In this document: positions 1-64,000 of the stretch, piece by piece
Position numbering within the stretch: the first letter of the stretch is position 1
Layout: each line of letters opens with the position of its first letter
From: Devosia sp. Root413D1
Lineage (GTDB): Bacteria; Pseudomonadota; Alphaproteobacteria; Rhizobiales; Devosiaceae
Direction: 5' to 3'
Length of the DNA: 64,000 nucleotides
Assembly: GCF_001425235.1 (NCBI RefSeq)
Contig: NZ_LMEA01000011.1
Location: 372,001-436,000 of the forward strand
Program-made: the position numbers and the translations under genes
The notes under the pieces: generated by a model
What the model was told of the DNA's origin: nothing
Database searches by the model: none
What the model saw: the letters and a program-made list of their open reading frames with translations, nothing else

Positions 1-337
1 CCCGCTCCGCCTCGATATGCACGTAGAACCCCGGCCGGTCCCAGCCGCGCTTGTCGCCATGCCAGAACCACAGCGCCAGATGCTGCTTGTAGGGCCGCTT
101 GTCCTTACTGAAGCGGATGTCGCGATTGATGCGAGAGATCGAGCCGTTGACCTTGGGGTCGAACTGCACCTCCGGCGAGATCGCCTTGAGCTTTGGCCCG
201 ATCTCGGCGACGAACGCCTTACCCGGCTCGACATACCCCGCCTCATAGAGCGGCCGGTTGGCGTCGAACCACGCCTTCTCGTTATGCGCTGCGATCCCCG
301 CGAGAAACTCGAAGGTCTGTTTGGGGAAGCCGCTCAC
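1..337 (-). CDS. DUF2461 family protein, 3' part cut by window edge
   Basis: The visible N-terminal 112 residues begin with GTG and read SGFPKQTFEFLAGIAAHNEK, then WFDANRPLYE, SRINRDIRFSKDKRPYK and LALWFWHGDKRGW. This is the pattern of the DUF2461 (TIGR02453) family, whose biochemical role is unknown. The GTG start overlaps the stop of the upstream pentapeptide gene by four bases (GTGA), so the two are probably translated together. The rest of the gene lies beyond the left edge. Confidence 0.8.
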   Translation of the reverse strand, partial: MSGFPKQTFEFLAGIAAHNEKAWFDANRPLYEAGYVEPGKAFVAEIGPKLKAISPEVQFDPKVNGSISRINRDIRFSKDKRPYKQHLALWFWHGDKRGWDRPGFYVHIEAER

Positions 338-1986
338 TCGAATGCTCCTACACGTGTAATCCGATAGGCCTGCTTGGCCTCGAGCCCATCCAGCCACGCA
401 TCGGACCAGCGCGGGTGGCGGGCAAACTCCTCGGTGGCAAGCGGCGCGATCTCGAACCGGTCGCGCACAAAACTATCAGGTGCCGCCTGCTGGGCGACGG
501 TATCGAGGAAGCCGGCATCGAACACAATGGCGCCGTCGAAATCGACGCTCTTGAGGTCGGCGCCGCTGAAATCCACCACCCCGAAGATGGTGTTGCGGAA
601 CGTGCTGCCGGCCATTGAGGTCCCGGCAAACGTCGTGTTGTGCACCACGCCGCCATCGAAATTGATGCCGAAACCGCGGCTGCCGTCGAACGAGGCGTGC
701 TTCAGGATGGCGCCGGAGAAATCCGCCCCTGACAGTTGCGCCCACTGCTTCAACCCTGCGCCGCCGCTGATCGAGGGCAGTTCGCCCGCCGTGAAGCGCG
801 TGTAGTTGATGTTGGCGTTGCGGAACCGCGCATGCTCGAGATAGGCCCCGTCGAACTCTGCGCCCACCAGCAATTGCCGATCAAAATTGGCAAAGCGCAG
901 CGCCGCGAAGTGAAAGCGGATGGCGCTGCCGCTGCTCGCCGACCGCACCTCCGCAAAGCTGAAATCGGCGCCGTTCAAGGTAGAGAAATCGGTGAGCCCG
1001 TTGGAGATCAAGAGTCCAATGATCTGGCCGCGCTCCGGCGACAGCGGCCGATCCGACATCACGCCATTTTGCTCGCCCGCGAACTGCACCGCGCCGCTGG
1101 CCGCATCGAGCTCCTGGCGCACCGTCGCCGATGCAGCAAGGTCGGTCCGACGCAGCAGGCCGGACGACATCAGGAGGTTCTCGTCGAGATCGGTCAGCGG
1201 GTTGCGCAGGTACCGGTAGGGCCGCGCCGCCGTGGTCGCCGCGATAATGCGAGCCCGCAGCCCTGGGCTCAGCAGCGCGATGGCGGGCTGGTCGCCGGCA
1301 AAGGTGTTGAACCCTGCCACTTCCTGCGCCACCTGCGCGCCGATCTCCAGAATCTCCGGCACGATCGAGGTGGAGCGCTGCGCCTCGCCCAGCTCGATCT
1401 GGCTCTGGATGAAGCGGTTCTGCTCTTCGATGCGCCCGTTCTGGTCCTGCATCAGCCCGATCTGGGTGCGCAGCAGCTGGTTCTGCTGGAACAGCAGCGC
1501 CGACCCCGCCAGCGCGGCGATGGCCGCGATGAAGGCGGTGATCGTCGCCATCAGCCAGCGCCGGGTCGACACCCAAGCGTAGCGGGCCAGCACCAGCTCG
1601 GCGAGATCGCGGGCGGAATCGGTTGCCTCGGCGACCTTCTGCTGCGCGGCAAAGCGCGCGACTTCCGAGAGCGGCCGGGCGAAGCGCTCCATCTCCACTT
1701 CGCTGCGTTTGAACAGGCTCTCCCAGATCTGCCGCCGGAAGATCATCAACACCGCGGTGATGACCAGCACCAGGACGAGGAAACCGAACAGCAGCCCGAA
1801 CACCAGCCCGCCATTGGCAGTGACGAACTCCACCCCGAACGTCGCCAGCGGGAAGCCGACGACGACACCAACGATGAAGACGACGATCGCAATACCCAGC
1901 GTCGCCATGGCAGCGTTGAACGCCCGGGCCCGTTCGCCGGGGCGATCCACGTCCGGCGCCGGCTGTCCCTGCTTATCGTCGCTCAT
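334..1986 (-). CDS. Pentapeptide-repeat membrane protein with coiled coil
   Basis: 550 residues. Two hydrophobic segments lie near residues 25-52 and 58-84 and a third near 142-166. A Gln/Asn-rich helix follows (LRTQIGLMQDQNGRIEEQN), likely a short coiled coil. The C-terminal half carries A(D/N)F/L-type pentapeptide units such as NGADFSFAEV, SGADFSGAILKHASF and SGADLKSVDF, expected to form a right-handed quadrilateral beta-helix. The layout suggests a membrane-anchored scaffold with a repeat domain on one face, but the function is unknown. It is the first gene of a two-gene unit, overlapping the DUF2461 gene by four bases. Confidence 0.75.
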   Translation of the reverse strand: MSDDKQGQPAPDVDRPGERARAFNAAMATLGIAIVVFIVGVVVGFPLATFGVEFVTANGGLVFGLLFGFLVLVLVITAVLMIFRRQIWESLFKRSEVEMERFARPLSEVARFAAQQKVAEATDSARDLAELVLARYAWVSTRRWLMATITAFIAAIAALAGSALLFQQNQLLRTQIGLMQDQNGRIEEQNRFIQSQIELGEAQRSTSIVPEILEIGAQVAQEVAGFNTFAGDQPAIALLSPGLRARIIAATTAARPYRYLRNPLTDLDENLLMSSGLLRRTDLAASATVRQELDAASGAVQFAGEQNGVMSDRPLSPERGQIIGLLISNGLTDFSTLNGADFSFAEVRSASSGSAIRFHFAALRFANFDRQLLVGAEFDGAYLEHARFRNANINYTRFTAGELPSISGGAGLKQWAQLSGADFSGAILKHASFDGSRGFGINFDGGVVHNTTFAGTSMAGSTFRNTIFGVVDFSGADLKSVDFDGAIVFDAGFLDTVAQQAAPDSFVRDRFEIAPLATEEFARHPRWSDAWLDGLEAKQAYRITRVGAFE

Positions 1987-2090
1987 TGTTCGTCCCCGAA
2001 CTCCCGAGGGGGAGATTATCCGAGTTCAGTGGGCCGGCAAGCTCGGCGCGACACTTCACCATGCCGGCACAGTTGGCTCCACCCACTCGA

Positions 2091-2170
2091 TGTCATCCCA
2101 GCGAAAGCTGGGACCCAACTCACCTCTGGCTCGGGCTGCGAAATGGGTCCCAGCTTTCGCTGGGATGACA
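2091..2170. repeat. GTCATCCC-type palindrome (family D), copy 1
   Basis: The arms are TGTCATCCCAGCGAAAGCTG and its inverse, about 33 bases each, around a short loop. The inner part of each arm (CCCAGCGAAAGCTGGG) is itself a palindrome. It lies between two genes that start or end away from it. Related copies are at 23656-23797, 53042-53250 and 63676-63756. Confidence 0.8.
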
Positions 2171-2214
2171 CCGGTGAGGGGGCCAAGCGTGTGGGCTTAT
2201 CCCAGTGGGTAGCG

Positions 2215-4386
2215 CTAACTCTCGATCCAAACCGGCACCGATTTGAACGCCGGGGTCTTCGAGCGCGGATCGACCGCCGTGCCGCAGAGCACATTGGCTT
2301 CGGGATAATAGGCCAGGGCCGAACCGCGCGGCAGGTCGAAGGCCATCGCGGTGCCCTCCATCCGCCCCGTGTCCGAGGCGAGAGTGACCCGCTGCCCGTC
2401 GCGCACCCCGAACGCCGCCATGTCCTCGCGGTTGAGGAAGATGGCGTCGCGCCCGGCCTTCAGCCGGTAGCTGTCCTGCTCTTCGTAGATGATGGTGTTG
2501 AACTGCCCCTCCGAGCGCACCGTGGCGAGGGTCAGCGGTGCTGGGGCTTTGGGCAACGGCGTGACGACGAAATGCGCCTTCCTGTCGGGCGTGCCGAACT
2601 CCGGCGCGTGCATCACCCGGTGCTTGATGTGGAACTCGCGCTTCGCCACATCGATATCGGCCAGCTGCTCCAGCCCTGGCACGACTTTCGCAATGACGTC
2701 ACGGACTCGCCGGTGTTCCTTGAATCGCTCGAAGGGCACCGAACTGTCCGGCAGCAGGAGCTTCGCGAGATCGCAGAGGATCACCGTTTCCGGCCGCACA
2801 TTGTCCAGCCGCTCGATGCCGCCATCCGACAGGCGGACGAAGTTGAACATCGATTCCTGCGTGGTCGGCGACCACTCCTCGTCGCGGGCAGTGACCGGCA
2901 GGATCAGCACCTCGCCCTCACCTAAGCCATGGACATGGCCGCGGTTCAGCGTGGTGGTGAGGAACAGCTTGAAGCCGATCGCCTCCATGGCGCGGCTGGC
3001 GAACGCCGTATCGGGCGTGGCGCCCCAGAGGTTTCCGCCCATGATCACGGCGCTGTCGATCTCGCCGCGCGCCGCGGCCTCGAGCCCGGCCATGGTGTCA
3101 AGCCCCTTGGCCCGGCCGAGCTTGACCCCGAACGCCTGTTCTATGGCGACGAAGACCTGCTCGGAGACCACCGGCTTCACCCCGATGGTGCCTATGCCCT
3201 GGACGTTCGAGTGCCCGCGCAGCGGCAACAGGCCGGAGTAGCGCTTGCCAATCATCCCCCGGAGCAGCGCCAGGTTGGCGATGGCTTCGACATTTTCCAC
3301 CCCATGCAGGTGGTGCGTCATCCCCATGCCCCAGGCGAACACCACGTTCTGCCGGTTGGCGTAGCGGGTGGCGACGCGCTCGATCGCGGTCCGCGACAGG
3401 CCGGTGATGGTCTCGATCTCTTCCCACGAAACCACCTCGAGGTCGGCCCGCAGCGCCTCGAAGTCGGCCGTGTGCTGCGCGATGAAGCTCCGATCCTCGG
3501 CGCCGATCGCCAGCACCGCCTTCATCAGCCCCTTGAACAGCGCGATATCGGAGCCGATCCGGGGTTGCAGGTAGTCCGAGGCGATCTCGGTGCCCCCTGA
3601 CAGCATCGAGGTCGGCGATTTCGGCACCGCGAACTTCACCAGCCCCGGCTCCTTCGCCGGGTTGATGACGATCACGTCGCCACCGCGGTCGCGGCAGTGC
3701 TTCAGCATGTGGATGAAGCGCGGGTGGTTCGACGACGGGTTGGCGCCGATGACGAAGATCAGGTCCGCGCCGGTCAGGTCCTCGAGCTCGACGGTTGCCG
3801 TACCCTTGCCGATGGTGGTGGCCAGCCCCTCGCTGGTCGCCTGGTGGCAGTAATACGAGCAGTTATTGACGTTGTTGGTGCCCCAGACCCGCGCCAGCAG
3901 CTGGAACACGAAGCCGGCCTCGTTGGACGAGCGGCCGGAGGAATAAAAGAAGCTGCGGTTCGGATCGGTCACCTTCAGCTGCGCCGCGGCGTGGGCGATG
4001 GCGAAATCCCAGTTCACCGGCTCATAGCGGTCGGCGCCGGCTGCCTTGAACAGCGGCGTGTTGAGCCGGCCGAGCTTTTCCATCTCGCGGCCCGAGAGCT
4101 GCTGCAGGTCGGTCAGCGGATGGAGAAACGCCTCGTTCGGAATGGCCGGCTGGATATCGGTCGATTGCGCCTGCACCGATTTGTTGCAGACCGAGGGAAA
4201 CTCGCCGAGCTCATTGGTCATCCCGCCCTTCTGCCCGCCCATGCCATAGGCACAGGCCTTGCAGGTATTATGCGCGGTCAGCGCCTTGGCGGCCTTGCCG
4301 ACGCCCATGCGACGGATGGTGTCGACCGTGTAGAGCAGCTTTTTGGGGCCACCACCAACGATGCGCGGCCTGTCGTCGATAGTCAT
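2215..4386 (-). CDS. FdhF/YdeP-type molybdopterin oxidoreductase
   Basis: 723 residues, alpha subunit of the formate-dehydrogenase-like oxidoreductases (TIGR01701/YdeP group), using a bis-MGD molybdenum cofactor. The N-terminus has only a two-Cys motif (CKACAYGMGG) rather than a full four-Cys 4Fe-4S site. NCSYYCHQATSEGL aligns with the catalytic U/C-H segment of formate dehydrogenase H, so Cys is the probable Mo ligand. VIGANPSSNHPR and a C-terminal molydopterin-binding region (YRLKAGRDAIFLN) are also present. The chosen ATG has a GAGGA ribosome site; the reading frame runs 60 codons further upstream only because a palindromic repeat there is open. The true substrate is uncertain; acid-stress or formate-related roles are known for relatives. 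Confidence 0.85.
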   Translation of the reverse strand: MTIDDRPRIVGGGPKKLLYTVDTIRRMGVGKAAKALTAHNTCKACAYGMGGQKGGMTNELGEFPSVCNKSVQAQSTDIQPAIPNEAFLHPLTDLQQLSGREMEKLGRLNTPLFKAAGADRYEPVNWDFAIAHAAAQLKVTDPNRSFFYSSGRSSNEAGFVFQLLARVWGTNNVNNCSYYCHQATSEGLATTIGKGTATVELEDLTGADLIFVIGANPSSNHPRFIHMLKHCRDRGGDVIVINPAKEPGLVKFAVPKSPTSMLSGGTEIASDYLQPRIGSDIALFKGLMKAVLAIGAEDRSFIAQHTADFEALRADLEVVSWEEIETITGLSRTAIERVATRYANRQNVVFAWGMGMTHHLHGVENVEAIANLALLRGMIGKRYSGLLPLRGHSNVQGIGTIGVKPVVSEQVFVAIEQAFGVKLGRAKGLDTMAGLEAAARGEIDSAVIMGGNLWGATPDTAFASRAMEAIGFKLFLTTTLNRGHVHGLGEGEVLILPVTARDEEWSPTTQESMFNFVRLSDGGIERLDNVRPETVILCDLAKLLLPDSSVPFERFKEHRRVRDVIAKVVPGLEQLADIDVAKREFHIKHRVMHAPEFGTPDRKAHFVVTPLPKAPAPLTLATVRSEGQFNTIIYEEQDSYRLKAGRDAIFLNREDMAAFGVRDGQRVTLASDTGRMEGTAMAFDLPRGSALAYYPEANVLCGTAVDPRSKTPAFKSVPVWIES

Positions 4387-4450
4387 GAAGTATCCTCGTT
4401 GGCGCGAGGTTAGCACGGCCAGATGGACGCAAAAAGCGCCGGTGCGGGTT

Positions 4451-4558
4451 GCCCCCCACCCCTGTCCCCTCCCCGCAAGGGGGAGGGGAGACCAGAACAC
4501 CGACATCTCAGTTGAGGTCTCCCTCCCCCTTGCGGGGAGGGGACAGGGGTGGGGGTCC
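4451..4558. repeat. Palindromic element family A, copy 1
   Basis: A near-perfect inverted repeat: the left arm CCCCCCACCCCTGTCCCCTC is followed by CCCGCAAGGGGGAGGG, and the right arm is the inverse ending GGACAGGGGTGGGGGTCC. The flanks GGTGCGGGTTG and CCACCACCGG extend the pairing. It lies between the divergent oxidoreductase and cysteine hydrolase genes. Other copies are at 8406, 22671, 31803 and 48592. Confidence 0.9.
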
Positions 4559-4674
4559 GCCACCACCGGCCGAAGTGATGTCCTTTTCTGTCCGCTCCTT
4601 GTCCCGCTCCGGCCTTTCAGTCATCCTTGGGCCGCCCTACCCTCCGGCCATCATCCAGTCCACGAGGTCCAGAA

Positions 4675-5235
4675 ATGTCCGATACCGCCGTTCTCGTCAT
4701 CGATGCCCAGGAATCGTTCCGGCAGCGCCAGAACTGGTTCGAGACCGACTACGCCACCTACCTCAGGAATCAGCAGGCGCTGATCGATGGAGCGCGGGCT
4801 AAGGGTTATGCCGTGGTCCGCGTACTGCATGTCGAGCCTGAGGGCATCTTCTCGCTCGCCTCCGGCTTCGTCCGTCCGCTCGCCGAACTGCAGCTGACGC
4901 CCGATGCGGAATTCCATAAGACCCGGCATTCGGCTTTGGTCGGCTCGGGGCTCGATGTCTGGCTGACCGAAAACGGCATCCGCCGCCTGATCGTCTCGGG
5001 CATCCGCACCGAGCAGTGCTGCGAGACCACCACCCGGCACGCCTCCGATCTCGGCTGGCAGGTCGACTATGTCACCGAGGCAACCCACACCATGGCGCTC
5101 ACCGACAAGACCGGCCGCACCTGGAGCGTCGAGGAACTGAAGGCCCGCACCGCCGCGGTGCTCGATGGCCGCTTCGCGCGGGTCTGCACTATCGCCGAGG
5201 CACTGGCCGGCGCGCCAAAAGCCGCTGCCGCGTGA
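4675..5235 (+). CDS. Isochorismatase-family cysteine hydrolase
   Basis: 186 residues. Members hydrolyse amide or vinyl-ether bonds with an Asp-Lys-Cys triad. Here Asp is in AVLVIDAQESF, Lys in FHKTRHSAL, and Cys in SGIRTEQCCETTTR, the last with the usual preceding cis-peptide region. The ATG has GAGG eight bases upstream; a longer frame from 4627 is not supported. The stop overlaps the GTG start of the GlxA-type regulator, so the two form a translationally coupled pair. A ureidomalonase, nicotinamidase or isochorismatase-like substrate cannot be chosen from sequence alone. Confidence 0.88.
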   Translation: MSDTAVLVIDAQESFRQRQNWFETDYATYLRNQQALIDGARAKGYAVVRVLHVEPEGIFSLASGFVRPLAELQLTPDAEFHKTRHSALVGSGLDVWLTENGIRRLIVSGIRTEQCCETTTRHASDLGWQVDYVTEATHTMALTDKTGRTWSVEELKARTAAVLDGRFARVCTIAEALAGAPKAAAA

Positions 5236-6224
5236 GCCCCGTCCCGCGGAAAATCCCGGTCTATGTCGTGCTGCCGGCGCGCACCCTGCTGCTCGACGTC
5301 GCGGGGCCGATGGAGGCCCTGCGCAAGGCCAACCAGTTGCAGTCGGAGGTCCTGTTCGAGGTCCGCTATGTCGGCGCCCTGCCCGAGATCACCAGCTCGA
5401 TCGGCCTCGTGGTCAGCGGCATCGCGCCGCTGCCCGAGGCGATCGAGGACCACGCCATGGTGGTGCTCTCGGGCGATACCGAGCTGATCCTCGGCGCCGA
5501 GCGGCTGGGCCCGATCGAAGCGCCCCTGCAGGGCTCGGACGACATCGTCGCCTGGCTGCGCCACAATATCCGGCCGGGCATCCGGCTGGTTTCGATCTGC
5601 TCGGGCGCCCTGCTCGCTGCCCGCGCCGGCCTGCTCGACGACCACGCCTGCACCACGCATTTCACCGATTGTGCGCTGCTGGCGGAGACCGCCCCCACCG
5701 CTCGCGTGCTGGAGAACCGGCTCTATGTCGAGGATCGCGAGCGCTACACCAGCGCCGGCATCACGGCCGGCATCGACCTGATGCTGCACATTATCGGCCA
5801 GTTGGTGAGCCCGGCGACCGCCGCCGCCGTGGCGCGCTTCCTCGTCGTCTACCTGCGCCGCGCCGGCACCGACCCGCAGCTCTCGCCCTGGCTCGAGGGT
5901 CGCAACCATATCCACCCGGCCATCCACCGCGTGCAGGATGCCATCACCGCCGATCCGGCGCGTGACTGGTCGCTCGAGACCTTGGCCGAAATCGCCTTTG
6001 CCAGCCCCCGCCACGTCTCGCGCCTGTTCAACGAGCATGCCGGAATGAGCATTCCCGATTACGTCAACCGGCTGCGGGTCGCGCTCGCCCAGCAACTGCT
6101 CAGCGAAACCCGCCTCGACATGGAGCGCATCGCTGAACGCACCGGCTTCGCCTCCTCCCGCCAGCTGCGCCGCGCCTGGGGCCGCATCAACCCGACCCCG
6201 CCGAGCGCGGCGCGCTCGCACTAG
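5232..6224 (+). CDS. GlxA-family transcriptional regulator (DJ-1/PfpI plus AraC)
   Basis: 330 residues. The N-terminal half is a DJ-1/PfpI amidase-like domain (IPVYVVLPARTLLLDVAGPM; SICSGALLAARAGLLD with the nucleophile-elbow Cys; TTHFTD). The C-terminal ~100 residues form an AraC double helix-turn-helix (WSLETLAEIAFASPRHVSRL ... RTGFASSRQLRRAWG). Such regulators sense small nitrogenous or aldehyde metabolites. It begins with GTG overlapping the stop of the cysteine hydrolase (GTGA), so it probably controls or accompanies that enzyme. Confidence 0.88.
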   Translation: MSPVPRKIPVYVVLPARTLLLDVAGPMEALRKANQLQSEVLFEVRYVGALPEITSSIGLVVSGIAPLPEAIEDHAMVVLSGDTELILGAERLGPIEAPLQGSDDIVAWLRHNIRPGIRLVSICSGALLAARAGLLDDHACTTHFTDCALLAETAPTARVLENRLYVEDRERYTSAGITAGIDLMLHIIGQLVSPATAAAVARFLVVYLRRAGTDPQLSPWLEGRNHIHPAIHRVQDAITADPARDWSLETLAEIAFASPRHVSRLFNEHAGMSIPDYVNRLRVALAQQLLSETRLDMERIAERTGFASSRQLRRAWGRINPTPPSAARSH

Positions 6225-6282
6225 CTGAGGGAACACGCAAGCCCCTTCGACGTTACCCCCGGGTCGCTGCAGGAGAGCGCCG

Positions 6283-7032
6283 ATGAATCCTTGGGCCAGC
6301 GTGACGCCACTGCCTCCGCCGATTCCACTCGCCACCGGATGGCTTCAACCGCCCGGCAAGCGGCGCTATGCTCTCCCGATGAGCGATCCCTTCGTTCTCA
6401 TCACCAGCAACGATCTCGATGGCCTGCGCGCCGAGCTGGCGCATGACCCGGAGCTGGCGCATGCGCGGCATCCGAGCGGCGCCTCGCTGGTGGCGTGGGC
6501 CGCCTACATGGGCAATGTCGGCGCCATCTCGGCGGTGCGGGCCTGCATTGCCGAGCTCGATCCGCACGAGGCGATCATCCTCAACGATGGCGAGCGGCTG
6601 GAGGTGGCGCTGGCCGGCGGCTGGGACGCCAACGCGCTTTCCCCCGATGGCTTTACCCCTCTGGGACTCGCCGCCTTCTTCGACAATGCCGAGGCGTTCG
6701 AGCTGCTGCTGCCGCTGACCCGCGACGTCAACGAAGCGGCGAAGAACCCGCAGCAGGTCGCCGCTATCCATGCCGCGACCGCCAAGCGCAACGCGGCAAT
6801 GGTCGAAAAACTGCTGCGCGCCGGCGCCGACCCCAACCGGGTACAGGCGGATGGCTTCACTCCGCTGCATGCCGCCGCCATGCACGGCGACGCCGCGATC
6901 GTCGGGATGCTGCTGCTGTTCGGCGCCGACCCGGGCCAACTGAGCGCCAAGGAGCGCTCGGCGGCGAGCTATGCCCGCGAGGGCGGCCACGAGTGGCTGG
7001 CGGCGCGGCTGGAGCAATTGTCGCCGCACTAG
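6283..7032 (+). CDS. Ankyrin-repeat protein
   Basis: Up to 249 residues. Ankyrin units are visible as DGFTPLGLAAFFDNAEAFEL, a diverged central unit (AAIHAATAKRNAAMVEKLLR, AGADPN) and DGFTPLHAAAMHGDAAIVGM followed by LFGADP. There is no signal peptide, so it is probably a cytosolic protein-binding protein of unknown partner. The ATG at 6283 has a strong AGGAG ribosome site; an alternative ATG at 6379 begins with the more typical MSDPFVLITSNDLDGLR but lacks a clear site. Confidence 0.8.
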   Translation: MNPWASVTPLPPPIPLATGWLQPPGKRRYALPMSDPFVLITSNDLDGLRAELAHDPELAHARHPSGASLVAWAAYMGNVGAISAVRACIAELDPHEAIILNDGERLEVALAGGWDANALSPDGFTPLGLAAFFDNAEAFELLLPLTRDVNEAAKNPQQVAAIHAATAKRNAAMVEKLLRAGADPNRVQADGFTPLHAAAMHGDAAIVGMLLLFGADPGQLSAKERSAASYAREGGHEWLAARLEQLSPH

Positions 7033-7157
7033 GGCACTCACCCCCGCTCACCCCAACGTTACGGCGATTTAATGTGAAGCGCCGGGTGCCGATGCTATCG
7101 TTCGCGCCGTTCTGCCCCTGATCCGGCTGGGGCACATCTCGTTTAGGATTCGGTCGC

Positions 7158-8390
7158 TTGTTCAGGCAATTGCTGCTTTCGCTCGTCGTCATAGGAGCGG
7201 CCGCGGTCGCTTACGTCTTCTTCGTGCCCGGCGCTTCGGAGACGCTCGCCCGCTTCGGCATCACCCTGCCCTTCGGCGAACCGGCTGAAGCCGCGACGGG
7301 CCCAGCTGGCGGCGCGCCGGGCCAGCAGCAGGCTGGCAGCCCCGGGCAGCGCGGTCCCGGTGGTGGTGGCCAGGGCGGCGGGCGCGGCGGCAATCGCACC
7401 ATGGTCGTGGTCACGGCGCCGGTGCTGCTCGCCACCATCAACGACAAGCTGACTTCGATCGGCGAAGGCGCTGCGGCGCACTCGGTGACCGTGGTGTCGC
7501 CGGCCAGCGGCACGCTCGCCGAATTGACGGTACGCCCCGGCGATGCAGTGAAGGCCGGCGCGGTGATCGGCCGGCTCGATGCCGATGCCGAGCAGATCGC
7601 CCAGGAGCGTGCCAAACTCGCCTTCGACGATGCGCAGACGGCGCTCGACCGCACCAACGAATTGGCCAAGGCCAATAACACCACCACCGTGCAGGTCGCG
7701 GCGGCACAACTGGCGTTCAACAACGCCCGGCTGGAACTGCAGAACGCCGACCTGGCGCTCGCCAAACGCACCATCTCGACGCCGATCGCCGGCACGGTGG
7801 GCCTGTTCCAGGTCAGCGCCGGCAACACGGTCACCTCGCAGAGCGTCGTCACCACCATCGAGGATACCTCGCATATCCTCGTCAGCTTCTGGGTGCCCGA
7901 GCGCTACGCCTCGGCCATCAGCACCGGCATGCCGCTGACCGCGGCGGCCGTGGCGCTGCCCGGCCAGACCATCGCCGGCGAAGTCAGCGCCGTCGACAAC
8001 CGCATCGATCCGGCGAGCCGCACCCTGAAGGTCGAAGCCGCCATCCCCAATGACGAAGGCCGGCTCAAGCCCGGCATGTCGTTCTCGGTTTCGATGAGCT
8101 TTGCGGGCGAACAGTTCCCTTCCGTCGACCCACTCGCCATCCAATGGTCGAGCGCCGGCAGCTATTTGTGGAAGTTCGTCGAGGGCAAAGTCGAGCGCGT
8201 GCCGGTCGAGATCATCCAGCGCAACTCCGATGGCGTGCTGGTGAAAGCCGAGCTCACCGAAGGCGACCAGGTGGTGACGCAGGGCGTGCAGCAGCTCACC
8301 GCCGGCGCCAGCGTGCGCTTGCTGGATGACCCCACGGGTGGTGCGGGTGGTGAAGGGCGAAAGCGGCCGACGGAAGGAAATCCGTCGTGA
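7158..8390 (+). CDS. RND efflux periplasmic adaptor (HlyD/MdtA type)
   Basis: 410 residues beginning with a TTG codon. An N-terminal hydrophobic segment anchors it, then comes a Gly/Gln-rich linker at about residues 52-80. A biotinyl-lipoyl hybrid domain (VVSPASGTLAELTVRPGDAV), a helical hairpin (about residues 145-205), the second lipoyl half (RTISTPIAGTVGLFQVSAGN) and beta-barrel and membrane-proximal domains (RIDPASRTLKVEA, LKPGMSFSV) follow. It links the inner-membrane pump encoded just downstream to an outer-membrane channel; no TolC-like gene is in the window. A family A palindrome separates it from the pump gene. Confidence 0.9.
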   Translation: MFRQLLLSLVVIGAAAVAYVFFVPGASETLARFGITLPFGEPAEAATGPAGGAPGQQQAGSPGQRGPGGGGQGGGRGGNRTMVVVTAPVLLATINDKLTSIGEGAAAHSVTVVSPASGTLAELTVRPGDAVKAGAVIGRLDADAEQIAQERAKLAFDDAQTALDRTNELAKANNTTTVQVAAAQLAFNNARLELQNADLALAKRTISTPIAGTVGLFQVSAGNTVTSQSVVTTIEDTSHILVSFWVPERYASAISTGMPLTAAAVALPGQTIAGEVSAVDNRIDPASRTLKVEAAIPNDEGRLKPGMSFSVSMSFAGEQFPSVDPLAIQWSSAGSYLWKFVEGKVERVPVEIIQRNSDGVLVKAELTEGDQVVTQGVQQLTAGASVRLLDDPTGGAGGEGRKRPTEGNPS

Positions 8391-8405
8391 GCGCGGTGGC
8401 TGCGG

Positions 8406-8512
8406 CCCCCCACCCCTGTCCCCTCCCCGCAAGGGGGAGGGAGACCCTCACACCGAATTCGCAGTTCATCGTCTCCCTCCCCCTTGCGGGGAGGGATCAA
8501 GGGTGGGGGTCC
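8406..8512. repeat. Palindromic element family A, copy 2
   Basis: Arms as in the other copies (CCCCCCACCCCTGTCCCCTC ... CAAGGGTGGGGGTCC) around a loop of about 30 bases. It occupies nearly all of the 148-base gap between the adaptor and pump genes of one efflux operon. In the transcript it would form a very stable hairpin and could alter the expression ratio of the two genes. Confidence 0.9.
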
Positions 8513-8538
8513 CCACGTTCTGAGTTCGAGGTACGCCC

Positions 8539-11500
8539 ATGAGCATCCAGACCCAGAACGAACGTGGTGGCGCCATTGCCGGGCTGTTCGTCCGGCGGCC
8601 GGTGCTGGCCATCGTCATCAGTTGCCTGATCATCGTCGCCGGCCTCGCTGCCTTTTTCGGCGTCGAGATCCGCGAACTGCCCAGCGTCGAGCGCCCCACC
8701 CTCTCGATCTCCACCAGCTTCCCGGGCGCGGCGGCTGAGACGGTCGATCGCGAAATCACCTCGGCCATCGAGGGCGTCGTGGCGCGCATCCAGGGCGTCG
8801 CGTCGATCTCGTCGGATTCGTCCTATGGTCGCAGCCGCGTCTCGATGACCTTCAACGACGGCACCAACCTCGACAACGCCACTTCCGACATCCGCGATGC
8901 GCTCGGCCGGATCACCAACCGGCTGCCCGATGGCGCCGAGACCCCGACCATCGTCAAGGCCGACGCCAACGCCCAGGCCATCATCCAGCTGGCGGTGACC
9001 TCGCACACGCTCAGCAAGGACGAGCTGACCGAGCTGGTCGAAAACACCATCTCCGAGCGGCTTGCCGCGGTGACCGGCGTCGCCGACGTGCAGGTCAACG
9101 GCACGCAGAACCGCAGCTTCGAGATCGATGTCGATCAGATCAAGCTCGCGAGCCTCGGACTGACCGTGGGCGACATCCGCAACGCGCTCTCGACCATTGC
9201 CTTCGATAGTCCCGCCGGTTCGCTCAACGGCACCAACCAGAACATCGCCATCCGCGCCATCGCCGAGGTCAACACCCCCGAGGCGTTCGAGAACATCGTG
9301 GTAAAGGGCACCACCCGGCTCGGCGACGTGGCGAGCGTGGTGTTCTCGCCGGCCGCCGCCAATTCCGGCCTCCGCAGCGACGGCAAGTCGGGCATTGGGC
9401 TCGGCATCGTGCGGCAGGCGCAATCCAACACCATGCAGATCTCCGAGGGGGTGAAGGCCGCCGTCGCCGAACTGAAGACCACCCTGCCCCCAGGCGTCGA
9501 CATCAAGATCTCCTCCGACGAGTCGGTGTTCATCGCCGGCGCCGTGCACGAGGTCGAGCGCTCGCTACTGATCGCCGTGGTCGGCGTCATCGTCATCATC
9601 TTCCTGTTCCTGCTCGATTGGCGCGCCACCATCATTCCGGCGGTCACCATGCCGGTGGCGCTGATCGGCACGGTTGCCGGAATCTATGCTTTCGGATTCT
9701 CGCTCAACATCCTGACTTTGCTGGCGCTGGTGATCGCCACCGGGCTCGTCGTCGACGACGCGATCGTGGTGCTGGAGAATATTACCCGACGGCGCGGCAT
9801 GGGCCTGGGGCCCCGCGCTGCAGCGGTGCTGGGCACCCAGGAGGTGTTCTTCGCGGTGGTCGCGACCACGCTGACGCTGGCCGCCGTGTTCATCCCGATC
9901 TCCTTCCTCCCCGGCCAGACCGGCCTGTTGTTCCGCGAGTTCGGCTTCACGCTCGCCATCTCGGTGGGCTTGTCGGCGGTCGTCGCGCTGTCGCTGGCGC
10001 CGATGATGGCGTCGCGCATGCTGAAGCCGCATGTCGAACGGCCGCCCAACGCACTCGAACGCTTCGGCGGCGTGCTGGCCGGGCTCTACCGGCGCACCCT
10101 GAAGCTGGCGCTCGACAATTCGCTGGTGGTGATTGTCATCGCCGTACTGTTCGCCGGCGCCGCCTGGGCGGTGTTCGGCACCCTGAAGCAGGAACTCACC
10201 CCGCCCGAAGACCGCGCCCAGGTTGCCATCAACGTCAGCGCCCCGGCGACGGTGAGCCTCGATTTCACCCGCACCCAGATGCAGAAGATCGAGGACATGC
10301 TGCAGCCCTATAAGGACAACGGCGAGGCGACGAGCATCTTCTCGATCTCGGGGTTCGGCTCGAACACCAATTCGGGCTTCATCATCATGACGCTGGCTGA
10401 CTGGGAGCACCGCACCCGCACCCAGCAGCAGATCGCTGCCGAGATCACCCAGCAGCTGGTGCAGGTGCCGGGTGTCCGCGCCAATATCCGCCAGGGCAAC
10501 AGCCTGGGCGTGCGCGGCGGCGGGTCCGGCCTGCAGTTCGCCCTGCTCGGCGACAACTATGCCACCCTCTCCGATGCCGCCAACAAGGTGAAGGCGGAGC
10601 TGGAAAAAGACGAGAAATGGGGCCGCGTCTCGGTCAACTACGAGACCACCCAACCGCAGATGACGCTGACCATCGATCGCGAGAAGGCGGCGCAACTGGG
10701 CATCGACATCAATGGGCTCGGCACCACCATGCAGGCCATGATCGATGGCTCCGATGTCGGCACCGTGTTCATCAACGATTCCAGCTATTCGGTCCGCATG
10801 ACCTCGACCTCGAGCCCGGTGAACGACCCCGGCGACCTCGAGTCGATATTCATCAAAACCACCGACGGCCGCTACGTGCCGATGTCGACCATCGCGTCGC
10901 TCACCGAAGCGCCGATCGCCCCCTCGCTCGGTCGCGAACAGCAGCGCCGCGCCGTGACCGTTACCGCAGCGCTCAGCGATGGCTTCGCCCTTGGCGACGC
11001 CTACACCGAGGCGGTGACCATCGCCCAGCCGCTCTTGCCTGACGGCGCGACCATCGTGCCGATGGCCGAGGCCAAGACCCTGGGCGAGAGCAATAACGGG
11101 TTGCTGATCACCTTCGGCTTCGCGCTGATCGTCATCCTGCTGGTGCTGGCGGCGCAGTTCGAGAGCGTCTGGAGCGCCATCATCGTCATGGCGACCGTGC
11201 CGTTCGGTCTCGCCTGCGCGGTGTTCGCCATGCTGCTGACGGGGGTGACGCTCAACGTCTACAGCCAGATCGGCCTGGTGCTGGTGGTGGGCATCATGGC
11301 CAAGAACGGCATTCTGATCGTCGAGTTCGCCAACCAGCTGCGCGATCGCGGCCAATCGGTGCGCGAGGCGGTGGAAAACTCCGCCAACATCCGGCTCAGG
11401 CCGGTGGTGATGACCATGATCGCCACCGTGCTCGGCGGCGTACCGCTGATCATCGCCGGCGGCGCCGGCTCGGAAGCCCGTGCCGCGCTCGGCTGGATCA

Positions 11501-11673
11501 TGGTCGGTGGGCTGAGCCTCGCGGCCGTCGCGACGCTCTACCTGACGCCGGTCGCCTATCTGCTGCTGGCCCGGTTTTCGAAGCCCAAGGCGTTTGAAGA
11601 AGAGCGGCTGAGGCGGGAACTCGCGGCAGCAGGTGCCGCCGAGACCGACGCGCACCCTGCGCCGGCTGAATAG
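8539..11673 (+). CDS. RND efflux permease (AcrB/HAE1 family)
   Basis: 1044 residues, the usual length of AcrB-type proton-drug antiporters. It has an N-terminal membrane helix (FVRRPVLAIVISCLIIVAGL), two large periplasmic loops, and the TM4 proton-relay Asp pair in GLVVDDAIVVLENITRR. LSLAPMMASRML closes the first half and IGLVLVVGIMAKNGILIVEF with LRPVVMTMIATVLGGVPL lies in the second. It works with the adaptor encoded 148 bases upstream. The substrate is unknown: cationic drugs, dyes or phenolics are possible. GAGGTAC precedes the ATG. Confidence 0.93.
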   Translation: MSIQTQNERGGAIAGLFVRRPVLAIVISCLIIVAGLAAFFGVEIRELPSVERPTLSISTSFPGAAAETVDREITSAIEGVVARIQGVASISSDSSYGRSRVSMTFNDGTNLDNATSDIRDALGRITNRLPDGAETPTIVKADANAQAIIQLAVTSHTLSKDELTELVENTISERLAAVTGVADVQVNGTQNRSFEIDVDQIKLASLGLTVGDIRNALSTIAFDSPAGSLNGTNQNIAIRAIAEVNTPEAFENIVVKGTTRLGDVASVVFSPAAANSGLRSDGKSGIGLGIVRQAQSNTMQISEGVKAAVAELKTTLPPGVDIKISSDESVFIAGAVHEVERSLLIAVVGVIVIIFLFLLDWRATIIPAVTMPVALIGTVAGIYAFGFSLNILTLLALVIATGLVVDDAIVVLENITRRRGMGLGPRAAAVLGTQEVFFAVVATTLTLAAVFIPISFLPGQTGLLFREFGFTLAISVGLSAVVALSLAPMMASRMLKPHVERPPNALERFGGVLAGLYRRTLKLALDNSLVVIVIAVLFAGAAWAVFGTLKQELTPPEDRAQVAINVSAPATVSLDFTRTQMQKIEDMLQPYKDNGEATSIFSISGFGSNTNSGFIIMTLADWEHRTRTQQQIAAEITQQLVQVPGVRANIRQGNSLGVRGGGSGLQFALLGDNYATLSDAANKVKAELEKDEKWGRVSVNYETTQPQMTLTIDREKAAQLGIDINGLGTTMQAMIDGSDVGTVFINDSSYSVRMTSTSSPVNDPGDLESIFIKTTDGRYVPMSTIASLTEAPIAPSLGREQQRRAVTVTAALSDGFALGDAYTEAVTIAQPLLPDGATIVPMAEAKTLGESNNGLLITFGFALIVILLVLAAQFESVWSAIIVMATVPFGLACAVFAMLLTGVTLNVYSQIGLVLVVGIMAKNGILIVEFANQLRDRGQSVREAVENSANIRLRPVVMTMIATVLGGVPLIIAGGAGSEARAALGWIMVGGLSLAAVATLYLTPVAYLLLARFSKPKAFEEERLRRELAAAGAAETDAHPAPAE

Positions 11674-11698
11674 CTCTCTCGGTCATCTCACGTGGCTC

Positions 11699-11911
11699 CC
11701 CACGCCCCCCTCTCTGGCGAAAACTAAGGACTTAGCTGCGCTAAGCCCAAGTTTTCGCTTTCTCCCCCGCCAAGGGGGAGAGTCTCGACTGATGCTCCGA
11801 TGCGAATGGTGGCCACCGATCATCTCCCCCCTTGCGGGGGAGAAAGCGACTTCTTGGGCTTAGCGTTTGCTAAGTCCTAGAGATCGCAAGAGGGGATATT
11901 GGGGGGCACGG
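11699..11911. repeat. Large imperfect inverted repeat (family C)
   Basis: About 210 bases. The left arm contains CTAAGGACTTAGCTGCGCTA, AGCCCAAGTTTTCGCTTTCT and CCCCCGCCAAGGGGGAGA; the right arm has the inverse order (TCTCCCCCCTTGCGGGGGAG, AAAGCGACTTCTTGGGCTTA, GCGTTTGCTAAGTCCTAG). It fills most of the 324-base gap between the pump gene and the convergent repeat-protein gene and codes for nothing visible. It looks like a non-autonomous palindromic element distinct from families A, B and D. Confidence 0.75.
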
Positions 11912-11938
11912 TGGCTCCACAGCTCACCGCCAAAAGGC

Positions 11939-11974
11939 GAAGGGCGCGGTGGAGCCATCCAGGCCGCGCCCTTC
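11939..11974 (-). terminator. Rho-independent terminator of the 14-residue-repeat protein gene
   Basis: The stem GAAGGGCGCGG pairs with CCGCGCCCTTC across a 14-base loop. Read on the minus strand it is followed by GCCTTTTGG, 24 bases beyond the stop codon of the gene ending at 11998. Confidence 0.75.
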
Positions 11975-11997
11975 TTCGGGTCCTGATCGGGGCGAGA

Positions 11998-13923
11998 TCA
12001 GAACGCGTAGACTGTCAGCTGCCCGCCGCTGCGGCCGATAGCGTAGACGTCGTTCACGCCGGCGCCAGAGCGCTGCAGTTCGGCGACCAGCTTGCCGCTA
12101 CCGCCCAGTACGCGCTGCAGGATCTGCACCTTCTTGCTGGCTGTAACGGCGTTCACCACCTTGTCCTTGAGGTCAGCGCAGAGGCGGACCTTGACCACCT
12201 TGACGCCATTGACGTTGCTCAACAGGGCGCGGTTCAGCTGCATCTGCTTGACCTGCGCGATAACCTGCTTGGCGTCCTGCGGGTTGCAGGCACGGTTCAT
12301 GCCGAACCCACCGCCGCCACCTCCGGCCACGATCACGCGACCGCCAGGACCGCCGGGACCACCAGGGCCACCAGGACCACCAGGGCCGCCGGGGCCACCA
12401 GGACCGTTGCCGCCGCCCAGGTCGATGTTGATGTCACCGATATTGAGCAGGCTGCTGAGGTCGAGCAGGTTGCTCAGGTCGAGATCGGAGAGCAGGCCGC
12501 TGAGGTCCGTACCGCTCAGGATGTCGTTCAACTCGAGCGCATCCAGTAGATCGACATCGCCGACCAGGTCGGTCACACCACCCAGCCCGATATCACCGAC
12601 GAGATCGGTGACGCCGCCCAGTCCGATATCACCGACCAGATCGGTGACACCACCCAGTCCGATATCACCGACGAGGTCGGTGACGTCACCAAGGCCCAAC
12701 AGGCCAAGATCGCCCAGGTCGAGCAGGTTGTCGCCGAGCACGCCGCCGCCAAGCAGGTCGCCTCCGAGAATGTCACCACCAAGAACGTCTCCGGTGATAT
12801 CGCCGAGCCCCAGATCGGCGAGATTCAGGCCGTCGAGCAGCCCTTCACCGCCGCCGAGGCCGAGGTCGAGGTTGCCCAACAGGCCATCATCGCCGCCCAG
12901 ACCGAGGTTCAGGTCACCCAGCAGGCCATCGTCACCACCGAGGCCGAGGTCGAGATCGGCCAGCAGCCCATCGTCGCCGCCGAGACCGAGGTCGAGATCG
13001 CCTAAGAGGCCATCATCGCCGCCGAGGCCGAGGTCGAGATCGGCCAAGAGGCCATCATCGCCGCCGAGACCGAGGTCGAGATCGCCCAACAGGCCATCAT
13101 CGCCTCCGAGACCGAGATCGAGATCGGCCAGCAGCCCATCGTCGCCACCGAGACCGAGGTCGAGATCGCCCAGGAGGCCATCATCGCCGCCAAGCCCGAG
13201 ATCGAGATCGCCCAACAGGCCATCGTCCCCGCCTAGGCCGAGGTCGAGATCGCCAAGCAGGCCATCGTCACCGCCGAGACCGAGGTCGAGATCGCCCAGG
13301 AGGCCATCATCGCCGCCAAGCCCGAGATCGAGATCGCCCAACAGGCCATCGTCCCCGCCGAGGCCGAGGTCGAGATCGCCAAGCAGGCCATCGTCGCCGC
13401 CAAGATCGAGGTCGTCGATCAGCCCACCGACGAGGCCATCATCGCCACCGCCGAGCCCAAGATCGTCGAGCAGACCGTCGCCGCCGGTCAGGCCGAGGTC
13501 ACCGAGCACTCCTTCTTCGCCAGTGACGCCGAGGTCACCGAGCAGGCCGTTCTCGCCTGTCACGTCGCCGAGCAGACCATCGTCGCCTGTTACATCGCCG
13601 AGCAGGCCGTCATCACCGGTCAGGCCCCCGACCAGTCCCTCGTCGCCGGTGAGGTCGTCGAGTACGCCATCGTCCCCGGTTACGCCGAGGTTGCCGAGCA
13701 AGCCATCGCTACCGCCGTCGACATCGGCACCGAGGTCGACATTGACCAGCGAGCTGCCGTCGCCGCCGACGCTGACGATGCCGCCGACGTCGACCCCAGC
13801 CGAATCACCACCGTCGTCGCCTCCGAGAAGGCCACCAAGCAGCCCGGCGGCATTTGCTGGAACCAGACTGGTACTGGCCATCAGCACAATCGCCGCGAGT
13901 ACTGTAATCTTTTTGGATTGCAT
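11998..13923 (-). CDS. Secreted Asp/Gly/Leu tandem-repeat protein with conserved C-terminal domain
   Basis: 641 residues. A Sec signal peptide (KKITVLAAIVLMASTSLVPA, cut near ANA-AG) is followed by irregular TGDDGLLGDV-type units. Then come thirteen consecutive 14-residue units with consensus GLGGDDGLLGDLDL plus one decayed unit, and four 12-residue units GLGGVTDLVGDI. A (GPG)n linker leads to a C-terminal domain of about 100 residues with two Cys (ACNPQ and VRLCAD), ending NDVYAIGRSGGQLTVYAF. The same C-terminal domain occurs in the next gene upstream. The repeat is very acidic and recalls, but does not match, RTX calcium-binding nonapeptides. I do not recognise the protein; an extracellular matrix or surface role is a guess. 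The start has AGAGGAGA upstream; a longer frame from 13968 lacks the signal peptide position. Confidence 0.8.
   Translation of the reverse strand: MQSKKITVLAAIVLMASTSLVPANAAGLLGGLLGGDDGGDSAGVDVGGIVSVGGDGSSLVNVDLGADVDGGSDGLLGNLGVTGDDGVLDDLTGDEGLVGGLTGDDGLLGDVTGDDGLLGDVTGENGLLGDLGVTGEEGVLGDLGLTGGDGLLDDLGLGGGDDGLVGGLIDDLDLGGDDGLLGDLDLGLGGDDGLLGDLDLGLGGDDGLLGDLDLGLGGDDGLLGDLDLGLGGDDGLLGDLDLGLGGDDGLLGDLDLGLGGDDGLLADLDLGLGGDDGLLGDLDLGLGGDDGLLADLDLGLGGDDGLLGDLDLGLGGDDGLLADLDLGLGGDDGLLGDLNLGLGGDDGLLGNLDLGLGGGEGLLDGLNLADLGLGDITGDVLGGDILGGDLLGGGVLGDNLLDLGDLGLLGLGDVTDLVGDIGLGGVTDLVGDIGLGGVTDLVGDIGLGGVTDLVGDVDLLDALELNDILSGTDLSGLLSDLDLSNLLDLSSLLNIGDINIDLGGGNGPGGPGGPGGPGGPGGPGGPGGRVIVAGGGGGGFGMNRACNPQDAKQVIAQVKQMQLNRALLSNVNGVKVVKVRLCADLKDKVVNAVTASKKVQILQRVLGGSGKLVAELQRSGAGVNDVYAIGRSGGQLTVYAF
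12555..12692 (-). repeat. 36-bp coding tandem repeat, 4 units
   Basis: Four consecutive copies of a 36-base unit encoding GLGGVTDLVGDI inside the repeat-protein gene. The nucleotide units are nearly identical (GATATCACCGACxAGxTCGG on the plus strand), which implies recent duplication or homogenisation. Confidence 0.85.
12838..13405 (-). repeat. 42-bp coding tandem repeat, about 14 units
   Basis: The segment GCC-ATC-(G/A)TC recurs every 42 bases from about 12884 to 13388, giving 13 units of GLGGDDGLLGDLDL and one decayed unit (GLGGGEGLLDGLNL) at the downstream end. Alternate units differ by GLLG/GLLA, and some adjacent blocks are identical over two units, so unit number probably varies between strains by slippage or recombination. 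Confidence 0.9.
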
Positions 13924-13970
13924 CACGCTTCTCCTCTGCGAAACATGACGCGACAGTGCTCCCGTCAACC

Positions 13971-13986
13971 TGACAGGACGCTGTCA
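13971..13986. promoter_or_regulatory. 16-bp dyad upstream of the repeat-protein gene
   Basis: TGACAGGACGCTGTCA is a perfect 6+4+6 inverted repeat 48 bases upstream of the start at 13923. On the minus strand it overlaps a TTGACAG hexamer that could serve as a -35 element. The binding protein is unknown. Confidence 0.45.
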
Positions 13987-14082
13987 ACTAGTGCGACGTT
14001 GCTTTGGTGACAGAGCGCACAGTTATCGAAAACATTCCGAGATTCCATCAGGCTGCATCGATTAGCAGATAATACTTATATG

Positions 14083-14101
14083 CTACGTATCGAATACGTA
14101 G
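14083..14101. promoter_or_regulatory. CTACGTAT dyad between the two paralogous secreted genes
   Basis: CTACGTATCGAATACGTAG is an inverted repeat with 8-base arms and a 3-base centre, 160 bases upstream of the repeat-protein start. It is next to TATAAGTAT (minus strand). TCTACGTA and TATAAGTAT also occur together upstream of the paralogue at 14171-15004, suggesting shared control. Confidence 0.4.
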
Positions 14102-14113
14102 ACAGCGGAATCG

Positions 14114-14145
14114 GAAGGGGCGCGACCCGCAGGTCACGCCCCTTC
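14114..14145 (-). terminator. Hairpin terminator of the second secreted paralogue
   Basis: GAAGGGGCG pairs with CGCCCCTTC around a 14-base loop, 25 bases beyond the stop at 14171 on the minus strand. There is no strong T-run, so termination efficiency is uncertain. Confidence 0.5.
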
Positions 14146-14170
14146 GTTCCGTTCAACGATATGGCTGGTA

Positions 14171-15004
14171 TCAGTAAACGTAGACGACCAGTTGGCCACC
14201 CTTGCGCTGCACAGCGACGACGTCATTGGCGTCGTAGCGAGTCCGGCCGAGCGAGGCTGTGATCAGCGCATCGGACATCACCGCCCGGCGGAGCAGGTTG
14301 ATCTTCTGGCTCTTGGCGAGCAGCGCCGCGACCTGCTTCTTGGCGGCCGGGCAGAGCTTGATCGGCACCACCTGCACATTGGCGGCACGCATCCAGGCTT
14401 TGATCTCGGCGCCGCTGATCTTGCCGGCCGCCGCCACCTGCAGCAGCTGCTTGGTGTTGTTGACCGTGCAGTTGATCACGAAGGTGCCGCCGCCGCCGAG
14501 GCTGCCGACCAGCACGGGACGGCCACCCGGGTTGTTTGGGCCACCGGGATTATTCGGATTGTCGGGGTCGAGAATCCCCAGGTCGATATCGAGGTCGAGC
14601 CCGAGCCCGGCGAGATCGAGCGAAATCGATGTGCTCTTGAGCAGCCCGGTCGTCGACACGTTGGCGTTGACCAGGGGGTTGTTGCCCTTGCCGACAGCCG
14701 CATTCAGCAAGTTGTTGTTGCCGCCACCGACGTCGAGATTGACCAGCGCGTCATTGTCGTCGTCGTTGAGCGACAGCAGGCCACCGGCATTGGTGCCACC
14801 GCCCCCGCTCCCCCCGCCGCCGCCGCCACCGGCTATCCCGCCGACAGTTTCGGTCACGCCGCCCACGACGCCGCCGACCGTTTCGGTGACCCCGCCCACG
14901 ACGCCGCCAAGCGCGCCACCCAGATCCAGTGCACTGGCAGGGGCTGCACTCATACCCGCGACGATTGCGAACGTCGCCAGGGCCGCAAAAACGTTGCTTC
15001 TCAT
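14171..15004 (-). CDS. Secreted protein, paralogue of the 14-residue-repeat protein
   Basis: 277 residues. Signal peptide NVFAALATFAIVAGMSAAPA cut near ASA-LD. Then come two GGVVGGVTETVG units, a Gly/Ser tract, an Asp/Asn/Leu-rich middle (LNDDDNDALVNLDVGGGNN) and a Pro/Asn/Gly linker (NPNNPGGPNNPGG). The C-terminal domain has two Cys (VINCTVNN, IKLCPAAK) and ends NDVVAVQRKGGQLVVYVY. The domain and preceding linker match the adjacent 641-residue protein in order, although the central repeats differ. The ATG at 15004 has GGAGA at a suitable distance; the ATG two codons earlier is too close to it. Function unknown. Confidence 0.78.
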   Translation of the reverse strand: MRSNVFAALATFAIVAGMSAAPASALDLGGALGGVVGGVTETVGGVVGGVTETVGGIAGGGGGGGSGGGGTNAGGLLSLNDDDNDALVNLDVGGGNNNLLNAAVGKGNNPLVNANVSTTGLLKSTSISLDLAGLGLDLDIDLGILDPDNPNNPGGPNNPGGRPVLVGSLGGGGTFVINCTVNNTKQLLQVAAAGKISGAEIKAWMRAANVQVVPIKLCPAAKKQVAALLAKSQKINLLRRAVMSDALITASLGRTRYDANDVVAVQRKGGQLVVYVY

Positions 15005-15103
15005 GACCATTCTCCGCTACATCCGCCGCCCGTCGGCTGATGAATATGCAGGTATGAGGCCGTTGTAAAGCTTCGGAGCGAAAGCTGATCAACTTGTGAT
15101 TGG

Positions 15104-15132
15104 TTGGCCAATATATTCGGTATCTTGGCCAA
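15104..15132. promoter_or_regulatory. Twin TTGGCCAA palindromes 21 bp apart
   Basis: Two identical 8-base palindromes TTGGCCAA at 15104-15111 and 15125-15132 are separated by exactly two helical turns, about 100 bases upstream of the secreted-protein start at 15004. Their spacing suits cooperative binding by a dimeric regulator. Confidence 0.4.
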
Positions 15133-15170
15133 TTGCACAGATTACGCAGTGACACTTATACTGATAGTTT

Positions 15171-15198
15171 GCGTATACTTATACGCACTGCTACGTAG
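15171..15198. promoter_or_regulatory. GCGTATA/TATACGC and CTACGTAG dyads
   Basis: GCGTATACTTATACGC (7-base arms, 15171-15186) is followed by CTACGTAG (15191-15198). On the minus strand these read TCTACGTA ... TATAAGTAT, the same pair of words found upstream of the neighbouring repeat-protein gene. The region is distinctly A+T-rich. Confidence 0.4.
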
Positions 15199-15204
15199 AG
15201 TGCA

Positions 15205-16140
15205 GACAATTTTCTTGAAGCTTGAGTCCAATGCAAGATGTCACCGGAAGCTGCGCGCCGACCTACGCACCAGCGCGTAGGCCAGGAGACACCCGTTCCA
15301 CCCCCAGCGCTTGCCGCGAATATTGCAGCGGATGAAAACCGCAGGCGGAGCGGGCGTTTCGATGCTTGGAAGTGTTTTGGTAACCTCTTCGGCGGCGGCG
15401 TCGGAACTTGCCGGCTCAAGATGACAGGTTGCTGACAGCTTTTCGCAACTTATGAACAAGCACTGAGGTCGCCTCGATACCCGCCGCGCGACCCGCTCCG
15501 CCGCCGGTCCAGACCGCCCTCGCACGTCGTTTCGATTCAGGCGAAACGGCAGGTTGCGACATTGCTAGGTGGTGCTGCTTAGCACCATCACGATGAATAC
15601 GTAGATTCGCTACGCGATCGTCGATCCGACCAACAAAGAAGGCGCGAAGCCGAAGCTCCGCGCCCCACCGGCGTCAACCACGAGGGAGCGTCAGCCCTCG
15701 CAACATCGGCCGATATCTGTGCACCGGGAACTGCTCGCCGGCGGCTTGCTGGCTTAACGGCGAACGGGGCGGATGGTTGCGGCTAGCAATGACGATGCAC
15801 GCTGCGAAAATGCAAAGCCCCGCGCCGTTGCCGGTGCGGGGCCGAGGTGTTGGTGCAAACAACCTCTGCCGAAAGCGAACTTCCGGTGGCCGTCTTTTTA
15901 GCAGGACTACAAATCGCGGTCACGCCAGGGTGCATGACAACGCCTGTCGGGTGAAAGTCCCTCGCGCCCAACAGAGGCCGCCCAGTTCTGCGGCAACCAA
16001 AGCCGCTGCACAAATCTTAAGCAGACCCTAACGACGCTGCCCAGAGAACCGGCAGAGCAAGCCGACCGGTATGCATTCGTTCCATCGCACGGAACCGGCC
16101 GGCATCGAAAGACCCCAGCAGAGTCAGCGGTTTGGCGGCG
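15205..16140. other. About 0.9 kb without a convincing gene
   Basis: Open frames here are short and have no ribosome site, signal peptide or family resemblance. What is visible: a palindromic word GAATACGTAGATTC near 15597; a G+C hairpin GGCGCGAAGCC/GGAGCTTCGCGCC-like near 15640-15662; a second hairpin CCCCGCGCC/GGTGCGGGG near 15820-15842; and GGTGAAAGTCCC near 15950. The two hairpins look like terminators of lost or unannotated transcripts. A small RNA or gene remnant is possible but not shown. Confidence 0.5.
16007..16023. promoter_or_regulatory. Possible NtrC-type enhancer site
   Basis: TGCACAAATCTTAAGCA resembles the NtrC dyad TGCACCAN3TGGTGCA at both ends but is degenerate in the centre. 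It lies about 130-145 bases upstream of the sigma-54 promoter of urtA, a usual enhancer distance. Confidence 0.3.
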
Positions 16141-16151
16141 ATTTTCGGCGC

Positions 16152-16167
16152 TGGCACGGCGATTGCA
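16152..16167 (+). promoter_or_regulatory. Sigma-54 (RpoN) promoter of urtA
   Basis: TGGCACGGCGATTGCA matches the -24/-12 consensus TGGCACRN4TTGCW at every defined base. The start codon of urtA is 43 bases beyond it, which places the transcript start near 16178. RpoN dependence implies an enhancer-binding activator such as NtrC and fits nitrogen-limited expression of urea uptake and urease. Confidence 0.8.
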
Positions 16168-16209
16168 ACTTCCTCCCCGGTGCAAACAACCAAACTGTCG
16201 GAGGTAAGT

Positions 16210-17523
16210 ATGACAGGTATCAATCGCATGATGGCCGGGATCGGCCTGGGGGTCGCGATGACTGCCGGGGCGCTCGCGCCTCTTACTGCTTATGCGCAGG
16301 ACACCATCAAGGTGGGCGTGCTCCACTCGCTGTCAGGGACGATGGCGATCTCGGAGACCACCCTGAAGGATACCATGCTCTTCCTCATCGATGAGCAGAA
16401 CAAGAAGGGCGGCGTGCTGGGCAAGAAGCTCGAGGCCGTCGTGGTCGACCCTGCGTCCGACTGGCCGCTGTTCGCCGAGAAGGCCCGTGAGCTGATCGCC
16501 GTCAACGGGGTTGCCGCCGTGTTCGGCTGCTGGACCTCGTCATCGCGCAAATCGGTCCTGCCGGTGTTCAAGGAACTGAACTCGATCCTCTTCTACCCCG
16601 TGCAGTACGAGGGCGAAGAATCCGAAAAGAACGTGATCTACACCGGCGCCGCGCCAAACCAGCAGGCCATCCCCGCCGTCGACTACCTGATGAGCGAAGA
16701 AGGCGGCTCCGTGAAGCGCTGGGTGCTCGAAGCCACCGACTACGTCTACCCGCGCACCACCAACAAGATCCTCGAGCAGTACCTCAAGGACAAGGGCGTG
16801 GCGCCTGAAGACATCAAGATCAACTACACCCCGTTCGGCTTCTCCGACTGGCAGACTGAAGTCGCCGCCATCAAGGAGTTCGGCTCGGCCGGCAAGAAGA
16901 CCGCCGTGGTCTCGACCATCAACGGCGACGCCAACGTGCCGTTCTATAAGGAACTGGGCAACCAGGGCATCTCGGCCGAGGACATCCCGGTCGTCGCCTT
17001 CTCGGTCGGTGAAGAAGAGCTCGCCGGCATGGACACCTCGGCCCTCGTCGGTCACCTCGCCGCCTGGAACTACTTCCAGTCGGTGGAGAACGAGGCCAAT
17101 GCCGAGTTCATCAAGAACTGGCACGCCTATATCGGCAACGACAAGCGCACCACCAACGATCCGATGGAAGCGGCCTATCTCGGCTTCCAGCTCTGGGTGC
17201 AGGCGGTCGAAAAGGCCGGCACCACCGATACCGATGCGGTGCTCAAGGCCATTGTCGGGCTCGAAGTGCCGAACCTCACCGGTGGCACTGCCAAGGTTCT
17301 GCCCAACCACCACCTGACCAAGCCCGTGCTGATCGGTGAGATCCAGGCCGACGGCCAGTTCGAAACCGTGTGGCAGACCGAAGGCGACGTGCCGGGCGAT
17401 GCCTGGTCGGACGTCTTGCCGGAAGACAAGGGCATCGAAGCCGACTGGACCGATCCGCTGACCGGTTGCGGCCATTTCGACACCGCCACCAAGACCTGCG
17501 GCGCTGCTCCGGCAGCCATGTAA
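16210..17523 (+). CDS. urtA: Urea ABC transporter, substrate-binding protein
   Basis: 437 residues with signal peptide MAGIGLGVAMTAGALAPLTA cut near YAQ. The mature protein has the type I periplasmic-binding fold of the UrtA/AmiC group (IKVGVLHSLSGTMAISE, VFGCWTSSSRKSVLPVF, FYPVQYEGEESEKNVIYTGA, NDPMEAAYLGFQLW). It captures urea in the periplasm for UrtBC. GGAGG lies just before the ATG. It is first in a urt-ure run on the plus strand, downstream of an RpoN promoter. Confidence 0.96.
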   Translation: MTGINRMMAGIGLGVAMTAGALAPLTAYAQDTIKVGVLHSLSGTMAISETTLKDTMLFLIDEQNKKGGVLGKKLEAVVVDPASDWPLFAEKARELIAVNGVAAVFGCWTSSSRKSVLPVFKELNSILFYPVQYEGEESEKNVIYTGAAPNQQAIPAVDYLMSEEGGSVKRWVLEATDYVYPRTTNKILEQYLKDKGVAPEDIKINYTPFGFSDWQTEVAAIKEFGSAGKKTAVVSTINGDANVPFYKELGNQGISAEDIPVVAFSVGEEELAGMDTSALVGHLAAWNYFQSVENEANAEFIKNWHAYIGNDKRTTNDPMEAAYLGFQLWVQAVEKAGTTDTDAVLKAIVGLEVPNLTGGTAKVLPNHHLTKPVLIGEIQADGQFETVWQTEGDVPGDAWSDVLPEDKGIEADWTDPLTGCGHFDTATKTCGAAPAAM

Positions 17524-17606
17524 TCCGCGACAATCCGGCGACGGCGGCTCTCCGCCGTCGCCCCCACTCGATGACGCCCCAATTCTCCGGCGATAGAGCG
17601 ACCACG

Positions 17607-19220
17607 ATGGCCACCCGATTCCTGACTCTGATTGCCTTCCTGCTCGCTGTAGCTCTCGCCCCCCTGCCCGCCCTCGCCCAGGACGATTTCGCTGCTCAGC
17701 TCAACGGGCTGGGGCCGGGCAGTTTTGCCGACCGCACCAAGGCCATGGATGTGCTGGTCGCCACCGGCGACGAACGCGTACCGCCGGTGCTGCAGGCGCT
17801 GAGCGACGGCAACCTCTACATTCGCGAATCCGACGGCAAGGTGGTGATCGCCACCAAGGCCGCCGGCGGCCTGGCGGTGACCGACCCGGTCGATGGTGCC
17901 GATCTCGGCGTCCTGCCGAGCGGCGAGCTCGAAAAAATCAAGACCAACAATGGCCTGCGCGGCAAGATCCGCACCGCCATCGGCAAGCTGACGCTCTTGA
18001 GCCCCGACCAGCCGACCCGGCTGTCGGCGGCGCAAAGCGTGCTGAAGAACGCCGATCCGGCAATGCTCGAGCTGCTCGACCAGGCGATATCAGCTGAGGC
18101 GGACGCCGGCATCAAGAGCACCATGCAGATGGCGCGCGCCGTGATCGTCTTGAAGACCGATGCCTCGCTGGAAGACAAGCGCGCCGCCGTCGATCTGGTC
18201 GTGGCGCAGAACAACCGGGCCGCGCAGACCGTGCTGCGCAACACGCTCGACACCGCGCCCGACGAGCTGAAGCCGACGATCCAGACCGGCATCGACTCGA
18301 TCGGCCGCACCCTCGCCGTTTGGGACGTCGGCCAGAACCTGCTCTACGGTCTCTCGCTGAGTTCGGTGCTGCTGCTCGCCGCCATCGGCCTCGCCATCAC
18401 CTTCGGCGTGATGGGCGTCATCAACATGGCGCATGGCGAAATGGTGATGCTGGGAGCCTACACCACCTACGTCACACAGCTGGTGATCCAGTCGGTGGCG
18501 CCGGGGCTGATGGAGTATTCGCTCGCCTTCGCGGTCCCCGCTGCCTTCCTGTTCACCGCGCTGGTCGGCGTCGGCATCGAGCGGGGCATCATTCGTTGGC
18601 TCTACGGCCGGCCGCTCGAAACCCTGCTCGCCACCTGGGGTCTGTCCCTGGTGCTGCAGCAGCTGGTCCGCACCATTTTCGGCCCCACCAACAAGCTGGT
18701 GCAGCCGCCGCAATGGATGAGCGGCACGTTCGAGTTGTGGAACCTGAGCTTCACCTGGAACCGGCTCTGGATCATCGTCTTCGCCATCGCCGTGTTCATC
18801 GCGCTGCAGATCATCCTCAACCGCACGCCGCTGGGCCTGCAGATGCGGGCAGTGACGCAGAACCGCCGCATGGCCTCGGCCATGGGCATCCGCACGCCGT
18901 TCGTCGACGCCATGACCTTCGGGCTGGGCTCCGGCATTGCCGGCATGGCCGGTGTGGCGCTGAGCCAGATCGACAACGTCTCGCCCAATCTCGGCCAGGG
19001 CTACATCATCGACAGCTTCATGGTGGTGGTGTTCGGTGGTGTGGGGAACCTGTGGGGCACGCTGATCGGCGCGCTATCGCTCGGCGTCGCCAACAAGTTT
19101 CTCGAGCCCTATGCGGGGGCGGTGCTGGCCAAGATCGCCATCCTGATCCTCATCATCCTGTTCATCCAGCGGCGACCAAGGGGGCTGTTCGCACTCAAGG
19201 GCCGGGCGGTGGAGTCGTGA
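17607..19220 (+). CDS. urtB: Urea ABC transporter permease UrtB
   Basis: 537 residues. A signal peptide (RFLTLIAFLLAVALAPLPAL, cut near AQ-DD) and a periplasmic helical extension of about 220 residues are typical of UrtB and absent from the related LivH. The C-terminal ~300 residues are the permease: AIGLAITFGVMGVINMAHGE, MRAVTQNRRMASAMGI and VVVFGGVGNLWGTLIGALSL. With UrtC it forms the membrane channel. An ATG at 17571 is an alternative start, but the signal peptide favours 17607. A 184-base gap containing a long palindrome separates it from urtC. Confidence 0.94.
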   Translation: MATRFLTLIAFLLAVALAPLPALAQDDFAAQLNGLGPGSFADRTKAMDVLVATGDERVPPVLQALSDGNLYIRESDGKVVIATKAAGGLAVTDPVDGADLGVLPSGELEKIKTNNGLRGKIRTAIGKLTLLSPDQPTRLSAAQSVLKNADPAMLELLDQAISAEADAGIKSTMQMARAVIVLKTDASLEDKRAAVDLVVAQNNRAAQTVLRNTLDTAPDELKPTIQTGIDSIGRTLAVWDVGQNLLYGLSLSSVLLLAAIGLAITFGVMGVINMAHGEMVMLGAYTTYVTQLVIQSVAPGLMEYSLAFAVPAAFLFTALVGVGIERGIIRWLYGRPLETLLATWGLSLVLQQLVRTIFGPTNKLVQPPQWMSGTFELWNLSFTWNRLWIIVFAIAVFIALQIILNRTPLGLQMRAVTQNRRMASAMGIRTPFVDAMTFGLGSGIAGMAGVALSQIDNVSPNLGQGYIIDSFMVVVFGGVGNLWGTLIGALSLGVANKFLEPYAGAVLAKIAILILIILFIQRRPRGLFALKGRAVES

Positions 19221-19234
19221 GTTTCGTGCACAAG

Positions 19235-19381
19235 GCCCCCTCACCCGGCGCTGCGCGCCGACCTCTCCCCCTCGGGGCGCTACCGCGTCCCCCAGGGAGA
19301 GGTGGCGTGGAGGCGAGATCGCGCCACAGCGCCACCTCTCCCTCTGGGGGAGAGGTCGGCCGAAGGCCGGGTGAGGGGGCC
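19235..19381. repeat. Palindromic element family B inside the urt operon
   Basis: The left arm CCCCCTCACCCGGCGCTGCG / CGCCGACCTCTCCCCCTC pairs with the right arm GGGGGAGAGGTCGGCCGAAG / GCCGGGTGAGGGGGCC, around a loop of about 60 bases with smaller stems. It fills the space between urtB and urtC and could work as a transcript hairpin that lowers expression of downstream genes. Confidence 0.85.
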
Positions 19382-19404
19382 TCTCTTCTGACGGGTGCCG
19401 ACCA

Positions 19405-20580
19405 ATGCTGACCCAAATGCTGTTCCGCGCCCTCGACAAGAAGGCCATGTGGCTGGTCGCGGCGCTGGTGTTCATCGCCATCGCCATTCCGGTCGCCAAC
19501 CTGGTGATCCCCGAGGGCAACCCGCTGCACCTGCCCAACTATATGGTGCCGCTGCTCGGCAAATATCTGAACTATGCGCTGCTGGCGCTCGCCCTCGATC
19601 TGGTCTGGGGCTATTGCGGCATCCTCTCGCTCGGTCACGCCGCGTTCTTCGCGCTCGGCGCCTATGCCATGGGCATGTACCTGATGCGCCAGATCGGGGC
19701 GCGCGGCGTCTACGCCAATCCGGTGCTGCCCGACTTCATGGTGTTCCTCAACTACAAGGACCTGCCCTGGTTCTGGCACGGGTTCGACCTGTGGTGGTTC
19801 GCCTTCCTGATGGTGCTGTTCGTGCCGGGCCTCCTGGCCTTCGCCTTCGGCTGGTTCGCCTTCCGCAGCCGCGTCACCGGCGTCTACCTCTCGATCATCA
19901 CCCAGGCGATGACCTATGCCCTGCTGCTCGCCTTCTTCCGCAACGATCTCGGGCTCGGCGGCAATAACGGGCTCACCGACTTCAAGGATATCCTCGGCTT
20001 CAACGTGCAGGCAGCGACCACCCGCGCCGGGCTGTTCGCCGCCTCGGCACTGGCTTTGGCGCTGGCGGTGATCATCTGCTCGGCCATCGTCAATTCGAAG
20101 CTCGGCAAAGTCATGGTCGCGGTGCGCGACGCCGAAAGCCGCACCCGCTTCCTCGGCTGGCGCCCGGAGAACGTCAAACTCTTCGCCTTCGTCGTGTCAG
20201 CGGTGCTGGCCGGCATAGCCGGCGCGCTCTACACGCCGCAGGTCGGCATCATCAACCCGGGCGAGTTCGACCCTGCCAACTCGATCGAAGCGGTGATCTG
20301 GGTCGCCGTCGGCGGCCGCGGCACGCTGATCGGCCCGATCATCGGCGCGGTGCTGGTCAATGCCGGCAAGTCGGTGTTCACCGGCGCTTTCCCCGATTTC
20401 TGGCTCTATTGCCTCGGAGGCCTCTTCATCTTCGTCACCCTGTTCATGCCCAAGGGCATTGTCGGGCTGTTCCAGAAACTCAAGCCTCGCAAGGGCAAGG
20501 AAGCGAGCTCGGCCGCCGAAGCCGGCGAGGATCCATCCACCCTGCCGCAGCCCAAGCCCGTGCCGGAGCCCGCCGAATGA
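19405..20580 (+). CDS. urtC: Urea ABC transporter permease UrtC
   Basis: 391 residues, a LivM-type inner-membrane permease with about ten hydrophobic segments. Family features include LALDLVWGYCGILSLGHAAF, GRNNGLTDF-like GGNNGLTDFKDILGF, VAVRDAESRTRFLGW and IWVAVGGRGTLIGPIIGAVL. The C-terminus is a Lys/Pro-rich cytoplasmic tail. The stop overlaps the urtD start (ATGA). Confidence 0.95.
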   Translation: MLTQMLFRALDKKAMWLVAALVFIAIAIPVANLVIPEGNPLHLPNYMVPLLGKYLNYALLALALDLVWGYCGILSLGHAAFFALGAYAMGMYLMRQIGARGVYANPVLPDFMVFLNYKDLPWFWHGFDLWWFAFLMVLFVPGLLAFAFGWFAFRSRVTGVYLSIITQAMTYALLLAFFRNDLGLGGNNGLTDFKDILGFNVQAATTRAGLFAASALALALAVIICSAIVNSKLGKVMVAVRDAESRTRFLGWRPENVKLFAFVVSAVLAGIAGALYTPQVGIINPGEFDPANSIEAVIWVAVGGRGTLIGPIIGAVLVNAGKSVFTGAFPDFWLYCLGGLFIFVTLFMPKGIVGLFQKLKPRKGKEASSAAEAGEDPSTLPQPKPVPEPAE

Positions 20581-21326
20581 CCGACAAATCCGGCACCATG
20601 CTCTATCTCAACGGCGTCTCCGTCTCCTTCGACGGCTTCAAGGCGCTGAACCATCTGTCGATCATCGTCCACCCGGGCGAGATGCTGGCGATCATCGGCC
20701 CGAACGGCGCCGGCAAGACCACCATGATGGACATCATCACCGGCAAGACTCGCCCCGATGACGGCGAAGTCTACTTCGACGGCCGCACCGACCTCACCAA
20801 GCTCGACGAAGCGCAGATCGCCAATCTCGGCATCGGCCGCAAGTTCCAGAAGCCGACAGTGTTCGAGAGCCACACCATCTGGGATAACCTGGTGCTGGCG
20901 CTGAAGCGGCCGCGCAGCGTGCTGGCCGCCCTGCTCTATTCCGAGAGCGCTGAGGACAAGGCGCGCATCGAGGAAATCCTCGACACCGTCCGCCTCACTG
21001 CACGCAAGGACGAACTCGCCGCCGACCTTAGCCACGGCCAGAAGCAGTGGCTGGAGATCGGCATGCTGCTGGCGCAGGACCCGAAGCTGCTGCTGGTCGA
21101 CGAGCCGGTCGCCGGCATGACCGATGCCGAAACGGTCGAGACGGCAAAGCTGCTCAAACAGATCGCCAAGACCCGCTCGGTGGTCGTCGTCGAACACGAC
21201 ATGAGCTTCGTGCGCGAACTCGGCACCCGCGTCACCTGCCTCGCCGAGGGCTCGGTATTGGCCGAGGGCTCGCTCGACCAGGTGAGCGCCAACCCGATCG
21301 TCATCGAGCGGTATCTCGGGCGATGA
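20577..21326 (+). CDS. urtD: Urea ABC transporter ATPase UrtD
   Basis: 249 residues, LivG-type ATPase. Walker A is GPNGAGKTT, the signature is LSHGQKQWLEIG, and Walker B is LLLVDEPVAGM, followed by VVVVEHDMSFV with the switch His. It powers urea import with UrtE. The start overlaps the urtC stop by four bases. Confidence 0.95.
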   Translation: MTDKSGTMLYLNGVSVSFDGFKALNHLSIIVHPGEMLAIIGPNGAGKTTMMDIITGKTRPDDGEVYFDGRTDLTKLDEAQIANLGIGRKFQKPTVFESHTIWDNLVLALKRPRSVLAALLYSESAEDKARIEEILDTVRLTARKDELAADLSHGQKQWLEIGMLLAQDPKLLLVDEPVAGMTDAETVETAKLLKQIAKTRSVVVVEHDMSFVRELGTRVTCLAEGSVLAEGSLDQVSANPIVIERYLGR

Positions 21327-21406
21327 TGATCAGTTGCAGTAACCTCCGTACCTCTTCAATATCCCCGGCGATCACGCGACCGAAGGCGCGGCTTGGGGAT
21401 AGTGGA

Positions 21407-21937
21407 ATGCATATTCTGGCAATTGTCGTCGGCATCATTGCTGCCGCGGGTGTGTGGTATTGGCGCGCCAAGGCGGCCAAGGAGGTGGTCGACGACGTCG
21501 GAAGCGTGGTCGGCCGGGTCCAGGGCCGCATCCGGATGAACAATTTCAGGAAGAAGGCGGAGGGCTCGGCGCTCGCCTCGATCGAAGACCCGGCGCTTGC
21601 TGCGGCGGTGTTCCTCCACGCGCTCGCCAACGAGAAGCGCGACGCGCTGCATCTTGCCGAACCGAGGATCCGTGAAGAGCTCGGCCGGATCGTCGCGGAT
21701 ACCGACCTCGACGAGGTCGTCTCCTACGCGCAATGGGCGGCTCGCGATGTCGCCGATGCACGCGATGTGGTGCGCCGCTTCAAGCCGCTGTGGCGGCAGA
21801 AGCTGACGCGCGAGGAGCGCGCCGATCTCATCGTTATGGCCGAGACCATCGCCGGTCTCGGCGAAGGCGACGACCACAACCAGAAGCTGACTCTCGTGAC
21901 GCTGCGTACAGCTTTGGGCCCGGAGCAGAACCGATGA
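21407..21937 (+). CDS. TerB-like membrane-anchored protein within the urt operon
   Basis: 176 residues. An N-terminal hydrophobic anchor (HILAIVVGIIAAAGVWYW) precedes an all-helical domain with a TerB-like pattern: DPALAAAVFLHALANEKRD in the first half and REERADLIVMAETIAGLGEG followed by LVTLRTALG in the second, each an acidic helix-loop-helix. It lies between the two transporter ATPase genes and overlaps the urtE start by four bases, so it is co-translated with the transporter. A frame from 21323 (ATGA overlap with urtD) would add 28 residues. The TerB assignment is my inference; the role is unknown. Confidence 0.7.
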   Translation: MHILAIVVGIIAAAGVWYWRAKAAKEVVDDVGSVVGRVQGRIRMNNFRKKAEGSALASIEDPALAAAVFLHALANEKRDALHLAEPRIREELGRIVADTDLDEVVSYAQWAARDVADARDVVRRFKPLWRQKLTREERADLIVMAETIAGLGEGDDHNQKLTLVTLRTALGPEQNR

Positions 21938-22638
21938 CCACCGCCCTTTCCATCCGTGACATCGGCCTCCACTACGGCGCGGCGCAAGCCTTGCGTGGCA
22001 TCAGCATCGAGGCGAAGCCCGGACGGATCACCGCTGTGCTCGGCCGCAACGGCGTCGGCAAATCCTCGACGCTGCGCGCCGTCACCGGCATCAACAACAT
22101 TTCCTCGGGCGAGATCGTCTTCAACGACGAGGTGCTGAAGAAGGCCCCGCCCTATAAGCGGGCCAGGCTCGGCATCGGCTACGTGCCGCAGGGGCGCGAG
22201 GTTTTCCCGCTGCTGACGGTCAAGGAGAACCTCGAAACCGGCTACGCACCGCTGAAGGCGGCCGAACGCAATGTGCCGGATTACATCTACGAGCTGTTCC
22301 CGATCCTCAAATCGATGCTTGGCCGCCGCGGCGGCGACCTCTCAGGCGGCCAGCAGCAGCAGCTCGCCATCGGCCGTGCCCTGGTGACGCGGCCCAAGGT
22401 GCTGGTGCTCGACGAGCCGACCGAGGGCATCCAGCCCTCGATCATCAAGGATATCGGTCGGGCGCTGCAGTTCCTGCGCGACCAGAAGGGCATGACCATC
22501 CTCCTGGTCGAGCAGTACCTGGACTTCTGCCGCGAGATCGCCGACGACATCTACATCATGGATCGCGGTGAAATCATGCATTCGGGCCCCGCTACCGACC
22601 TCGACCTCCCCGAGGTGCGCCGGCATCTTATGGTGTAG
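21934..22638 (+). CDS. urtE: Urea ABC transporter ATPase UrtE
   Basis: 234 residues, LivF-type ATPase. Walker A is GRNGVGKSS, the signature is LSGGQQQQLAIGRAL, and Walker B is VLVLDEPTEGIQPSI with the switch His replaced by Q in LLVEQYLDF as usual in LivF/UrtE. GYVPQGREVFP is a typical Q-loop segment. It pairs with UrtD. Its start overlaps the stop of the TerB-like gene. Confidence 0.95.
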   Translation: MTTALSIRDIGLHYGAAQALRGISIEAKPGRITAVLGRNGVGKSSTLRAVTGINNISSGEIVFNDEVLKKAPPYKRARLGIGYVPQGREVFPLLTVKENLETGYAPLKAAERNVPDYIYELFPILKSMLGRRGGDLSGGQQQQLAIGRALVTRPKVLVLDEPTEGIQPSIIKDIGRALQFLRDQKGMTILLVEQYLDFCREIADDIYIMDRGEIMHSGPATDLDLPEVRRHLMV

Positions 22639-22670
22639 GGAACGCGTGTCCTCACTTCCGGTGCGAGCTG

Positions 22671-22780
22671 CCCCCCACCCCTGTCCCCTCCCCCCAAACA
22701 GGGGGAGGGAGACGCCGGCACGGGCGCTGGTGTTTTGGTCTCCTGCCCCCCTTGGGGGGAGAGGACAGGGGTGGGGGGCC
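22671..22780. repeat. Palindromic element family A, copy 3
   Basis: CCCCCCACCCCTGTCCCCTC and the inverse GAGGACAGGGGTGGGGGGCC flank a central stem and loop. Outer flanks GGTGCGAGCTG and CGGCCACCGG extend the pairing. It occupies most of the 168 bases between urtE and ureD, separating the transporter genes from the urease genes. Confidence 0.9.
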
Positions 22781-22806
22781 GCGGCCACCGGCTCCCGAGG
22801 CGAGCC

Positions 22807-23622
22807 ATGAACGCCGTCTCCCCGACCATCCGCCACCAGCGCGCCCGCGGCGTCGGCCGCATCGCCACCCAGGTGCTCGACGGCCGCACCCGCCTGACCA
22901 CTCTGTACCAGGAGGGCTGCGCCAAGATCCGGCTGCCGCATACGCATGACCCGAGCCTGCAAGCCGTACTGATCAACACCGCCGGCGGGCTGACCGGCGG
23001 CGATGACGTTGCCTGGGAAGCCAAAGCCGCGCCCGGCGCCAGGATGGTGCTCACCACCCAGGCCTGCGAACGGGTCTATCGCTCGCTCGGCGACGATGCC
23101 TCGGTCAGCACCCGGCTCGAGGTCGGCGCCGGGGCGCATCTCGACTGGCTGCCGCAGGAGACCATCCTCTACGAAGGCGGCCGGCTCAGCCGCAGCCTCG
23201 AGGTCGACCTCGCTCCCGACGCCAGTTTCTTCGCCATCGAGGCGATCATCCTCGGCCGCGAGGCCATGGGCGAAGCCGCTCGTGGCGCCCGGCTCACCGA
23301 TACCTGGCGCATTCGCCGCGGCGGCCGGCTGCTCCATGCCGAAGCGACGCGGCTGAGCACCGATCCGCTCGAGCGCGACGGTCTGTCGCTGCTGGCCGGC
23401 GCCGGCGCTTTCGCCACCCTGCTCTATGTCGGCGCCGATGCCGAGCGAAAGCTCGATCCGGTCCGCCCGCTCATCACCGGCGAGGCGGCCGCCAGCGTCA
23501 TCGGCGAGCGTCTCGTCGTCCGCGCCATGGCGCCCTCAGGGCTTGCGCTGCGCCGGATCATCACCCCAATAATCGCAAAGCTCTCCGGCGCCGGCACCCT
23601 GCCCCGCCTCTGGCATTTGTGA
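22807..23622 (+). CDS. ureD: Urease accessory protein UreD
   Basis: 271 residues, the normal UreD length. Family motifs are LINTAGGLTGGDD, LTTQACERVYRS, LDWLPQETILYEGGRL and AIEAIILGREAMGE. UreD is the platform that binds urease apoprotein and receives the UreF-UreG complex for nickel insertion. The ATG at 22807 follows CGAGCC; the reading frame upstream passes through the palindrome and is not coding. Confidence 0.93.
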   Translation: MNAVSPTIRHQRARGVGRIATQVLDGRTRLTTLYQEGCAKIRLPHTHDPSLQAVLINTAGGLTGGDDVAWEAKAAPGARMVLTTQACERVYRSLGDDASVSTRLEVGAGAHLDWLPQETILYEGGRLSRSLEVDLAPDASFFAIEAIILGREAMGEAARGARLTDTWRIRRGGRLLHAEATRLSTDPLERDGLSLLAGAGAFATLLYVGADAERKLDPVRPLITGEAAASVIGERLVVRAMAPSGLALRRIITPIIAKLSGAGTLPRLWHL

Positions 23623-23655
23623 GCATGAATCGCATGGCTTCCTTCACCACCGATG

Positions 23656-23797
23656 TCATCCCGGCGCAGGCCGGGATCCATCTCTCCGCCGGCGCTGGCG
23701 GCGCCATGGATTCCCGCCTTCGCGGGAATGACACGGGGGTTGTGGCGCGAGCCTGTGCTAGCACCACAGCCGTCATCCCCGCGAAGCGGGGATCCAG
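23656..23797. repeat. GTCATCCC-type palindromes (family D), copy 2
   Basis: GATGTCATCCCGGCGCAGGC pairs with the inverse ending CGCGGGAATGACAC around a short loop with its own stem (GCCGGCGCTGGCGGCGCC). A separate half-element, CGTCATCCCCGCGAAGCGGG, follows at 23771-23797. All lie between ureD and ureA. Confidence 0.8.
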
Positions 23798-23832
23798 TGC
23801 CCCGCGCACGACACTACCGTAGGAACCTCCGC

Positions 23833-24135
<303 letters not shown>

Positions 24136-24140
24136 GCGAC

Positions 24141-24452
24141 ATGGCTCTCATCCCAGGCGAAATCACCACCGTCCCCGGCGACATCGAGCTTAATGTCGGC
24201 GCGCCGCAAATCACCCTCGAGGTCGCCAACACCGGCGATCGGCCGATCCAGGTCGGCTCGCATTACCACTTCTACGAGACCAATGCGGGCCTGAGCTTCG
24301 ACCGCGAAAAGGCCCGCGGCATGCGGCTCGATATCGCCGCCGGCACCGCCGTGCGCTTCGAGCCGGGACAGGCCCGCGAGGTGCGGCTGGTGCCGCTCTC
24401 GGGCAACCGCATTGTCTACGGCTTCCAGCAGAAGGTGATGGGGAAGCTCTAG
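24141..24452 (+). CDS. ureB: Urease subunit beta
   Basis: 103 residues. [54 protein letters not shown] and [19 protein letters not shown] are the classical UreB sequence. The usual ureC neighbour does not follow directly; it begins 1.7 kb later after three other genes, two of them on the opposite strand. Confidence 0.97.
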
Positions 24453-24556
24453 ATCCTTTTCACCGTTCAAGTGGAACGGCGAAAAGGATCTAAGTCATTG
24501 TTTTTGTTGCGCTTTCGAACCGGAAAAGTCTGCAACTTTTCCTGAAAGCACTCTAA
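24441..24556. repeat. Rhizobiales-type intergenic mosaic element after ureB
   Basis: The hairpin AGATCCTTTTCACCGTTC / GAACGGCGAAAAGGATCT (24451-24491) abuts the ureB stop. It is followed by TTGCGCTTTCGAACCGGAAA, AGTCTGCAACTTTTCCTGAA and AGCACTCTA, which resembles in order the intergenic palindromic units with GGAAAA...CACTTTTCCTG...CTCTA seen in rhizobia and Brucella. The hairpin may also end the urt-ureB transcript. Confidence 0.6.
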
Positions 24557-24575
24557 CGCGGCGCATCCAGACACG

Positions 24576-24606
24576 AAAAGGCCGGGCATCGAGCCCGGCC
24601 CTTCGT
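24576..24606 (-). terminator. Terminator of the 104-residue secreted gene
   Basis: GGCCGGGC pairs with GCCCGGCC across ATCGA (24580-24600). Read on the minus strand it is followed by TTTTCGTG, just beyond the stop at 24623. It would also block readthrough from ureB on the other strand. Confidence 0.75.
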
Positions 24607-24622
24607 GTGGAACAGGGAGTGG

Positions 24623-24937
24623 TTAGCCCTGGACCAGGATGGTCACGTCGGTCGCATCGGTACCGGTGATGCCCACGACGTCGTCAAGCGTCGCGCCGAA
24701 GCTTTCGAGCTGAGCGAGCAGCGCCGGGCTGCCCTGGATACGGGCCTTCAGCGAGTCGAGATCGACCTCTTGATAGCCCGGGCTCAGAGGATTGAGCTCG
24801 GCAGCGGTCACGGCCTTGAAGCTGACCGTCGTCGCCGAGGTCAACGCGTCCATTGCGCTGCCTTCGGCCGCCATGGCCAGGCCGGCGGTCGAAAGTGTAA
24901 GGGCGGCGGCGACTGCAATAGCCTTGAGATTCAACAT
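24623..24937 (-). CDS. Small secreted protein, possible member of the four-protein family
   Basis: 104 residues. Signal peptide LKAIAVAAALTLSTAGLAMA cut near AAE. The mature 80 residues contain VSFKAVTAAELNPLSPG, DSLKARIQGSPALLAQLESF and DDVVGITGTDATDVTILVQG. The spacing and pattern of the last 65 residues resemble the C-terminal domain of the two secreted proteins at 11998-15004 (NDVVAVQRKGGQLVVYVY), but without the two Cys. GGAG lies nine bases before the ATG. It runs opposite to the urease genes. Function unknown. Confidence 0.75.
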   Translation of the reverse strand: MLNLKAIAVAAALTLSTAGLAMAAEGSAMDALTSATTVSFKAVTAAELNPLSPGYQEVDLDSLKARIQGSPALLAQLESFGATLDDVVGITGTDATDVTILVQG

Positions 24938-25071
24938 CTTTTATCTCCATTGGTCATAAAACCACACTGGGGATACGCATGAAGTGGGCAGAGGTTTCCC
25001 CATGCCCGTTCACACTATTTTGCGCGCCCTGCACGGGAACCCGCCCTCAGGGATCGTGCGAAACCTTACGA

Positions 25072-25455
25072 TCAGAGGTCGTCGGCGTAGAGGACCCCGC
25101 CGCCGTCGCCCGCGAGATCGATCGAAACGATCTGGCCGAGGCTGACGCCGGAATTACGGATGGCGCTCATTGCCAGCGGGTTGATCACGAGGTTCCCCTG
25201 CAGGTAGCCCACGTCGCGCTGCTTGATCTCGAGCGACCGGGCCAAGAGGTCCGCATTCATCTCCGCCCCGGCGAGGCTGGAGAGACGCACCACGCGCAGA
25301 CCCGCGGCGCTGTCGGCCCGGCCGGCATCGTGCAGGAATTCGGTTCCGCCAATCCCCGAGATGATCTGGACGATATCCATGTTCTGCGCGTGGACGAGCT
25401 GGGGCGCGGCCACAGCCAAGGTGACGGCAAGCGCGGCGACGAATCGGGATTTCAT
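25072..25455 (-). CDS. Small secreted protein, possible member of the four-protein family
   Basis: 127 residues. Signal peptide SRFVAALAVTLAVAAPQLVH cut near AQ-NM. The mature part has LRVVRLSSLAG, IKQRDVGYLQGNLVINPLA and a C-terminus GQIVSIDLAGDGGGVLYADD. From LRVVRL onward it aligns in length and pattern with the last 67 residues of the repeat protein (VKVVKVRL ... NDVYAIGRSGGQLTVYAF). GGAGG precedes the ATG at 25455; the longer frame to 25719 has no support. It is opposite in direction to the urease genes. Function unknown. Confidence 0.75.
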   Translation of the reverse strand: MKSRFVAALAVTLAVAAPQLVHAQNMDIVQIISGIGGTEFLHDAGRADSAAGLRVVRLSSLAGAEMNADLLARSLEIKQRDVGYLQGNLVINPLAMSAIRNSGVSLGQIVSIDLAGDGGGVLYADDL

Positions 25456-25585
25456 GTGAGCCTCCAAACAGGTAGCGCCAATAGAACAGCGGGCTGTGGC
25501 AAAATCCGGACAGAGCGCCACAGAGCTTTGGCAATCGCCAGAGATTTCGGCTAGGGATGCGCCGTTTTCAATGGGCAGGACGGCG

Positions 25586-25987
25586 ATGGCCAGCAAAGAG
25601 GAAGATTTCAAGGAGCGCTTCGTGGCCGTGCTGCAGGACTTGCGCAGCAATGGCGGCAAGGATCCCGAGGCGATGTTCCTGATCGGCAGCCTCGCGGCGC
25701 GCCTCGTCGACCGGGCCAAACAGCCGGGCTGGGCCGCCTACAAGGCCAATATGGGCCGTGCGGCCTACGACAAGCTGCTCGGCGATTTCCAGAAGCAGGG
25801 CAACGACTTCCACAAAGACGGCAAGGCCAAGCACGCCTACGCCATCCAGGTGCTCGCCATCTCGCTGATTGCCCGCACTCAGAACGACCCCGAAATCCGC
25901 GCCGGCGACGGCCTGCTCGACGAGATGCTCGGCTTCCTCATCGCTGCCTACCGCAAGGCGCAGGCGACGGCGCCGAAGCCGAACTGA
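25586..25987 (+). CDS. Hypothetical protein, 133 residues
   Basis: A soluble, charged, mostly helical protein: KEEDFKERFVAVLQDLRSNG, AMFLIGSLAARLVDRAKQPG, AYDKLLGDFQKQGNDFHKDG and LLDEMLGFLIAAYRKAQ. There is no signal peptide or membrane segment, and I do not recognise the family. It is on the strand of the urease genes, between the divergent secreted gene and ureC, and its promoter probably lies in the 130-base gap it shares with that gene. The ATG at 25586 has AGGA upstream; an ATG at 25571 is possible. Confidence 0.65.
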   Translation: MASKEEDFKERFVAVLQDLRSNGGKDPEAMFLIGSLAARLVDRAKQPGWAAYKANMGRAAYDKLLGDFQKQGNDFHKDGKAKHAYAIQVLAISLIARTQNDPEIRAGDGLLDEMLGFLIAAYRKAQATAPKPN

Positions 25988-26056
25988 TCGGCTACGCGAC
26001 ATCGGCCGAACTTCGCTGCCGATTTTCGCGTCAGATGGCTGGACAGCCTAACTATT

Positions 26057-26128
26057 AGGCGGTTCAACTAGCGTCCTCGAGGCGGTGCGACTGCCGTCCT
26101 CCCGAGGCGGTCGAACGACCGTCCTCTG
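26057..26128. repeat. Three tandem 23-25 bp repeats before ureC
   Basis: Three adjacent units start AGGCGGT and end CGTCCTC: 26057-26079, 26080-26104 and 26105-26128, with the variable middle TCAACTAG, GCGACTGC and CGAACGAC. They end 20 bases before the ureC start codon, within the probable leader. Confidence 0.75.
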
Positions 26129-26148
26129 CTTCGCCTGGAAGGACCATC

Positions 26149-27858
<1,710 letters not shown>

Positions 27859-27921
27859 CTCGGCCTTATCTTGGTACATCTGTTCATGCTATGTTCTCCT
27901 CATTGAGTCGAGGGTAACAGC

Positions 27922-28770
27922 ATGGCGGTCGATCTCACGGGCAAGGTCTGCCTCGTTACCGGGGCCAGCCGCGGCGTCGGCCGTGGTGTAGCGCTGGGGC
28001 TGCTCGAGGCGGGCGCCACGGTGCACATCACCGGCCGCACGGTGCGGGACGGCGAGCATCCCGAGGGGCTTGATCGGGCTGGATCGCTCGCCTCGGTGCT
28101 CGGTGAATCCGGCAAGTACCCCGGCCGCTGTGTCGCTCACCGGGTCGACCATGCCTATGACGTCGAAACCGAGGCCGTGGTGCATCGCGTGCTGGCCGAC
28201 GAGGGCCGGCTCGATATCCTCGTCAACTCCGCCTGGCCCGGCTACGAGCGCATGGTGGAGGACGACCGCTTCACCTGGGTCGATCCGATCTGGCAGCAGC
28301 CGATGTGGCGCTGGGACGCCATGATCGGCGTCGGCGTGCGCTCCTCCTGGTGCGCCATCCGCGTCGCCACCGAAGCGATGGCACGGCAGCGCTCTGGCCT
28401 CATCGTCAACATCTCGTTCTGGGCGGCGCAGAAGTTCATGCAGAACGCCGTCTATGGCGTCTCCAAGGCTGCCATGGACAAGCTGGCGGCCGATGTCGCC
28501 CACCAGATGCGCGAGTTCGATGTCGCCGCCATCGCGCTCTATCCCGGCCTCGTCCGCACCGAGGAGGTGCTGAAGAACGCCCAGTATTTCGACATGTCGA
28601 ACTCCGAAAGCCCGGAGTTCCAGGGCCGCGCCGTCGCCCACCTCGCCGCCGACCCGGCGCTGCTGCAGAAATCCGGCCGCGTCTTCACCAGCGCCGACCT
28701 CGCCCTCGAGTATGGCTACGCCGATATCGACGGCTACCAGCCCCGCCCGAACACATTTGAGACGGTCTAG
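27922..28770 (+). CDS. SDR-family oxidoreductase
   Basis: 282 residues, Rossmann-fold short-chain dehydrogenase. The cofactor motif is VTGASRGVGRG, the catalytic Ser is in VNISFWAAQ, and the Tyr-Lys pair is in YGVSKAAMDK. The segment LVNSAWPGYERM and the overall length resemble the DHRS1-type subgroup. The substrate is unknown. It lies between ureC and the accessory genes ureEFG, in the same direction; no urease role is known for such enzymes. Confidence 0.9.
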   Translation: MAVDLTGKVCLVTGASRGVGRGVALGLLEAGATVHITGRTVRDGEHPEGLDRAGSLASVLGESGKYPGRCVAHRVDHAYDVETEAVVHRVLADEGRLDILVNSAWPGYERMVEDDRFTWVDPIWQQPMWRWDAMIGVGVRSSWCAIRVATEAMARQRSGLIVNISFWAAQKFMQNAVYGVSKAAMDKLAADVAHQMREFDVAAIALYPGLVRTEEVLKNAQYFDMSNSESPEFQGRAVAHLAADPALLQKSGRVFTSADLALEYGYADIDGYQPRPNTFETV

Positions 28771-28827
28771 GCTCCTGTCACACGGCTGAAATCTCGCCGT
28801 GATTGGTGGCCGGCTTCTGCCGAGCCA

Positions 28828-30033
28828 ATGATGTCCGAATCTCCTCCCCGCCTGCCGCTGACGATTGCCGCCTTTGCCCTCGCCCAGGCCGTGTGCTGGG
28901 GCATGACCTTCAACCTGCCGGCGATCACCGGCAGCGCCATGGCCGAGACGCTGGCCCTACCCTACCCCGCGGTGATGGCCGGCCCGACGGTAATGCTGGT
29001 GGTGATGGCGGCAGCGGCAGTGCCGTTCCTTCGCCTGTTCGAGCGCTTTGGCGCGCGTCTGGTGATGACCTCGAGCACTGCCGTCGCGGCACTTGGGCTG
29101 GCGGTGATCGCCAGCGCGACCGCGCCATGGAGTTACTTCGCCGGCTGGATGCTGGTCGGCTTCGCCGGCGCGGGCACGCTGACCACCGCCATGCAGATCG
29201 GCGTCGCCGAATGGGCCGGCGCCCGGGCACGGCAGGCGATCGGCGCGCTGCTGATCTTCGGAGGGCTTTCGACCACGCTGTCCTGGCCGCTGCTCGGCGC
29301 GCTGCAGGCAGTGTTCGGCTGGCGCACCGCGACACTGGTCGGCGCAGCGCTGCTGCTCGTCGTCGCCGCGCCGATCTACTGGCTGCTGCTGGCGAAGCGC
29401 CCGGGCGGAGCAGCGAAGCGGCCAGCCACCGGCCCCATCCCATCGCTCGACCGCGTCGCCTTCGCACTCCTTGCCTTCGCCAGCGCCGCCAACGGCATCG
29501 TCACCTGGGGCTTTTCGCTCACCATTATCACCCTGTTCGAAGGGCGTGGCCTCGAGCATGGCACCGCGGTACTCGTCGCCTCGTTCATCGGCGTCACGGC
29601 GCTGCTGGCGCGGCTGGTCGATTTCGCTGCCGGCAAACACTGGAACAGCCTCGCCACCGGGCTGCTGGCGGGCACAGCGCTTCCGCTCAGCTTTGCCGTG
29701 CTGATCATGGGGACCGGCGCGCCGGCAGCCATTGCCTTCGTCGCGGTCTATGGGCTTTCGAGCGGCGTCCTGGCCGTCGCCCGTTCGACCATGCCGCTCG
29801 ATCTCTTCCCGCCTGCCGCCTACGCCCGCGCTTCCTCGATGCTGGCGCTGCCGCTCAACCTCAGCTTCGCCTGCGCGCCGCCGCTGTTTGCCGCGATCCT
29901 CGCCGGCCCGGGCAGCGATGCCGCGCTGTGGGTAGCGGCGGGGCTGTCGCTCAGCGCGCTGCTGAGCCTCGGGCTACTGGTGCTGCGGCATCGCCGTACC
30001 TCAGCCCCTTCGGCCCCGGCGGAAGCCGACTGA
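28828..30033 (+). CDS. MFS transporter
   Basis: 401 residues with about twelve hydrophobic segments. LPLTIAAFALAQAVCWGMTF begins the first helix; the loop 2-3 motif is reduced to LFERFGARLVM, and WTFALL-like pairs of helices follow. It belongs to the drug or metabolite exporters of the major facilitator superfamily; the substrate is not predictable. It shares the direction of the urease genes and may be transcribed with the upstream SDR gene. Confidence 0.87.
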   Translation: MMSESPPRLPLTIAAFALAQAVCWGMTFNLPAITGSAMAETLALPYPAVMAGPTVMLVVMAAAAVPFLRLFERFGARLVMTSSTAVAALGLAVIASATAPWSYFAGWMLVGFAGAGTLTTAMQIGVAEWAGARARQAIGALLIFGGLSTTLSWPLLGALQAVFGWRTATLVGAALLLVVAAPIYWLLLAKRPGGAAKRPATGPIPSLDRVAFALLAFASAANGIVTWGFSLTIITLFEGRGLEHGTAVLVASFIGVTALLARLVDFAAGKHWNSLATGLLAGTALPLSFAVLIMGTGAPAAIAFVAVYGLSSGVLAVARSTMPLDLFPPAAYARASSMLALPLNLSFACAPPLFAAILAGPGSDAALWVAAGLSLSALLSLGLLVLRHRRTSAPSAPAEAD

Positions 30034-30086
30034 AATCCGCCACAGCGAATCGGGTAGGCTCAGCCAGTTCCGAGGAGGACCAGACG

Positions 30087-30428
30087 ATGGAAGCTCTAGC
30101 CACTGCCGCCATGATGCAGAACGTCGATGTCTCGGCCCAGGTCGTGCTGAACCTCGCCGGCGATTTCGAGCGCACCACCCACCAGTATCAGTGCGAGGGG
30201 CTCGAGCCCTTCGCGGTGGATTTCATCAACGCCAAGCCGAACTTCATCGCCATCGTGCCGGTGGGTCCGGAAAAGCTCGTCTTCGTCAACGTCATGGCCG
30301 CCTCGGGCGCCAAGTATGTCGCCGGCCAGTACGAGTTCTGGACCAAGGGCAGCGAGGCCACCTTCACCGACCTGATGGCCGATCCGCAAACCCCGGTAGG
30401 CTGCTCGGAAGTCAGCAACACCCCCTGA
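30087..30428 (+). CDS. MliC-like (lysozyme inhibitor) domain protein
   Basis: 113 residues. The beta-sheet core matches MliC/PliC: THQYQCEGLEPFAVDFINAK, SGAKYVAGQYEFWTKGSEAT and the closing PVGCSEV; the two Cys probably form the usual disulfide. Known family members are periplasmic or lipid-anchored inhibitors of c-type lysozyme. This start (GAGGAGG just upstream) gives no classical signal peptide, only a weakly hydrophobic N-terminus, and no in-frame alternative restores one. It is eight bases upstream of a membrane-protein gene. Confidence 0.75.
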   Translation: MEALATAAMMQNVDVSAQVVLNLAGDFERTTHQYQCEGLEPFAVDFINAKPNFIAIVPVGPEKLVFVNVMAASGAKYVAGQYEFWTKGSEATFTDLMADPQTPVGCSEVSNTP

Positions 30429-30435
30429 GGCCGCG

Positions 30436-31023
30436 ATGGACACTGGCACCGCCCACGATGTGTTCATCCATGTGCGCATCGTCATGGGTACGGTCATTGG
30501 CCTCGGCCTGACGCGCCTGCTGATGGGCGCGGCCGGGCTGATCCAGCACCCCAAGCGCGCCAAGCTGTCGCTCATCCACCTGCTCTGGGTGGTGTCGATG
30601 AGCGTCGAACTCATCCTGTTCTGGTGGTGGGAATACGATCTGGCGCGCCTGCCGAGCTGGAACTTCGGCATCTTCATCTTCCTGATCGGCTATGCGGTGA
30701 CGCTGTTCGCGCTCGCCGCCCTGCTGTTCCCCGACAACCTCAGCGAATATGACGGCTACGAAGATTTCTTCATCAAGCGCCGGCACTGGTTCTTCGGCAT
30801 CTTCGGGCTGACCTTCCTGCTCGACCTGACCGACACGCTGATCAAGGGCGCTCCGTATTTCCAGGCGATGGACCTGCTCTACATCGCGCAGATCCCGGTC
30901 GGGCTGCTGCTCTCGGCCATCGCCATCTGGACGCCGAACCGGCGCTACCACCTCGCCTTCGTGGTGACGCACCTGATTTATCAGGCCTGGTCGATCGGCT
31001 TCTACTTTGAAACCCGCGGCTGA
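30436..31023 (+). CDS. Hypothetical integral membrane protein
   Basis: 195 residues with about five hydrophobic segments: VIGLGLTRLLMGAAGLIQ, LLWVVSMSVELILFWWWEYD, FGIFIFLIGYAVTLFALAAL, FGIFGLTFLLDLTD and AQIPVGLLLSAIAIWTP. There is no recognised domain. It follows the MliC-like gene closely and precedes ureE by 53 bases. Confidence 0.75.
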   Translation: MDTGTAHDVFIHVRIVMGTVIGLGLTRLLMGAAGLIQHPKRAKLSLIHLLWVVSMSVELILFWWWEYDLARLPSWNFGIFIFLIGYAVTLFALAALLFPDNLSEYDGYEDFFIKRRHWFFGIFGLTFLLDLTDTLIKGAPYFQAMDLLYIAQIPVGLLLSAIAIWTPNRRYHLAFVVTHLIYQAWSIGFYFETRG

Positions 31024-31076
31024 CCGGCTAAGCTCGACTGAAGGTTGGGAAGCCTCGAAGACTTGGTAGTTTGACG

Positions 31077-31550
31077 ATGCCGCAAACCTTTCGCGCGATT
31101 GGCTATTTGCCGACAGGCGCCGCCGGTACTCCCTTTGATCTCGCCATCCTGCTGCATGACGAGCGCCGTGTGCGCCGCCGCATGCTGACCCTGGTGCATG
31201 GCGACACCGTACTGGTCGATTTCCCCGAACCCGTCACCCTCGCCGACCGCTCGGTGCTCAAGCTCGACGACGGCCGGCTGGTCGAGATCATCGCCGGCGA
31301 GGAGCCGCTCTACGATGTTCGCGGCCGCGACCCTATTCACCTGATGCGGCTCTGCTGGCACCTGGGCAACCGCCACCTCAAGACGCAGATCGAGGCCGAA
31401 CGGGTGCTGATCCTGCGCGATCACGTGATCCGCGACATGTTGCGCGGCCTCGGCGCCACCGTCACCGATATCTCGGAACCGTTCCACCCCGAGGACGGCG
31501 CCTATGCGCACAGCCACGGCGAGCCGCAGCACGCCCTCATCAACCGATGA
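31077..31550 (+). CDS. ureE: Urease accessory protein UreE (nickel metallochaperone)
   Basis: 157 residues. The peptide-binding N-terminal domain (ERRVRRRMLTLVHGDTV) is followed by the ferredoxin-like metal domain WHLGNRHLKTQIEAERVLIL with the conserved nickel-binding His. The C-terminus is short with a few His (AYAHSHGEPQH) rather than a long poly-His tail. It delivers nickel to UreG. Its stop overlaps the ureF start (ATGA). Confidence 0.94.
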   Translation: MPQTFRAIGYLPTGAAGTPFDLAILLHDERRVRRRMLTLVHGDTVLVDFPEPVTLADRSVLKLDDGRLVEIIAGEEPLYDVRGRDPIHLMRLCWHLGNRHLKTQIEAERVLILRDHVIRDMLRGLGATVTDISEPFHPEDGAYAHSHGEPQHALINR

Positions 31551-32401
31551 CCGATCCCGCTGCGCTGCAGAAGCTCATCACCTGGCTCTCCCCGGCCTTT
31601 CCGGTAGGGTCCTTCGCGTGGTCGGCCGGACTTGAGGCAGCAATTGCAGATCGTCGCGTAACTGATTCCGAACGCTTGCAGAACTGGATCGAAGGCGCGC
31701 TGGCGCATGGGGGAATACGCACGGACGCGATCCTGCTGGCGCAGGCGTGGCGGGCGGCAGGAGAGACTGCGCTTGGAGCCGGAACGACCGGCCGGCGCGA
31801 GCCGCCCCCCACCCCTGTCCCCTCCCCGCAAGGGGGAGGGAGACCTGCGCTTGGAAGTCTTCGTCCAACTGGCACCGAGCATGCTGACGGCGTCTCCCTC
31901 CCCCTTGCGGGGAGGGGACAGGGGTGGGGGTCCACAGCCACCGGCTATGGGGACCGGGCTGCCGCCCTCTCCGACCTCGCCGACCTCAGCCTTGCCCTCA
32001 CCGCCAGCCGCGAGCGCTGGATGGAGACCACCATCACCGGCGACAATTACGTGCTCGCCGCAAAACACTGGCCGACTGACATCCTCGCCCGCCTGCCGCA
32101 ACCCTGCCCCTACCCTATCGCCGTCGGCGCTATCGCCGCTGCGCACGATATCGAGCTCATTGACACCCTCCTCGCCTGGCTCACCGCCACCGTGCATGGC
32201 CAGATCTCGGTCGCCGTCCGCCTCGTGCCGCTCGGCCAGTCCGACGGCCTCAGCGTCCTCGCCGCACTCGAACCTCGTGTCGCGGCACTCGCTGCCTCCG
32301 CGGCCACGGCAACCCTTGCCGACCTCGGCGCAATCGCCTACGCCGCCGATATCGCGCAGATGCGCCACGAGACGCTGGAACCGAGGATTTTCCGTTCATG
32401 A
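31547..32401 (+). CDS. ureF: Urease accessory protein UreF with an inserted repeat-encoded segment
   Basis: 284 residues against about 225-235 for ordinary UreF. The N-terminal part ([31 protein letters not shown]) and the C-terminal part ([41 protein letters not shown]) are normal. Residues about 79-133 are foreign: [15 protein letters not shown] ... [14 protein letters not shown] is the translation of a palindromic element that is otherwise intergenic here. The reading frame is kept (about 165 bases). The insert sits in a loop between helices, so UreF may still work. UreF gates UreG on the UreD-urease complex. The gene overlaps ureE and the DUF3995 gene by four bases each. Confidence 0.92.
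31803..31932. repeat. Palindromic element family A, copy 4, inside ureF
   Basis: CCCCCCACCCCTGTCCCCTC ... CGCAAGGGGGAGGGAGACC and the inverse GGTCTCC-like GCGTCTCCCTCCCCCTTGCG ... GGACAGGGGTGGGGGTCC. The outer flanks (GGCGCGAGCCG and ACAGCCACCGG) extend the arms to about 31781-31945. This is the only copy in the window that interrupts a gene. Confidence 0.92.
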
Positions 32402-32826
32402 GCATGCTGATTGCCGCCCTGATCTTCGTCGTGCTGCTAGCGGTGGCGATTGCCCACTTCCTGTGGTCGATCGGCAGCCGCTGGCCGATCCGCGATCCGG
32501 AGCTCTTGGCCCGCACCGTGATCGGCAAGCCCGGCGTTACCCGCGTGCCCAAACTGGCCTCGTTCGTCGTCTCGCTGCTGGTGCTCGCCGCCGGCGTGCT
32601 GGCCCTGTCGCTCGCCGACCACAGCGCCGGCGGCTGGTGGCTGACGCTGGTCGGCGTCCTGCTCGCCGCCGTGTTCCTCGGCCGTGGCGCCATCGGCTAT
32701 ACCGAAGGCTGGCGCGCCCGCTTTTCGGCCGAGCCGTTCGCCACGCTCGACCGCAAGAACTACTCCCCGCTCTGCCTGGCGCTCGGCGCCGGCTATCTCA
32801 TCCTCGTCATCATGAGGCTCATATGA
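32398..32826 (+). CDS. DUF3995-type membrane protein between ureF and ureG
   Basis: 142 residues with four hydrophobic segments: [60 protein letters not shown] and [29 protein letters not shown] near the first helix fits the DUF3995 pattern. It overlaps both ureF and ureG by four bases, so it is translated as part of the accessory-gene string. Its function is unknown; a role in nickel supply would be a guess. Confidence 0.75.
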
Positions 32827-33455
32827 AATCGCTCAACGGCCCCCTCCGCGTCGGCATCGGCGGCCCCGTCGGTTCGGGCAAGACGACGCTCTGCGAAATG
32901 CTGCTGAAGGCAATGCGTGACCGCTACTCGATGGCGGTGGTCACCAACGACATCTACACCAAGGAAGACGCGCTGATCCTCAATCGGGTGCAGGCGATCT
33001 CCGAGGACCGCATCGTCGGCGTCGAAACGGGGGGCTGCCCGCACACCGCCATCCGCGAAGATGCCTCGCTGAACCTCGCGGCCATCGCCGACCTCAACCG
33101 CAAATTCCCCGATCTCGACATCATCCTGATCGAGTCCGGCGGCGACAATCTCGCCGCGACGTTCTCGCCCGATCTCGCCGACATCACGCTCTACGTGATC
33201 TCGGTAGCGCAGGGCGAAAAAATCCCGCGCAAGGGCGGCCCGGCCATCACGCGCTCGGACCTGTTGATCGTCACCCACACCGATATCGCGCAATATGTGA
33301 ATGCCAGCCTCGAGGTGATGGAAGCCGATACCATCAAGGTGCGCGAAGGCCGGCCCTACGTCTTCGCCGACCTGCTGCGCCGCGAAAACCTCGATGCGAT
33401 CATCGGCTTCATCGAACAGCAGGGTGGGCTCGTGGCGGCCCAGGCGGCGGAGTAG
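32823..33455 (+). CDS. ureG: Urease accessory GTPase UreG with altered G4 motif
   Basis: 210 residues. The P-loop is [10 protein letters not shown], followed by [13 protein letters not shown], the nickel-binding [31 protein letters not shown] and [15 protein letters not shown], all normal. The nucleotide-specificity motif usually reading INKTDLAP is here VTHTDIAQ, so the canonical Asn and Lys are replaced by Thr and His. UreG supplies GTP-driven nickel transfer. It is the last gene of the accessory string and overlaps the DUF3995 gene by four bases. Confidence 0.94.
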
Positions 33456-33581
33456 CGCGTGGATCAGCACCGGCCGCGCCGAACCGCCCCCTCGCCCCTT
33501 TGGGGAGAGGGGACATGCGCCCACCGCCGGTGTCACGTTGAGGGGCAAGGGGCAGTACGCTTGGCTCCAGCGGGCAGCGCT

Positions 33582-34298
33582 CTACCCCCCGACCGAGATC
33601 ACGTGGGTGACGAGGTTGTTGCCCTTGAGGTGATGCACCAGCAAACCCGGTGGATCGGTCGCCGGCATCTTGCGGCCCTCAGCGGCGAGCCCGCCCATCG
33701 GCGCAATCGCCGGCGCCAGCGTCGCCGGTACGCCGGCGAAGCGGGTGAACATCGGCCGGTGCAGGTGCCCGCAGCTGATACCGAGCACCGTGTCACCGGC
33801 CGCTTCGAGCACCGCGGCGAGGCCCTCCTTGTTGCGGCAGTCGATGGTCTCGTACTGGTCCATGCCGCAATCGAACGGATGCTGATGAAGAAAGATCAGC
33901 GCCGGCGCACCACCGGAATTGAGCTCCGCCTCGAGCCAGCCGAGCACCGGAGCGGCGTCGCCATGCGCCGCCCCCGGCACGATCACGTCGAGCCCGATCA
34001 GCCTGACATCGCCAACCTGAACGACCCTGTTGAGCGGCCCCTCGCCCGGCCCGCCGAACACCTCGCGCATCGCCTCGCGGCTATCGACATTGCCCGGCAC
34101 CACCAGCACCGGCGCACCGAGCGCCTCGAGACGCGTCTTCAGCACGGCATAGTTGGCGGCATGCGTGTTGTTGGCGAGGTCGCCGCTGACCGCCACGCCA
34201 TCAGGCCTGAGTTCAGCCACCCATTGCAGCACCCGATCAAGGCGTTGCAGCGAAGAGACGCCGTCGAGGTGGATGTCACTGAGTTGCGCAATCAGCAT
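33582..34298 (-). CDS. CpdA-like metallophosphoesterase
   Basis: 238 residues, a class III cyclic-nucleotide phosphodiesterase-like calcineurin fold: AQLSDIHLDG, AVSGDLANNT, VVPGNVDSREAM, FLHQHPFDCG and SCGHLHRPMF. Metal-binding Asp, His and Asn are kept, but the usual His after Asn (GNHD) is Val. Activity on cAMP is therefore uncertain. The ATG at 34298 gives the typical N-terminus; the ribosome site is weak. Confidence 0.85.
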   Translation of the reverse strand: MLIAQLSDIHLDGVSSLQRLDRVLQWVAELRPDGVAVSGDLANNTHAANYAVLKTRLEALGAPVLVVPGNVDSREAMREVFGGPGEGPLNRVVQVGDVRLIGLDVIVPGAAHGDAAPVLGWLEAELNSGGAPALIFLHQHPFDCGMDQYETIDCRNKEGLAAVLEAAGDTVLGISCGHLHRPMFTRFAGVPATLAPAIAPMGGLAAEGRKMPATDPPGLLVHHLKGNNLVTHVISVGG

Positions 34299-34394
34299 GG
34301 GCGGGACTCGCGAATGTTGCCGCGTGAACTTGGCCCGCACCTGGCTGCGAGGCAAGCGCGCGCGCCAGGCGGTTGTGCCCGCCCGGTTCACCCT

Positions 34395-34802
34395 TCAGGC
34401 CGGCATTGTCCGTCGTACCGGGAGGCTCTGGGCTATCCCCATGCCGATCTCCACCGCGAGAAATGGCAGCACCACCCAGCTCATGCCGCTGGCGAGAGCA
34501 TGGATCTGCCAGGCGGCAAACAGGAAGCGCGCTACGGCGTCGTAGCGGCCGAGCACCGGCAGGCCCAGGCGATAGCGCGCCACCGACCACACCAGGACCA
34601 CCGACCCCATCAGGTTGCCCATCAGCATGGCGAGGCCTTGTGGCGCCTCGATGCTGCCAGGAAGCCCAAGTGCCGCATCGATACCGGCGAGCAGCGAGCC
34701 CAACAGCGCGAAAGTCCATGGCGTGGCGAAGGGGGCAGTTACGATCAGGTCGTAGAGCGCGCTGGCGCGGACGATCCGCGCATAGGCCTGTGCATCCAGC
34801 AT
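34395..34802 (-). CDS. Hypothetical membrane protein controlled by divergent MerR regulator
   Basis: 135 residues with about four hydrophobic segments (ASALYDLIVTAPFATPWTFA, LMGNLMGSVVLVWSVARYRL, FLFAAWQIHALASGMSWVVL, FLAVEIGMGIAQSL). I do not recognise the family. AAAGGAG precedes the ATG. Upstream is a MerR-type promoter-operator shared with the divergent regulator gene, which strongly suggests that this protein is the target of that regulator. Confidence 0.75.
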   Translation of the reverse strand: MLDAQAYARIVRASALYDLIVTAPFATPWTFALLGSLLAGIDAALGLPGSIEAPQGLAMLMGNLMGSVVLVWSVARYRLGLPVLGRYDAVARFLFAAWQIHALASGMSWVVLPFLAVEIGMGIAQSLPVRRTMPA

Positions 34803-34832
34803 GGAAATCTCCTTTGTGCCTGGGATGCATTT

Positions 34833-34864
34833 GCTCTAGAGGGTGGAGTGCACTCCAGGGTCAA
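34833..34864 (-). promoter_or_regulatory. MerR-type promoter with overlong spacer
   Basis: On the minus strand a -35 TTGACC and a -10 TAGAGC are separated by 20 bases, and the spacer contains the perfect palindrome TGGAGTGCACTCCA (34844-34857). This is the usual architecture of MerR-family targets. It drives the membrane-protein gene starting at 34802 and overlaps the leader of the divergent merR-type gene. Confidence 0.7.
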
Positions 34865-34877
34865 GGGAGAAATGGCG

Positions 34878-35237
34878 ATGCAGATCGGCGAGTTGTCCGA
34901 ACGCTCGGGGCTGAGCCGCGACGCATTGCGCTTCTACGAGAAGCGCGGCCTGATCCGCGCCCGCCGGCGGCCCAACGGCTACCGCCACTATCCGGAAGCC
35001 ACGCTGTTCCTGCTCGATTATGTCCGAACGGCGCAGCGCCTCGGCTTCACTTTGGCCGAGATCGAAGCGGAGCTGCCGCTGCTGCAGGGCGAGGGGCTGA
35101 CTGCCGAGCGGGTCGAAACGATCCTCCGCGGCAAGATCGCCGTCATCGATGCCCGCATCGGTGACCTCAAGGCGTTGCGCGACGACCTGGCCGGGCGACT
35201 CTCCGATGTCTGTCCGCTCATCGCCGCCGGGCAGTAG
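34878..35237 (+). CDS. MerR-family transcriptional regulator
   Basis: 119 residues. The winged helix is IGELSERSGLSRDALRFYEK, RGLIRARRRPNGYRHYPE, and the dimerisation helix follows (AVIDARIGDLKALRDDLAGR). A single Cys (DVCPLIAAGQ) near the C-terminus may contribute to ligand or metal sensing, but the multi-Cys signature of mercury, copper or zinc sensors is absent. GGGAG lies eight bases before the ATG chosen; an ATG six bases earlier is too close. It is divergent from the membrane protein it probably controls. Confidence 0.85.
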   Translation: MQIGELSERSGLSRDALRFYEKRGLIRARRRPNGYRHYPEATLFLLDYVRTAQRLGFTLAEIEAELPLLQGEGLTAERVETILRGKIAVIDARIGDLKALRDDLAGRLSDVCPLIAAGQ

Positions 35238-35263
35238 CGATTGCCGCTAGACGGAGCATCATT

Positions 35264-35734
35264 TTGGTAAGCTTGGCGACCCCGGATTTCATCGCGCTGC
35301 AGCGCGACCTCGCCACCCCGATCCCTGCCCCGGCATGGCCCGATGGCGCCGGCCTCACGGCCTTTGATGTCGCCGACGTCAAAGCCATCCACGCCCTGCT
35401 GCAACGCGCCTACGCCAACGGCTTCGGCGGCGTCACACCCGATTGGCTGGATTGGTGGGAAGCTTTGCGCGCCGACAGCGAATTCGAGCCTGCCCTCTGC
35501 TTCGTCGCCAAGGCGGAGGGCGAGGTGGTCGGCTTCTGCCTCTGCTGGACCTCGAGCTTCGTCAAAGACCTGGTGGTCGCGCCGGAGTGGCACGGCCAAG
35601 GCCTCGGCGCGGCGCTGCTGGCGACCGCAATGACGGCGCTGCGGGAGCGCGGGGCGAGCATCGTGCAGCTGAAGGTGGTGACGGCCAACGCCGGAGCACG
35701 GCGGCTCTATGAGCGGCTGGGCTTCGTCGCCTGA
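35264..35734 (+). CDS. GNAT-family N-acetyltransferase
   Basis: 156 residues beginning with TTG after CGGAGC. The acetyl-CoA binding motif is VKDLVVAPEWHGQGLGAALL and the following helix AMTALRERGASIVQLKVVTA, then ANAGARRLYERLGFV completes the fold. The acceptor substrate is unknown. It runs in the same direction as the MerR gene, 26 bases downstream. Confidence 0.85.
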   Translation: MVSLATPDFIALQRDLATPIPAPAWPDGAGLTAFDVADVKAIHALLQRAYANGFGGVTPDWLDWWEALRADSEFEPALCFVAKAEGEVVGFCLCWTSSFVKDLVVAPEWHGQGLGAALLATAMTALRERGASIVQLKVVTANAGARRLYERLGFVA

Positions 35735-35744
35735 GCAGACCGCT

Positions 35745-37058
35745 CTAGGAGACGACACGTGGTCCTGATTTCGAACCGAGCTTGGTCACCAGCAACTGGT
35801 TGAGGCGCAGCTTGTCGGCATCGACCACCTCGAACAGGTAGCCGCCGGCTTCCACCTTGTCGCCCTTGCGGGCGGCGCGGCGGAGGTTGTGGACAATGAA
35901 ACCACCAATGGTCTCGTAAGCGCCATCGTGCGGAAAGCTCTTCATGTTGAGGGCGCGCACCACGTCCACTACCGGGGCGACGCCGTCGACCAGCCAGCTG
36001 CCGTCGTCGCGGCGCATGATCGCCTCTTCCTCGAACGGGTTGGCCAGCCCTTGCATCAGCGCACCCATCAGGTCCTTGAAGGTGACGACGCCGACGACAT
36101 GCGCATACTCGCTGACCACCACGGCAAACCCGGTGCCCTTGGCCTGAAATTCGGCCAGCACCTCCCAGACATTGAGCGTGTCCGGCACCGACAGCACATC
36201 GCGCCTCGCCTTGGCGAAATCCACCGGCGCGTCGCGGTCCATCACCGTCGCCAGCACGTCCTCGGCGCGCACGCAGCCGATCACCTCGTCGATGCCGCCA
36301 TCGCAGATCGGATAATGCGAGAACGGCCGGCGGCGAACCTTCTCCTGCTGCACCTCCAGCGGATCGCTGAGGTCGAGATAGACGATCTCGTCGCGCACCG
36401 TCATCACCGAGGTGACGCTGCGCAGTTCCAGCGCGAGCACGTTCTCGATCAGCCGGCGTTCCTTCTTCATCAAGGCGCCGGATTTCTCGCCGCCGGCGAG
36501 GATCATGCGGAAATCCTCGGTAGTCACCTCGTCGGCTGGGCCCGATGGAGCCAGATGCAGCCGGGCGATCAGCCAGTCCGAGATGCCGCTGAACAGCCAG
36601 ACCAGCGGCCGCAGTACCGCGACCGCGGCCTCCGGGAACCACACCAGCGCCAGCGCCACCTGCTCGGGGATCAGCATGCCGATGCGCTTCGGGATCAGGT
36701 CAGCGAACAGGATGAACAGCGTCGTGGTGAGGCAGAAGGCGAGGATCGAGCCGACCGGTCCGGCAAAGCTCCCTGCCCCGGCGCCGGCCAGCGCATCGGC
36801 GAACATCGGCCCGACCAGCCCGTCGCCGATCACGCCGGCAAGGATCGAGATCGAGTTGATGGCGATCTGGAACGCCGTGATGATGTTGCCCGCATCGGCG
36901 CGCAGCGCGGTGAAGCGGATGGCCCGGCTGTCACCGCCCTCGGCCAGCGCCCGAATCCGCACCTCGCGCGCCGCGGCAAACGCAATCTCCGACATCGAGA
37001 TGATGGAACTTGCGCCCACCAGCAGCGCCAAGAGGATGAGCCCGAGCAACGGTGACAT
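35745..37058 (-). CDS. CNNM/HlyC-CorC family membrane protein
   Basis: 437 residues. An N-terminal DUF21 transmembrane domain (SPLLGLILLALLVGASSIIS, SEIAFAAAREVRIRALAEGG) is followed by a CBS pair (VMTVRDEIVYLDLSDPLEV, VIGCVRAEDVLATV, GTGFAVVVSEYAHVVGVVTF) and a C-terminal CorC_HlyC domain (DGAYETIGGFIVHNLRRAAR). Relatives are involved in magnesium export or resistance; some were named hemolysins. It lies 72 bases beyond the glycogen operon. Confidence 0.9.
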   Translation of the reverse strand: MSPLLGLILLALLVGASSIISMSEIAFAAAREVRIRALAEGGDSRAIRFTALRADAGNIITAFQIAINSISILAGVIGDGLVGPMFADALAGAGAGSFAGPVGSILAFCLTTTLFILFADLIPKRIGMLIPEQVALALVWFPEAAVAVLRPLVWLFSGISDWLIARLHLAPSGPADEVTTEDFRMILAGGEKSGALMKKERRLIENVLALELRSVTSVMTVRDEIVYLDLSDPLEVQQEKVRRRPFSHYPICDGGIDEVIGCVRAEDVLATVMDRDAPVDFAKARRDVLSVPDTLNVWEVLAEFQAKGTGFAVVVSEYAHVVGVVTFKDLMGALMQGLANPFEEEAIMRRDDGSWLVDGVAPVVDVVRALNMKSFPHDGAYETIGGFIVHNLRRAARKGDKVEAGGYLFEVVDADKLRLNQLLVTKLGSKSGPRVVS

Positions 37059-37130
37059 GCGGAACCTCGTGCAACATGCTGGAACGACCCATCAATGTCA
37101 CATCGGCGGCCCGCGGCCAAACCGCCACCG

Positions 37131-39284
37131 CTACTCCGTCGGCGTTTGCTCCGGCGGCTCGTCGTTCGGCATCTCCTCCGGCGGCACACCCGGCACGTTG
37201 TCGGGCTGCGGCGGCGGTTGCGGCGTTTCCGGCTGTACCGGGATCTCCTGCGGCGGCACCGGGACCTCGGGTTTGCTCGGCGGGATCTGCCCCTTGAGCA
37301 GCACCACCACCGAGCGGGGCGGCAGGGTTGCCGCGCGGTCGGCGACCGGCAGCACGGCCTGGTCGTCGGAAACGAGGCCGACGGTCCAGTAGCCCTCGGG
37401 CAGCCGCGCCAGCACCGGGTCGATCCGGCGGTTGAACCAGACGATCAGATCCTCCTCGGCGGTTTGCAGCCGCATGCCGAGCACTGAGGCGCCGGCGTCG
37501 TTCCAGTCGCCCTCGTTCATCTCGCGCCCATCCGGATGGAGCCACGCGACATCGCGCACGCCGTGCTTGGTCTGCCCCGAAAGGAAATGGTCGTGGGTCA
37601 GCGCCGGATGCATGCGGCGGAACTCGGCTAACGCCGAGACGAAATCCACCAGCGTGCCGTCGGCGTTCTCCCAGTCGACCCAGGTGATTTCGTTGTCCTG
37701 CGCATAGGCATTGTTGTTGCCGCGCTGGGTGCGGCCGAACTCGTCGCCCTGCTGGATCAGCGGCAGGCCACGGCTCACAAACAGCGTCGCCAGCAGCGCC
37801 CGCACGTCACGGCGGCGTGCGGCGTTGATCTTCTCGTCGTCGGTGGGGCCTTCGACGCCGCAGTTCCACGAGTGGTTGTTGTTGTGCCCGTCGCGGTTGC
37901 CCTCGCCATTCGCCTCGTTGTGCTTGTCGAGATAGGAGACAAGATCGGCGAGCGTGAAGCCGTCATGCACCGCCAGCATGTTGACGCCAGCGCTGGGCTT
38001 CCTGCCCGCAAAGTCGAAGATCTCGGCCGAACCGGCAACCTTGCCGGCAAGCGCCCCGATCTTGCCCTGGTCGCCGCGCCAGAACGAGCGGACATCGTCG
38101 CGGTAGCTGTCGTTCCACTCGCGGAATTCCTTGCCGAACTGCCCGAGCTGGTAACCCCCTGGACCCGGGTCCCACGGCTCGGCCACGAGGATCGACTTGC
38201 TGAGCACCGGATCGGCCTTGATCAGCTGCAGCATCCGGGCGTTCGGATTGAACCCCGGCTCGCGCCCGAGGATCGGGGCGAGGTCGAAGCGGAAGCCCGA
38301 AACGCCCATTTCCTCCACCCAGTAGCGGAGGCTTTCGATCACCAGCCGCTGCGTCGCCGGGTGGTCGGCGCGCAGCGTGTTGCCGGTGCCGGCATCGTTC
38401 ACCAGCACCTTTTTCCCGCCGGCGTCGACGAACCGGTAGTAGGTCATGGCGTCGAGCCCCATCAGGCTCAGCATCGGCCCGTTGGCGTCGCCCTCGCCGG
38501 TGTGGTTGTAGACCACGTCGAGGATCACCGAGATGCCCGCCTTGCGGTAGACATCGGTCATGTTGCGCAACTCCTGCGGGCCGCGTGGCGCGAGGCGCGG
38601 GTCGACCGCGAAATAGCTGACCGGGTTGTAGCCCCAGGCGTTGGTGAGCCCCATCGCCGGCAGGTGGCCATCGTCGATGAACGCTGCGATCGGCATCAGC
38701 TCGACGGTGTCGACGCCGAGATAGCGCAGGTGATCCACCACCCGCTTGGTGGTCAGGCCGGCCAATGTGCCGCGCAGCGGCCCCTGCACCGAGGGGTGGC
38801 GCATGGTGTAGCCGCGCACGTTGAGCTCATAGAACAGCCCCGGCGTCTTGCGGCGCGGCGCCGCGTTCTTGTTGTCGGCGGCAAGCACGATCGCCTTGGG
38901 GATCAGCGGCGCCGTGTCCACCGCCTCATCGCGATTGAGGCGCAGCCGCGGCGAGCGCACGAAGGGGCGGTCGAGCCGCCGCGCATAGGGGTCGACCAGC
39001 AGCTTGTTGGGATCAAAGAAATAGCCCTGGTCGGGATCGTAACGGCCGTCGGCGCGCAGGCCGTATTTGGCCCCTGCCCCGATATTGCCGATCAGCCCGA
39101 ACCAAATGTGGTTCTCGTGCCCGTCGAGCGCGATGCGCGCCGTTTCCTGGTCGAGCTCGTCATAGATCGATACCCAGATCACCGTCGCCGTCTCTGAATA
39201 GACGGCGAAGTTCACGCCCTCGGCGGTGAGGGTCGCGCCAAGCTTCTCCGGGCTGCCAGCGCCCGGCACCAACACTGGTTTCAC
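37131..39284 (-). CDS. glgX: Glycogen debranching enzyme GlgX
   Basis: 717 residues, GH13 isoamylase type. An N-terminal carbohydrate-binding domain (GVNFAVYSETATVIWVSIYD) leads to the barrel with VVYNHTGEGDANGP, the nucleophile Asp in GFRFDLAPILG, the acid Glu in ILVAEPWDPG and AVHDGFTLADLVSY. It removes the short branches left by GlgP. The start is GTG, 13 bases after the pgm stop, with GAAGG upstream. The last ~50 residues are a Pro/Glu-rich tail (PEVPVPPQEIPVQPETPQPP) beyond the usual domain. It is last in the glg operon. Confidence 0.93.
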   Translation of the reverse strand: MKPVLVPGAGSPEKLGATLTAEGVNFAVYSETATVIWVSIYDELDQETARIALDGHENHIWFGLIGNIGAGAKYGLRADGRYDPDQGYFFDPNKLLVDPYARRLDRPFVRSPRLRLNRDEAVDTAPLIPKAIVLAADNKNAAPRRKTPGLFYELNVRGYTMRHPSVQGPLRGTLAGLTTKRVVDHLRYLGVDTVELMPIAAFIDDGHLPAMGLTNAWGYNPVSYFAVDPRLAPRGPQELRNMTDVYRKAGISVILDVVYNHTGEGDANGPMLSLMGLDAMTYYRFVDAGGKKVLVNDAGTGNTLRADHPATQRLVIESLRYWVEEMGVSGFRFDLAPILGREPGFNPNARMLQLIKADPVLSKSILVAEPWDPGPGGYQLGQFGKEFREWNDSYRDDVRSFWRGDQGKIGALAGKVAGSAEIFDFAGRKPSAGVNMLAVHDGFTLADLVSYLDKHNEANGEGNRDGHNNNHSWNCGVEGPTDDEKINAARRRDVRALLATLFVSRGLPLIQQGDEFGRTQRGNNNAYAQDNEITWVDWENADGTLVDFVSALAEFRRMHPALTHDHFLSGQTKHGVRDVAWLHPDGREMNEGDWNDAGASVLGMRLQTAEEDLIVWFNRRIDPVLARLPEGYWTVGLVSDDQAVLPVADRAATLPPRSVVVLLKGQIPPSKPEVPVPPQEIPVQPETPQPPPQPDNVPGVPPEEMPNDEPPEQTPTE

Positions 39285-39297
39285 GGCTACCGGGCCT

Positions 39298-42373
<3,076 letters not shown>

Positions 42374-42385
42374 CTGCTCCGCCAG

Positions 42386-43657
42386 TTACTTGCTCGCCAG
42401 GTACTTGTCGATCATCGGCTGGGTGACCAGCGTCACCCCCTCGGCAGTGCGCCGGAACCACTGCGCGTCGAACGCCGGATCCTCGCCCACCACCAACCCT
42501 TCGGGCACGTGCACGCCGCGATCCACCACCACCTTCTTCAGCCGCGCGCCGCGTCCGATGGTGCAGTAAGGCAGCACCACCGCCTCGTGCAGTTCCGAGT
42601 ACGAATGCACCCGGCTGCCGGTCGAGAGCAGCGTGCGGTCGAGCGCACCACCCGAGATGATGCAGTCGCCGGAGACCAGCGAGTTCACCGCCGAGCCGCG
42701 ACGGCCGTCGAAATCGTGCACGAACTTGGCCGGCGGGGTGATCTCGGCAAAGGTCCAGATCGGCCAGTCGCGGTCGTAGAGATCGAGCTGCGGGGTTACA
42801 TCGCAGAGGTCGATATTGGCCTTCCAGTAAGCATCGACCGTGCCCACATCGCGCCAATAGGCGACATCCTCGTTGGCCGAACGGACGCAGGAGCGCGGGA
42901 AGCGATGCGCCCAGGCCGAGCCGTTCTTGACGATATAGGGGATGATGTCCTTGCCGAAGTCGCGTGACGAGCCTTCGGTGGCGGCGTCGCGGCGCAGCTG
43001 CTCCATCAGGAAGCGCGTCTCGAACACATAGATGCCCATCGAGGCCAGCGCATAGTCCGGCTTGTCGGGGATCCCCGGCGGGTCCTTTGGTTTTTCGACG
43101 AAATCGACGATCCGGTCGCGCCCGTCCACCGCCATCACGCCGAAGCCGGTGGCTTCCATGCGCGGCACCTCGAGGCAGCCGATCGTCACATCGGCCCCGG
43201 TGTCCACATGCTGCCGGAGCATGATCTCGTAGTCCATCTTGTAGATGTGGTCGCCGGCCAGGAGCACGATGTAGCGCGGGCCGTAATCCTCGATGATGTC
43301 CATGTTCTGGTACACAGCATCGGCAGTGCCCTCATACCACTGCGTCTCCGACACGCGCTGCGACGCCGGCAGCACGTCGAAACTCTCGTTTCGCTCGGTC
43401 CTGAGGAAGTTCCAGCCGCGCTGCAGGTGCCGGATCAGCGAGTGCGCCTGATACTGCGTCGCCACCGAAATGCGTCGGATGCCGGAGTTCAGCGCGTTAC
43501 TGAGCGCGAAATCGATGATGCGGGACTTGCCGCCGAAATACACCGCCGGCTTGGCGCGCCGGTCGGTCAATTCGAACAGGCGGGTTCCTCGTCCCCCCGC
43601 CAGCACATACGCCATCGCCTCACGCGCCAGCGGCGATGGTGTCCGGTAGTCTGCCAT
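42386..43657 (-). CDS. glgC: Glucose-1-phosphate adenylyltransferase
   Basis: 423 residues. [20 protein letters not shown] is the nucleotide-binding and catalytic start; [36 protein letters not shown] and GFVEKP-like [12 protein letters not shown] follow, then a left-handed beta-helix C-terminus. It makes ADP-glucose, the committed and allosterically controlled step of glycogen synthesis. Confidence 0.96.
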
Positions 43658-43758
43658 GCTTCCCTCCCCTCGGGGCGTGATCAGCTGTTCCGATCACGCG
43701 ACACACACAAAGCACTCTTACGTCCCGTTTATGCGGGATCGTATTCAGTCAGTCCCGC

Positions 43759-45951
43759 CTAGGCGGGGTCATACTTCAGGTAAAGCGTCGACATTGGCGG
43801 CAGGTAGAGGTCGGCGTACGGTCCGAGCCCTTCCACTTCGCTCGCCTTGGCCAGCACCCGGCCCTGGTTCCCCTTATTGGTTCCGCCGTAAAAACCGGCA
43901 TCGGTGTTCAGTCGTTCCACCCACCGTCCGGCCAGCGGCATCGGCACGCGGTAGCCCTCGCGCGGCGTCGGCGTCATATTCGAGATCACCACCACCGGAT
44001 GCTCGCCCGGCGCCTTGCGGGTCCAGGCGAACACCGAGTTGCTCTGGTCATTGCCGATCAGCCACTCAAAGCCTTCCGGCTCGTTGTCGCGGGCATAGAG
44101 CGAGGGCAACTCGCGATAGAGCGCGTTGAGGTCGGTGACCAGCCGACGGATGCCCTCGTGCGCGGGTGCTTCGAGCAACCACCAGTCGAGCCCCTTGGCC
44201 TCGTTCCATTCCTCGCGCTGCGCGTATTCCTGGCCCATGAACAGGAGCTTCTTGCCGGGCCAGCCCCACATGAAGCCGTAATAGGCGCGCAGGCCCGCGA
44301 ACTGGCCCCAGTCATCGCCGCCCATCTTACTGAGCAGCGAGCCCTTGCCATGCACCACTTCGTCATGGCTCAGCGGCAGGATGAAGTTCTCCGCGTAACC
44401 ATAGAGCGCCGCGAAGGTCATATCGTTGTGGTGGTACTTCCGGTGCACCGGATTACGGCTCATGTAGCGCAGGGTGTCGTTCATGAACCCCATGTTCCAC
44501 TTGAAGCCGAAGCCCAGCCCGCCCTTGTCGACCGGCGCGCTCACGCCGCTCCACGAGGTCGATTCCTCGGCGATCATCATCACCCCAGGATGTAGCCGGT
44601 AGGCCTCCTGGTTGACGCGCTTCAGGAACTCGACCGCCTCGAGATTGTGGTTGCCGCCGAACTGGTTGGGGATCCACTGCCCGGCCTGACGCGAGTAATC
44701 GAGGTAGAGCATCGAGGCGACCGCATCGACGCGCAGCCCGTCGAGGTGGAAGGCCTCGAGCCAGTACAGCGCATTGTTGACGAGGAAGCTCACCACTTCC
44801 TTGCGCCCGAAATTGTAGATCGCGGTGTTCCAGTCCGGGTGGTAGCCCTGCCGCGGATCGGCGTGCTCGTAGAGCGCGGTGCCGTCGAAGCGGGCCAGCC
44901 CATGCTCGTCGGTGGGGAAATGCGCCGGCACCCAGTCGAGGATCACCCCGAGCCCCGCGGCATGCGCCTTGTCGACGAAATGCGCAAAGCCCCTGGGGTC
45001 GCCGAACCGCGCCGTCGGCGCATAGAGCCCGGTCGGCTGGTAGCCCCAGCTCGGATCGAACGGATGCTCGGTGATCGGCATCAGTTCGATATGGGTGAAA
45101 CCGCTATCGGCGGCATAGGGGATCAGCTGCTCGGCCAACTGCTCATAGCTCATGAATGAGCCATCGGCGCGCCGCCGCCAGGAGCCCAGGTGCACCTCGT
45201 AGATCGACACGGGCTTGCGCCGCCAGTCGATCCTGGCGCGCTCTTTCATATACTTGGCGTCAGTCCATTCGAACGGCTTGGGATCGGCGATCATCGAGGC
45301 GGTCTTGGGCCGCAGCTCCGATTGCCGCGCGAACGGATCGGCCTTCAGCGGCCTGAGCTTGCCGTCCGGGCCGACGATCTCGAACTTGTAGACCTCGCCC
45401 GGCCCGACATTGGGCACGAACACTTCCCAGACGCCGGTATTGATCCGCACCCGCATCGGGTGCCGCCGGCCATCCCACTCGTTGAACGGCCCGACCACGC
45501 TGACGCGTTTGGCGTTGGGCGCCCACACCGCAAAATGCGTGCCGTTGACGCCCTCGAACTCCATCGCATGGGCGCCGAGCTTGTCGAACAGCCTGAGGTG
45601 CGAGCCCTCGCCGATATAGTAATCGTCCATCGGCCCGAGCACTGGCCCGAAGCTGTAGGGGTCGAGGACGTTCCACTCCCCACCGTCGTTGCGGGCGTGG
45701 TAGTTCACCGGCTGCAGCTTGTTGAGCTTGACGAGGCCCTCGAAGAAGCCGTCGCCGCGCGGCTCGAGCTCCCCGAGAATGCGGTTATCCATGGTGCGGG
45801 CCGAAACGGACTCGGCATGCGGAATGAAGGTCCGAGCCACCCAGGCGCCATCGACCTCATGCAGGCCGAGGATGCCGAACGGATCGGAATGACGGCCCGC
45901 GACGATCGAACGGACGTCGCTGTCAGCTGCCTGCCACTTGGACTTGGTCAA
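43759..45951 (-). CDS. glgB: 1,4-alpha-glucan branching enzyme
   Basis: 730 residues, GH13. Two N-terminal carbohydrate-binding domains (DPFGILGLHEVDGAWVARTF; HFAVWAPNAKRVSVVGPFNE) precede the barrel, with LDWVPAHFPTDEHGL, the nucleophile in GLRVDAVASMLYLDYSR, the acid Glu in MIAEESTSW and LPLSHDEVVHGKGSL. It introduces alpha-1,6 branches. The palindrome CCCGCCTAGGCGGG spans its stop codon. It is six bases downstream of glgP. Confidence 0.96.
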   Translation of the reverse strand: MTKSKWQAADSDVRSIVAGRHSDPFGILGLHEVDGAWVARTFIPHAESVSARTMDNRILGELEPRGDGFFEGLVKLNKLQPVNYHARNDGGEWNVLDPYSFGPVLGPMDDYYIGEGSHLRLFDKLGAHAMEFEGVNGTHFAVWAPNAKRVSVVGPFNEWDGRRHPMRVRINTGVWEVFVPNVGPGEVYKFEIVGPDGKLRPLKADPFARQSELRPKTASMIADPKPFEWTDAKYMKERARIDWRRKPVSIYEVHLGSWRRRADGSFMSYEQLAEQLIPYAADSGFTHIELMPITEHPFDPSWGYQPTGLYAPTARFGDPRGFAHFVDKAHAAGLGVILDWVPAHFPTDEHGLARFDGTALYEHADPRQGYHPDWNTAIYNFGRKEVVSFLVNNALYWLEAFHLDGLRVDAVASMLYLDYSRQAGQWIPNQFGGNHNLEAVEFLKRVNQEAYRLHPGVMMIAEESTSWSGVSAPVDKGGLGFGFKWNMGFMNDTLRYMSRNPVHRKYHHNDMTFAALYGYAENFILPLSHDEVVHGKGSLLSKMGGDDWGQFAGLRAYYGFMWGWPGKKLLFMGQEYAQREEWNEAKGLDWWLLEAPAHEGIRRLVTDLNALYRELPSLYARDNEPEGFEWLIGNDQSNSVFAWTRKAPGEHPVVVISNMTPTPREGYRVPMPLAGRWVERLNTDAGFYGGTNKGNQGRVLAKASEVEGLGPYADLYLPPMSTLYLKYDPA

Positions 45952-45957
45952 ACCCCA

Positions 45958-48435
45958 CTACCCCCCGACAACCGGGACACCCCAGATTTCCTTGGCGTAC
46001 TGCGAAATCGTACGGTCCGAGGAAAACCAGCTGACATGAGCAGTGTTCCGGATAGCCATCGAATACCATTTGCGGGGCTTGTTCCAGAGCTCATCGATGT
46101 CCCGCTGCGCCGCCGCGTAGGCGTCGAAATCGCGCGCCACCATGAACCAATCGTGGTCGTAGAGACCGCCGATCAGGTCGCGGTAGCGGTTCGGGTCATC
46201 GGGCGAAAACACCCCCGACGAAATCGCCTCCAGCGCCTCGCGCAGCGCCGGCGAGGCATCGATGGCGCTGCGCGGCACTTCGCTGCGGCTCCGCTTCTCG
46301 GCGACCTTGTCGGCGGTGAGCCCGAAGATCACCATATTCTCCGGCCCGACCTGCTCCAGCATCTCGACATTGGCGCCGTCCAGCGTGCCGATGGTGAGCG
46401 CGCCATTGGCCATGAACTTCATGTTGCCGGTGCCCGAGGCTTCCATGCCGGCCGTCGAGATCTGTTCCGACAGGTCCGCCGCCGGGATGATCTGCTCGGC
46501 CAGCGAGACGTTGTAGTTAGGCAGGAACACCACTTTGAGCAGGCCGCGCACTGCCGGATCGTTGTTGATCACCTTGGCGACGTCGTTGATCAGCTTGATG
46601 ATCAGCTTGGCGTTCCAGTAGCCCGGCGCCGCCTTGCCGGCGAACACTTTTACCCGCGGGACCCAGTCCTTTTCGGGGTGTGAGCGCATCATCGAGTACT
46701 GCGCCACCGCCTCGATGACGTTGAGCAGCTGGCGCTTATATTCGTGGATGCGCTTCACCTGCACGTCGAACATCGCGTCAGGCGACACGACGATCCCCAG
46801 CCGATCCTTGATCACCTGCGCCAGCGCCACCTTGTTGGCGCGCTTCACCGCCTTGAACTGATCCTGGAAACTCGGATCATCGGCGTGCTTGTCGAGCTTG
46901 GCGAGCAGCGAGAAATCGTCCTGGAATTCCGGCCCGATCCGATCGCTGATCAACCGCGTCAGCCCGGGGTTGCATTGCAGCAGCCAGCGCCGCGGCGTCA
47001 CCCCGTTGGTCTTGTTGTTGATCCGCTCGGGGTAGAGCCGATCGAGATCGGCGAACAGCGTCTTCTTCAACAGCTCAGAGTGCAACGCCGACACGCCGTT
47101 GATCGAGTGCGAGCCGACAAAAGCCAGCTGTCCCATGCGAACCCGCCGGCTGCCATGCTCGTCGATCAGCGACAGGTTGGCGATCTGGTTGTCGGTAAAG
47201 CCGCCCATCTTGCGGGCTTCGCCGAGCACCTCGGCGTTGATGGCGTAGATGATCTGCATCTGGCGCGGCAGCATGCGCTCGAGCAGGCCCACTGGCCAGG
47301 TCTCCAGCGCTTCAGGCAGCAGCGTGTGGTTGGTATAGCCGAACGTCGCCTTGGTCAGCTTCCACGCCGGCGCCCAGGCCATGCCGTGGATATCGATCAG
47401 GATGCGCATCAGCTCGGCGATCGAGATCGCCGGGTGGGTGTCGTTGAGCTGGATCGCCACCTTGTCGGAGAGCGAGCCGAGATCGCCATAGGCCTGCATG
47501 TGACGACGGACGATGTCCTGCAGCGAGGCCGAGGAGAAGAAGAACTCCTGCCTGAGCCGCAGTTCCTGCCCCGAAGGGGTCGAATCGGCCGGATAGAGCA
47601 CCCGCGTCACCGCAGCGGCCCGGGAGCTCTCCTCGAGCGCGCCGATATGGTCGCCGGCATTGAACTTATCGAGCAGGATCGGATCGATCGGCTGCGCCGA
47701 CCAGAGCCTAAGCGTGTTCACCCGCTTGCCGCGCCAGCCGACGATCGGCGTATCGAACGCCACGGCGAGCAGGTGCTCGGCCGGCCGCCACTCGAGCCGG
47801 GTCGAGCCATCCGGTTCCTGCACCGGCTCGACATGCCCGCCGAAGCCGATCTCGTAGCTCGACTCGCGCCGCTCGAACTCCCAGGGGTTGCCGTGCGCCA
47901 GCCAATCCTCGGGCAGTTCGACCTGCCAGCCCTCGCTCATTTCCTGCCGGAACAGCCCGTGCACATATCGGATGCCGTAGCCATAGGCCGGGATATTGAC
48001 CGTCGCCATCGACTCCATGAAGCAGGCGGCGAGGCGGCCGAGGCCGCCATTGCCCAGCGCCGCATCCGGCTCGAGGTTGATCAGGTCGCCGAGATCGACG
48101 TTGAAGTTCTTCAGCGCGGCGCGCACCGGCTCCATCACGCCGATATTGCTCATCGCGTCGCGCATCAGGCGGCCGATGAGGAACTCGAGGCTGAGGTAGT
48201 AAACGCGCTTGTTCGAGGTCCGCCAGGTCTCGCGGCTCGACTCCATCCACTGGTCGATGATCCGGTCGCGGACCGTGAGGATCGTCGCCTTCAGCCAGTC
48301 ATGCGGCCGTGCGACGATCGGGTCCTTACCGACCGAATAGGTGAGTTTTTCAAGGATCTCCGATTGCAGCGCTTCAGTGGTGAGCGCGCGCCGTTCCGGG
48401 ACCGGGGCATCCAATACGAGGGGCTTTTGCGGCAT
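45958..48435 (-). CDS. glgP: Glycogen phosphorylase
   Basis: 825 residues, GT35. Recognisable segments are LEPDAALGNGGLGRLAACFM, YGIRYVHGLFRQ, LNDTHPAISIAELMRIL, TNGVTPRRWLLQCNPGL, and the pyridoxal-phosphate Lys in ASGTGNMKFMANGALTIGTL. It releases glucose 1-phosphate from glycogen ends. It is the first gene of the glg operon, so degradation and synthesis genes share one transcript. Confidence 0.96.
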   Translation of the reverse strand: MPQKPLVLDAPVPERRALTTEALQSEILEKLTYSVGKDPIVARPHDWLKATILTVRDRIIDQWMESSRETWRTSNKRVYYLSLEFLIGRLMRDAMSNIGVMEPVRAALKNFNVDLGDLINLEPDAALGNGGLGRLAACFMESMATVNIPAYGYGIRYVHGLFRQEMSEGWQVELPEDWLAHGNPWEFERRESSYEIGFGGHVEPVQEPDGSTRLEWRPAEHLLAVAFDTPIVGWRGKRVNTLRLWSAQPIDPILLDKFNAGDHIGALEESSRAAAVTRVLYPADSTPSGQELRLRQEFFFSSASLQDIVRRHMQAYGDLGSLSDKVAIQLNDTHPAISIAELMRILIDIHGMAWAPAWKLTKATFGYTNHTLLPEALETWPVGLLERMLPRQMQIIYAINAEVLGEARKMGGFTDNQIANLSLIDEHGSRRVRMGQLAFVGSHSINGVSALHSELLKKTLFADLDRLYPERINNKTNGVTPRRWLLQCNPGLTRLISDRIGPEFQDDFSLLAKLDKHADDPSFQDQFKAVKRANKVALAQVIKDRLGIVVSPDAMFDVQVKRIHEYKRQLLNVIEAVAQYSMMRSHPEKDWVPRVKVFAGKAAPGYWNAKLIIKLINDVAKVINNDPAVRGLLKVVFLPNYNVSLAEQIIPAADLSEQISTAGMEASGTGNMKFMANGALTIGTLDGANVEMLEQVGPENMVIFGLTADKVAEKRSRSEVPRSAIDASPALREALEAISSGVFSPDDPNRYRDLIGGLYDHDWFMVARDFDAYAAAQRDIDELWNKPRKWYSMAIRNTAHVSWFSSDRTISQYAKEIWGVPVVGG

Positions 48436-48591
48436 TGTCGCAATCCAGCATCATGGCGATGTATTCCCCTCTAGAGCACCACCTTTGCACTGAATCGCAC
48501 GCCTGGGAAGGCCTGTTGAGAACGCTTCTAAGGCACGCTGCCTAAACCGTAGACGATTGTTGCGTGTGGCATGGCCAGGCCGGTGGTCGCG

Positions 48592-48695
48592 GCCCCCCAC
48601 CCTTGATCCCTCCCCGCAAGGGGAGACGATAGAACCGAGATGTCGCAGTGAGGGTCTCCCTCCCCCTTGCGGGGAGGGGACAGGGGTGGGGGTCC
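48592..48695. repeat. Palindromic element family A, copy 5
   Basis: CCCCCCACCCTTGATCCCTC with the inverse GGGGAGGGGACAGGGGTGGG and flanks GGTGGTCGCGG / CTCGCACCGGG. The left arm carries a small deletion. It lies in the 289-base space upstream of glgP and downstream of the antiporter gene; the rest of this space is unremarkable and should hold the glg promoter. Confidence 0.9.
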
Positions 48696-48724
48696 ACTCG
48701 CACCGGGCCAACTGCGGCCCAGCC

Positions 48725-50575
48725 CTAAGCCTTCGCCTCTTCCTCGGGCGCAATGATGGGCGTCGACGGGCCGGCGACGGTGCCGCTTTCGCGGGCCTGG
48801 TCCTCGGCGTTCGACCTGAGCAGGTCCCTGCCCGCCATCAGGCCGCCGACCATCTGCGCCGCGAAGCGCTGCCGGTCGCGCTCGCGCACCCCTTCGATGA
48901 TCTCGCCCACCTCGACCATGTCGACATCGAGCTGCCGCAGCGTCTCGGCGCCGAACTCGAGCGCGCTCTCGAACACCTCGCGCAGCTGGTAATCCGCTCC
49001 GGCCTTCACCAGTTCGAGTGCGTGACCGCGATCGAAGGCGCGCGCCATGATCTTGGCCAGCGGGAATTCCGACTTCACCAGTTCGGTGATCCGGGTGGCC
49101 GATTCCTTCTTGTCGACGCAGATCAGCACGAGGTCGGCCGTACCGGCGCCGGCGGCATGCAGGATGTCGAGCCGGGTGCCGTCGCCGTAGTAGATCTTGA
49201 AGCCGAAGGTCTGCGCCACCTCGATCATCTCGACATCGTTGTCGATGATCGAGATCGAGTGCTGCCCCTTGGCGATCAGCGGCTGGCTGGCGATCTGCCC
49301 GAAGCGGCCGAAACCGATCAGCAGTACGTTGCCGGTCAGCCCATCGGGCTTTTCGACCCCGGCCAGCGATTGCACCGGCTTGGGCACCAGCTTAAGCAGC
49401 ATGGTCGAGAACGGCGTCAGCACCATCGAGATGATGACGGTGGCAGTGAAGATGGCATTGAGCTCGCCGGTCAGCAGGCCCCCCGCGGTCGCGGTGGTGA
49501 ACAGCACGAAGGCGAATTCGCCGCCCTGCGCCATCAGCACGGCGCGCTCCAGCGCCGGTGCGTTGCCGCTGCCCAGCACCCGCGCCAGCCCATAGATCGC
49601 GCCACCCTTCAGCACCATGTAGATGAGCACCGAGAGCGCGATGAACTGCCAGTTGGCCGCCACCACCGTGAGATCGAGCGACATCCCCACTGCAAGGAAG
49701 AACAGCCCCAGCAGAAGCCCGCGGAACGGCTCGACGTCGGCCTCGAGCTGATGCCGGAAAGTCGAGGTCGAGAGCAGCACACCGGCCATGAAGGCCCCCA
49801 TCGCCATCGAGAGGCCGCCCGCTTCCATGATCAGCGCCGCGCCGAGCACCACCAGCAGCGCCGCGGCGGTCATCACCTCGCGCGCCTTGGATTCGGCGAG
49901 GATCTTGAACACCGGGTTCAGCACCCAGCGGCCGGCAAAGATCACTGCGACGATCGAAGCTACCGCGACACCGACGCTGATCCAGCGCTGCATGGCGCTC
50001 GCATCGGTATCGATGCCCGGCGACAGGAACGCCACCACCGCCAGCAGCGGCACGATGGCGAGATCTTCGAGCAGCAGCACCGAGACGATCTTCTGCCCTG
50101 CCGGTGTCTGCAGTTCGCCCCGCTCCGAGAGGATCTGCATGACGATGGCCGTCGAGGTGAGGACGAACCCCATGCCAGCGACAAACGCCACCGGTGGCGC
50201 GAGGCCGAGCAGAAAGATGCCCGCCAGCGTCAACAGCAGGCCGCAGAGGCCGACCTGCAGCACACCGAGCCCGAAAATCTCCTTGCGCAGGCCCCAGAGC
50301 TTGGCCGGCTCCATCTCCAGCCCGACGATGAACAGGAACAGCACCACACCCAGTTCGGCCGCGTGCAGCACGGCCTGCGGGTCGCCCACCAGCCCGAGGC
50401 CGAACGGCCCGACCGCGAGGCCTGCCGCAAGGTAACCCAGCACCGAGCCGAGCCCCAGGCGGCGGAACAGCGGCACCGCGATGACCCCGGCTCCAAGCAG
50501 CGCCACCACCTGCACCAGGTCGACCCCGCCATGCGAAGCCACCTCTGCTGCATGCGCCACTACTTCGCCGGCCAT
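48725..50575 (-). CDS. CPA2-family cation:proton antiporter (KefB/YbaL type)
   Basis: 616 residues. About twelve hydrophobic segments form the Na/H exchanger domain (FLFIVGLEMEPAKLWGLRKE, GMGFVLTSTAIVMQIL). A C-terminal RCK_N Rossmann domain follows: VLLIGFGRFGQIASQPLIAK, SIIDNDVEMIEVAQTFG, YYGDGTRLDILHAAGA. This is the architecture of glutathione-gated potassium efflux systems. No KefF/KefG partner gene is adjacent, so gating is uncertain. Confidence 0.9.
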   Translation of the reverse strand: MAGEVVAHAAEVASHGGVDLVQVVALLGAGVIAVPLFRRLGLGSVLGYLAAGLAVGPFGLGLVGDPQAVLHAAELGVVLFLFIVGLEMEPAKLWGLRKEIFGLGVLQVGLCGLLLTLAGIFLLGLAPPVAFVAGMGFVLTSTAIVMQILSERGELQTPAGQKIVSVLLLEDLAIVPLLAVVAFLSPGIDTDASAMQRWISVGVAVASIVAVIFAGRWVLNPVFKILAESKAREVMTAAALLVVLGAALIMEAGGLSMAMGAFMAGVLLSTSTFRHQLEADVEPFRGLLLGLFFLAVGMSLDLTVVAANWQFIALSVLIYMVLKGGAIYGLARVLGSGNAPALERAVLMAQGGEFAFVLFTTATAGGLLTGELNAIFTATVIISMVLTPFSTMLLKLVPKPVQSLAGVEKPDGLTGNVLLIGFGRFGQIASQPLIAKGQHSISIIDNDVEMIEVAQTFGFKIYYGDGTRLDILHAAGAGTADLVLICVDKKESATRITELVKSEFPLAKIMARAFDRGHALELVKAGADYQLREVFESALEFGAETLRQLDVDMVEVGEIIEGVRERDRQRFAAQMVGGLMAGRDLLRSNAEDQARESGTVAGPSTPIIAPEEEAKA

Positions 50576-50661
50576 CGCTCACCTCAATGCAAATCGGAAA
50601 ATCCGACCCTGAGGCCTCGGCCAAACAGCGTCAAGGCTGGCTTTGTGGGCAGGTGGGATGC

Positions 50662-51918
50662 CTAAGCGGCGGACGCCGGCTTAGCGGCGCGGGTTCGGCG
50701 GCTGCCGACCTTTGCAGGTTCCTGCAGCGCTTTCTCAGCCGCTGCGGCCGCCAGTTTCACCTCAGCCGCCTTCTCGGCCTCCAGCTTCCGCTGCACATGC
50801 ATCGGCACCGGCTGCCGTATCGGCAGGATGTGCGTCGCTATCGAGGCCAACACCAGCAGCGACGGGACCGCGATGAATCCGCCGATCGGCCCCCATGACC
50901 ACAGCCAGTACGTGATGGCGAACAGGATCAGGAATGGGTTGATCATCATCGTCCGGCCAAGGAGGTGGGGCGTCACGAAATTGCCCTCGACGAAGTTGAG
51001 CGCCAGATAGAGCCCCACCGGCAGTAACGCCCCTTCTAGCCCGTTCAGCGTGCCGAGGCCGACGGCGAACAGGATCACTGCCATCACCGCCTGCCCCACG
51101 AATGGAATGAAGTTCAGCAGTGCCGCAAGCGCTCCCCACAAGATCGGCGTCGGCATGCCGATGGCCGCCATCAGCGCCGCCACGCCGATACCCATACTGA
51201 TATTGATGGCGCTGACCGTCAGCAGGAACCGCGAGACCTTTTCCTCTACATCGCGAAACACGTGCGCCATCCGCCAGCGCATACGGCGCGTTGCGCACAG
51301 CGACAGCACGAAAACCCGGATCTGGTCGCGCGTGGCCATAAAGAAATAGAGACTCGCAAGGAAGATCAGCATCTCCGCCAAGAGTGCTGGCGCCGACAGC
51401 GCCACGTTCTGCACCGCGCTGCTGTCCTCGACGGTTACCGTGACCGTGGAGCTGTCGGCGCCGAACACCTGCTTCACTTGCTCCTGCAGCGAACCCACTG
51501 CGCTGAGCGGCTCTTTCCAGTTGGCGAGTTCCGTGCGGAACGCCTCCCAGATGACCGGCATGCGTTCGATCAGGTCGCTCACCGGCCCCGCGAAGAGCAC
51601 CCCGCTCACCGCGATCAGGCCAAGGAATAGCAGCACCACCACGCCCGCGGACACACCGTCCGGGACACCTCGCTTGTCCAACATGTCCGCCACGGGACCA
51701 AACATCAGCCCCACCGTGATCGCCAGGAATACCGGCGCCAACACCACCTCCCCGAGCTTCAGCGCCACGAGCATGACAAAGGCGCCCATAGCCACGATGG
51801 CCAGTTGCGATGCGTTTGAGAGGATGCGCTCAAAGTGAGTGTTGGAGATTTCCCTTAGCAACCGAGGGGACGGGCCGCGACGGACTTTTTTAACCAAGTG
51901 AGGTTCCTCCGACACCAC
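50662..51918 (-). CDS. AI-2E (PerM/YdiK) family transporter
   Basis: 418 residues beginning with GTG after a short basic N-terminus. There are about eight hydrophobic segments, including SQLAIVAMGAFVMLVALKLG, SAGVVVLLFLGLIAVSGVLF, WGALAALLNFIPFVGQAVMA with the family NFIP motif, and GYLALNFVEGN-like LYLALNFVEGNFVTPHLLG. The C-terminal ~60 residues are an Ala/Lys-rich cytoplasmic tail. Family substrates are poorly defined, despite the name. Confidence 0.87.
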   Translation of the reverse strand: MVSEEPHLVKKVRRGPSPRLLREISNTHFERILSNASQLAIVAMGAFVMLVALKLGEVVLAPVFLAITVGLMFGPVADMLDKRGVPDGVSAGVVVLLFLGLIAVSGVLFAGPVSDLIERMPVIWEAFRTELANWKEPLSAVGSLQEQVKQVFGADSSTVTVTVEDSSAVQNVALSAPALLAEMLIFLASLYFFMATRDQIRVFVLSLCATRRMRWRMAHVFRDVEEKVSRFLLTVSAINISMGIGVAALMAAIGMPTPILWGALAALLNFIPFVGQAVMAVILFAVGLGTLNGLEGALLPVGLYLALNFVEGNFVTPHLLGRTMMINPFLILFAITYWLWSWGPIGGFIAVPSLLVLASIATHILPIRQPVPMHVQRKLEAEKAAEVKLAAAAAEKALQEPAKVGSRRTRAAKPASAA

Positions 51919-52018
51919 TAACTCGGGGACCTCAGAGCTGGTTCCGTGCGTCGACGCCGCCGCTAACCCTCTCTATCATGCCGCCGGAATCAATTTCTCA
52001 GGGGCTCGCGCTAAACCC

Positions 52019-52960
52019 ATGGCACGCAAGATCATTATCGACACCGACCCGGGCCAGGATGACGCCGTCGCCATCCTCATGGCGCTCGCCTCGCCGGCCG
52101 ATTTCGATATCCTCGGCATCGTCGCGGTGGCCGGCAATGTCGGCCTGGCGCAGAACGCCCGCAACGCCCTGAAGGTGGTCGAGCTCGCCGGTCGTAAAGA
52201 TATCGCTGTCTATGCCGGCTGCGAGCGCCCGATGCGCCGCACCCTCGTTACGGCCGAGCACGTGCACGGCGAGACCGGCCTCGATGGCCCCGACCTGCCG
52301 GTGCCCAAGCTGCAGATCGAAGATCAGCACGGTGTCGATTTCATCATCGAAACCCTCCTGGCGCACGAAGCCGGCACGGTGACGCTCGCCACCTTGGGGC
52401 CGCTGACCAATGTCGCGATGGCCATGATCAAGGAGCCGCGCATCATTCCCCGCATCCAGGAAATCGTCATGATGGGTGGCGGCTATTTCGAGGGTGGCAA
52501 CATCACCCCGGTGGCCGAGTTCAACATCTATGTCGACCCCGATGCCGCCGATGTCGTGCTGCGCTCGGGCGTCCCCATCGCCATGCTGCCGCTCGACGTC
52601 ACTCACATGATCCTCTCGACGCCGGAGCGGCTCGCAAAGATCCGCGGGCTCGGCAACAAGGCCGGCGAGGCGGTCTACCAGATGCTGAGCTTTTCCGAGC
52701 GTTTCGATCTCAACAAATACGGCTCGACCGGCGCCCCGTTGCACGACCCTTGCGTCATCGCCTATATGCTGAAACCCGAACTGTTTGAGGGCCGCCACAT
52801 CAACGTGGTGATCGAAACCTCGAGCGAATTGACCGTCGGCATGACCGTCGCCGACTACTGGGGCGTCACCGGCCGGGTGAAGAACGTCACCTATCTGCGC
52901 TCGGGCAATGCAGAAGGTTTCTACCAGTTGCTGACCGAACGGCTCAGCCGCCTGCCCTGA
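52019..52960 (+). CDS. Nucleoside hydrolase (IunH family)
   Basis: 313 residues. The calcium-binding N-terminus is IIIDTDPGQDDAVAILMALA, then VYAGCERPM, TLATLGPLTNVAMAMI, VMMGGGYFEGGNITPVAEFN and the catalytic His in GAPLHDPCVIAYML. It cleaves the N-glycosidic bond of ribonucleosides for salvage; purine or pyrimidine preference cannot be decided. It is divergent from the AI-2E family gene. Confidence 0.92.
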   Translation: MARKIIIDTDPGQDDAVAILMALASPADFDILGIVAVAGNVGLAQNARNALKVVELAGRKDIAVYAGCERPMRRTLVTAEHVHGETGLDGPDLPVPKLQIEDQHGVDFIIETLLAHEAGTVTLATLGPLTNVAMAMIKEPRIIPRIQEIVMMGGGYFEGGNITPVAEFNIYVDPDAADVVLRSGVPIAMLPLDVTHMILSTPERLAKIRGLGNKAGEAVYQMLSFSERFDLNKYGSTGAPLHDPCVIAYMLKPELFEGRHINVVIETSSELTVGMTVADYWGVTGRVKNVTYLRSGNAEGFYQLLTERLSRLP

Positions 52961-53041
52961 GGACGGTGGACGCCAATCGCTGGCTTTGGGGTGCCTGCCG
53001 GGGACGGCGGCCTGTTGGTCACCGCACCCACCCCCACCCAC

Positions 53042-53250
53042 GGTGTCACCCCGGCGAAGACCGGGGCCCATCCTGAGATGCCGCAGTTGCGCTAGGACGC
53101 GAAGTCCGCCTCGGCTGAGGCGCAACGCCTCATCGGCCACGCGTGTCACCGCATGAATCCGGTTCGGCGCAATCCAGTCCGACGAGTGACGACGTACAGT
53201 GATCGGCCGAAACCCCACAGGATGGGCCCCGGCCTTCGCCGGGGTGACAT
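53042..53250. repeat. GTCACCCC-type long palindrome (family D), copy 3
   Basis: GTCACCCCGGCGAAGACCGG, then GGCCCATCCTGAG, pairs with CAGGATGGGCCCCGGCCTTC, then GCCGGGGTGAC. About 130 bases lie between the arms. The 348-base space between the nucleoside hydrolase and DUF308 genes holds this element and nothing else recognisable. Confidence 0.75.
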
Positions 53251-53308
53251 CGTGGGTAGGGAAGTTGGGTGCCTAAATCGGAGAATCTCAAACGATTCCT
53301 GGTGTCAC

Positions 53309-53878
53309 TTAGGAACCGCGTAGCGCGCCAGCCGGCCGCGCTCGCTTGAAGCTCAGCCACACCGCGGTCACCAGGAAATACACGGCGCCGAACGCCGCGT
53401 ACCCGGCGATCAGCGTGATGCCGGGGTTCGGCATCGTGCCGGCAGAAAAAACGAAGAAGCCGCCGGCCAGCGCCGACTGGGCCCCGCTCAGCACCATTGC
53501 CCACTGCCCTCCCGAGGCCCAGCGCCGCACCGCTGTCACCAGCTGCAGCAGCCCCGAGAGAATCGCCCAGACGCCGAACACGACGATCACTGCCGCCATC
53601 CCCTGCCCGAGCGCCACGATGACGGCGATCGCCGTGATGACGCTGACGATGATATTGAGCAGGTGCGACGGGTTGTGGCTGAGCCCACCGTTGCGCTGCG
53701 CATCGACGAAGTTCGCCGCTGCATCCCAGGCTGGATAGATCACCAGCAGCACCGCCGCGATGGCCGGGTTGAATGGGGCCAGCAGCAGCGCTGCCGCCAC
53801 CCAGGCGGCGGAAACACCGAAGCGAATAAAGGCATAGGTCCTCAGCCAACTGGCCGGTGCGGAGTTGATCGTGTTCAT
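53309..53878 (-). CDS. DUF308-type membrane protein
   Basis: 189 residues with about six hydrophobic segments (FGVSAAWVAAALLLAPFNPA, LNIIVSVITAIAVIVALGQG, VIVVFGVWAILSGLLQLVTA, GFFVFSAGTMPNPGITLIAG). The Gly-rich paired helices are those of HdeD/DUF308 proteins, a family that includes acid-stress membrane proteins. It lies downstream of the TetR gene, with a copy of the candidate TetR site just before it, so it is probably the regulated gene. Confidence 0.78.
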   Translation of the reverse strand: MNTINSAPASWLRTYAFIRFGVSAAWVAAALLLAPFNPAIAAVLLVIYPAWDAAANFVDAQRNGGLSHNPSHLLNIIVSVITAIAVIVALGQGMAAVIVVFGVWAILSGLLQLVTAVRRWASGGQWAMVLSGAQSALAGGFFVFSAGTMPNPGITLIAGYAAFGAVYFLVTAVWLSFKRARPAGALRGS

Positions 53879-53887
53879 AGAATTGAC

Positions 53888-53901
53888 CTTCTAGTAGGTA
53901 G
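53888..53901. promoter_or_regulatory. Candidate TetR site before the DUF308 gene
   Basis: CTTCTAGTAGGTAG shares the 9-base half AGTAGGTAG with the perfect dyad at 54528-54541. It lies ten bases upstream of the DUF308 start codon. Confidence 0.45.
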
Positions 53902-53941
53902 GTTGCGGAGGTGTACTTTTGCCTGTCGGCAGGCAGTGATC

Positions 53942-54514
53942 TCAGATGATGAGGCGTTGGAGCAGCGGGCCGACGATCAGGCCGAACGTCGCCGGCGTGC
54001 CATAGGCACGCGCCGACAGCATGGCGCCATGCACGGTCGCCATGATCCCTTCCGCCTCGAGTTCGGCACTGTCAGTCAACCTGAACCTGCCCTGCTGCGC
54101 GCCGCGCGCGAGAACCTCGGTAAGCCAGGCGGCGAGCAAGCGGAAATGTGCCTTGACCTCCACCGCCACCTCCGGTGGCAGCGCCGGCAACTCGGCGGCG
54201 AGTTGTGCGCCCAGGCAGAATGGCATGCTGCCATCGGTGATGCAGGCTTCCCAGGTTGCGATGTAGCTCTGCAGCTGCACGGCAGCGTCGGGCGACAGGT
54301 TCTCGAAATGGGCGAGGCCGGCCGCGAGATCGTCCCGGTAGCCGGCAACCAGCGCTTGCACCAGATCGGCCTTACTGGGGAAATGATGGTGGATGCTCGG
54401 CTTGCGGATGCCGACCACAGCAGCGATATCGGCATAGCTGAAGCCATTATAGCCGCCGGCGATAACCAGTTGGCGCGCCGTCGCCAGGATCCGTTCTGCT
54501 GTGTGTTGTTCCAT
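53942..54514 (-). CDS. TetR/AcrR-family regulator
   Basis: 190 residues. The N-terminal helix-turn-helix is AERILATARQLVIAGGYNGF, SYADIAAVVGIRKPSIHHHF, PSKADLVQALVAGY; the C-terminal part is the variable ligand domain. The ligand is unknown. A perfect dyad lies immediately upstream and a similar site precedes the next gene in the same direction, suggesting it represses itself and the DUF308 protein. Confidence 0.88.
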   Translation of the reverse strand: MEQHTAERILATARQLVIAGGYNGFSYADIAAVVGIRKPSIHHHFPSKADLVQALVAGYRDDLAAGLAHFENLSPDAAVQLQSYIATWEACITDGSMPFCLGAQLAAELPALPPEVAVEVKAHFRLLAAWLTEVLARGAQQGRFRLTDSAELEAEGIMATVHGAMLSARAYGTPATFGLIVGPLLQRLII

Positions 54515-54527
54515 GCGCACCATCTAT

Positions 54528-54541
54528 CTACCAGTAGGTAG
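54528..54541. promoter_or_regulatory. Candidate TetR autoregulatory operator
   Basis: CTACCAGTAGGTAG, with 5-base arms around AGTA, lies 13 bases upstream of the tetR-type start. A related site occurs at 53888-53901. Confidence 0.5.
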
Positions 54542-54803
54542 GCTGTCAACCGTTGTGACATGAGAAACCATGTCGTGCAGCAGCCCGGCCCGTCCGGCCC
54601 CAGTTAAGCAAATCCGAAACCTGCCGGTTCTTACCCTCGTCGCTGTGATGAGGGACAGCCGAGCACATAGCACCTACCCCGCACGCCGCCGCCGGCACGA
54701 ACCGCCCACGGCTCCCGAGGTCGTGGCCGTTGGTGCGGCCCCCCATTCCATGGGCCAGGTGGGCCGGCTCTACCGGCAGGAGGCTGCCCGCTGGCTTTGC
54801 CGC

Positions 54804-55097
54804 ATGATCGTTCGCGCCTTCGGCCTGCTCTATCTGGCCGCGCTCGCCTTTACCGGCATCAGCGCCACGGGCTGGTTCGATTTCGCCCCCGCCCCGCTGG
54901 CCGGCGTCTTCCTCGTTGTCCTCGGACTGCCCTGGACGCTCGCTGCAGCCTGGTTCCCCGATCCGCTGCAGCCGCTCGTTGCGGCCATTGCGCCGCTGGT
55001 GACGCTGGTGCTGCTCTGGGGCTACTGCCACTGGCCGCGCCGCAACTGGGCCCGCCGCCCATCGGCTGAGCTTGCCGCCCCTCCCCGCCGGGGCTAG
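54804..55097 (+). CDS. Small hypothetical membrane protein
   Basis: 97 residues with two or three hydrophobic segments: VRAFGLLYLAALAFTGISAT, LAGVFLVVLGLPWTLAAAWF and LVAAIAPLVTLVLLWGYCHW. The start is uncertain: the ATG chosen gives a natural N-terminus, but the nearest AGGAGG is 21 bases away. An earlier ATG at 54750 would add a basic N-terminus. It lies just upstream of the LysE-type gene. Function unknown. Confidence 0.5.
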   Translation: MIVRAFGLLYLAALAFTGISATGWFDFAPAPLAGVFLVVLGLPWTLAAAWFPDPLQPLVAAIAPLVTLVLLWGYCHWPRRNWARRPSAELAAPPRRG

Positions 55098-55123
55098 AAC
55101 GGCTGCCTGCTTCGGAGCCCGCC

Positions 55124-55741
55124 ATGGATATCGTCACCCTCGCCGCCTTCACCATCGCCTATGCCATCGCGGTGATCGTGCCGGGACCTGGCGTCGCAGC
55201 GGTGGTGGCACGGGCGCTGGGCGGTGGCTTCCGCTCGGCTTTCCCGATGGTGCTGGGCATTCTCGCCGGCGACCTGGTCTACCTGGTGTTCGCGCTGTTC
55301 GGCCTCGCCGCCATCGCCACCTGGTTCGGCCCGGTGTTCTTCGTGGTGAAGTGGGCCGGCGCGCTCTACCTGCTCTATGTCGCCTGGCAGTTCTGGAGCG
55401 CCAAGCCCGGCTCCGAGCAGATCGGCGCCAAGACTGAGAGGAGCCGCTGGAAGACCTTCCTCTCGGGCTTCGCCCTCACCATGGGCAACCCCAAGACCAT
55501 CGTCTTCTACCTAGCCCTGCTCCCCACCGTCATCCCACTCGACAAGCCGATCACGGCGCTGGGTTTCGCCGAACTCACCGGCATCGTGATCGTGGTGTTG
55601 CTCGCTATCGGCTGCGCCTATGCCGGCCTCGCCGCCGCGGCGCGGGACTTCTTCAAATCGAGCAAGGCGCTCCGCATCCTCAACCGCACGGCTGGGGTAA
55701 TCATGGCCAGCGCCGCAGCGTTCGTGGTGGTGCGGGAGTAA
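55124..55741 (+). CDS. LysE/RhtB-family exporter
   Basis: 205 residues, six hydrophobic segments. FTIAYAIAVIVPGPGVAAVV carries the PGPG motif, followed by ALGGGFRSAFPMVLGILAGD, LYLLYVAWQFW and FALTMGNPKTIVFYLALLPT. It probably exports amino acids or derivatives. CGGAGC precedes the ATG. Confidence 0.9.
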   Translation: MDIVTLAAFTIAYAIAVIVPGPGVAAVVARALGGGFRSAFPMVLGILAGDLVYLVFALFGLAAIATWFGPVFFVVKWAGALYLLYVAWQFWSAKPGSEQIGAKTERSRWKTFLSGFALTMGNPKTIVFYLALLPTVIPLDKPITALGFAELTGIVIVVLLAIGCAYAGLAAAARDFFKSSKALRILNRTAGVIMASAAAFVVVRE

Positions 55742-55742
55742 C

Positions 55743-56570
55743 TCAGCTTATGGCAAGCGCGCCCTCACCCGCCGGGGGCCTCAATGCGGGGCCCACCGTT
55801 GCAGTGGCAGCGCGCGCACCCGTGACCTTCATCCGCACCTTGGCGCTCGTACCTTCATCTTTGCATTCGAGGCAGTCGACTCTCGCGATCAAGTCCCGCA
55901 GCTTCTTGCTGCCGTAGGTCGCAGCTTTGAAGCTCGGATCGAGCTTCAAAGCCCGGTGATGGATCGTCTCGATGGCGACCCAGCTCCCGCCGGCTCCTAG
56001 TTCGCCAAGCACTCTCAACAGTAAGCGTTCAGCGTCAGCGACAGACGCCTTGGCCGCGGTGGTTTTGGACGACGGCACCGGCGTCTTCGCCGCCTTCGCA
56101 ACAGGCGTCACACCTTTGACCGCCGCTTCCTTTACCGGAGCGTCGATCTCAACGAACTCTTGGCAGGCTCTCCGAAAGCTCTCAGCGGTGTCGGCGCGAC
56201 CGAAGCCAAAGACCTCCAGCCCGTGCTCGCGTATGCGCGTTGCCAACCTCGTGAAATCGCTGTCGGAGGACACGATGCAGAATGCGTCAAGTCCACCGGC
56301 ATGCAGCAAGTCCATCGCATCAATCACCAGAGCAAAGTCAGTTGCGTTCTTGCCTGGTACGTTTGCGAACTGCTGCTGCGGAACGATCGCATGCGTGATG
56401 AGTGCCGACTCCCAACTCTTCGCCTGCCCCTTGCTGAAATCGCCATAGGCGCGGCGCACGGTCGCTGTCCCAAGCTTGGCGATTTCCTCGAACAACCTGT
56501 CGTTGCTCTTTGTAGATGCGTTGTCCGCATCGATCAGCACCGCAAGTCGCCTCTGCATGCCATTCGCCAT
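55743..56570 (-). CDS. NYN-domain RNase-like protein with C-terminal LOTUS (OST-HTH) domain
   Basis: 275 residues. The NYN/PIN-like nuclease domain has the acidic residues AVLIDADNASTK, NATDFALVIDAMDLLH and CIVSSDSDFTRLATRIREHG. A low-complexity Lys/Ala linker leads to an OST-HTH/LOTUS domain (LLRVLGELGAGGSWVAIETI, HHRALKLDPSFKAATYGSKK). Relatives are thought to act on RNA. Base composition is clearly lower in G+C than the flanking genes (about 52-65% against about 70% in lines counted by hand), a sign of possible horizontal origin. The ATG at 56570 is chosen over one six codons upstream. Confidence 0.85.
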   Translation of the reverse strand: MANGMQRRLAVLIDADNASTKSNDRLFEEIAKLGTATVRRAYGDFSKGQAKSWESALITHAIVPQQQFANVPGKNATDFALVIDAMDLLHAGGLDAFCIVSSDSDFTRLATRIREHGLEVFGFGRADTAESFRRACQEFVEIDAPVKEAAVKGVTPVAKAAKTPVPSSKTTAAKASVADAERLLLRVLGELGAGGSWVAIETIHHRALKLDPSFKAATYGSKKLRDLIARVDCLECKDEGTSAKVRMKVTGARAATATVGPALRPPAGEGALAIS

Positions 56571-56672
56571 TACTCGCCCCATCAGCACTCAATGGACTCA
56601 ATATGGCAACGAGCTGCGGCGCGGGGAGTACTCGCGCTGCGCGATCCTGAAACTTACTTAATCAATTGAGTA

Positions 56673-58076
56673 TTACCGCACCACCGCGCTCGCGGCGGCC
56701 AGCCCCCAATCCAGCAGCTCTTTCGCCCGCTCCGGCGTCACGCCCTCGACATAGCAGCGCAGCTCCGGCGCATTGCCGGAGGCGCGGTAATGCACCGTGT
56801 CGCCTGAAACCAGCGAGAAGCGCGGACCATCGATAGTCGAGACCGATTGCACCTCGCCCACCGGCGCGAAGAACTCCTTGGCGTAGCCGGGCTGCTCGAC
56901 CAGCCCCTTCAGCAGCGCGGCGCTGCGTTCGTTCGCCACATGCGCCAGCCGGTCGCTGAGCGCGGCGCGCACCGGCAGGGTCCGCACCAGCCCGGCGACG
57001 CTCTCGCCGAGCTTCGCCGCCGTCCCGAGTACCGCCAGCATCGGCAGCACCGCGTCGCGGGTCGGCAGCGGGCTCAGCACGCGGCCGTTGATCGTCACGG
57101 CGCTGCCCAGCAGCAACCCACCATTGGCCTCGAACCCCACCACGGCGCCGGGCGAGCCGGCGGCCGCATCTTCCATGCCGGTGATGACATAGGGCGAGCC
57201 GACCCTGGTGCGATCGACCCGGCCGAACCAGCCGACGCCTTCGATCGCCGAGTTGGAGGTGACCGGCGTCACCACCCGGTCGGCCCCGAGGAAACGCGCC
57301 GCCAGCATGCCCAGCACGTCGCCGCGCACGAAACTGCCCTCGCCGTCGATCAAGAGCGGCCGATCGCCGTCGCCATCGGTCGAAACGATCGCATCGAGCC
57401 GGTGCTGCCGGATCCAGCCGAGGCGCGGTTCGAACAGTGGATCCGAGAACGCCTCGGTATCGACGGCAACGAAACTGTCGGAACGGCCGAGCCGCACCAC
57501 GTCGGCACCGGCCCGGGTGAGGAACGACACCAGGAGGTCGCGCGCCACTGAGGAGTGCTCGAACACCCCGATGCGCCAGCCCTTCAGCGCTGCCGGATCG
57601 AGCAGACCGCGATAGCGCTGCCGATAGCGGTCGCCGGCGGCTATGCTGCCATCCTCAGCCGCCCCCTCGCCTGCCGGAACGGCATCACTCAGCGCCGCGG
57701 CGATGCCCGTCTCGTCCGCCTTGGTGATCTCGCCCGCCGCGACGTAGAACTTGAGCCCGTTGCGGTCGGCCGGAATGTGGCTGCCGGTCACCATGATCGC
57801 CGGCCCGCCCAGCGCCATGGCATGGAGCGCCAATGCCGGGGTCGGCAGCACGCCGCAATCGACCGGCACCAGCCCCGCCGCGCGGATCGCCACGGCGCAA
57901 TCGGCAACGATCGCCGGGCTCGAGGCGCGCAGATCCCGCCCCAGATAGACCCGCCCACCGGCGACCGTGCCGATATGCTTGAGGAACGCCGCCGTATAGC
58001 GCCGCGCCGCGCCACCGGTGAGATCGACCGCGAGGCCGCGCAGGCCGCTGGTGCCAAACTTCAGTGAATCCGCCAT
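56673..58076 (-). CDS. Phosphomannomutase/phosphoglucomutase family enzyme
   Basis: 467 residues, alpha-D-phosphohexomutase fold. LKFGTSGLRGLAVDL opens domain 1; the phospho-Ser is in MVTGSHIPADRNGLKF; metal binding is STDGDGDRPLL; sugar binding is VGFEANGGLL; and the phosphate loop is YRASGNAPELRCYVE. It is closest in layout to ManB/NoeK-type phosphomannomutases used for nucleotide-mannose or exopolysaccharide precursors. It is distinct from the pgm gene in the glycogen operon. Confidence 0.9.
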   Translation of the reverse strand: MADSLKFGTSGLRGLAVDLTGGAARRYTAAFLKHIGTVAGGRVYLGRDLRASSPAIVADCAVAIRAAGLVPVDCGVLPTPALALHAMALGGPAIMVTGSHIPADRNGLKFYVAAGEITKADETGIAAALSDAVPAGEGAAEDGSIAAGDRYRQRYRGLLDPAALKGWRIGVFEHSSVARDLLVSFLTRAGADVVRLGRSDSFVAVDTEAFSDPLFEPRLGWIRQHRLDAIVSTDGDGDRPLLIDGEGSFVRGDVLGMLAARFLGADRVVTPVTSNSAIEGVGWFGRVDRTRVGSPYVITGMEDAAAGSPGAVVGFEANGGLLLGSAVTINGRVLSPLPTRDAVLPMLAVLGTAAKLGESVAGLVRTLPVRAALSDRLAHVANERSAALLKGLVEQPGYAKEFFAPVGEVQSVSTIDGPRFSLVSGDTVHYRASGNAPELRCYVEGVTPERAKELLDWGLAAASAVVR

Positions 58077-58179
58077 GCCGCACTCCTATCCCGTGAGCTT
58101 TGTCATGGCCTTGGCCGCTCCCGCAAGCGCCGAGGCATCCTTAACCTTTCATTCATCTTGCGCCCGCAGTCTCACCGCC

Positions 58180-58410
58180 ATGCAGATTCAGAAGCGCACC
58201 ATGAACTGGCTGCCGCGCGCCTCGCTCTACGACGAGGCCGAAAGCGCCCGGCTGAAGCGCCGGGCCCAGGCCCAGTCGGATCTTGCGACGTCCGCCAACA
58301 ACAACTCCGCCCTGATCTCCAGCGGCACCTCGAGTGTCGGCGAATCGATCAACCTGACGCTGCGCATCGCCGCGGCCCGCCTGCAGAACGGCACCACCAA
58401 GAAGGTCTAA
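58180..58410 (+). CDS. Small hypothetical protein, 76 residues
   Basis: Reads MQIQKRTMNWLPRASLYDEA, ESARLKRRAQAQSDLATSAN, NNSALISSGTSSVGESINLT, LRIAAARLQNGTTKKV. It is polar and Ala/Ser-rich, with no signal peptide. Divergent from the phosphohexomutase gene, it has a TTAACC...TTCATC-containing promoter region in the 103-base gap. I do not recognise it; the composition and codon pattern favour a real gene. Confidence 0.6.
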   Translation: MQIQKRTMNWLPRASLYDEAESARLKRRAQAQSDLATSANNNSALISSGTSSVGESINLTLRIAAARLQNGTTKKV

Positions 58411-58449
58411 AGGGTTGCATTGGCTGGGGGTATTGCCCAGTTTCGGCGC

Positions 58450-59019
58450 ATGCCTGCCCTCGACTCGATCACCTTCTTCAACCGCGAAGTCACCCTTGTC
58501 GCCCGCGAAGTGCTGGGCGCCGAGTTCCTTGTCGATGGCGTCGGCGGCCTCATCGTCGAGACCGAAGCCTATCACCCGACCGATCCCGCCTCGCACTCGT
58601 ACCGCGGCCGCACCGAGCGCAACGCCTCGATGTTCCTCGGCCCCGGCCATGTCTATGTCTACCGCTCCTACGGCATCCACTGGTGCTTCAACTTCGTCTG
58701 CGCCGACGCCTCCGCCGTCCTCATCCGCGCCATCGAGCCCACCGCAGGGATCGAGAAAATGGCCGAGCGCCGTGGCCTCGCCAACCCACGCGATCTCTGC
58801 TCCGGTCCGGGCAAGCTGGGCCAGGCCCTCGCCATCACCCGGGCACATGACGGCTTGATGGTCGACGGCCCGCCCTTCAGCTTCCGACCTGCCGATGCTC
58901 AGCGCCCGGTGGTGATCGGCCCCCGCATCGGCATCACCAAGGCCGCCGACCTGCCCTGGCGTTTCGGCATCGCCGGCTCTGGCTTTCTCAGCAAGGCGTT
59001 TCGGCCTGCGTCGGAGTGA
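58450..59019 (+). CDS. DNA-3-methyladenine glycosylase (AAG/MPG type)
   Basis: 189 residues. [40 protein letters not shown] with the catalytic Glu, [20 protein letters not shown] and [15 protein letters not shown] are classical for the alkyladenine glycosylase family. It removes alkylated purines in base-excision repair. The ATG at 58450 gives the usual length; a TTG at 58420 would add ten residues. Confidence 0.93.
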
Positions 59020-59039
59020 GGCGAAGTGGAGGCCCACAG

Positions 59040-59132
59040 GCGTGAAGGAGGACTTTCACGCGGGTTCGCGGACTTCCTCACAGGCGCAAAAGAAGGCCTT
59101 TGCGCGACGCAAAAGAAGGCTTTCGCGTGGTC
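59040..59132. repeat. Three successive similar hairpins after the glycosylase gene
   Basis: CGTGAAGGAGGACTTTCACG, GCGCAAAAGAAGGCCTTTGC and ACGCAAAAGAAGGCTTTCGC each form a short stem with a purine-rich loop containing GAAGG or GAGGA. They are in direct order with about 20-30 base spacing. They may end transcription from the glycosylase gene or be a small direct-repeat array. Confidence 0.6.
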
Positions 59133-59189
59133 GCACCGGGTTCCCCTTTGCGGCGGCTTTGGATAGGTTGCGCCCGAACTGAACAGGAG

Positions 59190-59501
59190 ATGCCCGTGGC
59201 GGTCGATGCGCTGATCAAGGAATTGCTGGCAACCGGCAGCATGAACGAGGAAACCACCGCCGATCTGAACCGCTGGCAGGCCGAGTTCGCTGGCGGTACG
59301 CTGCACGCGGATGATGCCGCCTATATCGAGGCACTGCACGCCAAGCTCAGCGGCGCCCCGCTTCCCGAGGTCGAAGCCGCGCCTGCTGCCGAACCGGCCC
59401 GCATCGACGGCCTCACCATCGAGGATTGGCGCGACCGCGCCTTGCGCGCCGAGAGCGAACTGGCCGCCCTCAAGGACAGCGTCAGCACCACTAGCGCCTG
59501 A
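59190..59501 (+). CDS. Small hypothetical protein, 103 residues
   Basis: An acidic, helical protein: AVDALIKELLATGSMNEETT, ADLNRWQAEFAGGTLHADDA, AYIEALHAKLSG, then a Pro/Ala/Glu linker and LTIEDWRDRALRAESELAAL ending in a short coiled-coil-like helix. There is no recognised domain. AGGAG is directly before the ATG; a GTG at 59196 has better spacing and may be the real start. Confidence 0.65.
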   Translation: MPVAVDALIKELLATGSMNEETTADLNRWQAEFAGGTLHADDAAYIEALHAKLSGAPLPEVEAAPAAEPARIDGLTIEDWRDRALRAESELAALKDSVSTTSA

Positions 59502-59592
59502 CCTCCCTACTCGCGCCGCTTTGACCTCCGATTGACTGGACATCACCCGCCGCAGCGTGGGTGATAAGCACCTGTCATTGCGGAGGAATCAC

Positions 59593-60708
59593 ATGCGCCT
59601 GTTGCTCGCCGCCCTCGTCGCCTTCAGCGCCGCACCTGCCCTGGCCCAACCGGTGGCGTTGACCACCCGACTGCTCACCGACCGGCTCGACCAGCCGGTC
59701 TACGCGGTCGCGCCGCCGGCCGATCCGCGGCTGTTCGTCCTCGAGCAAACCGGGCGCATCCGCGTCCTCGTCGATGGCCAACTCACCGAAGCCCCATTCC
59801 TCGATCTCAGCAGCAGCGTCAGCAGCGGCGGCGAACGGGGCCTGCTCGGTCTGGCTTTCCACCCCGATTACGCCAGCAATGGCCGCTTCTTCGTCAACTA
59901 CACCGACAAGGACGGCGACACCCGCATCGTCGGCTACAAGGTCTCCGCCGATCCCGCCGTCGCCGACCCCAACTCGGCGGCCGAACTGCTGCACATCGAC
60001 CAGCCCTATGCCAACCACAACGGTGGCTGGCTCGGCTTCGGCCCCAACGGCTACCTCTATATCGGCATGGGCGATGGCGGTTCGGGCGGCGACCCCGAAA
60101 ACCGAGCACAGAACCCCGACGAACTGCTGGGCAAGATCCTCAGGCTCGATGTCGACGGCGGCACGCCCTACGCCATCCCAGCAGGTAATCCCTTCGCCAA
60201 TGGCGGCGGTCGTCCCGAGATCTTCGCGCTCGGCGTCCGCAACCCCTGGCGCCCGGCCTTCGACGGCACCGATTTCTACATCGCCGATGTCGGCCAGAAC
60301 GCCTACGAGGAAATTACCGTCATCGGCGCCGAGGATGCCGGCGCCAATCTCGGCTGGAAGGTGATGGAAGGCCCGGCCTGTTTCGGCGCCGAGACCTGCG
60401 ACCAGGCGGGCCTCGTGCCGCCCACCTACAGCTACTCGCACGACACCGGCGGCTGCTCGATCACCGGCGGCTATGTCTATCGCGGCAAGGCCATCCCCGA
60501 GCTCGCCGGCCAATACTTCTTCGCCGATTTCTGCGACAGCCGCGTCCACTCCTTCGCCTACGCCAACGGCCGGCACGGCGACATTACCTACTGGAATGAA
60601 CAGTTGGGCGCGCTCGGCGCCATCACCTCGTTCGGTGTCGACAGCGAGGGCGAGCTCTACATCACCACGATCGAGGGCAACCTGTTCGAGGTGGTGCGGG
60701 CTGAGTGA
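59593..60708 (+). CDS. PQQ-dependent (soluble aldose) sugar dehydrogenase
   Basis: 371 residues. Signal peptide MRLLLAALVAFSAAPALAQ. The mature protein is the six-bladed GDH-B/Asd beta-propeller: PADPRLFVLEQTGRIRVLVD, GGERGLLGLAFHPDYASNGR, NHNGGWLGFGPNGYLYIGMG with the catalytic His, GNPFANGGGRPEIFALGVRN and CSITGGYVYRGKAIPELAGQ. It oxidises aldoses in the periplasm. GGAGGAATC precedes the ATG. No PQQ synthesis genes are in the window. Confidence 0.92.
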   Translation: MRLLLAALVAFSAAPALAQPVALTTRLLTDRLDQPVYAVAPPADPRLFVLEQTGRIRVLVDGQLTEAPFLDLSSSVSSGGERGLLGLAFHPDYASNGRFFVNYTDKDGDTRIVGYKVSADPAVADPNSAAELLHIDQPYANHNGGWLGFGPNGYLYIGMGDGGSGGDPENRAQNPDELLGKILRLDVDGGTPYAIPAGNPFANGGGRPEIFALGVRNPWRPAFDGTDFYIADVGQNAYEEITVIGAEDAGANLGWKVMEGPACFGAETCDQAGLVPPTYSYSHDTGGCSITGGYVYRGKAIPELAGQYFFADFCDSRVHSFAYANGRHGDITYWNEQLGALGAITSFGVDSEGELYITTIEGNLFEVVRAE

Positions 60709-60715
60709 GAGAGGT

Positions 60716-60791
60716 TGGTGGGCCCACCAGGACTCGAACCTGGAACCAGACCGTTATGAGCGGTCGGCTCTAACCATTGAGCTATGGGCCC
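60716..60791 (-). tRNA. tRNA with CAT anticodon (probably tRNA-Ile2)
   Basis: Read on the minus strand: acceptor GGGCCCA/TGGGCCC, D-stem GCTC/GAGC, anticodon stem GACCG/CGGTC with loop CTCATAA, T-stem CCAGG/CCTGG with TTCGAGT, discriminator A and an encoded CCA. The anticodon is CAT. AGCTCAATGGTTAGAGC and the TGGTT variable loop resemble the lysidine-modified isoleucine tRNA rather than initiator or elongator methionine tRNA; identity between these is my inference. Confidence 0.93.
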
Positions 60792-60985
60792 CTGCCCCGA
60801 GAACGGAGCGCCGCCTCCTTAGCAAGAGGCGGCAGCGAAGCAAAGCCATAGGTCGCAAGACCTTGCCTCCGCCCACCATTCTCCGTCCATAGCTCCCAGC
60901 GCCGCTCTGCCCGATACGCGTTCGCAGTCCCTTTGCACCCGCCCAGCGCTGGTGCACAACTTGCGAAACGTACCGGGAGATGCCG

Positions 60986-61426
60986 ATGGCGCTTCATCGC
61001 ACGGATTTCGAGATCGATGCCTCCGATGCCGAGGTGTGGGCTGTGCTCGCCGACCTCGATCGCTACCCCGAGTGGAACCCTGCCCTGCCGGCCATCTCGG
61101 GTGAGCTTCGCGCGGGCGGCGTGCTGTCAATGACCCTGGCGCTGCCGGGGCGGCCGCCCCTCAACGTTGAGGCCAAAGTCCTCGAGGCCACCCCCAATCG
61201 ACGTCTCTCCTGGCGGGGGCACCTTGGCGCAGACCTGCTGTTCACCGGCTACCGCGAGTTCGCGATCGAGCCGCTCACCGCCGACCGGGTGCGTTTCACC
61301 CATATCGAAGATCTCAGCGGCTGGCTCGCCCCGGTCTTCGAGTTGGTGATGGGTGGCCCGGTGCAGCGCCACCACGAAGACCTCAATGACTCTCTGAAAC
61401 GCCGAGCCGAGACGAAGGCACGCTGA
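60986..61426 (+). CDS. SRPBCC-family protein
   Basis: 146 residues with the START/Bet v1-like helix-grip pattern: FEIDASDAEVWAVLADLDRY, PEWNPALPAISGELRAGGVL, YREFAIEPLTADRVRFTHIE and a long C-terminal helix (VQRHHEDLNDSLKRRAE). Such domains bind small hydrophobic ligands; function unknown. GGGAG fits the ATG at 60986; an ATG six bases earlier is too close. Confidence 0.85.
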   Translation: MALHRTDFEIDASDAEVWAVLADLDRYPEWNPALPAISGELRAGGVLSMTLALPGRPPLNVEAKVLEATPNRRLSWRGHLGADLLFTGYREFAIEPLTADRVRFTHIEDLSGWLAPVFELVMGGPVQRHHEDLNDSLKRRAETKAR

Positions 61427-61567
61427 AGGCCCTTGGCGCGCCTCGATGGGATGGGTCATCCCGATTGCCGCTAAATTTTCTCGCTCCCGTGTCGATTGCG
61501 ACTTTTGCCGTTCGTTGTGTTGACGAAGCGGCATCACTTCCGACTGCCGACTAGCAAGGAACTTCAA

Positions 61568-62122
61568 ATGCGCAAGATCACTGCGGGCTTCTTCCACTCG
61601 GTCGACGGCGTCATCGAGGCGCCCAACCTCTGGCAGGGTGACGCCTTCGACAACGAGCTGGGCGCCCTGCTCGGCGAGGTGATGGGCAAGACCGACACCG
61701 TCATCATGGGTCGGGTCGGCTACCAGGACTGGGCCGGGTACTGGCCCAACGCCGAGGCCGACCAGGGCTTTGCCGACTACATCAACGCAGTGCCGAAATA
61801 CGTGGCCTCCCGCACCCTGAGTCGGGAACAACTGAGCTGGAAGAACACCACGCTGATCAAGGGCGACCTGCTGGATTTCGCCCGCGACCTGAAGAACCGC
61901 GAGGGTGGCGACATTGCCGTCATGGCCGGCGTCGACGTTGCACGCCAGCTGTTCTTTGCCGGACTCCTTGAAGAGCTGACGCTGATCACCCATCCGGTGA
62001 TCGCCGGCAAGGGCAAGCGCATCTTCGAGGCTAACGACCCGATCACTCAGCTCGTGCTCAAGAACTCGACGATCACCAGCAAGGGCAACGTCGTCGTGAC
62101 CTACGGTCTGCGTCCCGCCTGA
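61568..62122 (+). CDS. Dihydrofolate reductase-family (RibD C-terminal-like) protein
   Basis: 184 residues. MRKITAGFFHSVDGVIEAPN, TDTVIMGRVGYQDWAGYWPN, IAVMAGVDVARQLFFAGLLE and LTLITHPVIAGKGKRIFE fit the RibD_C/YyaP subgroup of the DHFR fold. These bind NADPH; the substrate is generally unknown. AAGGAAC precedes the ATG. Confidence 0.88.
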   Translation: MRKITAGFFHSVDGVIEAPNLWQGDAFDNELGALLGEVMGKTDTVIMGRVGYQDWAGYWPNAEADQGFADYINAVPKYVASRTLSREQLSWKNTTLIKGDLLDFARDLKNREGGDIAVMAGVDVARQLFFAGLLEELTLITHPVIAGKGKRIFEANDPITQLVLKNSTITSKGNVVVTYGLRPA

Positions 62123-62129
62123 CGAATGC

Positions 62130-62159
62130 AGAGCCCGCGCATCGAGTGATGCGCGGGCT
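62130..62159. terminator. Bidirectional hairpin between convergent genes
   Basis: GAGCCCGCGCATC pairs perfectly with GATGCGCGGGCTC around AGTG-type loop bases. It lies between the convergent DHFR-family and aldehyde dehydrogenase genes and can serve both. No long T-run is present on either side. Confidence 0.7.
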
Positions 62160-62182
62160 CAATCAACTCGGAACGGCTGGCC

Positions 62183-63622
62183 TCAGCCGGCGGCGGTGTA
62201 GGCCGTCTTCACCTGGGTGAAGAATTCGGCGGCGTATTTGCCCTGTTCCTTGGGGCCATAGCTCGAGCCCTTGCGGCCACCGAACGGCACGTGGAAATCG
62301 ACGCCGGCGGTCGGCACGTTGACCATCACCATGCCGGCTTCGGCATTGCGCTTGAAGTGCGTGGCGTATTTCAGCGAGGTGGTGACGATGCCGGCCGAGA
62401 GACCAAACTCGGTGTCGTTGGCGACGGCCAGCGCCTCGTCATAATCCTTCACCCGGATCACTGCGGCCACCGGCCCGAAAATCTCTTCGCGGGCAATGCG
62501 CATCTGGTTGTGCACTTCGGTGAACAAAGCCGGCTGCAGGAAGTAGCCCGGGTTGTCGCGCTGCACCAGCTCGCCGCCAACCACCAGCTTGGCGCCCTCG
62601 CCCTTGCCGATCTCGATATAGTCGGTGTCCTGCTTGAGCTGGCCCGGATCGACCACCGGGCCGATCTCGGTGTCCTTGGCAATCGCGTCGCCCACCCGGA
62701 GGTTGCGGATCCGCTCGGTGAGCGCTGCGACGAACGCATCATGGATGCCCTCGGTGACGATCAGGCGCGACGAAGCTGTGCAGCGCTGGCCGGTCGAGTA
62801 GAAGGCGCTCTGCGCCGTGGTTTCGACCGCCACCTTCAGGTCGGCGTCGTCGAGCACGATGGTCGGGTTCTTGCCGCCCATTTCGAGCTGGAACTTGCGC
62901 ATCACCTTGACGCTGGCCTCGGCGACGCGGCGGCCGGTATTCACCGAGCCGGTGAAGGTCTGCGCCACGATATCCTTCGAATCAAGCATCGCCTGGCCGA
63001 CCACCGAGCCCTTGCCCATCACCAGGTTGAGCACGCCCTTGGGCAGCCCGTTGCGGTGGAGGATATCGACGATGGCCCACGAGCAGCCCGGCACCAGGTC
63101 GGCCGGCTTGAACACCACGGTGTTGCCGTAGCAGAGCGCCGGCGCGATCTTCCAGGCCGGGATAGCGATCGGAAAATTCCACGGCGTGATGATGCCGACG
63201 ACACCCATGGCCTCGCGCGTCATCTCGACGCCGACGCCCGGACGCACCGACGGCACGCTCTCACCCGAAAGGCGCAACGCCTCGCCAGCGAAGAACTCGA
63301 AGATCTGCCCGGCGCGGGTGACTTCGCCGATGCCCTCGGCAAGAGTCTTGCCTTCTTCGCGGCTCAACAGCTCACCGAGTTCGGCCTTGCGGGCGAAGAT
63401 CTCATGGGCGGTCTTCGACAGGATTTCCCAGCGCTGCAGGATGCCCGAGCGCGACCAGGCCGGGAACGCCGCCTTGGCCGCCGCGATGGCGTCGAGCGTG
63501 TCCTGCTGGCTGGCGCGCGCATAGACGCCGACGACCTCGTTGGTGTTGGAGGGGTTGATATTGTTCACCCCGTCCCCGCCGACCCATTCGCCGTTGATGA
63601 GATTCTTGTGCAGTTCGGTCAT
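62183..63622 (-). CDS. Aldehyde dehydrogenase (alpha-ketoglutarate-semialdehyde type)
   Basis: 479 residues. The N-terminus is LINGEWVGGDGVNNINPSNT; then IITPWNFPIAIPAWKIAPAL, the cofactor segment FTGSVNTGRRVAEA, the general base Glu in LEMGGKNPTIVLDD, and the catalytic Cys in FYSTGQRCTASSRLIV. Overall it is closest in style to 2,5-dioxopentanoate dehydrogenases of sugar-acid or pentose pathways. The downstream-reading neighbour is an FAH-family gene, which often accompanies such pathways. GAGG is correctly spaced before the ATG. Confidence 0.9.
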   Translation of the reverse strand: MTELHKNLINGEWVGGDGVNNINPSNTNEVVGVYARASQQDTLDAIAAAKAAFPAWSRSGILQRWEILSKTAHEIFARKAELGELLSREEGKTLAEGIGEVTRAGQIFEFFAGEALRLSGESVPSVRPGVGVEMTREAMGVVGIITPWNFPIAIPAWKIAPALCYGNTVVFKPADLVPGCSWAIVDILHRNGLPKGVLNLVMGKGSVVGQAMLDSKDIVAQTFTGSVNTGRRVAEASVKVMRKFQLEMGGKNPTIVLDDADLKVAVETTAQSAFYSTGQRCTASSRLIVTEGIHDAFVAALTERIRNLRVGDAIAKDTEIGPVVDPGQLKQDTDYIEIGKGEGAKLVVGGELVQRDNPGYFLQPALFTEVHNQMRIAREEIFGPVAAVIRVKDYDEALAVANDTEFGLSAGIVTTSLKYATHFKRNAEAGMVMVNVPTAGVDFHVPFGGRKGSSYGPKEQGKYAAEFFTQVKTAYTAAG

Positions 63623-63675
63623 GGGGAGTTCCTCTTCACAGGTGCCATAGAGCACCTCGTTTCAACCAACCCCGG

Positions 63676-63756
63676 TGTCATCCGGGCGAAGGCCGGGATC
63701 CATTTCTCCGCCGGCGTTGACGGCGAGTTGGGTCCCTGCTTTCGCGAGGGATGACA
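63676..63756. repeat. GTCATCC-type palindrome (family D), copy 4
   Basis: TGTCATCCGGGCGAAGGCCG, then GGATCC, pairs with GGGTCCCTGCTTTCGCGAGG, then GATGACATC. The loop contains the stem GCCGGCGTTGACGGC. It lies between the FAH-family and aldehyde dehydrogenase genes. Confidence 0.75.
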
Positions 63757-63764
63757 TCGAGTAT

Positions 63765-64000
63765 TTACAACAACCCAGCCTTTGCCAGGTCGCGCAGCAG
63801 GTGGCTGGCGCCGTAGGTCCAGGGGGCGGCCTCGGTGGCGAGGCGCACAGTGTTAGATAGGGTGCCGAGCGACGGCGTCGAGATCGACACCACGTCGCCC
63901 AGCTTGTGGGTGAAGCCCTTGCCGGCGCCGCCACGATCCTTCACCGGCGCGAACATCGTGCCGAGATAGACCACCAGCCCATCCGGATACTGGTGATGCC
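63765..64000 (-). CDS. Fumarylacetoacetate hydrolase family protein, C-terminal part
   Basis: The visible last 77 residues read HHQYPDGLVVYLGTMFAPVK, DRGGAGKGFTHKLGDVVSIS, TPSLGTLSNTVRLATEAAPW and end in KAGLL. GKGFTHKLGDVVSIS with LGTLSNTV is the C-terminal signature of the FAH fold used by dehydratases and hydrolases of sugar-acid breakdown. The start lies beyond the right edge. It is upstream of the aldehyde dehydrogenase in the same direction and is probably in one operon with it. Confidence 0.82.
   Translation of the reverse strand, partial: HHQYPDGLVVYLGTMFAPVKDRGGAGKGFTHKLGDVVSISTPSLGTLSNTVRLATEAAPWTYGASHLLRDLAKAGLL

What the first reader, a model, noticed from the sequence alone, without database searches (positions are those of the whole stretch)
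11998..25455. Possible new family of four secreted proteins bracketing the urea cluster
Genes at 11998-13923, 14171-15004, 24623-24937 and 25072-25455, all on the minus strand, encode Sec-secreted proteins. The first two clearly share a C-terminal domain (two Cys; ends NDVYAIGRSGGQLTVYAF and NDVVAVQRKGGQLVVYVY). The two small ones consist almost only of a similar segment (ends DDVVGITGTDATDVTILVQG and GQIVSIDLAGDGGGVLYADD), about 65-70 residues from a VxVV-like strand to the end, but lack the Cys pair. Two lie before urtA and two between ureB and ureC. I know of no described domain with this pattern. The first pair is strong from sequence; inclusion of the small two is inference.
Basis: partly seen in the sequence, partly recalled or inferred. 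Interest (0 to 1): 0.78.

Follow-up and report, generated by a model that had tools for sequence, protein, structure and literature searches.

The report
Secreted protein domain beside urease genes
Four exported proteins that sit around and inside a soil bacterium's urea-uptake and urease genes share one undescribed protein domain, which recurs at the same spot in some related bacteria and may be an unrecognised part of how they live on urea.

Summary
The window lies in a Devosia-like genome (Devosiaceae, Hyphomicrobiales). The four minus-strand ORFs have Sec-type signal peptides. The two long proteins share a two-Cys C-terminal domain; profile comparison joins both small ones to it in register (hhalign E 3e-7, 5e-10, 2e-5). 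HMM iteration from each subfamily converges on the same 166-168 ORFs, with no decoy hit. No accepted Pfam, NCBIfam or PDB match was found. It is not a family of four: this genome has 13 members; 50 of 297 order genomes have some, and in a class-wide draw none of the other 288 genomes does.

New here: linkage to urea genes is conserved. In Devosiaceae, 40 of 92 long-type hits lie within 16 kb of urtA (0.7 expected). In the order, 23 of 84 members lie within 5 kb of ureC (0.2 expected), 21 of them just upstream of ureC, in four families. Every one of these is on the opposite strand. Ancestral gene order explains part of it, and most ureC-bearing genomes lack a linked member. Function is inferred: a non-catalytic exported binding module, some copies tied to urea use.

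The parts
11998..13923 (-). P0001, 641 aa: signal peptide, Gly/Asp/Leu repeats, PGG linker, C-terminal domain
   Evidence: Translation; 42-bp tandem array 12836-13450, 14.5 copies, and PGG-coding repeats 12339-12406
12001..12315 (-). P0001 C-terminal domain with two Cys
   Evidence: z 17.9 with the P0002 domain; iterated HMM; dN/dS 0.14 in two comparisons
14171..15004 (-). P0002, 277 aa: signal peptide, Gly-rich segment, C-terminal domain
   Evidence: Translation; long-type relatives in 67 of 121 family genomes at E <= 0.01
14174..14503 (-). P0002 C-terminal domain with two Cys; modelled
   Evidence: AlphaFold2 pLDDT 82.3, pTM 0.74 for 14174-14488; dN/dS 0.03 and 0.05
24623..24937 (-). P0003, 104 aa: signal peptide plus the domain, no Cys, in the ureB-ureC gap
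   Evidence: Translation; family profile vs long type E 2.9e-7; dN/dS 0.15 and 0.17
25072..25455 (-). P0004, 127 aa: signal peptide plus the domain with an N-terminal helix, no Cys, in the ureB-ureC gap
   Evidence: Translation; family profile vs P0003 family E 5.0e-10 and vs long type E 2.0e-5; dN/dS 0.09 and 0.27
16210..17523 (+). urtA, periplasmic urea-binding protein, divergent from P0002 (context)
   Evidence: Peripla_BP_5 E 4.2e-158; named urtA by recognition; start assigned here
16152..16167 (+). Exact sigma-54-like promoter match upstream of urtA (context)
   Evidence: Only exact match in the window, 0.07 expected in shuffles
24141..24452 (+). ureB, low side of the gap (context)
   Evidence: Urease_beta E 1.6e-45
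26149..27858 (+). ureC, high side of the gap (context)
   Evidence: Named by recognition; as a query it found ureC-like genes at E <= 1e-200 in 200 of 297 order genomes

Best explanation
The four proteins are members of one undescribed superfamily, seen here only in the order Hyphomicrobiales: exported soluble proteins ending in a small alpha/beta domain (strand, helices, strand, strand), preceded by a variable segment (Gly/Asp repeats, PGG linker, EF-hands, or almost nothing). Shown here: homology, signal-peptide-like N-termini, C-terminal position of the domain, order-level restriction in the genomes sampled, and conserved linkage to urt/ure genes on the opposite strand. Inferred: the domain is a non-catalytic binding or assembly module in the periplasm or on the cell surface that docks on a common envelope partner while the N-terminal segment varies the job. 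The copies beside and inside the urea cluster are envelope accessories used when the cell lives on urea, for example together with the periplasmic urea-binding protein UrtA.
For: Profile-profile matches in register; three seeds converge on 166-168 of 5603 ORFs; no hit at E <= 1e-3 in reversed or shuffled ORFs; domain within 20 residues of the C-terminus in 161 of 168 ORFs and a crude signal-peptide test met by 156 of 168; only a Cys, an Arg and a Val invariant in 28 long-type rows and nothing invariant in 43 members, so no sign of a catalytic site; an own-genome member joins EF-hands to the domain; 40 of 92 long-type hits within 16 kb of urtA and 23 of 84 members within 5 kb of ureC, all on the opposite strand; gap members fall in several subclades, at least 5 label changes forced by well-supported branches.
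Against: No expression, localisation or phenotype data. Linkage is a minority trait: ureC is in 200 of 297 order genomes, but only 17 genomes show a member within 5 kb (a lower bound), and 9 of this genome's 13 members lie elsewhere. 27 of the 60 Devosiaceae genomes with both a long-type hit and urtA show no linkage, among them all 9 of genus code g16, some on other contigs. A molybdopterin oxidoreductase is also kept in 12 of 24 urt-linked loci, so ancestral gene order explains part of the long-type linkage. The sigma-54-like site is at urtA, not at the four genes. The P0004 model is unreliable.
Confidence: 0.5

Rival explanations
1. Hitchhiking: the domain family is real, but its place at the urea cluster is inherited gene order with no functional tie to urea; the proteins do an unrelated envelope job.
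For: A molybdopterin oxidoreductase (window 2218-4506) keeps the same neighbourhood in 12 of 24 urt-linked loci outside the genus; 9 of 13 own-genome members lie elsewhere; most ureC-bearing order genomes show no linked member.
Against: The RND pump next to P0001 is in none of the same 24 loci; members occupy the ureB-ureC gap in four families and fall in several subclades; the strand is always opposite in the two counted sets.
Confidence: 0.35
2. The domain is a very diverged member of a known small exported domain (BON-like or another alpha/beta module) that sequence and fold searches here missed, so only the neighbourhood is new.
For: The helix-strand-strand end resembles the first half of a BON domain (recalled resemblance, no call); no library of predicted cellular structures was on hand.
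Against: BON is not among the 23 Pfam families listed for 43 members at E <= 1; no PDB fold match at E <= 0.001, best 0.63.
Confidence: 0.2
3. The long proteins are acidic surface proteins that bind calcium or steer mineral formation where urease raises the pH; the C-terminal domain is their anchor.
For: Asp- and Gly-rich 14-residue repeats in P0001; an own-genome member with EF-hands; neighbouring urease genes.
Against: The small members have no such segment; P0001 has no Pfam match, calcium motifs included; no measurement.
Confidence: 0.05
4. The small and long proteins are unrelated; the likeness of their C-termini is convergence of small secreted alpha/beta proteins.
For: Weak direct pairwise scores; an earlier profile set gave only E 0.023 for long vs P0004 type; the P0004 model is unreliable.
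Against: intermediate members with a Cys pair and small-type tails.
Confidence: 0.03

Closest known systems
Accessory genes of urease clusters (ureDEFG, ureI/ureJ)
   Same: Sit within or beside ureABC; Devosia urease operons are described as conserved (PMC6981132, passages seen).
   Different: Those are maturation factors or membrane transporters (general knowledge). These are predicted to be exported, lie on the opposite strand and match no urease family.
BON domain (Pfam PF04972, number recalled)
   Same: Small exported domain of similar size with a helix followed by two strands (recalled resemblance).
   Different: No Pfam match at E <= 1 in 43 members; the model has strand-helices-strand-strand order.
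RTX and other Gly/Asp repeat proteins
   Same: Gly- and Asp-rich tandem repeats in P0001.
   Different: Signal peptide instead of a C-terminal type I secretion signal (recalled definition); no Pfam match.

Membership tests
The new superfamily (criterion used here) | Match to the C-terminal domain profile iterated from any of three seeds | tested here: met
   All four window proteins at E 4e-13 or better from each seed (after iteration, so they are in the training set). Before iteration the P0004-type profile alone finds P0002 at E 5e-4 and P0003 at E 1e-3 among 5603 ORFs, while the long-type profile does not find the two small window proteins at E 0.01.
The new superfamily (criterion used here) | Exported protein with the domain at the C-terminus | tested here: met
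   Signal peptides by eye; domain within 20 residues of the end in 161 of 168 ORFs, duplicates from overlapping loci included.
The new superfamily (criterion used here) | Common fold | tested here: inconclusive
   P0002 domain pLDDT 82.3; P0004 pLDDT 49.4, same element order apart from one extra short helix.
BON domain | Match to the Pfam model | tested here: not met
   Not among the families listed for the four proteins at E <= 10 or for 43 members at E <= 1; HMMER filters drop most weak matches.
RTX repeat proteins | Pfam calcium-binding repeat match | tested here: not met
   0 Pfam families for P0001 at E <= 10.
RTX repeat proteins | Type I secretion without a Sec signal peptide (recalled) | tested here: not met
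   Sec-type signal peptide by eye.
Mycobacterial hemophore-related proteins (TIGR04529) | Match to the NCBIfam model | tested here: inconclusive
   2 of 43 members, best E 9.4e-4, not corrected for 43 scans; none of the four window proteins.
TAL effector repeats (considered because of hits) | Tandem repeats that each match along their length | tested here: not met
   The PDB profile hits (best E 1.3e-16) sum many 20-residue matches; no stretch passes on its own. Pfam TAL_effector: 1 of 43 members, E 8e-4.
Urease accessory gene | Needed for urease maturation or nickel/urea transport | not testable with these tools
   Only gene position is known.

The most novel reading that the evidence does not exclude
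An unrecognised class of exported accessory proteins belongs to the urea-nitrogen system of Hyphomicrobiales: different subfamilies of one new domain came to sit, more than once, in the ureB-ureC gap and beside urtA, on the opposite strand, because they are needed when the cell scavenges urea.
Probability: 0.3. Interest if true: 0.75.

Novelty: new variant of a known kind. Interest (0 to 1): 0.57.

Why it matters
It defines a domain that the libraries tested here lack, with 13 copies in one genome and members in 11 families of a soil- and plant-associated order, and turns a set of hypothetical proteins into a testable group. If the link to urea holds, one of the best-studied bacterial enzyme clusters has exported partners not yet described, which would bear on nitrogen turnover in soil.

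Tried and rejected
Sequence-only pairing of the four was too weak for the small ones, so profiles were used. TAL-repeat hits in the PDB profile search were rejected as sums of short matches. Hemophore-related and other weak family hits were rejected as scattered and uncorrected. Viral origin: one scan of viral contigs with the P0002 domain gave 22 pattern matches and no relative. Spread beyond the order: in a class-wide draw of 289 genomes only the window's own genome had members; the search scores at most 17 candidates a genome, so weak members can be missed. Plasmids: one hit in Sinorhizobium sojae (29.9% identity) for an f23 member and one in Pelagibacterium (46.5%) for a Devosiaceae member; within 8 kb, tblastn found no urea marker in the first and the annotation shows none in the second. 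The P0004 model was not searched for folds because it is unreliable. The second look by VIA-align was not available. Literature: eight searches, seen as listings, showed no paper on this family; one Devosia genome paper, PMC6981132, was searched by term (passages only) and has no occurrence of 'secreted'. The library lacks most subscription papers, so this is not proof of absence from print.

Limits and dropped rows. Hits at E <= 0.01 include weak ones; the three downstream links are weak. The ureC list was cut by the tool, so one search covers 41 of the 50 member genomes and is a lower bound. Chance expectations assume uniform placement in genomes of 4.2 Mb and 5 Mb and ignore relatedness, so they overstate significance. 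In a wider 40-kb radius 29 of 30 links are on the opposite strand. The ORFs come from loci already chosen by homology searches, with duplicates. The 24 urt-linked loci are 24 of the 26 linked genomes outside the genus (G093 and G095 were left out). Its filter (40% identity over 40% of the query) excludes the long proteins themselves. Position labels of the tree were assigned by script, and 60 of 107 inner branches are unresolved.
Full report
Setting. The window is contig C11:372001-436000 of a 5.85 Mb, 14-contig genome. The six relatives found in named genome contigs are all Devosia, among them Devosia sp. 66-14 and Devosia insulae DS-56, so the genome is Devosia-like, family Devosiaceae. The region reads RND pump (8539-11673, +; ACR_tran), P0001 and P0002 (-), urtABCDE, ureD, ureA, ureB (+), P0003 and P0004 (-), a small + ORF, ureC (+) (urtA-E and ureC named by recognition).

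Check of the observation. The four ORFs and their tails are as stated. Local alignment against 2000 shuffles gives z = 17.9 for the two long C-termini, but only 4.9 (P0001 domain with P0003), 2.8 (each long domain with P0004), 3.2 (P0003 with P0004) and 0.2 (P0002 domain with P0003). Relatives were therefore collected from 121 genomes of the family. At E <= 0.01 the long type was found in 67, the P0003 type in 38 and the P0004 type in 22; many of the last two are weak.

Homology. Profiles of the three types (28, 25 and 15 rows) align in register to the C-terminus: E 2.9e-7, 5.0e-10 and 2.0e-5, probability 93, 97 and 77%. A smaller earlier set gave similar results for two pairs, but only E 0.023 for long versus P0004 type; the gain came with a broader P0004 set. 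Before iteration the P0004-type profile finds P0002 (E 5e-4) and P0003 (E 1e-3) among 5603 ORFs, while the long-type profile misses both small window proteins at E 0.01. Iterated hmmsearch from each seed converged on 168, 166 and 167 ORFs, 166 of them shared, with all four window proteins at E 4e-13 or better. Reversed and shuffled copies of the same ORFs gave no hit at E <= 1e-3. Intermediate proteins carry a Cys pair like the long type with a small-type tail (L065; L136 and L137). All four genes are under purifying selection (dN/dS 0.03-0.27).

Anatomy. In 161 of 168 ORFs the domain ends within 20 residues of the C-terminus; a crude signal-peptide test was met by 156 of 168, and some of the 12 failures are truncated ORFs. 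What precedes the domain varies: 14-residue Gly/Asp/Leu repeats (42-bp array, 14.5 copies), PGG linkers, EF-hands in an own-genome paralogue, or little else. The P0002 domain was modelled with pLDDT 82.3 and pTM 0.74 from 12 rows: helices 9-21 and 26-32, strand 37-42, helices 47-58, 61-72 and 74-81, strands 90-96 and 99-104. The P0004 model from 4 rows is unreliable (pLDDT 49.4) but has the same element order from the first strand on, apart from one extra short helix. Foldseek found no PDB match at E <= 0.001 (best 0.63) and none among viral models (best 1.1). Among 28 long-type rows only a Cys, an Arg and a Val are invariant, and nothing is invariant over 43 members, so a catalytic site is unlikely (inference).

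Extent. The long-type profile finds members in 9 of 297 order genomes, all in Devosiaceae. With the 43-row profile 50 of 297 have members at E <= 0.001, in 21 of 123 genera and 11 family codes (f1, f5, f13, f15, f20, f22, f23, f28, f34, f35, f50); this genome has 13. In a class-wide draw of 289 genomes only this genome had any. Plasmid records name Sinorhizobium sojae and Pelagibacterium. Pfam and NCBIfam have no accepted match.

Linkage to the urea genes. In Devosiaceae 60 genomes have both a long-type hit and urtA; in 33 of them a long-type gene lies within 16 kb of urtA. That is 40 of 92 hits against 0.7 expected; all 40 are on the opposite strand and 37 are upstream of urtA. In the order, 41 member genomes have a listed ureC; 23 of their 84 members, in 17 genomes of families f1, f15, f23 and f28, lie within 5 kb of ureC against 0.2 expected, all on the opposite strand, and 21 of the 23 lie within 1.6 kb upstream of ureC. 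Fetched flanks show a member between ureB and ureC in f15 (one genome), f23 (one), f28 (two) and several Devosiaceae genera; for the remaining f23 and f28 genomes I rely on distance to ureC. On a tree of 110 rows the 24 gap rows need 12 label changes, at least 5 forced by well-supported branches, against a shuffled mean of 22.1 with 0 of 500 as low. So several subfamilies occupy the slot; the tree is poorly resolved.

Evidence against a functional link. Of 24 urt-linked loci outside the genus, 12 also keep a molybdopterin oxidoreductase (window 2218-4506; 13 if a shorter match is counted), so an ancestral neighbourhood accounts for part of the long-type linkage; the RND pump is in none of the 24. 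27 of the 60 Devosiaceae genomes show no linkage, some perhaps because of broken contigs. ureC occurs in 200 of 297 order genomes, so a linked member is a minority trait, and 9 of this genome's 13 members are elsewhere. The only exact sigma-54-like site in the window is upstream of urtA, not of the four genes.

Mechanism. Shown: shared domain, signal-like N-termini, modular N-terminal segments, selection, linkage. Inferred: an exported, non-catalytic docking domain with a common envelope partner; the copies at the urea cluster are envelope accessories of urea use, perhaps with UrtA. I give the whole statement 0.5, the homology alone about 0.97 and the urea role about 0.3.

Comparison with what is known. 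No family tested fits (membership table). A paper on 27 Devosia genomes reports conserved urease operons and does not use the word 'secreted' (PMC6981132, passages). Eight full-text searches showed no description of this family in their listings. I rate it a new variant of a known kind: a new domain family and a new sort of neighbour in a well-known cluster, with no new biochemical principle shown.

Noticed in passing
window 25571-25984 (+): A 138-residue ORF between P0004 and ureC, divergent from P0004, with no Pfam match.
   Followed up: no
window 26302-26590 (-): Rfam 5_ureB_sRNA (RF02514) matches antisense to the start of ureC at 100 bits against a gathering score of 40. It may only reflect the conserved coding sequence.
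   Followed up: no
window 8401-8519, 11747-11859, 22667-22783, 23638-23803: Below-threshold Rfam matches to several microRNA families, some on both strands, suggest dispersed palindromic repeats in intergenic DNA.
   Followed up: no
own genome C8:242211-244217 (L137 and L282, L283, L285, L286): Four superfamily members in tandem within about 2 kb; the four carry Cys pairs.
   Followed up: partly
own genome C11:946106-946360 (L278): A member with EF-hands (EF-hand_5, E 6.1e-12) in front of the domain, which suggests a calcium-binding exported protein.
   Followed up: partly
window 16152-16167 (+): Exact sigma-54-like promoter upstream of urtA, which suggests nitrogen control of the urea transporter.
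   Followed up: no
window 2218-4506 (-): A molybdopterin oxidoreductase gene stays near the urt genes in 12 of 24 loci of other Devosiaceae genera.
   Followed up: partly
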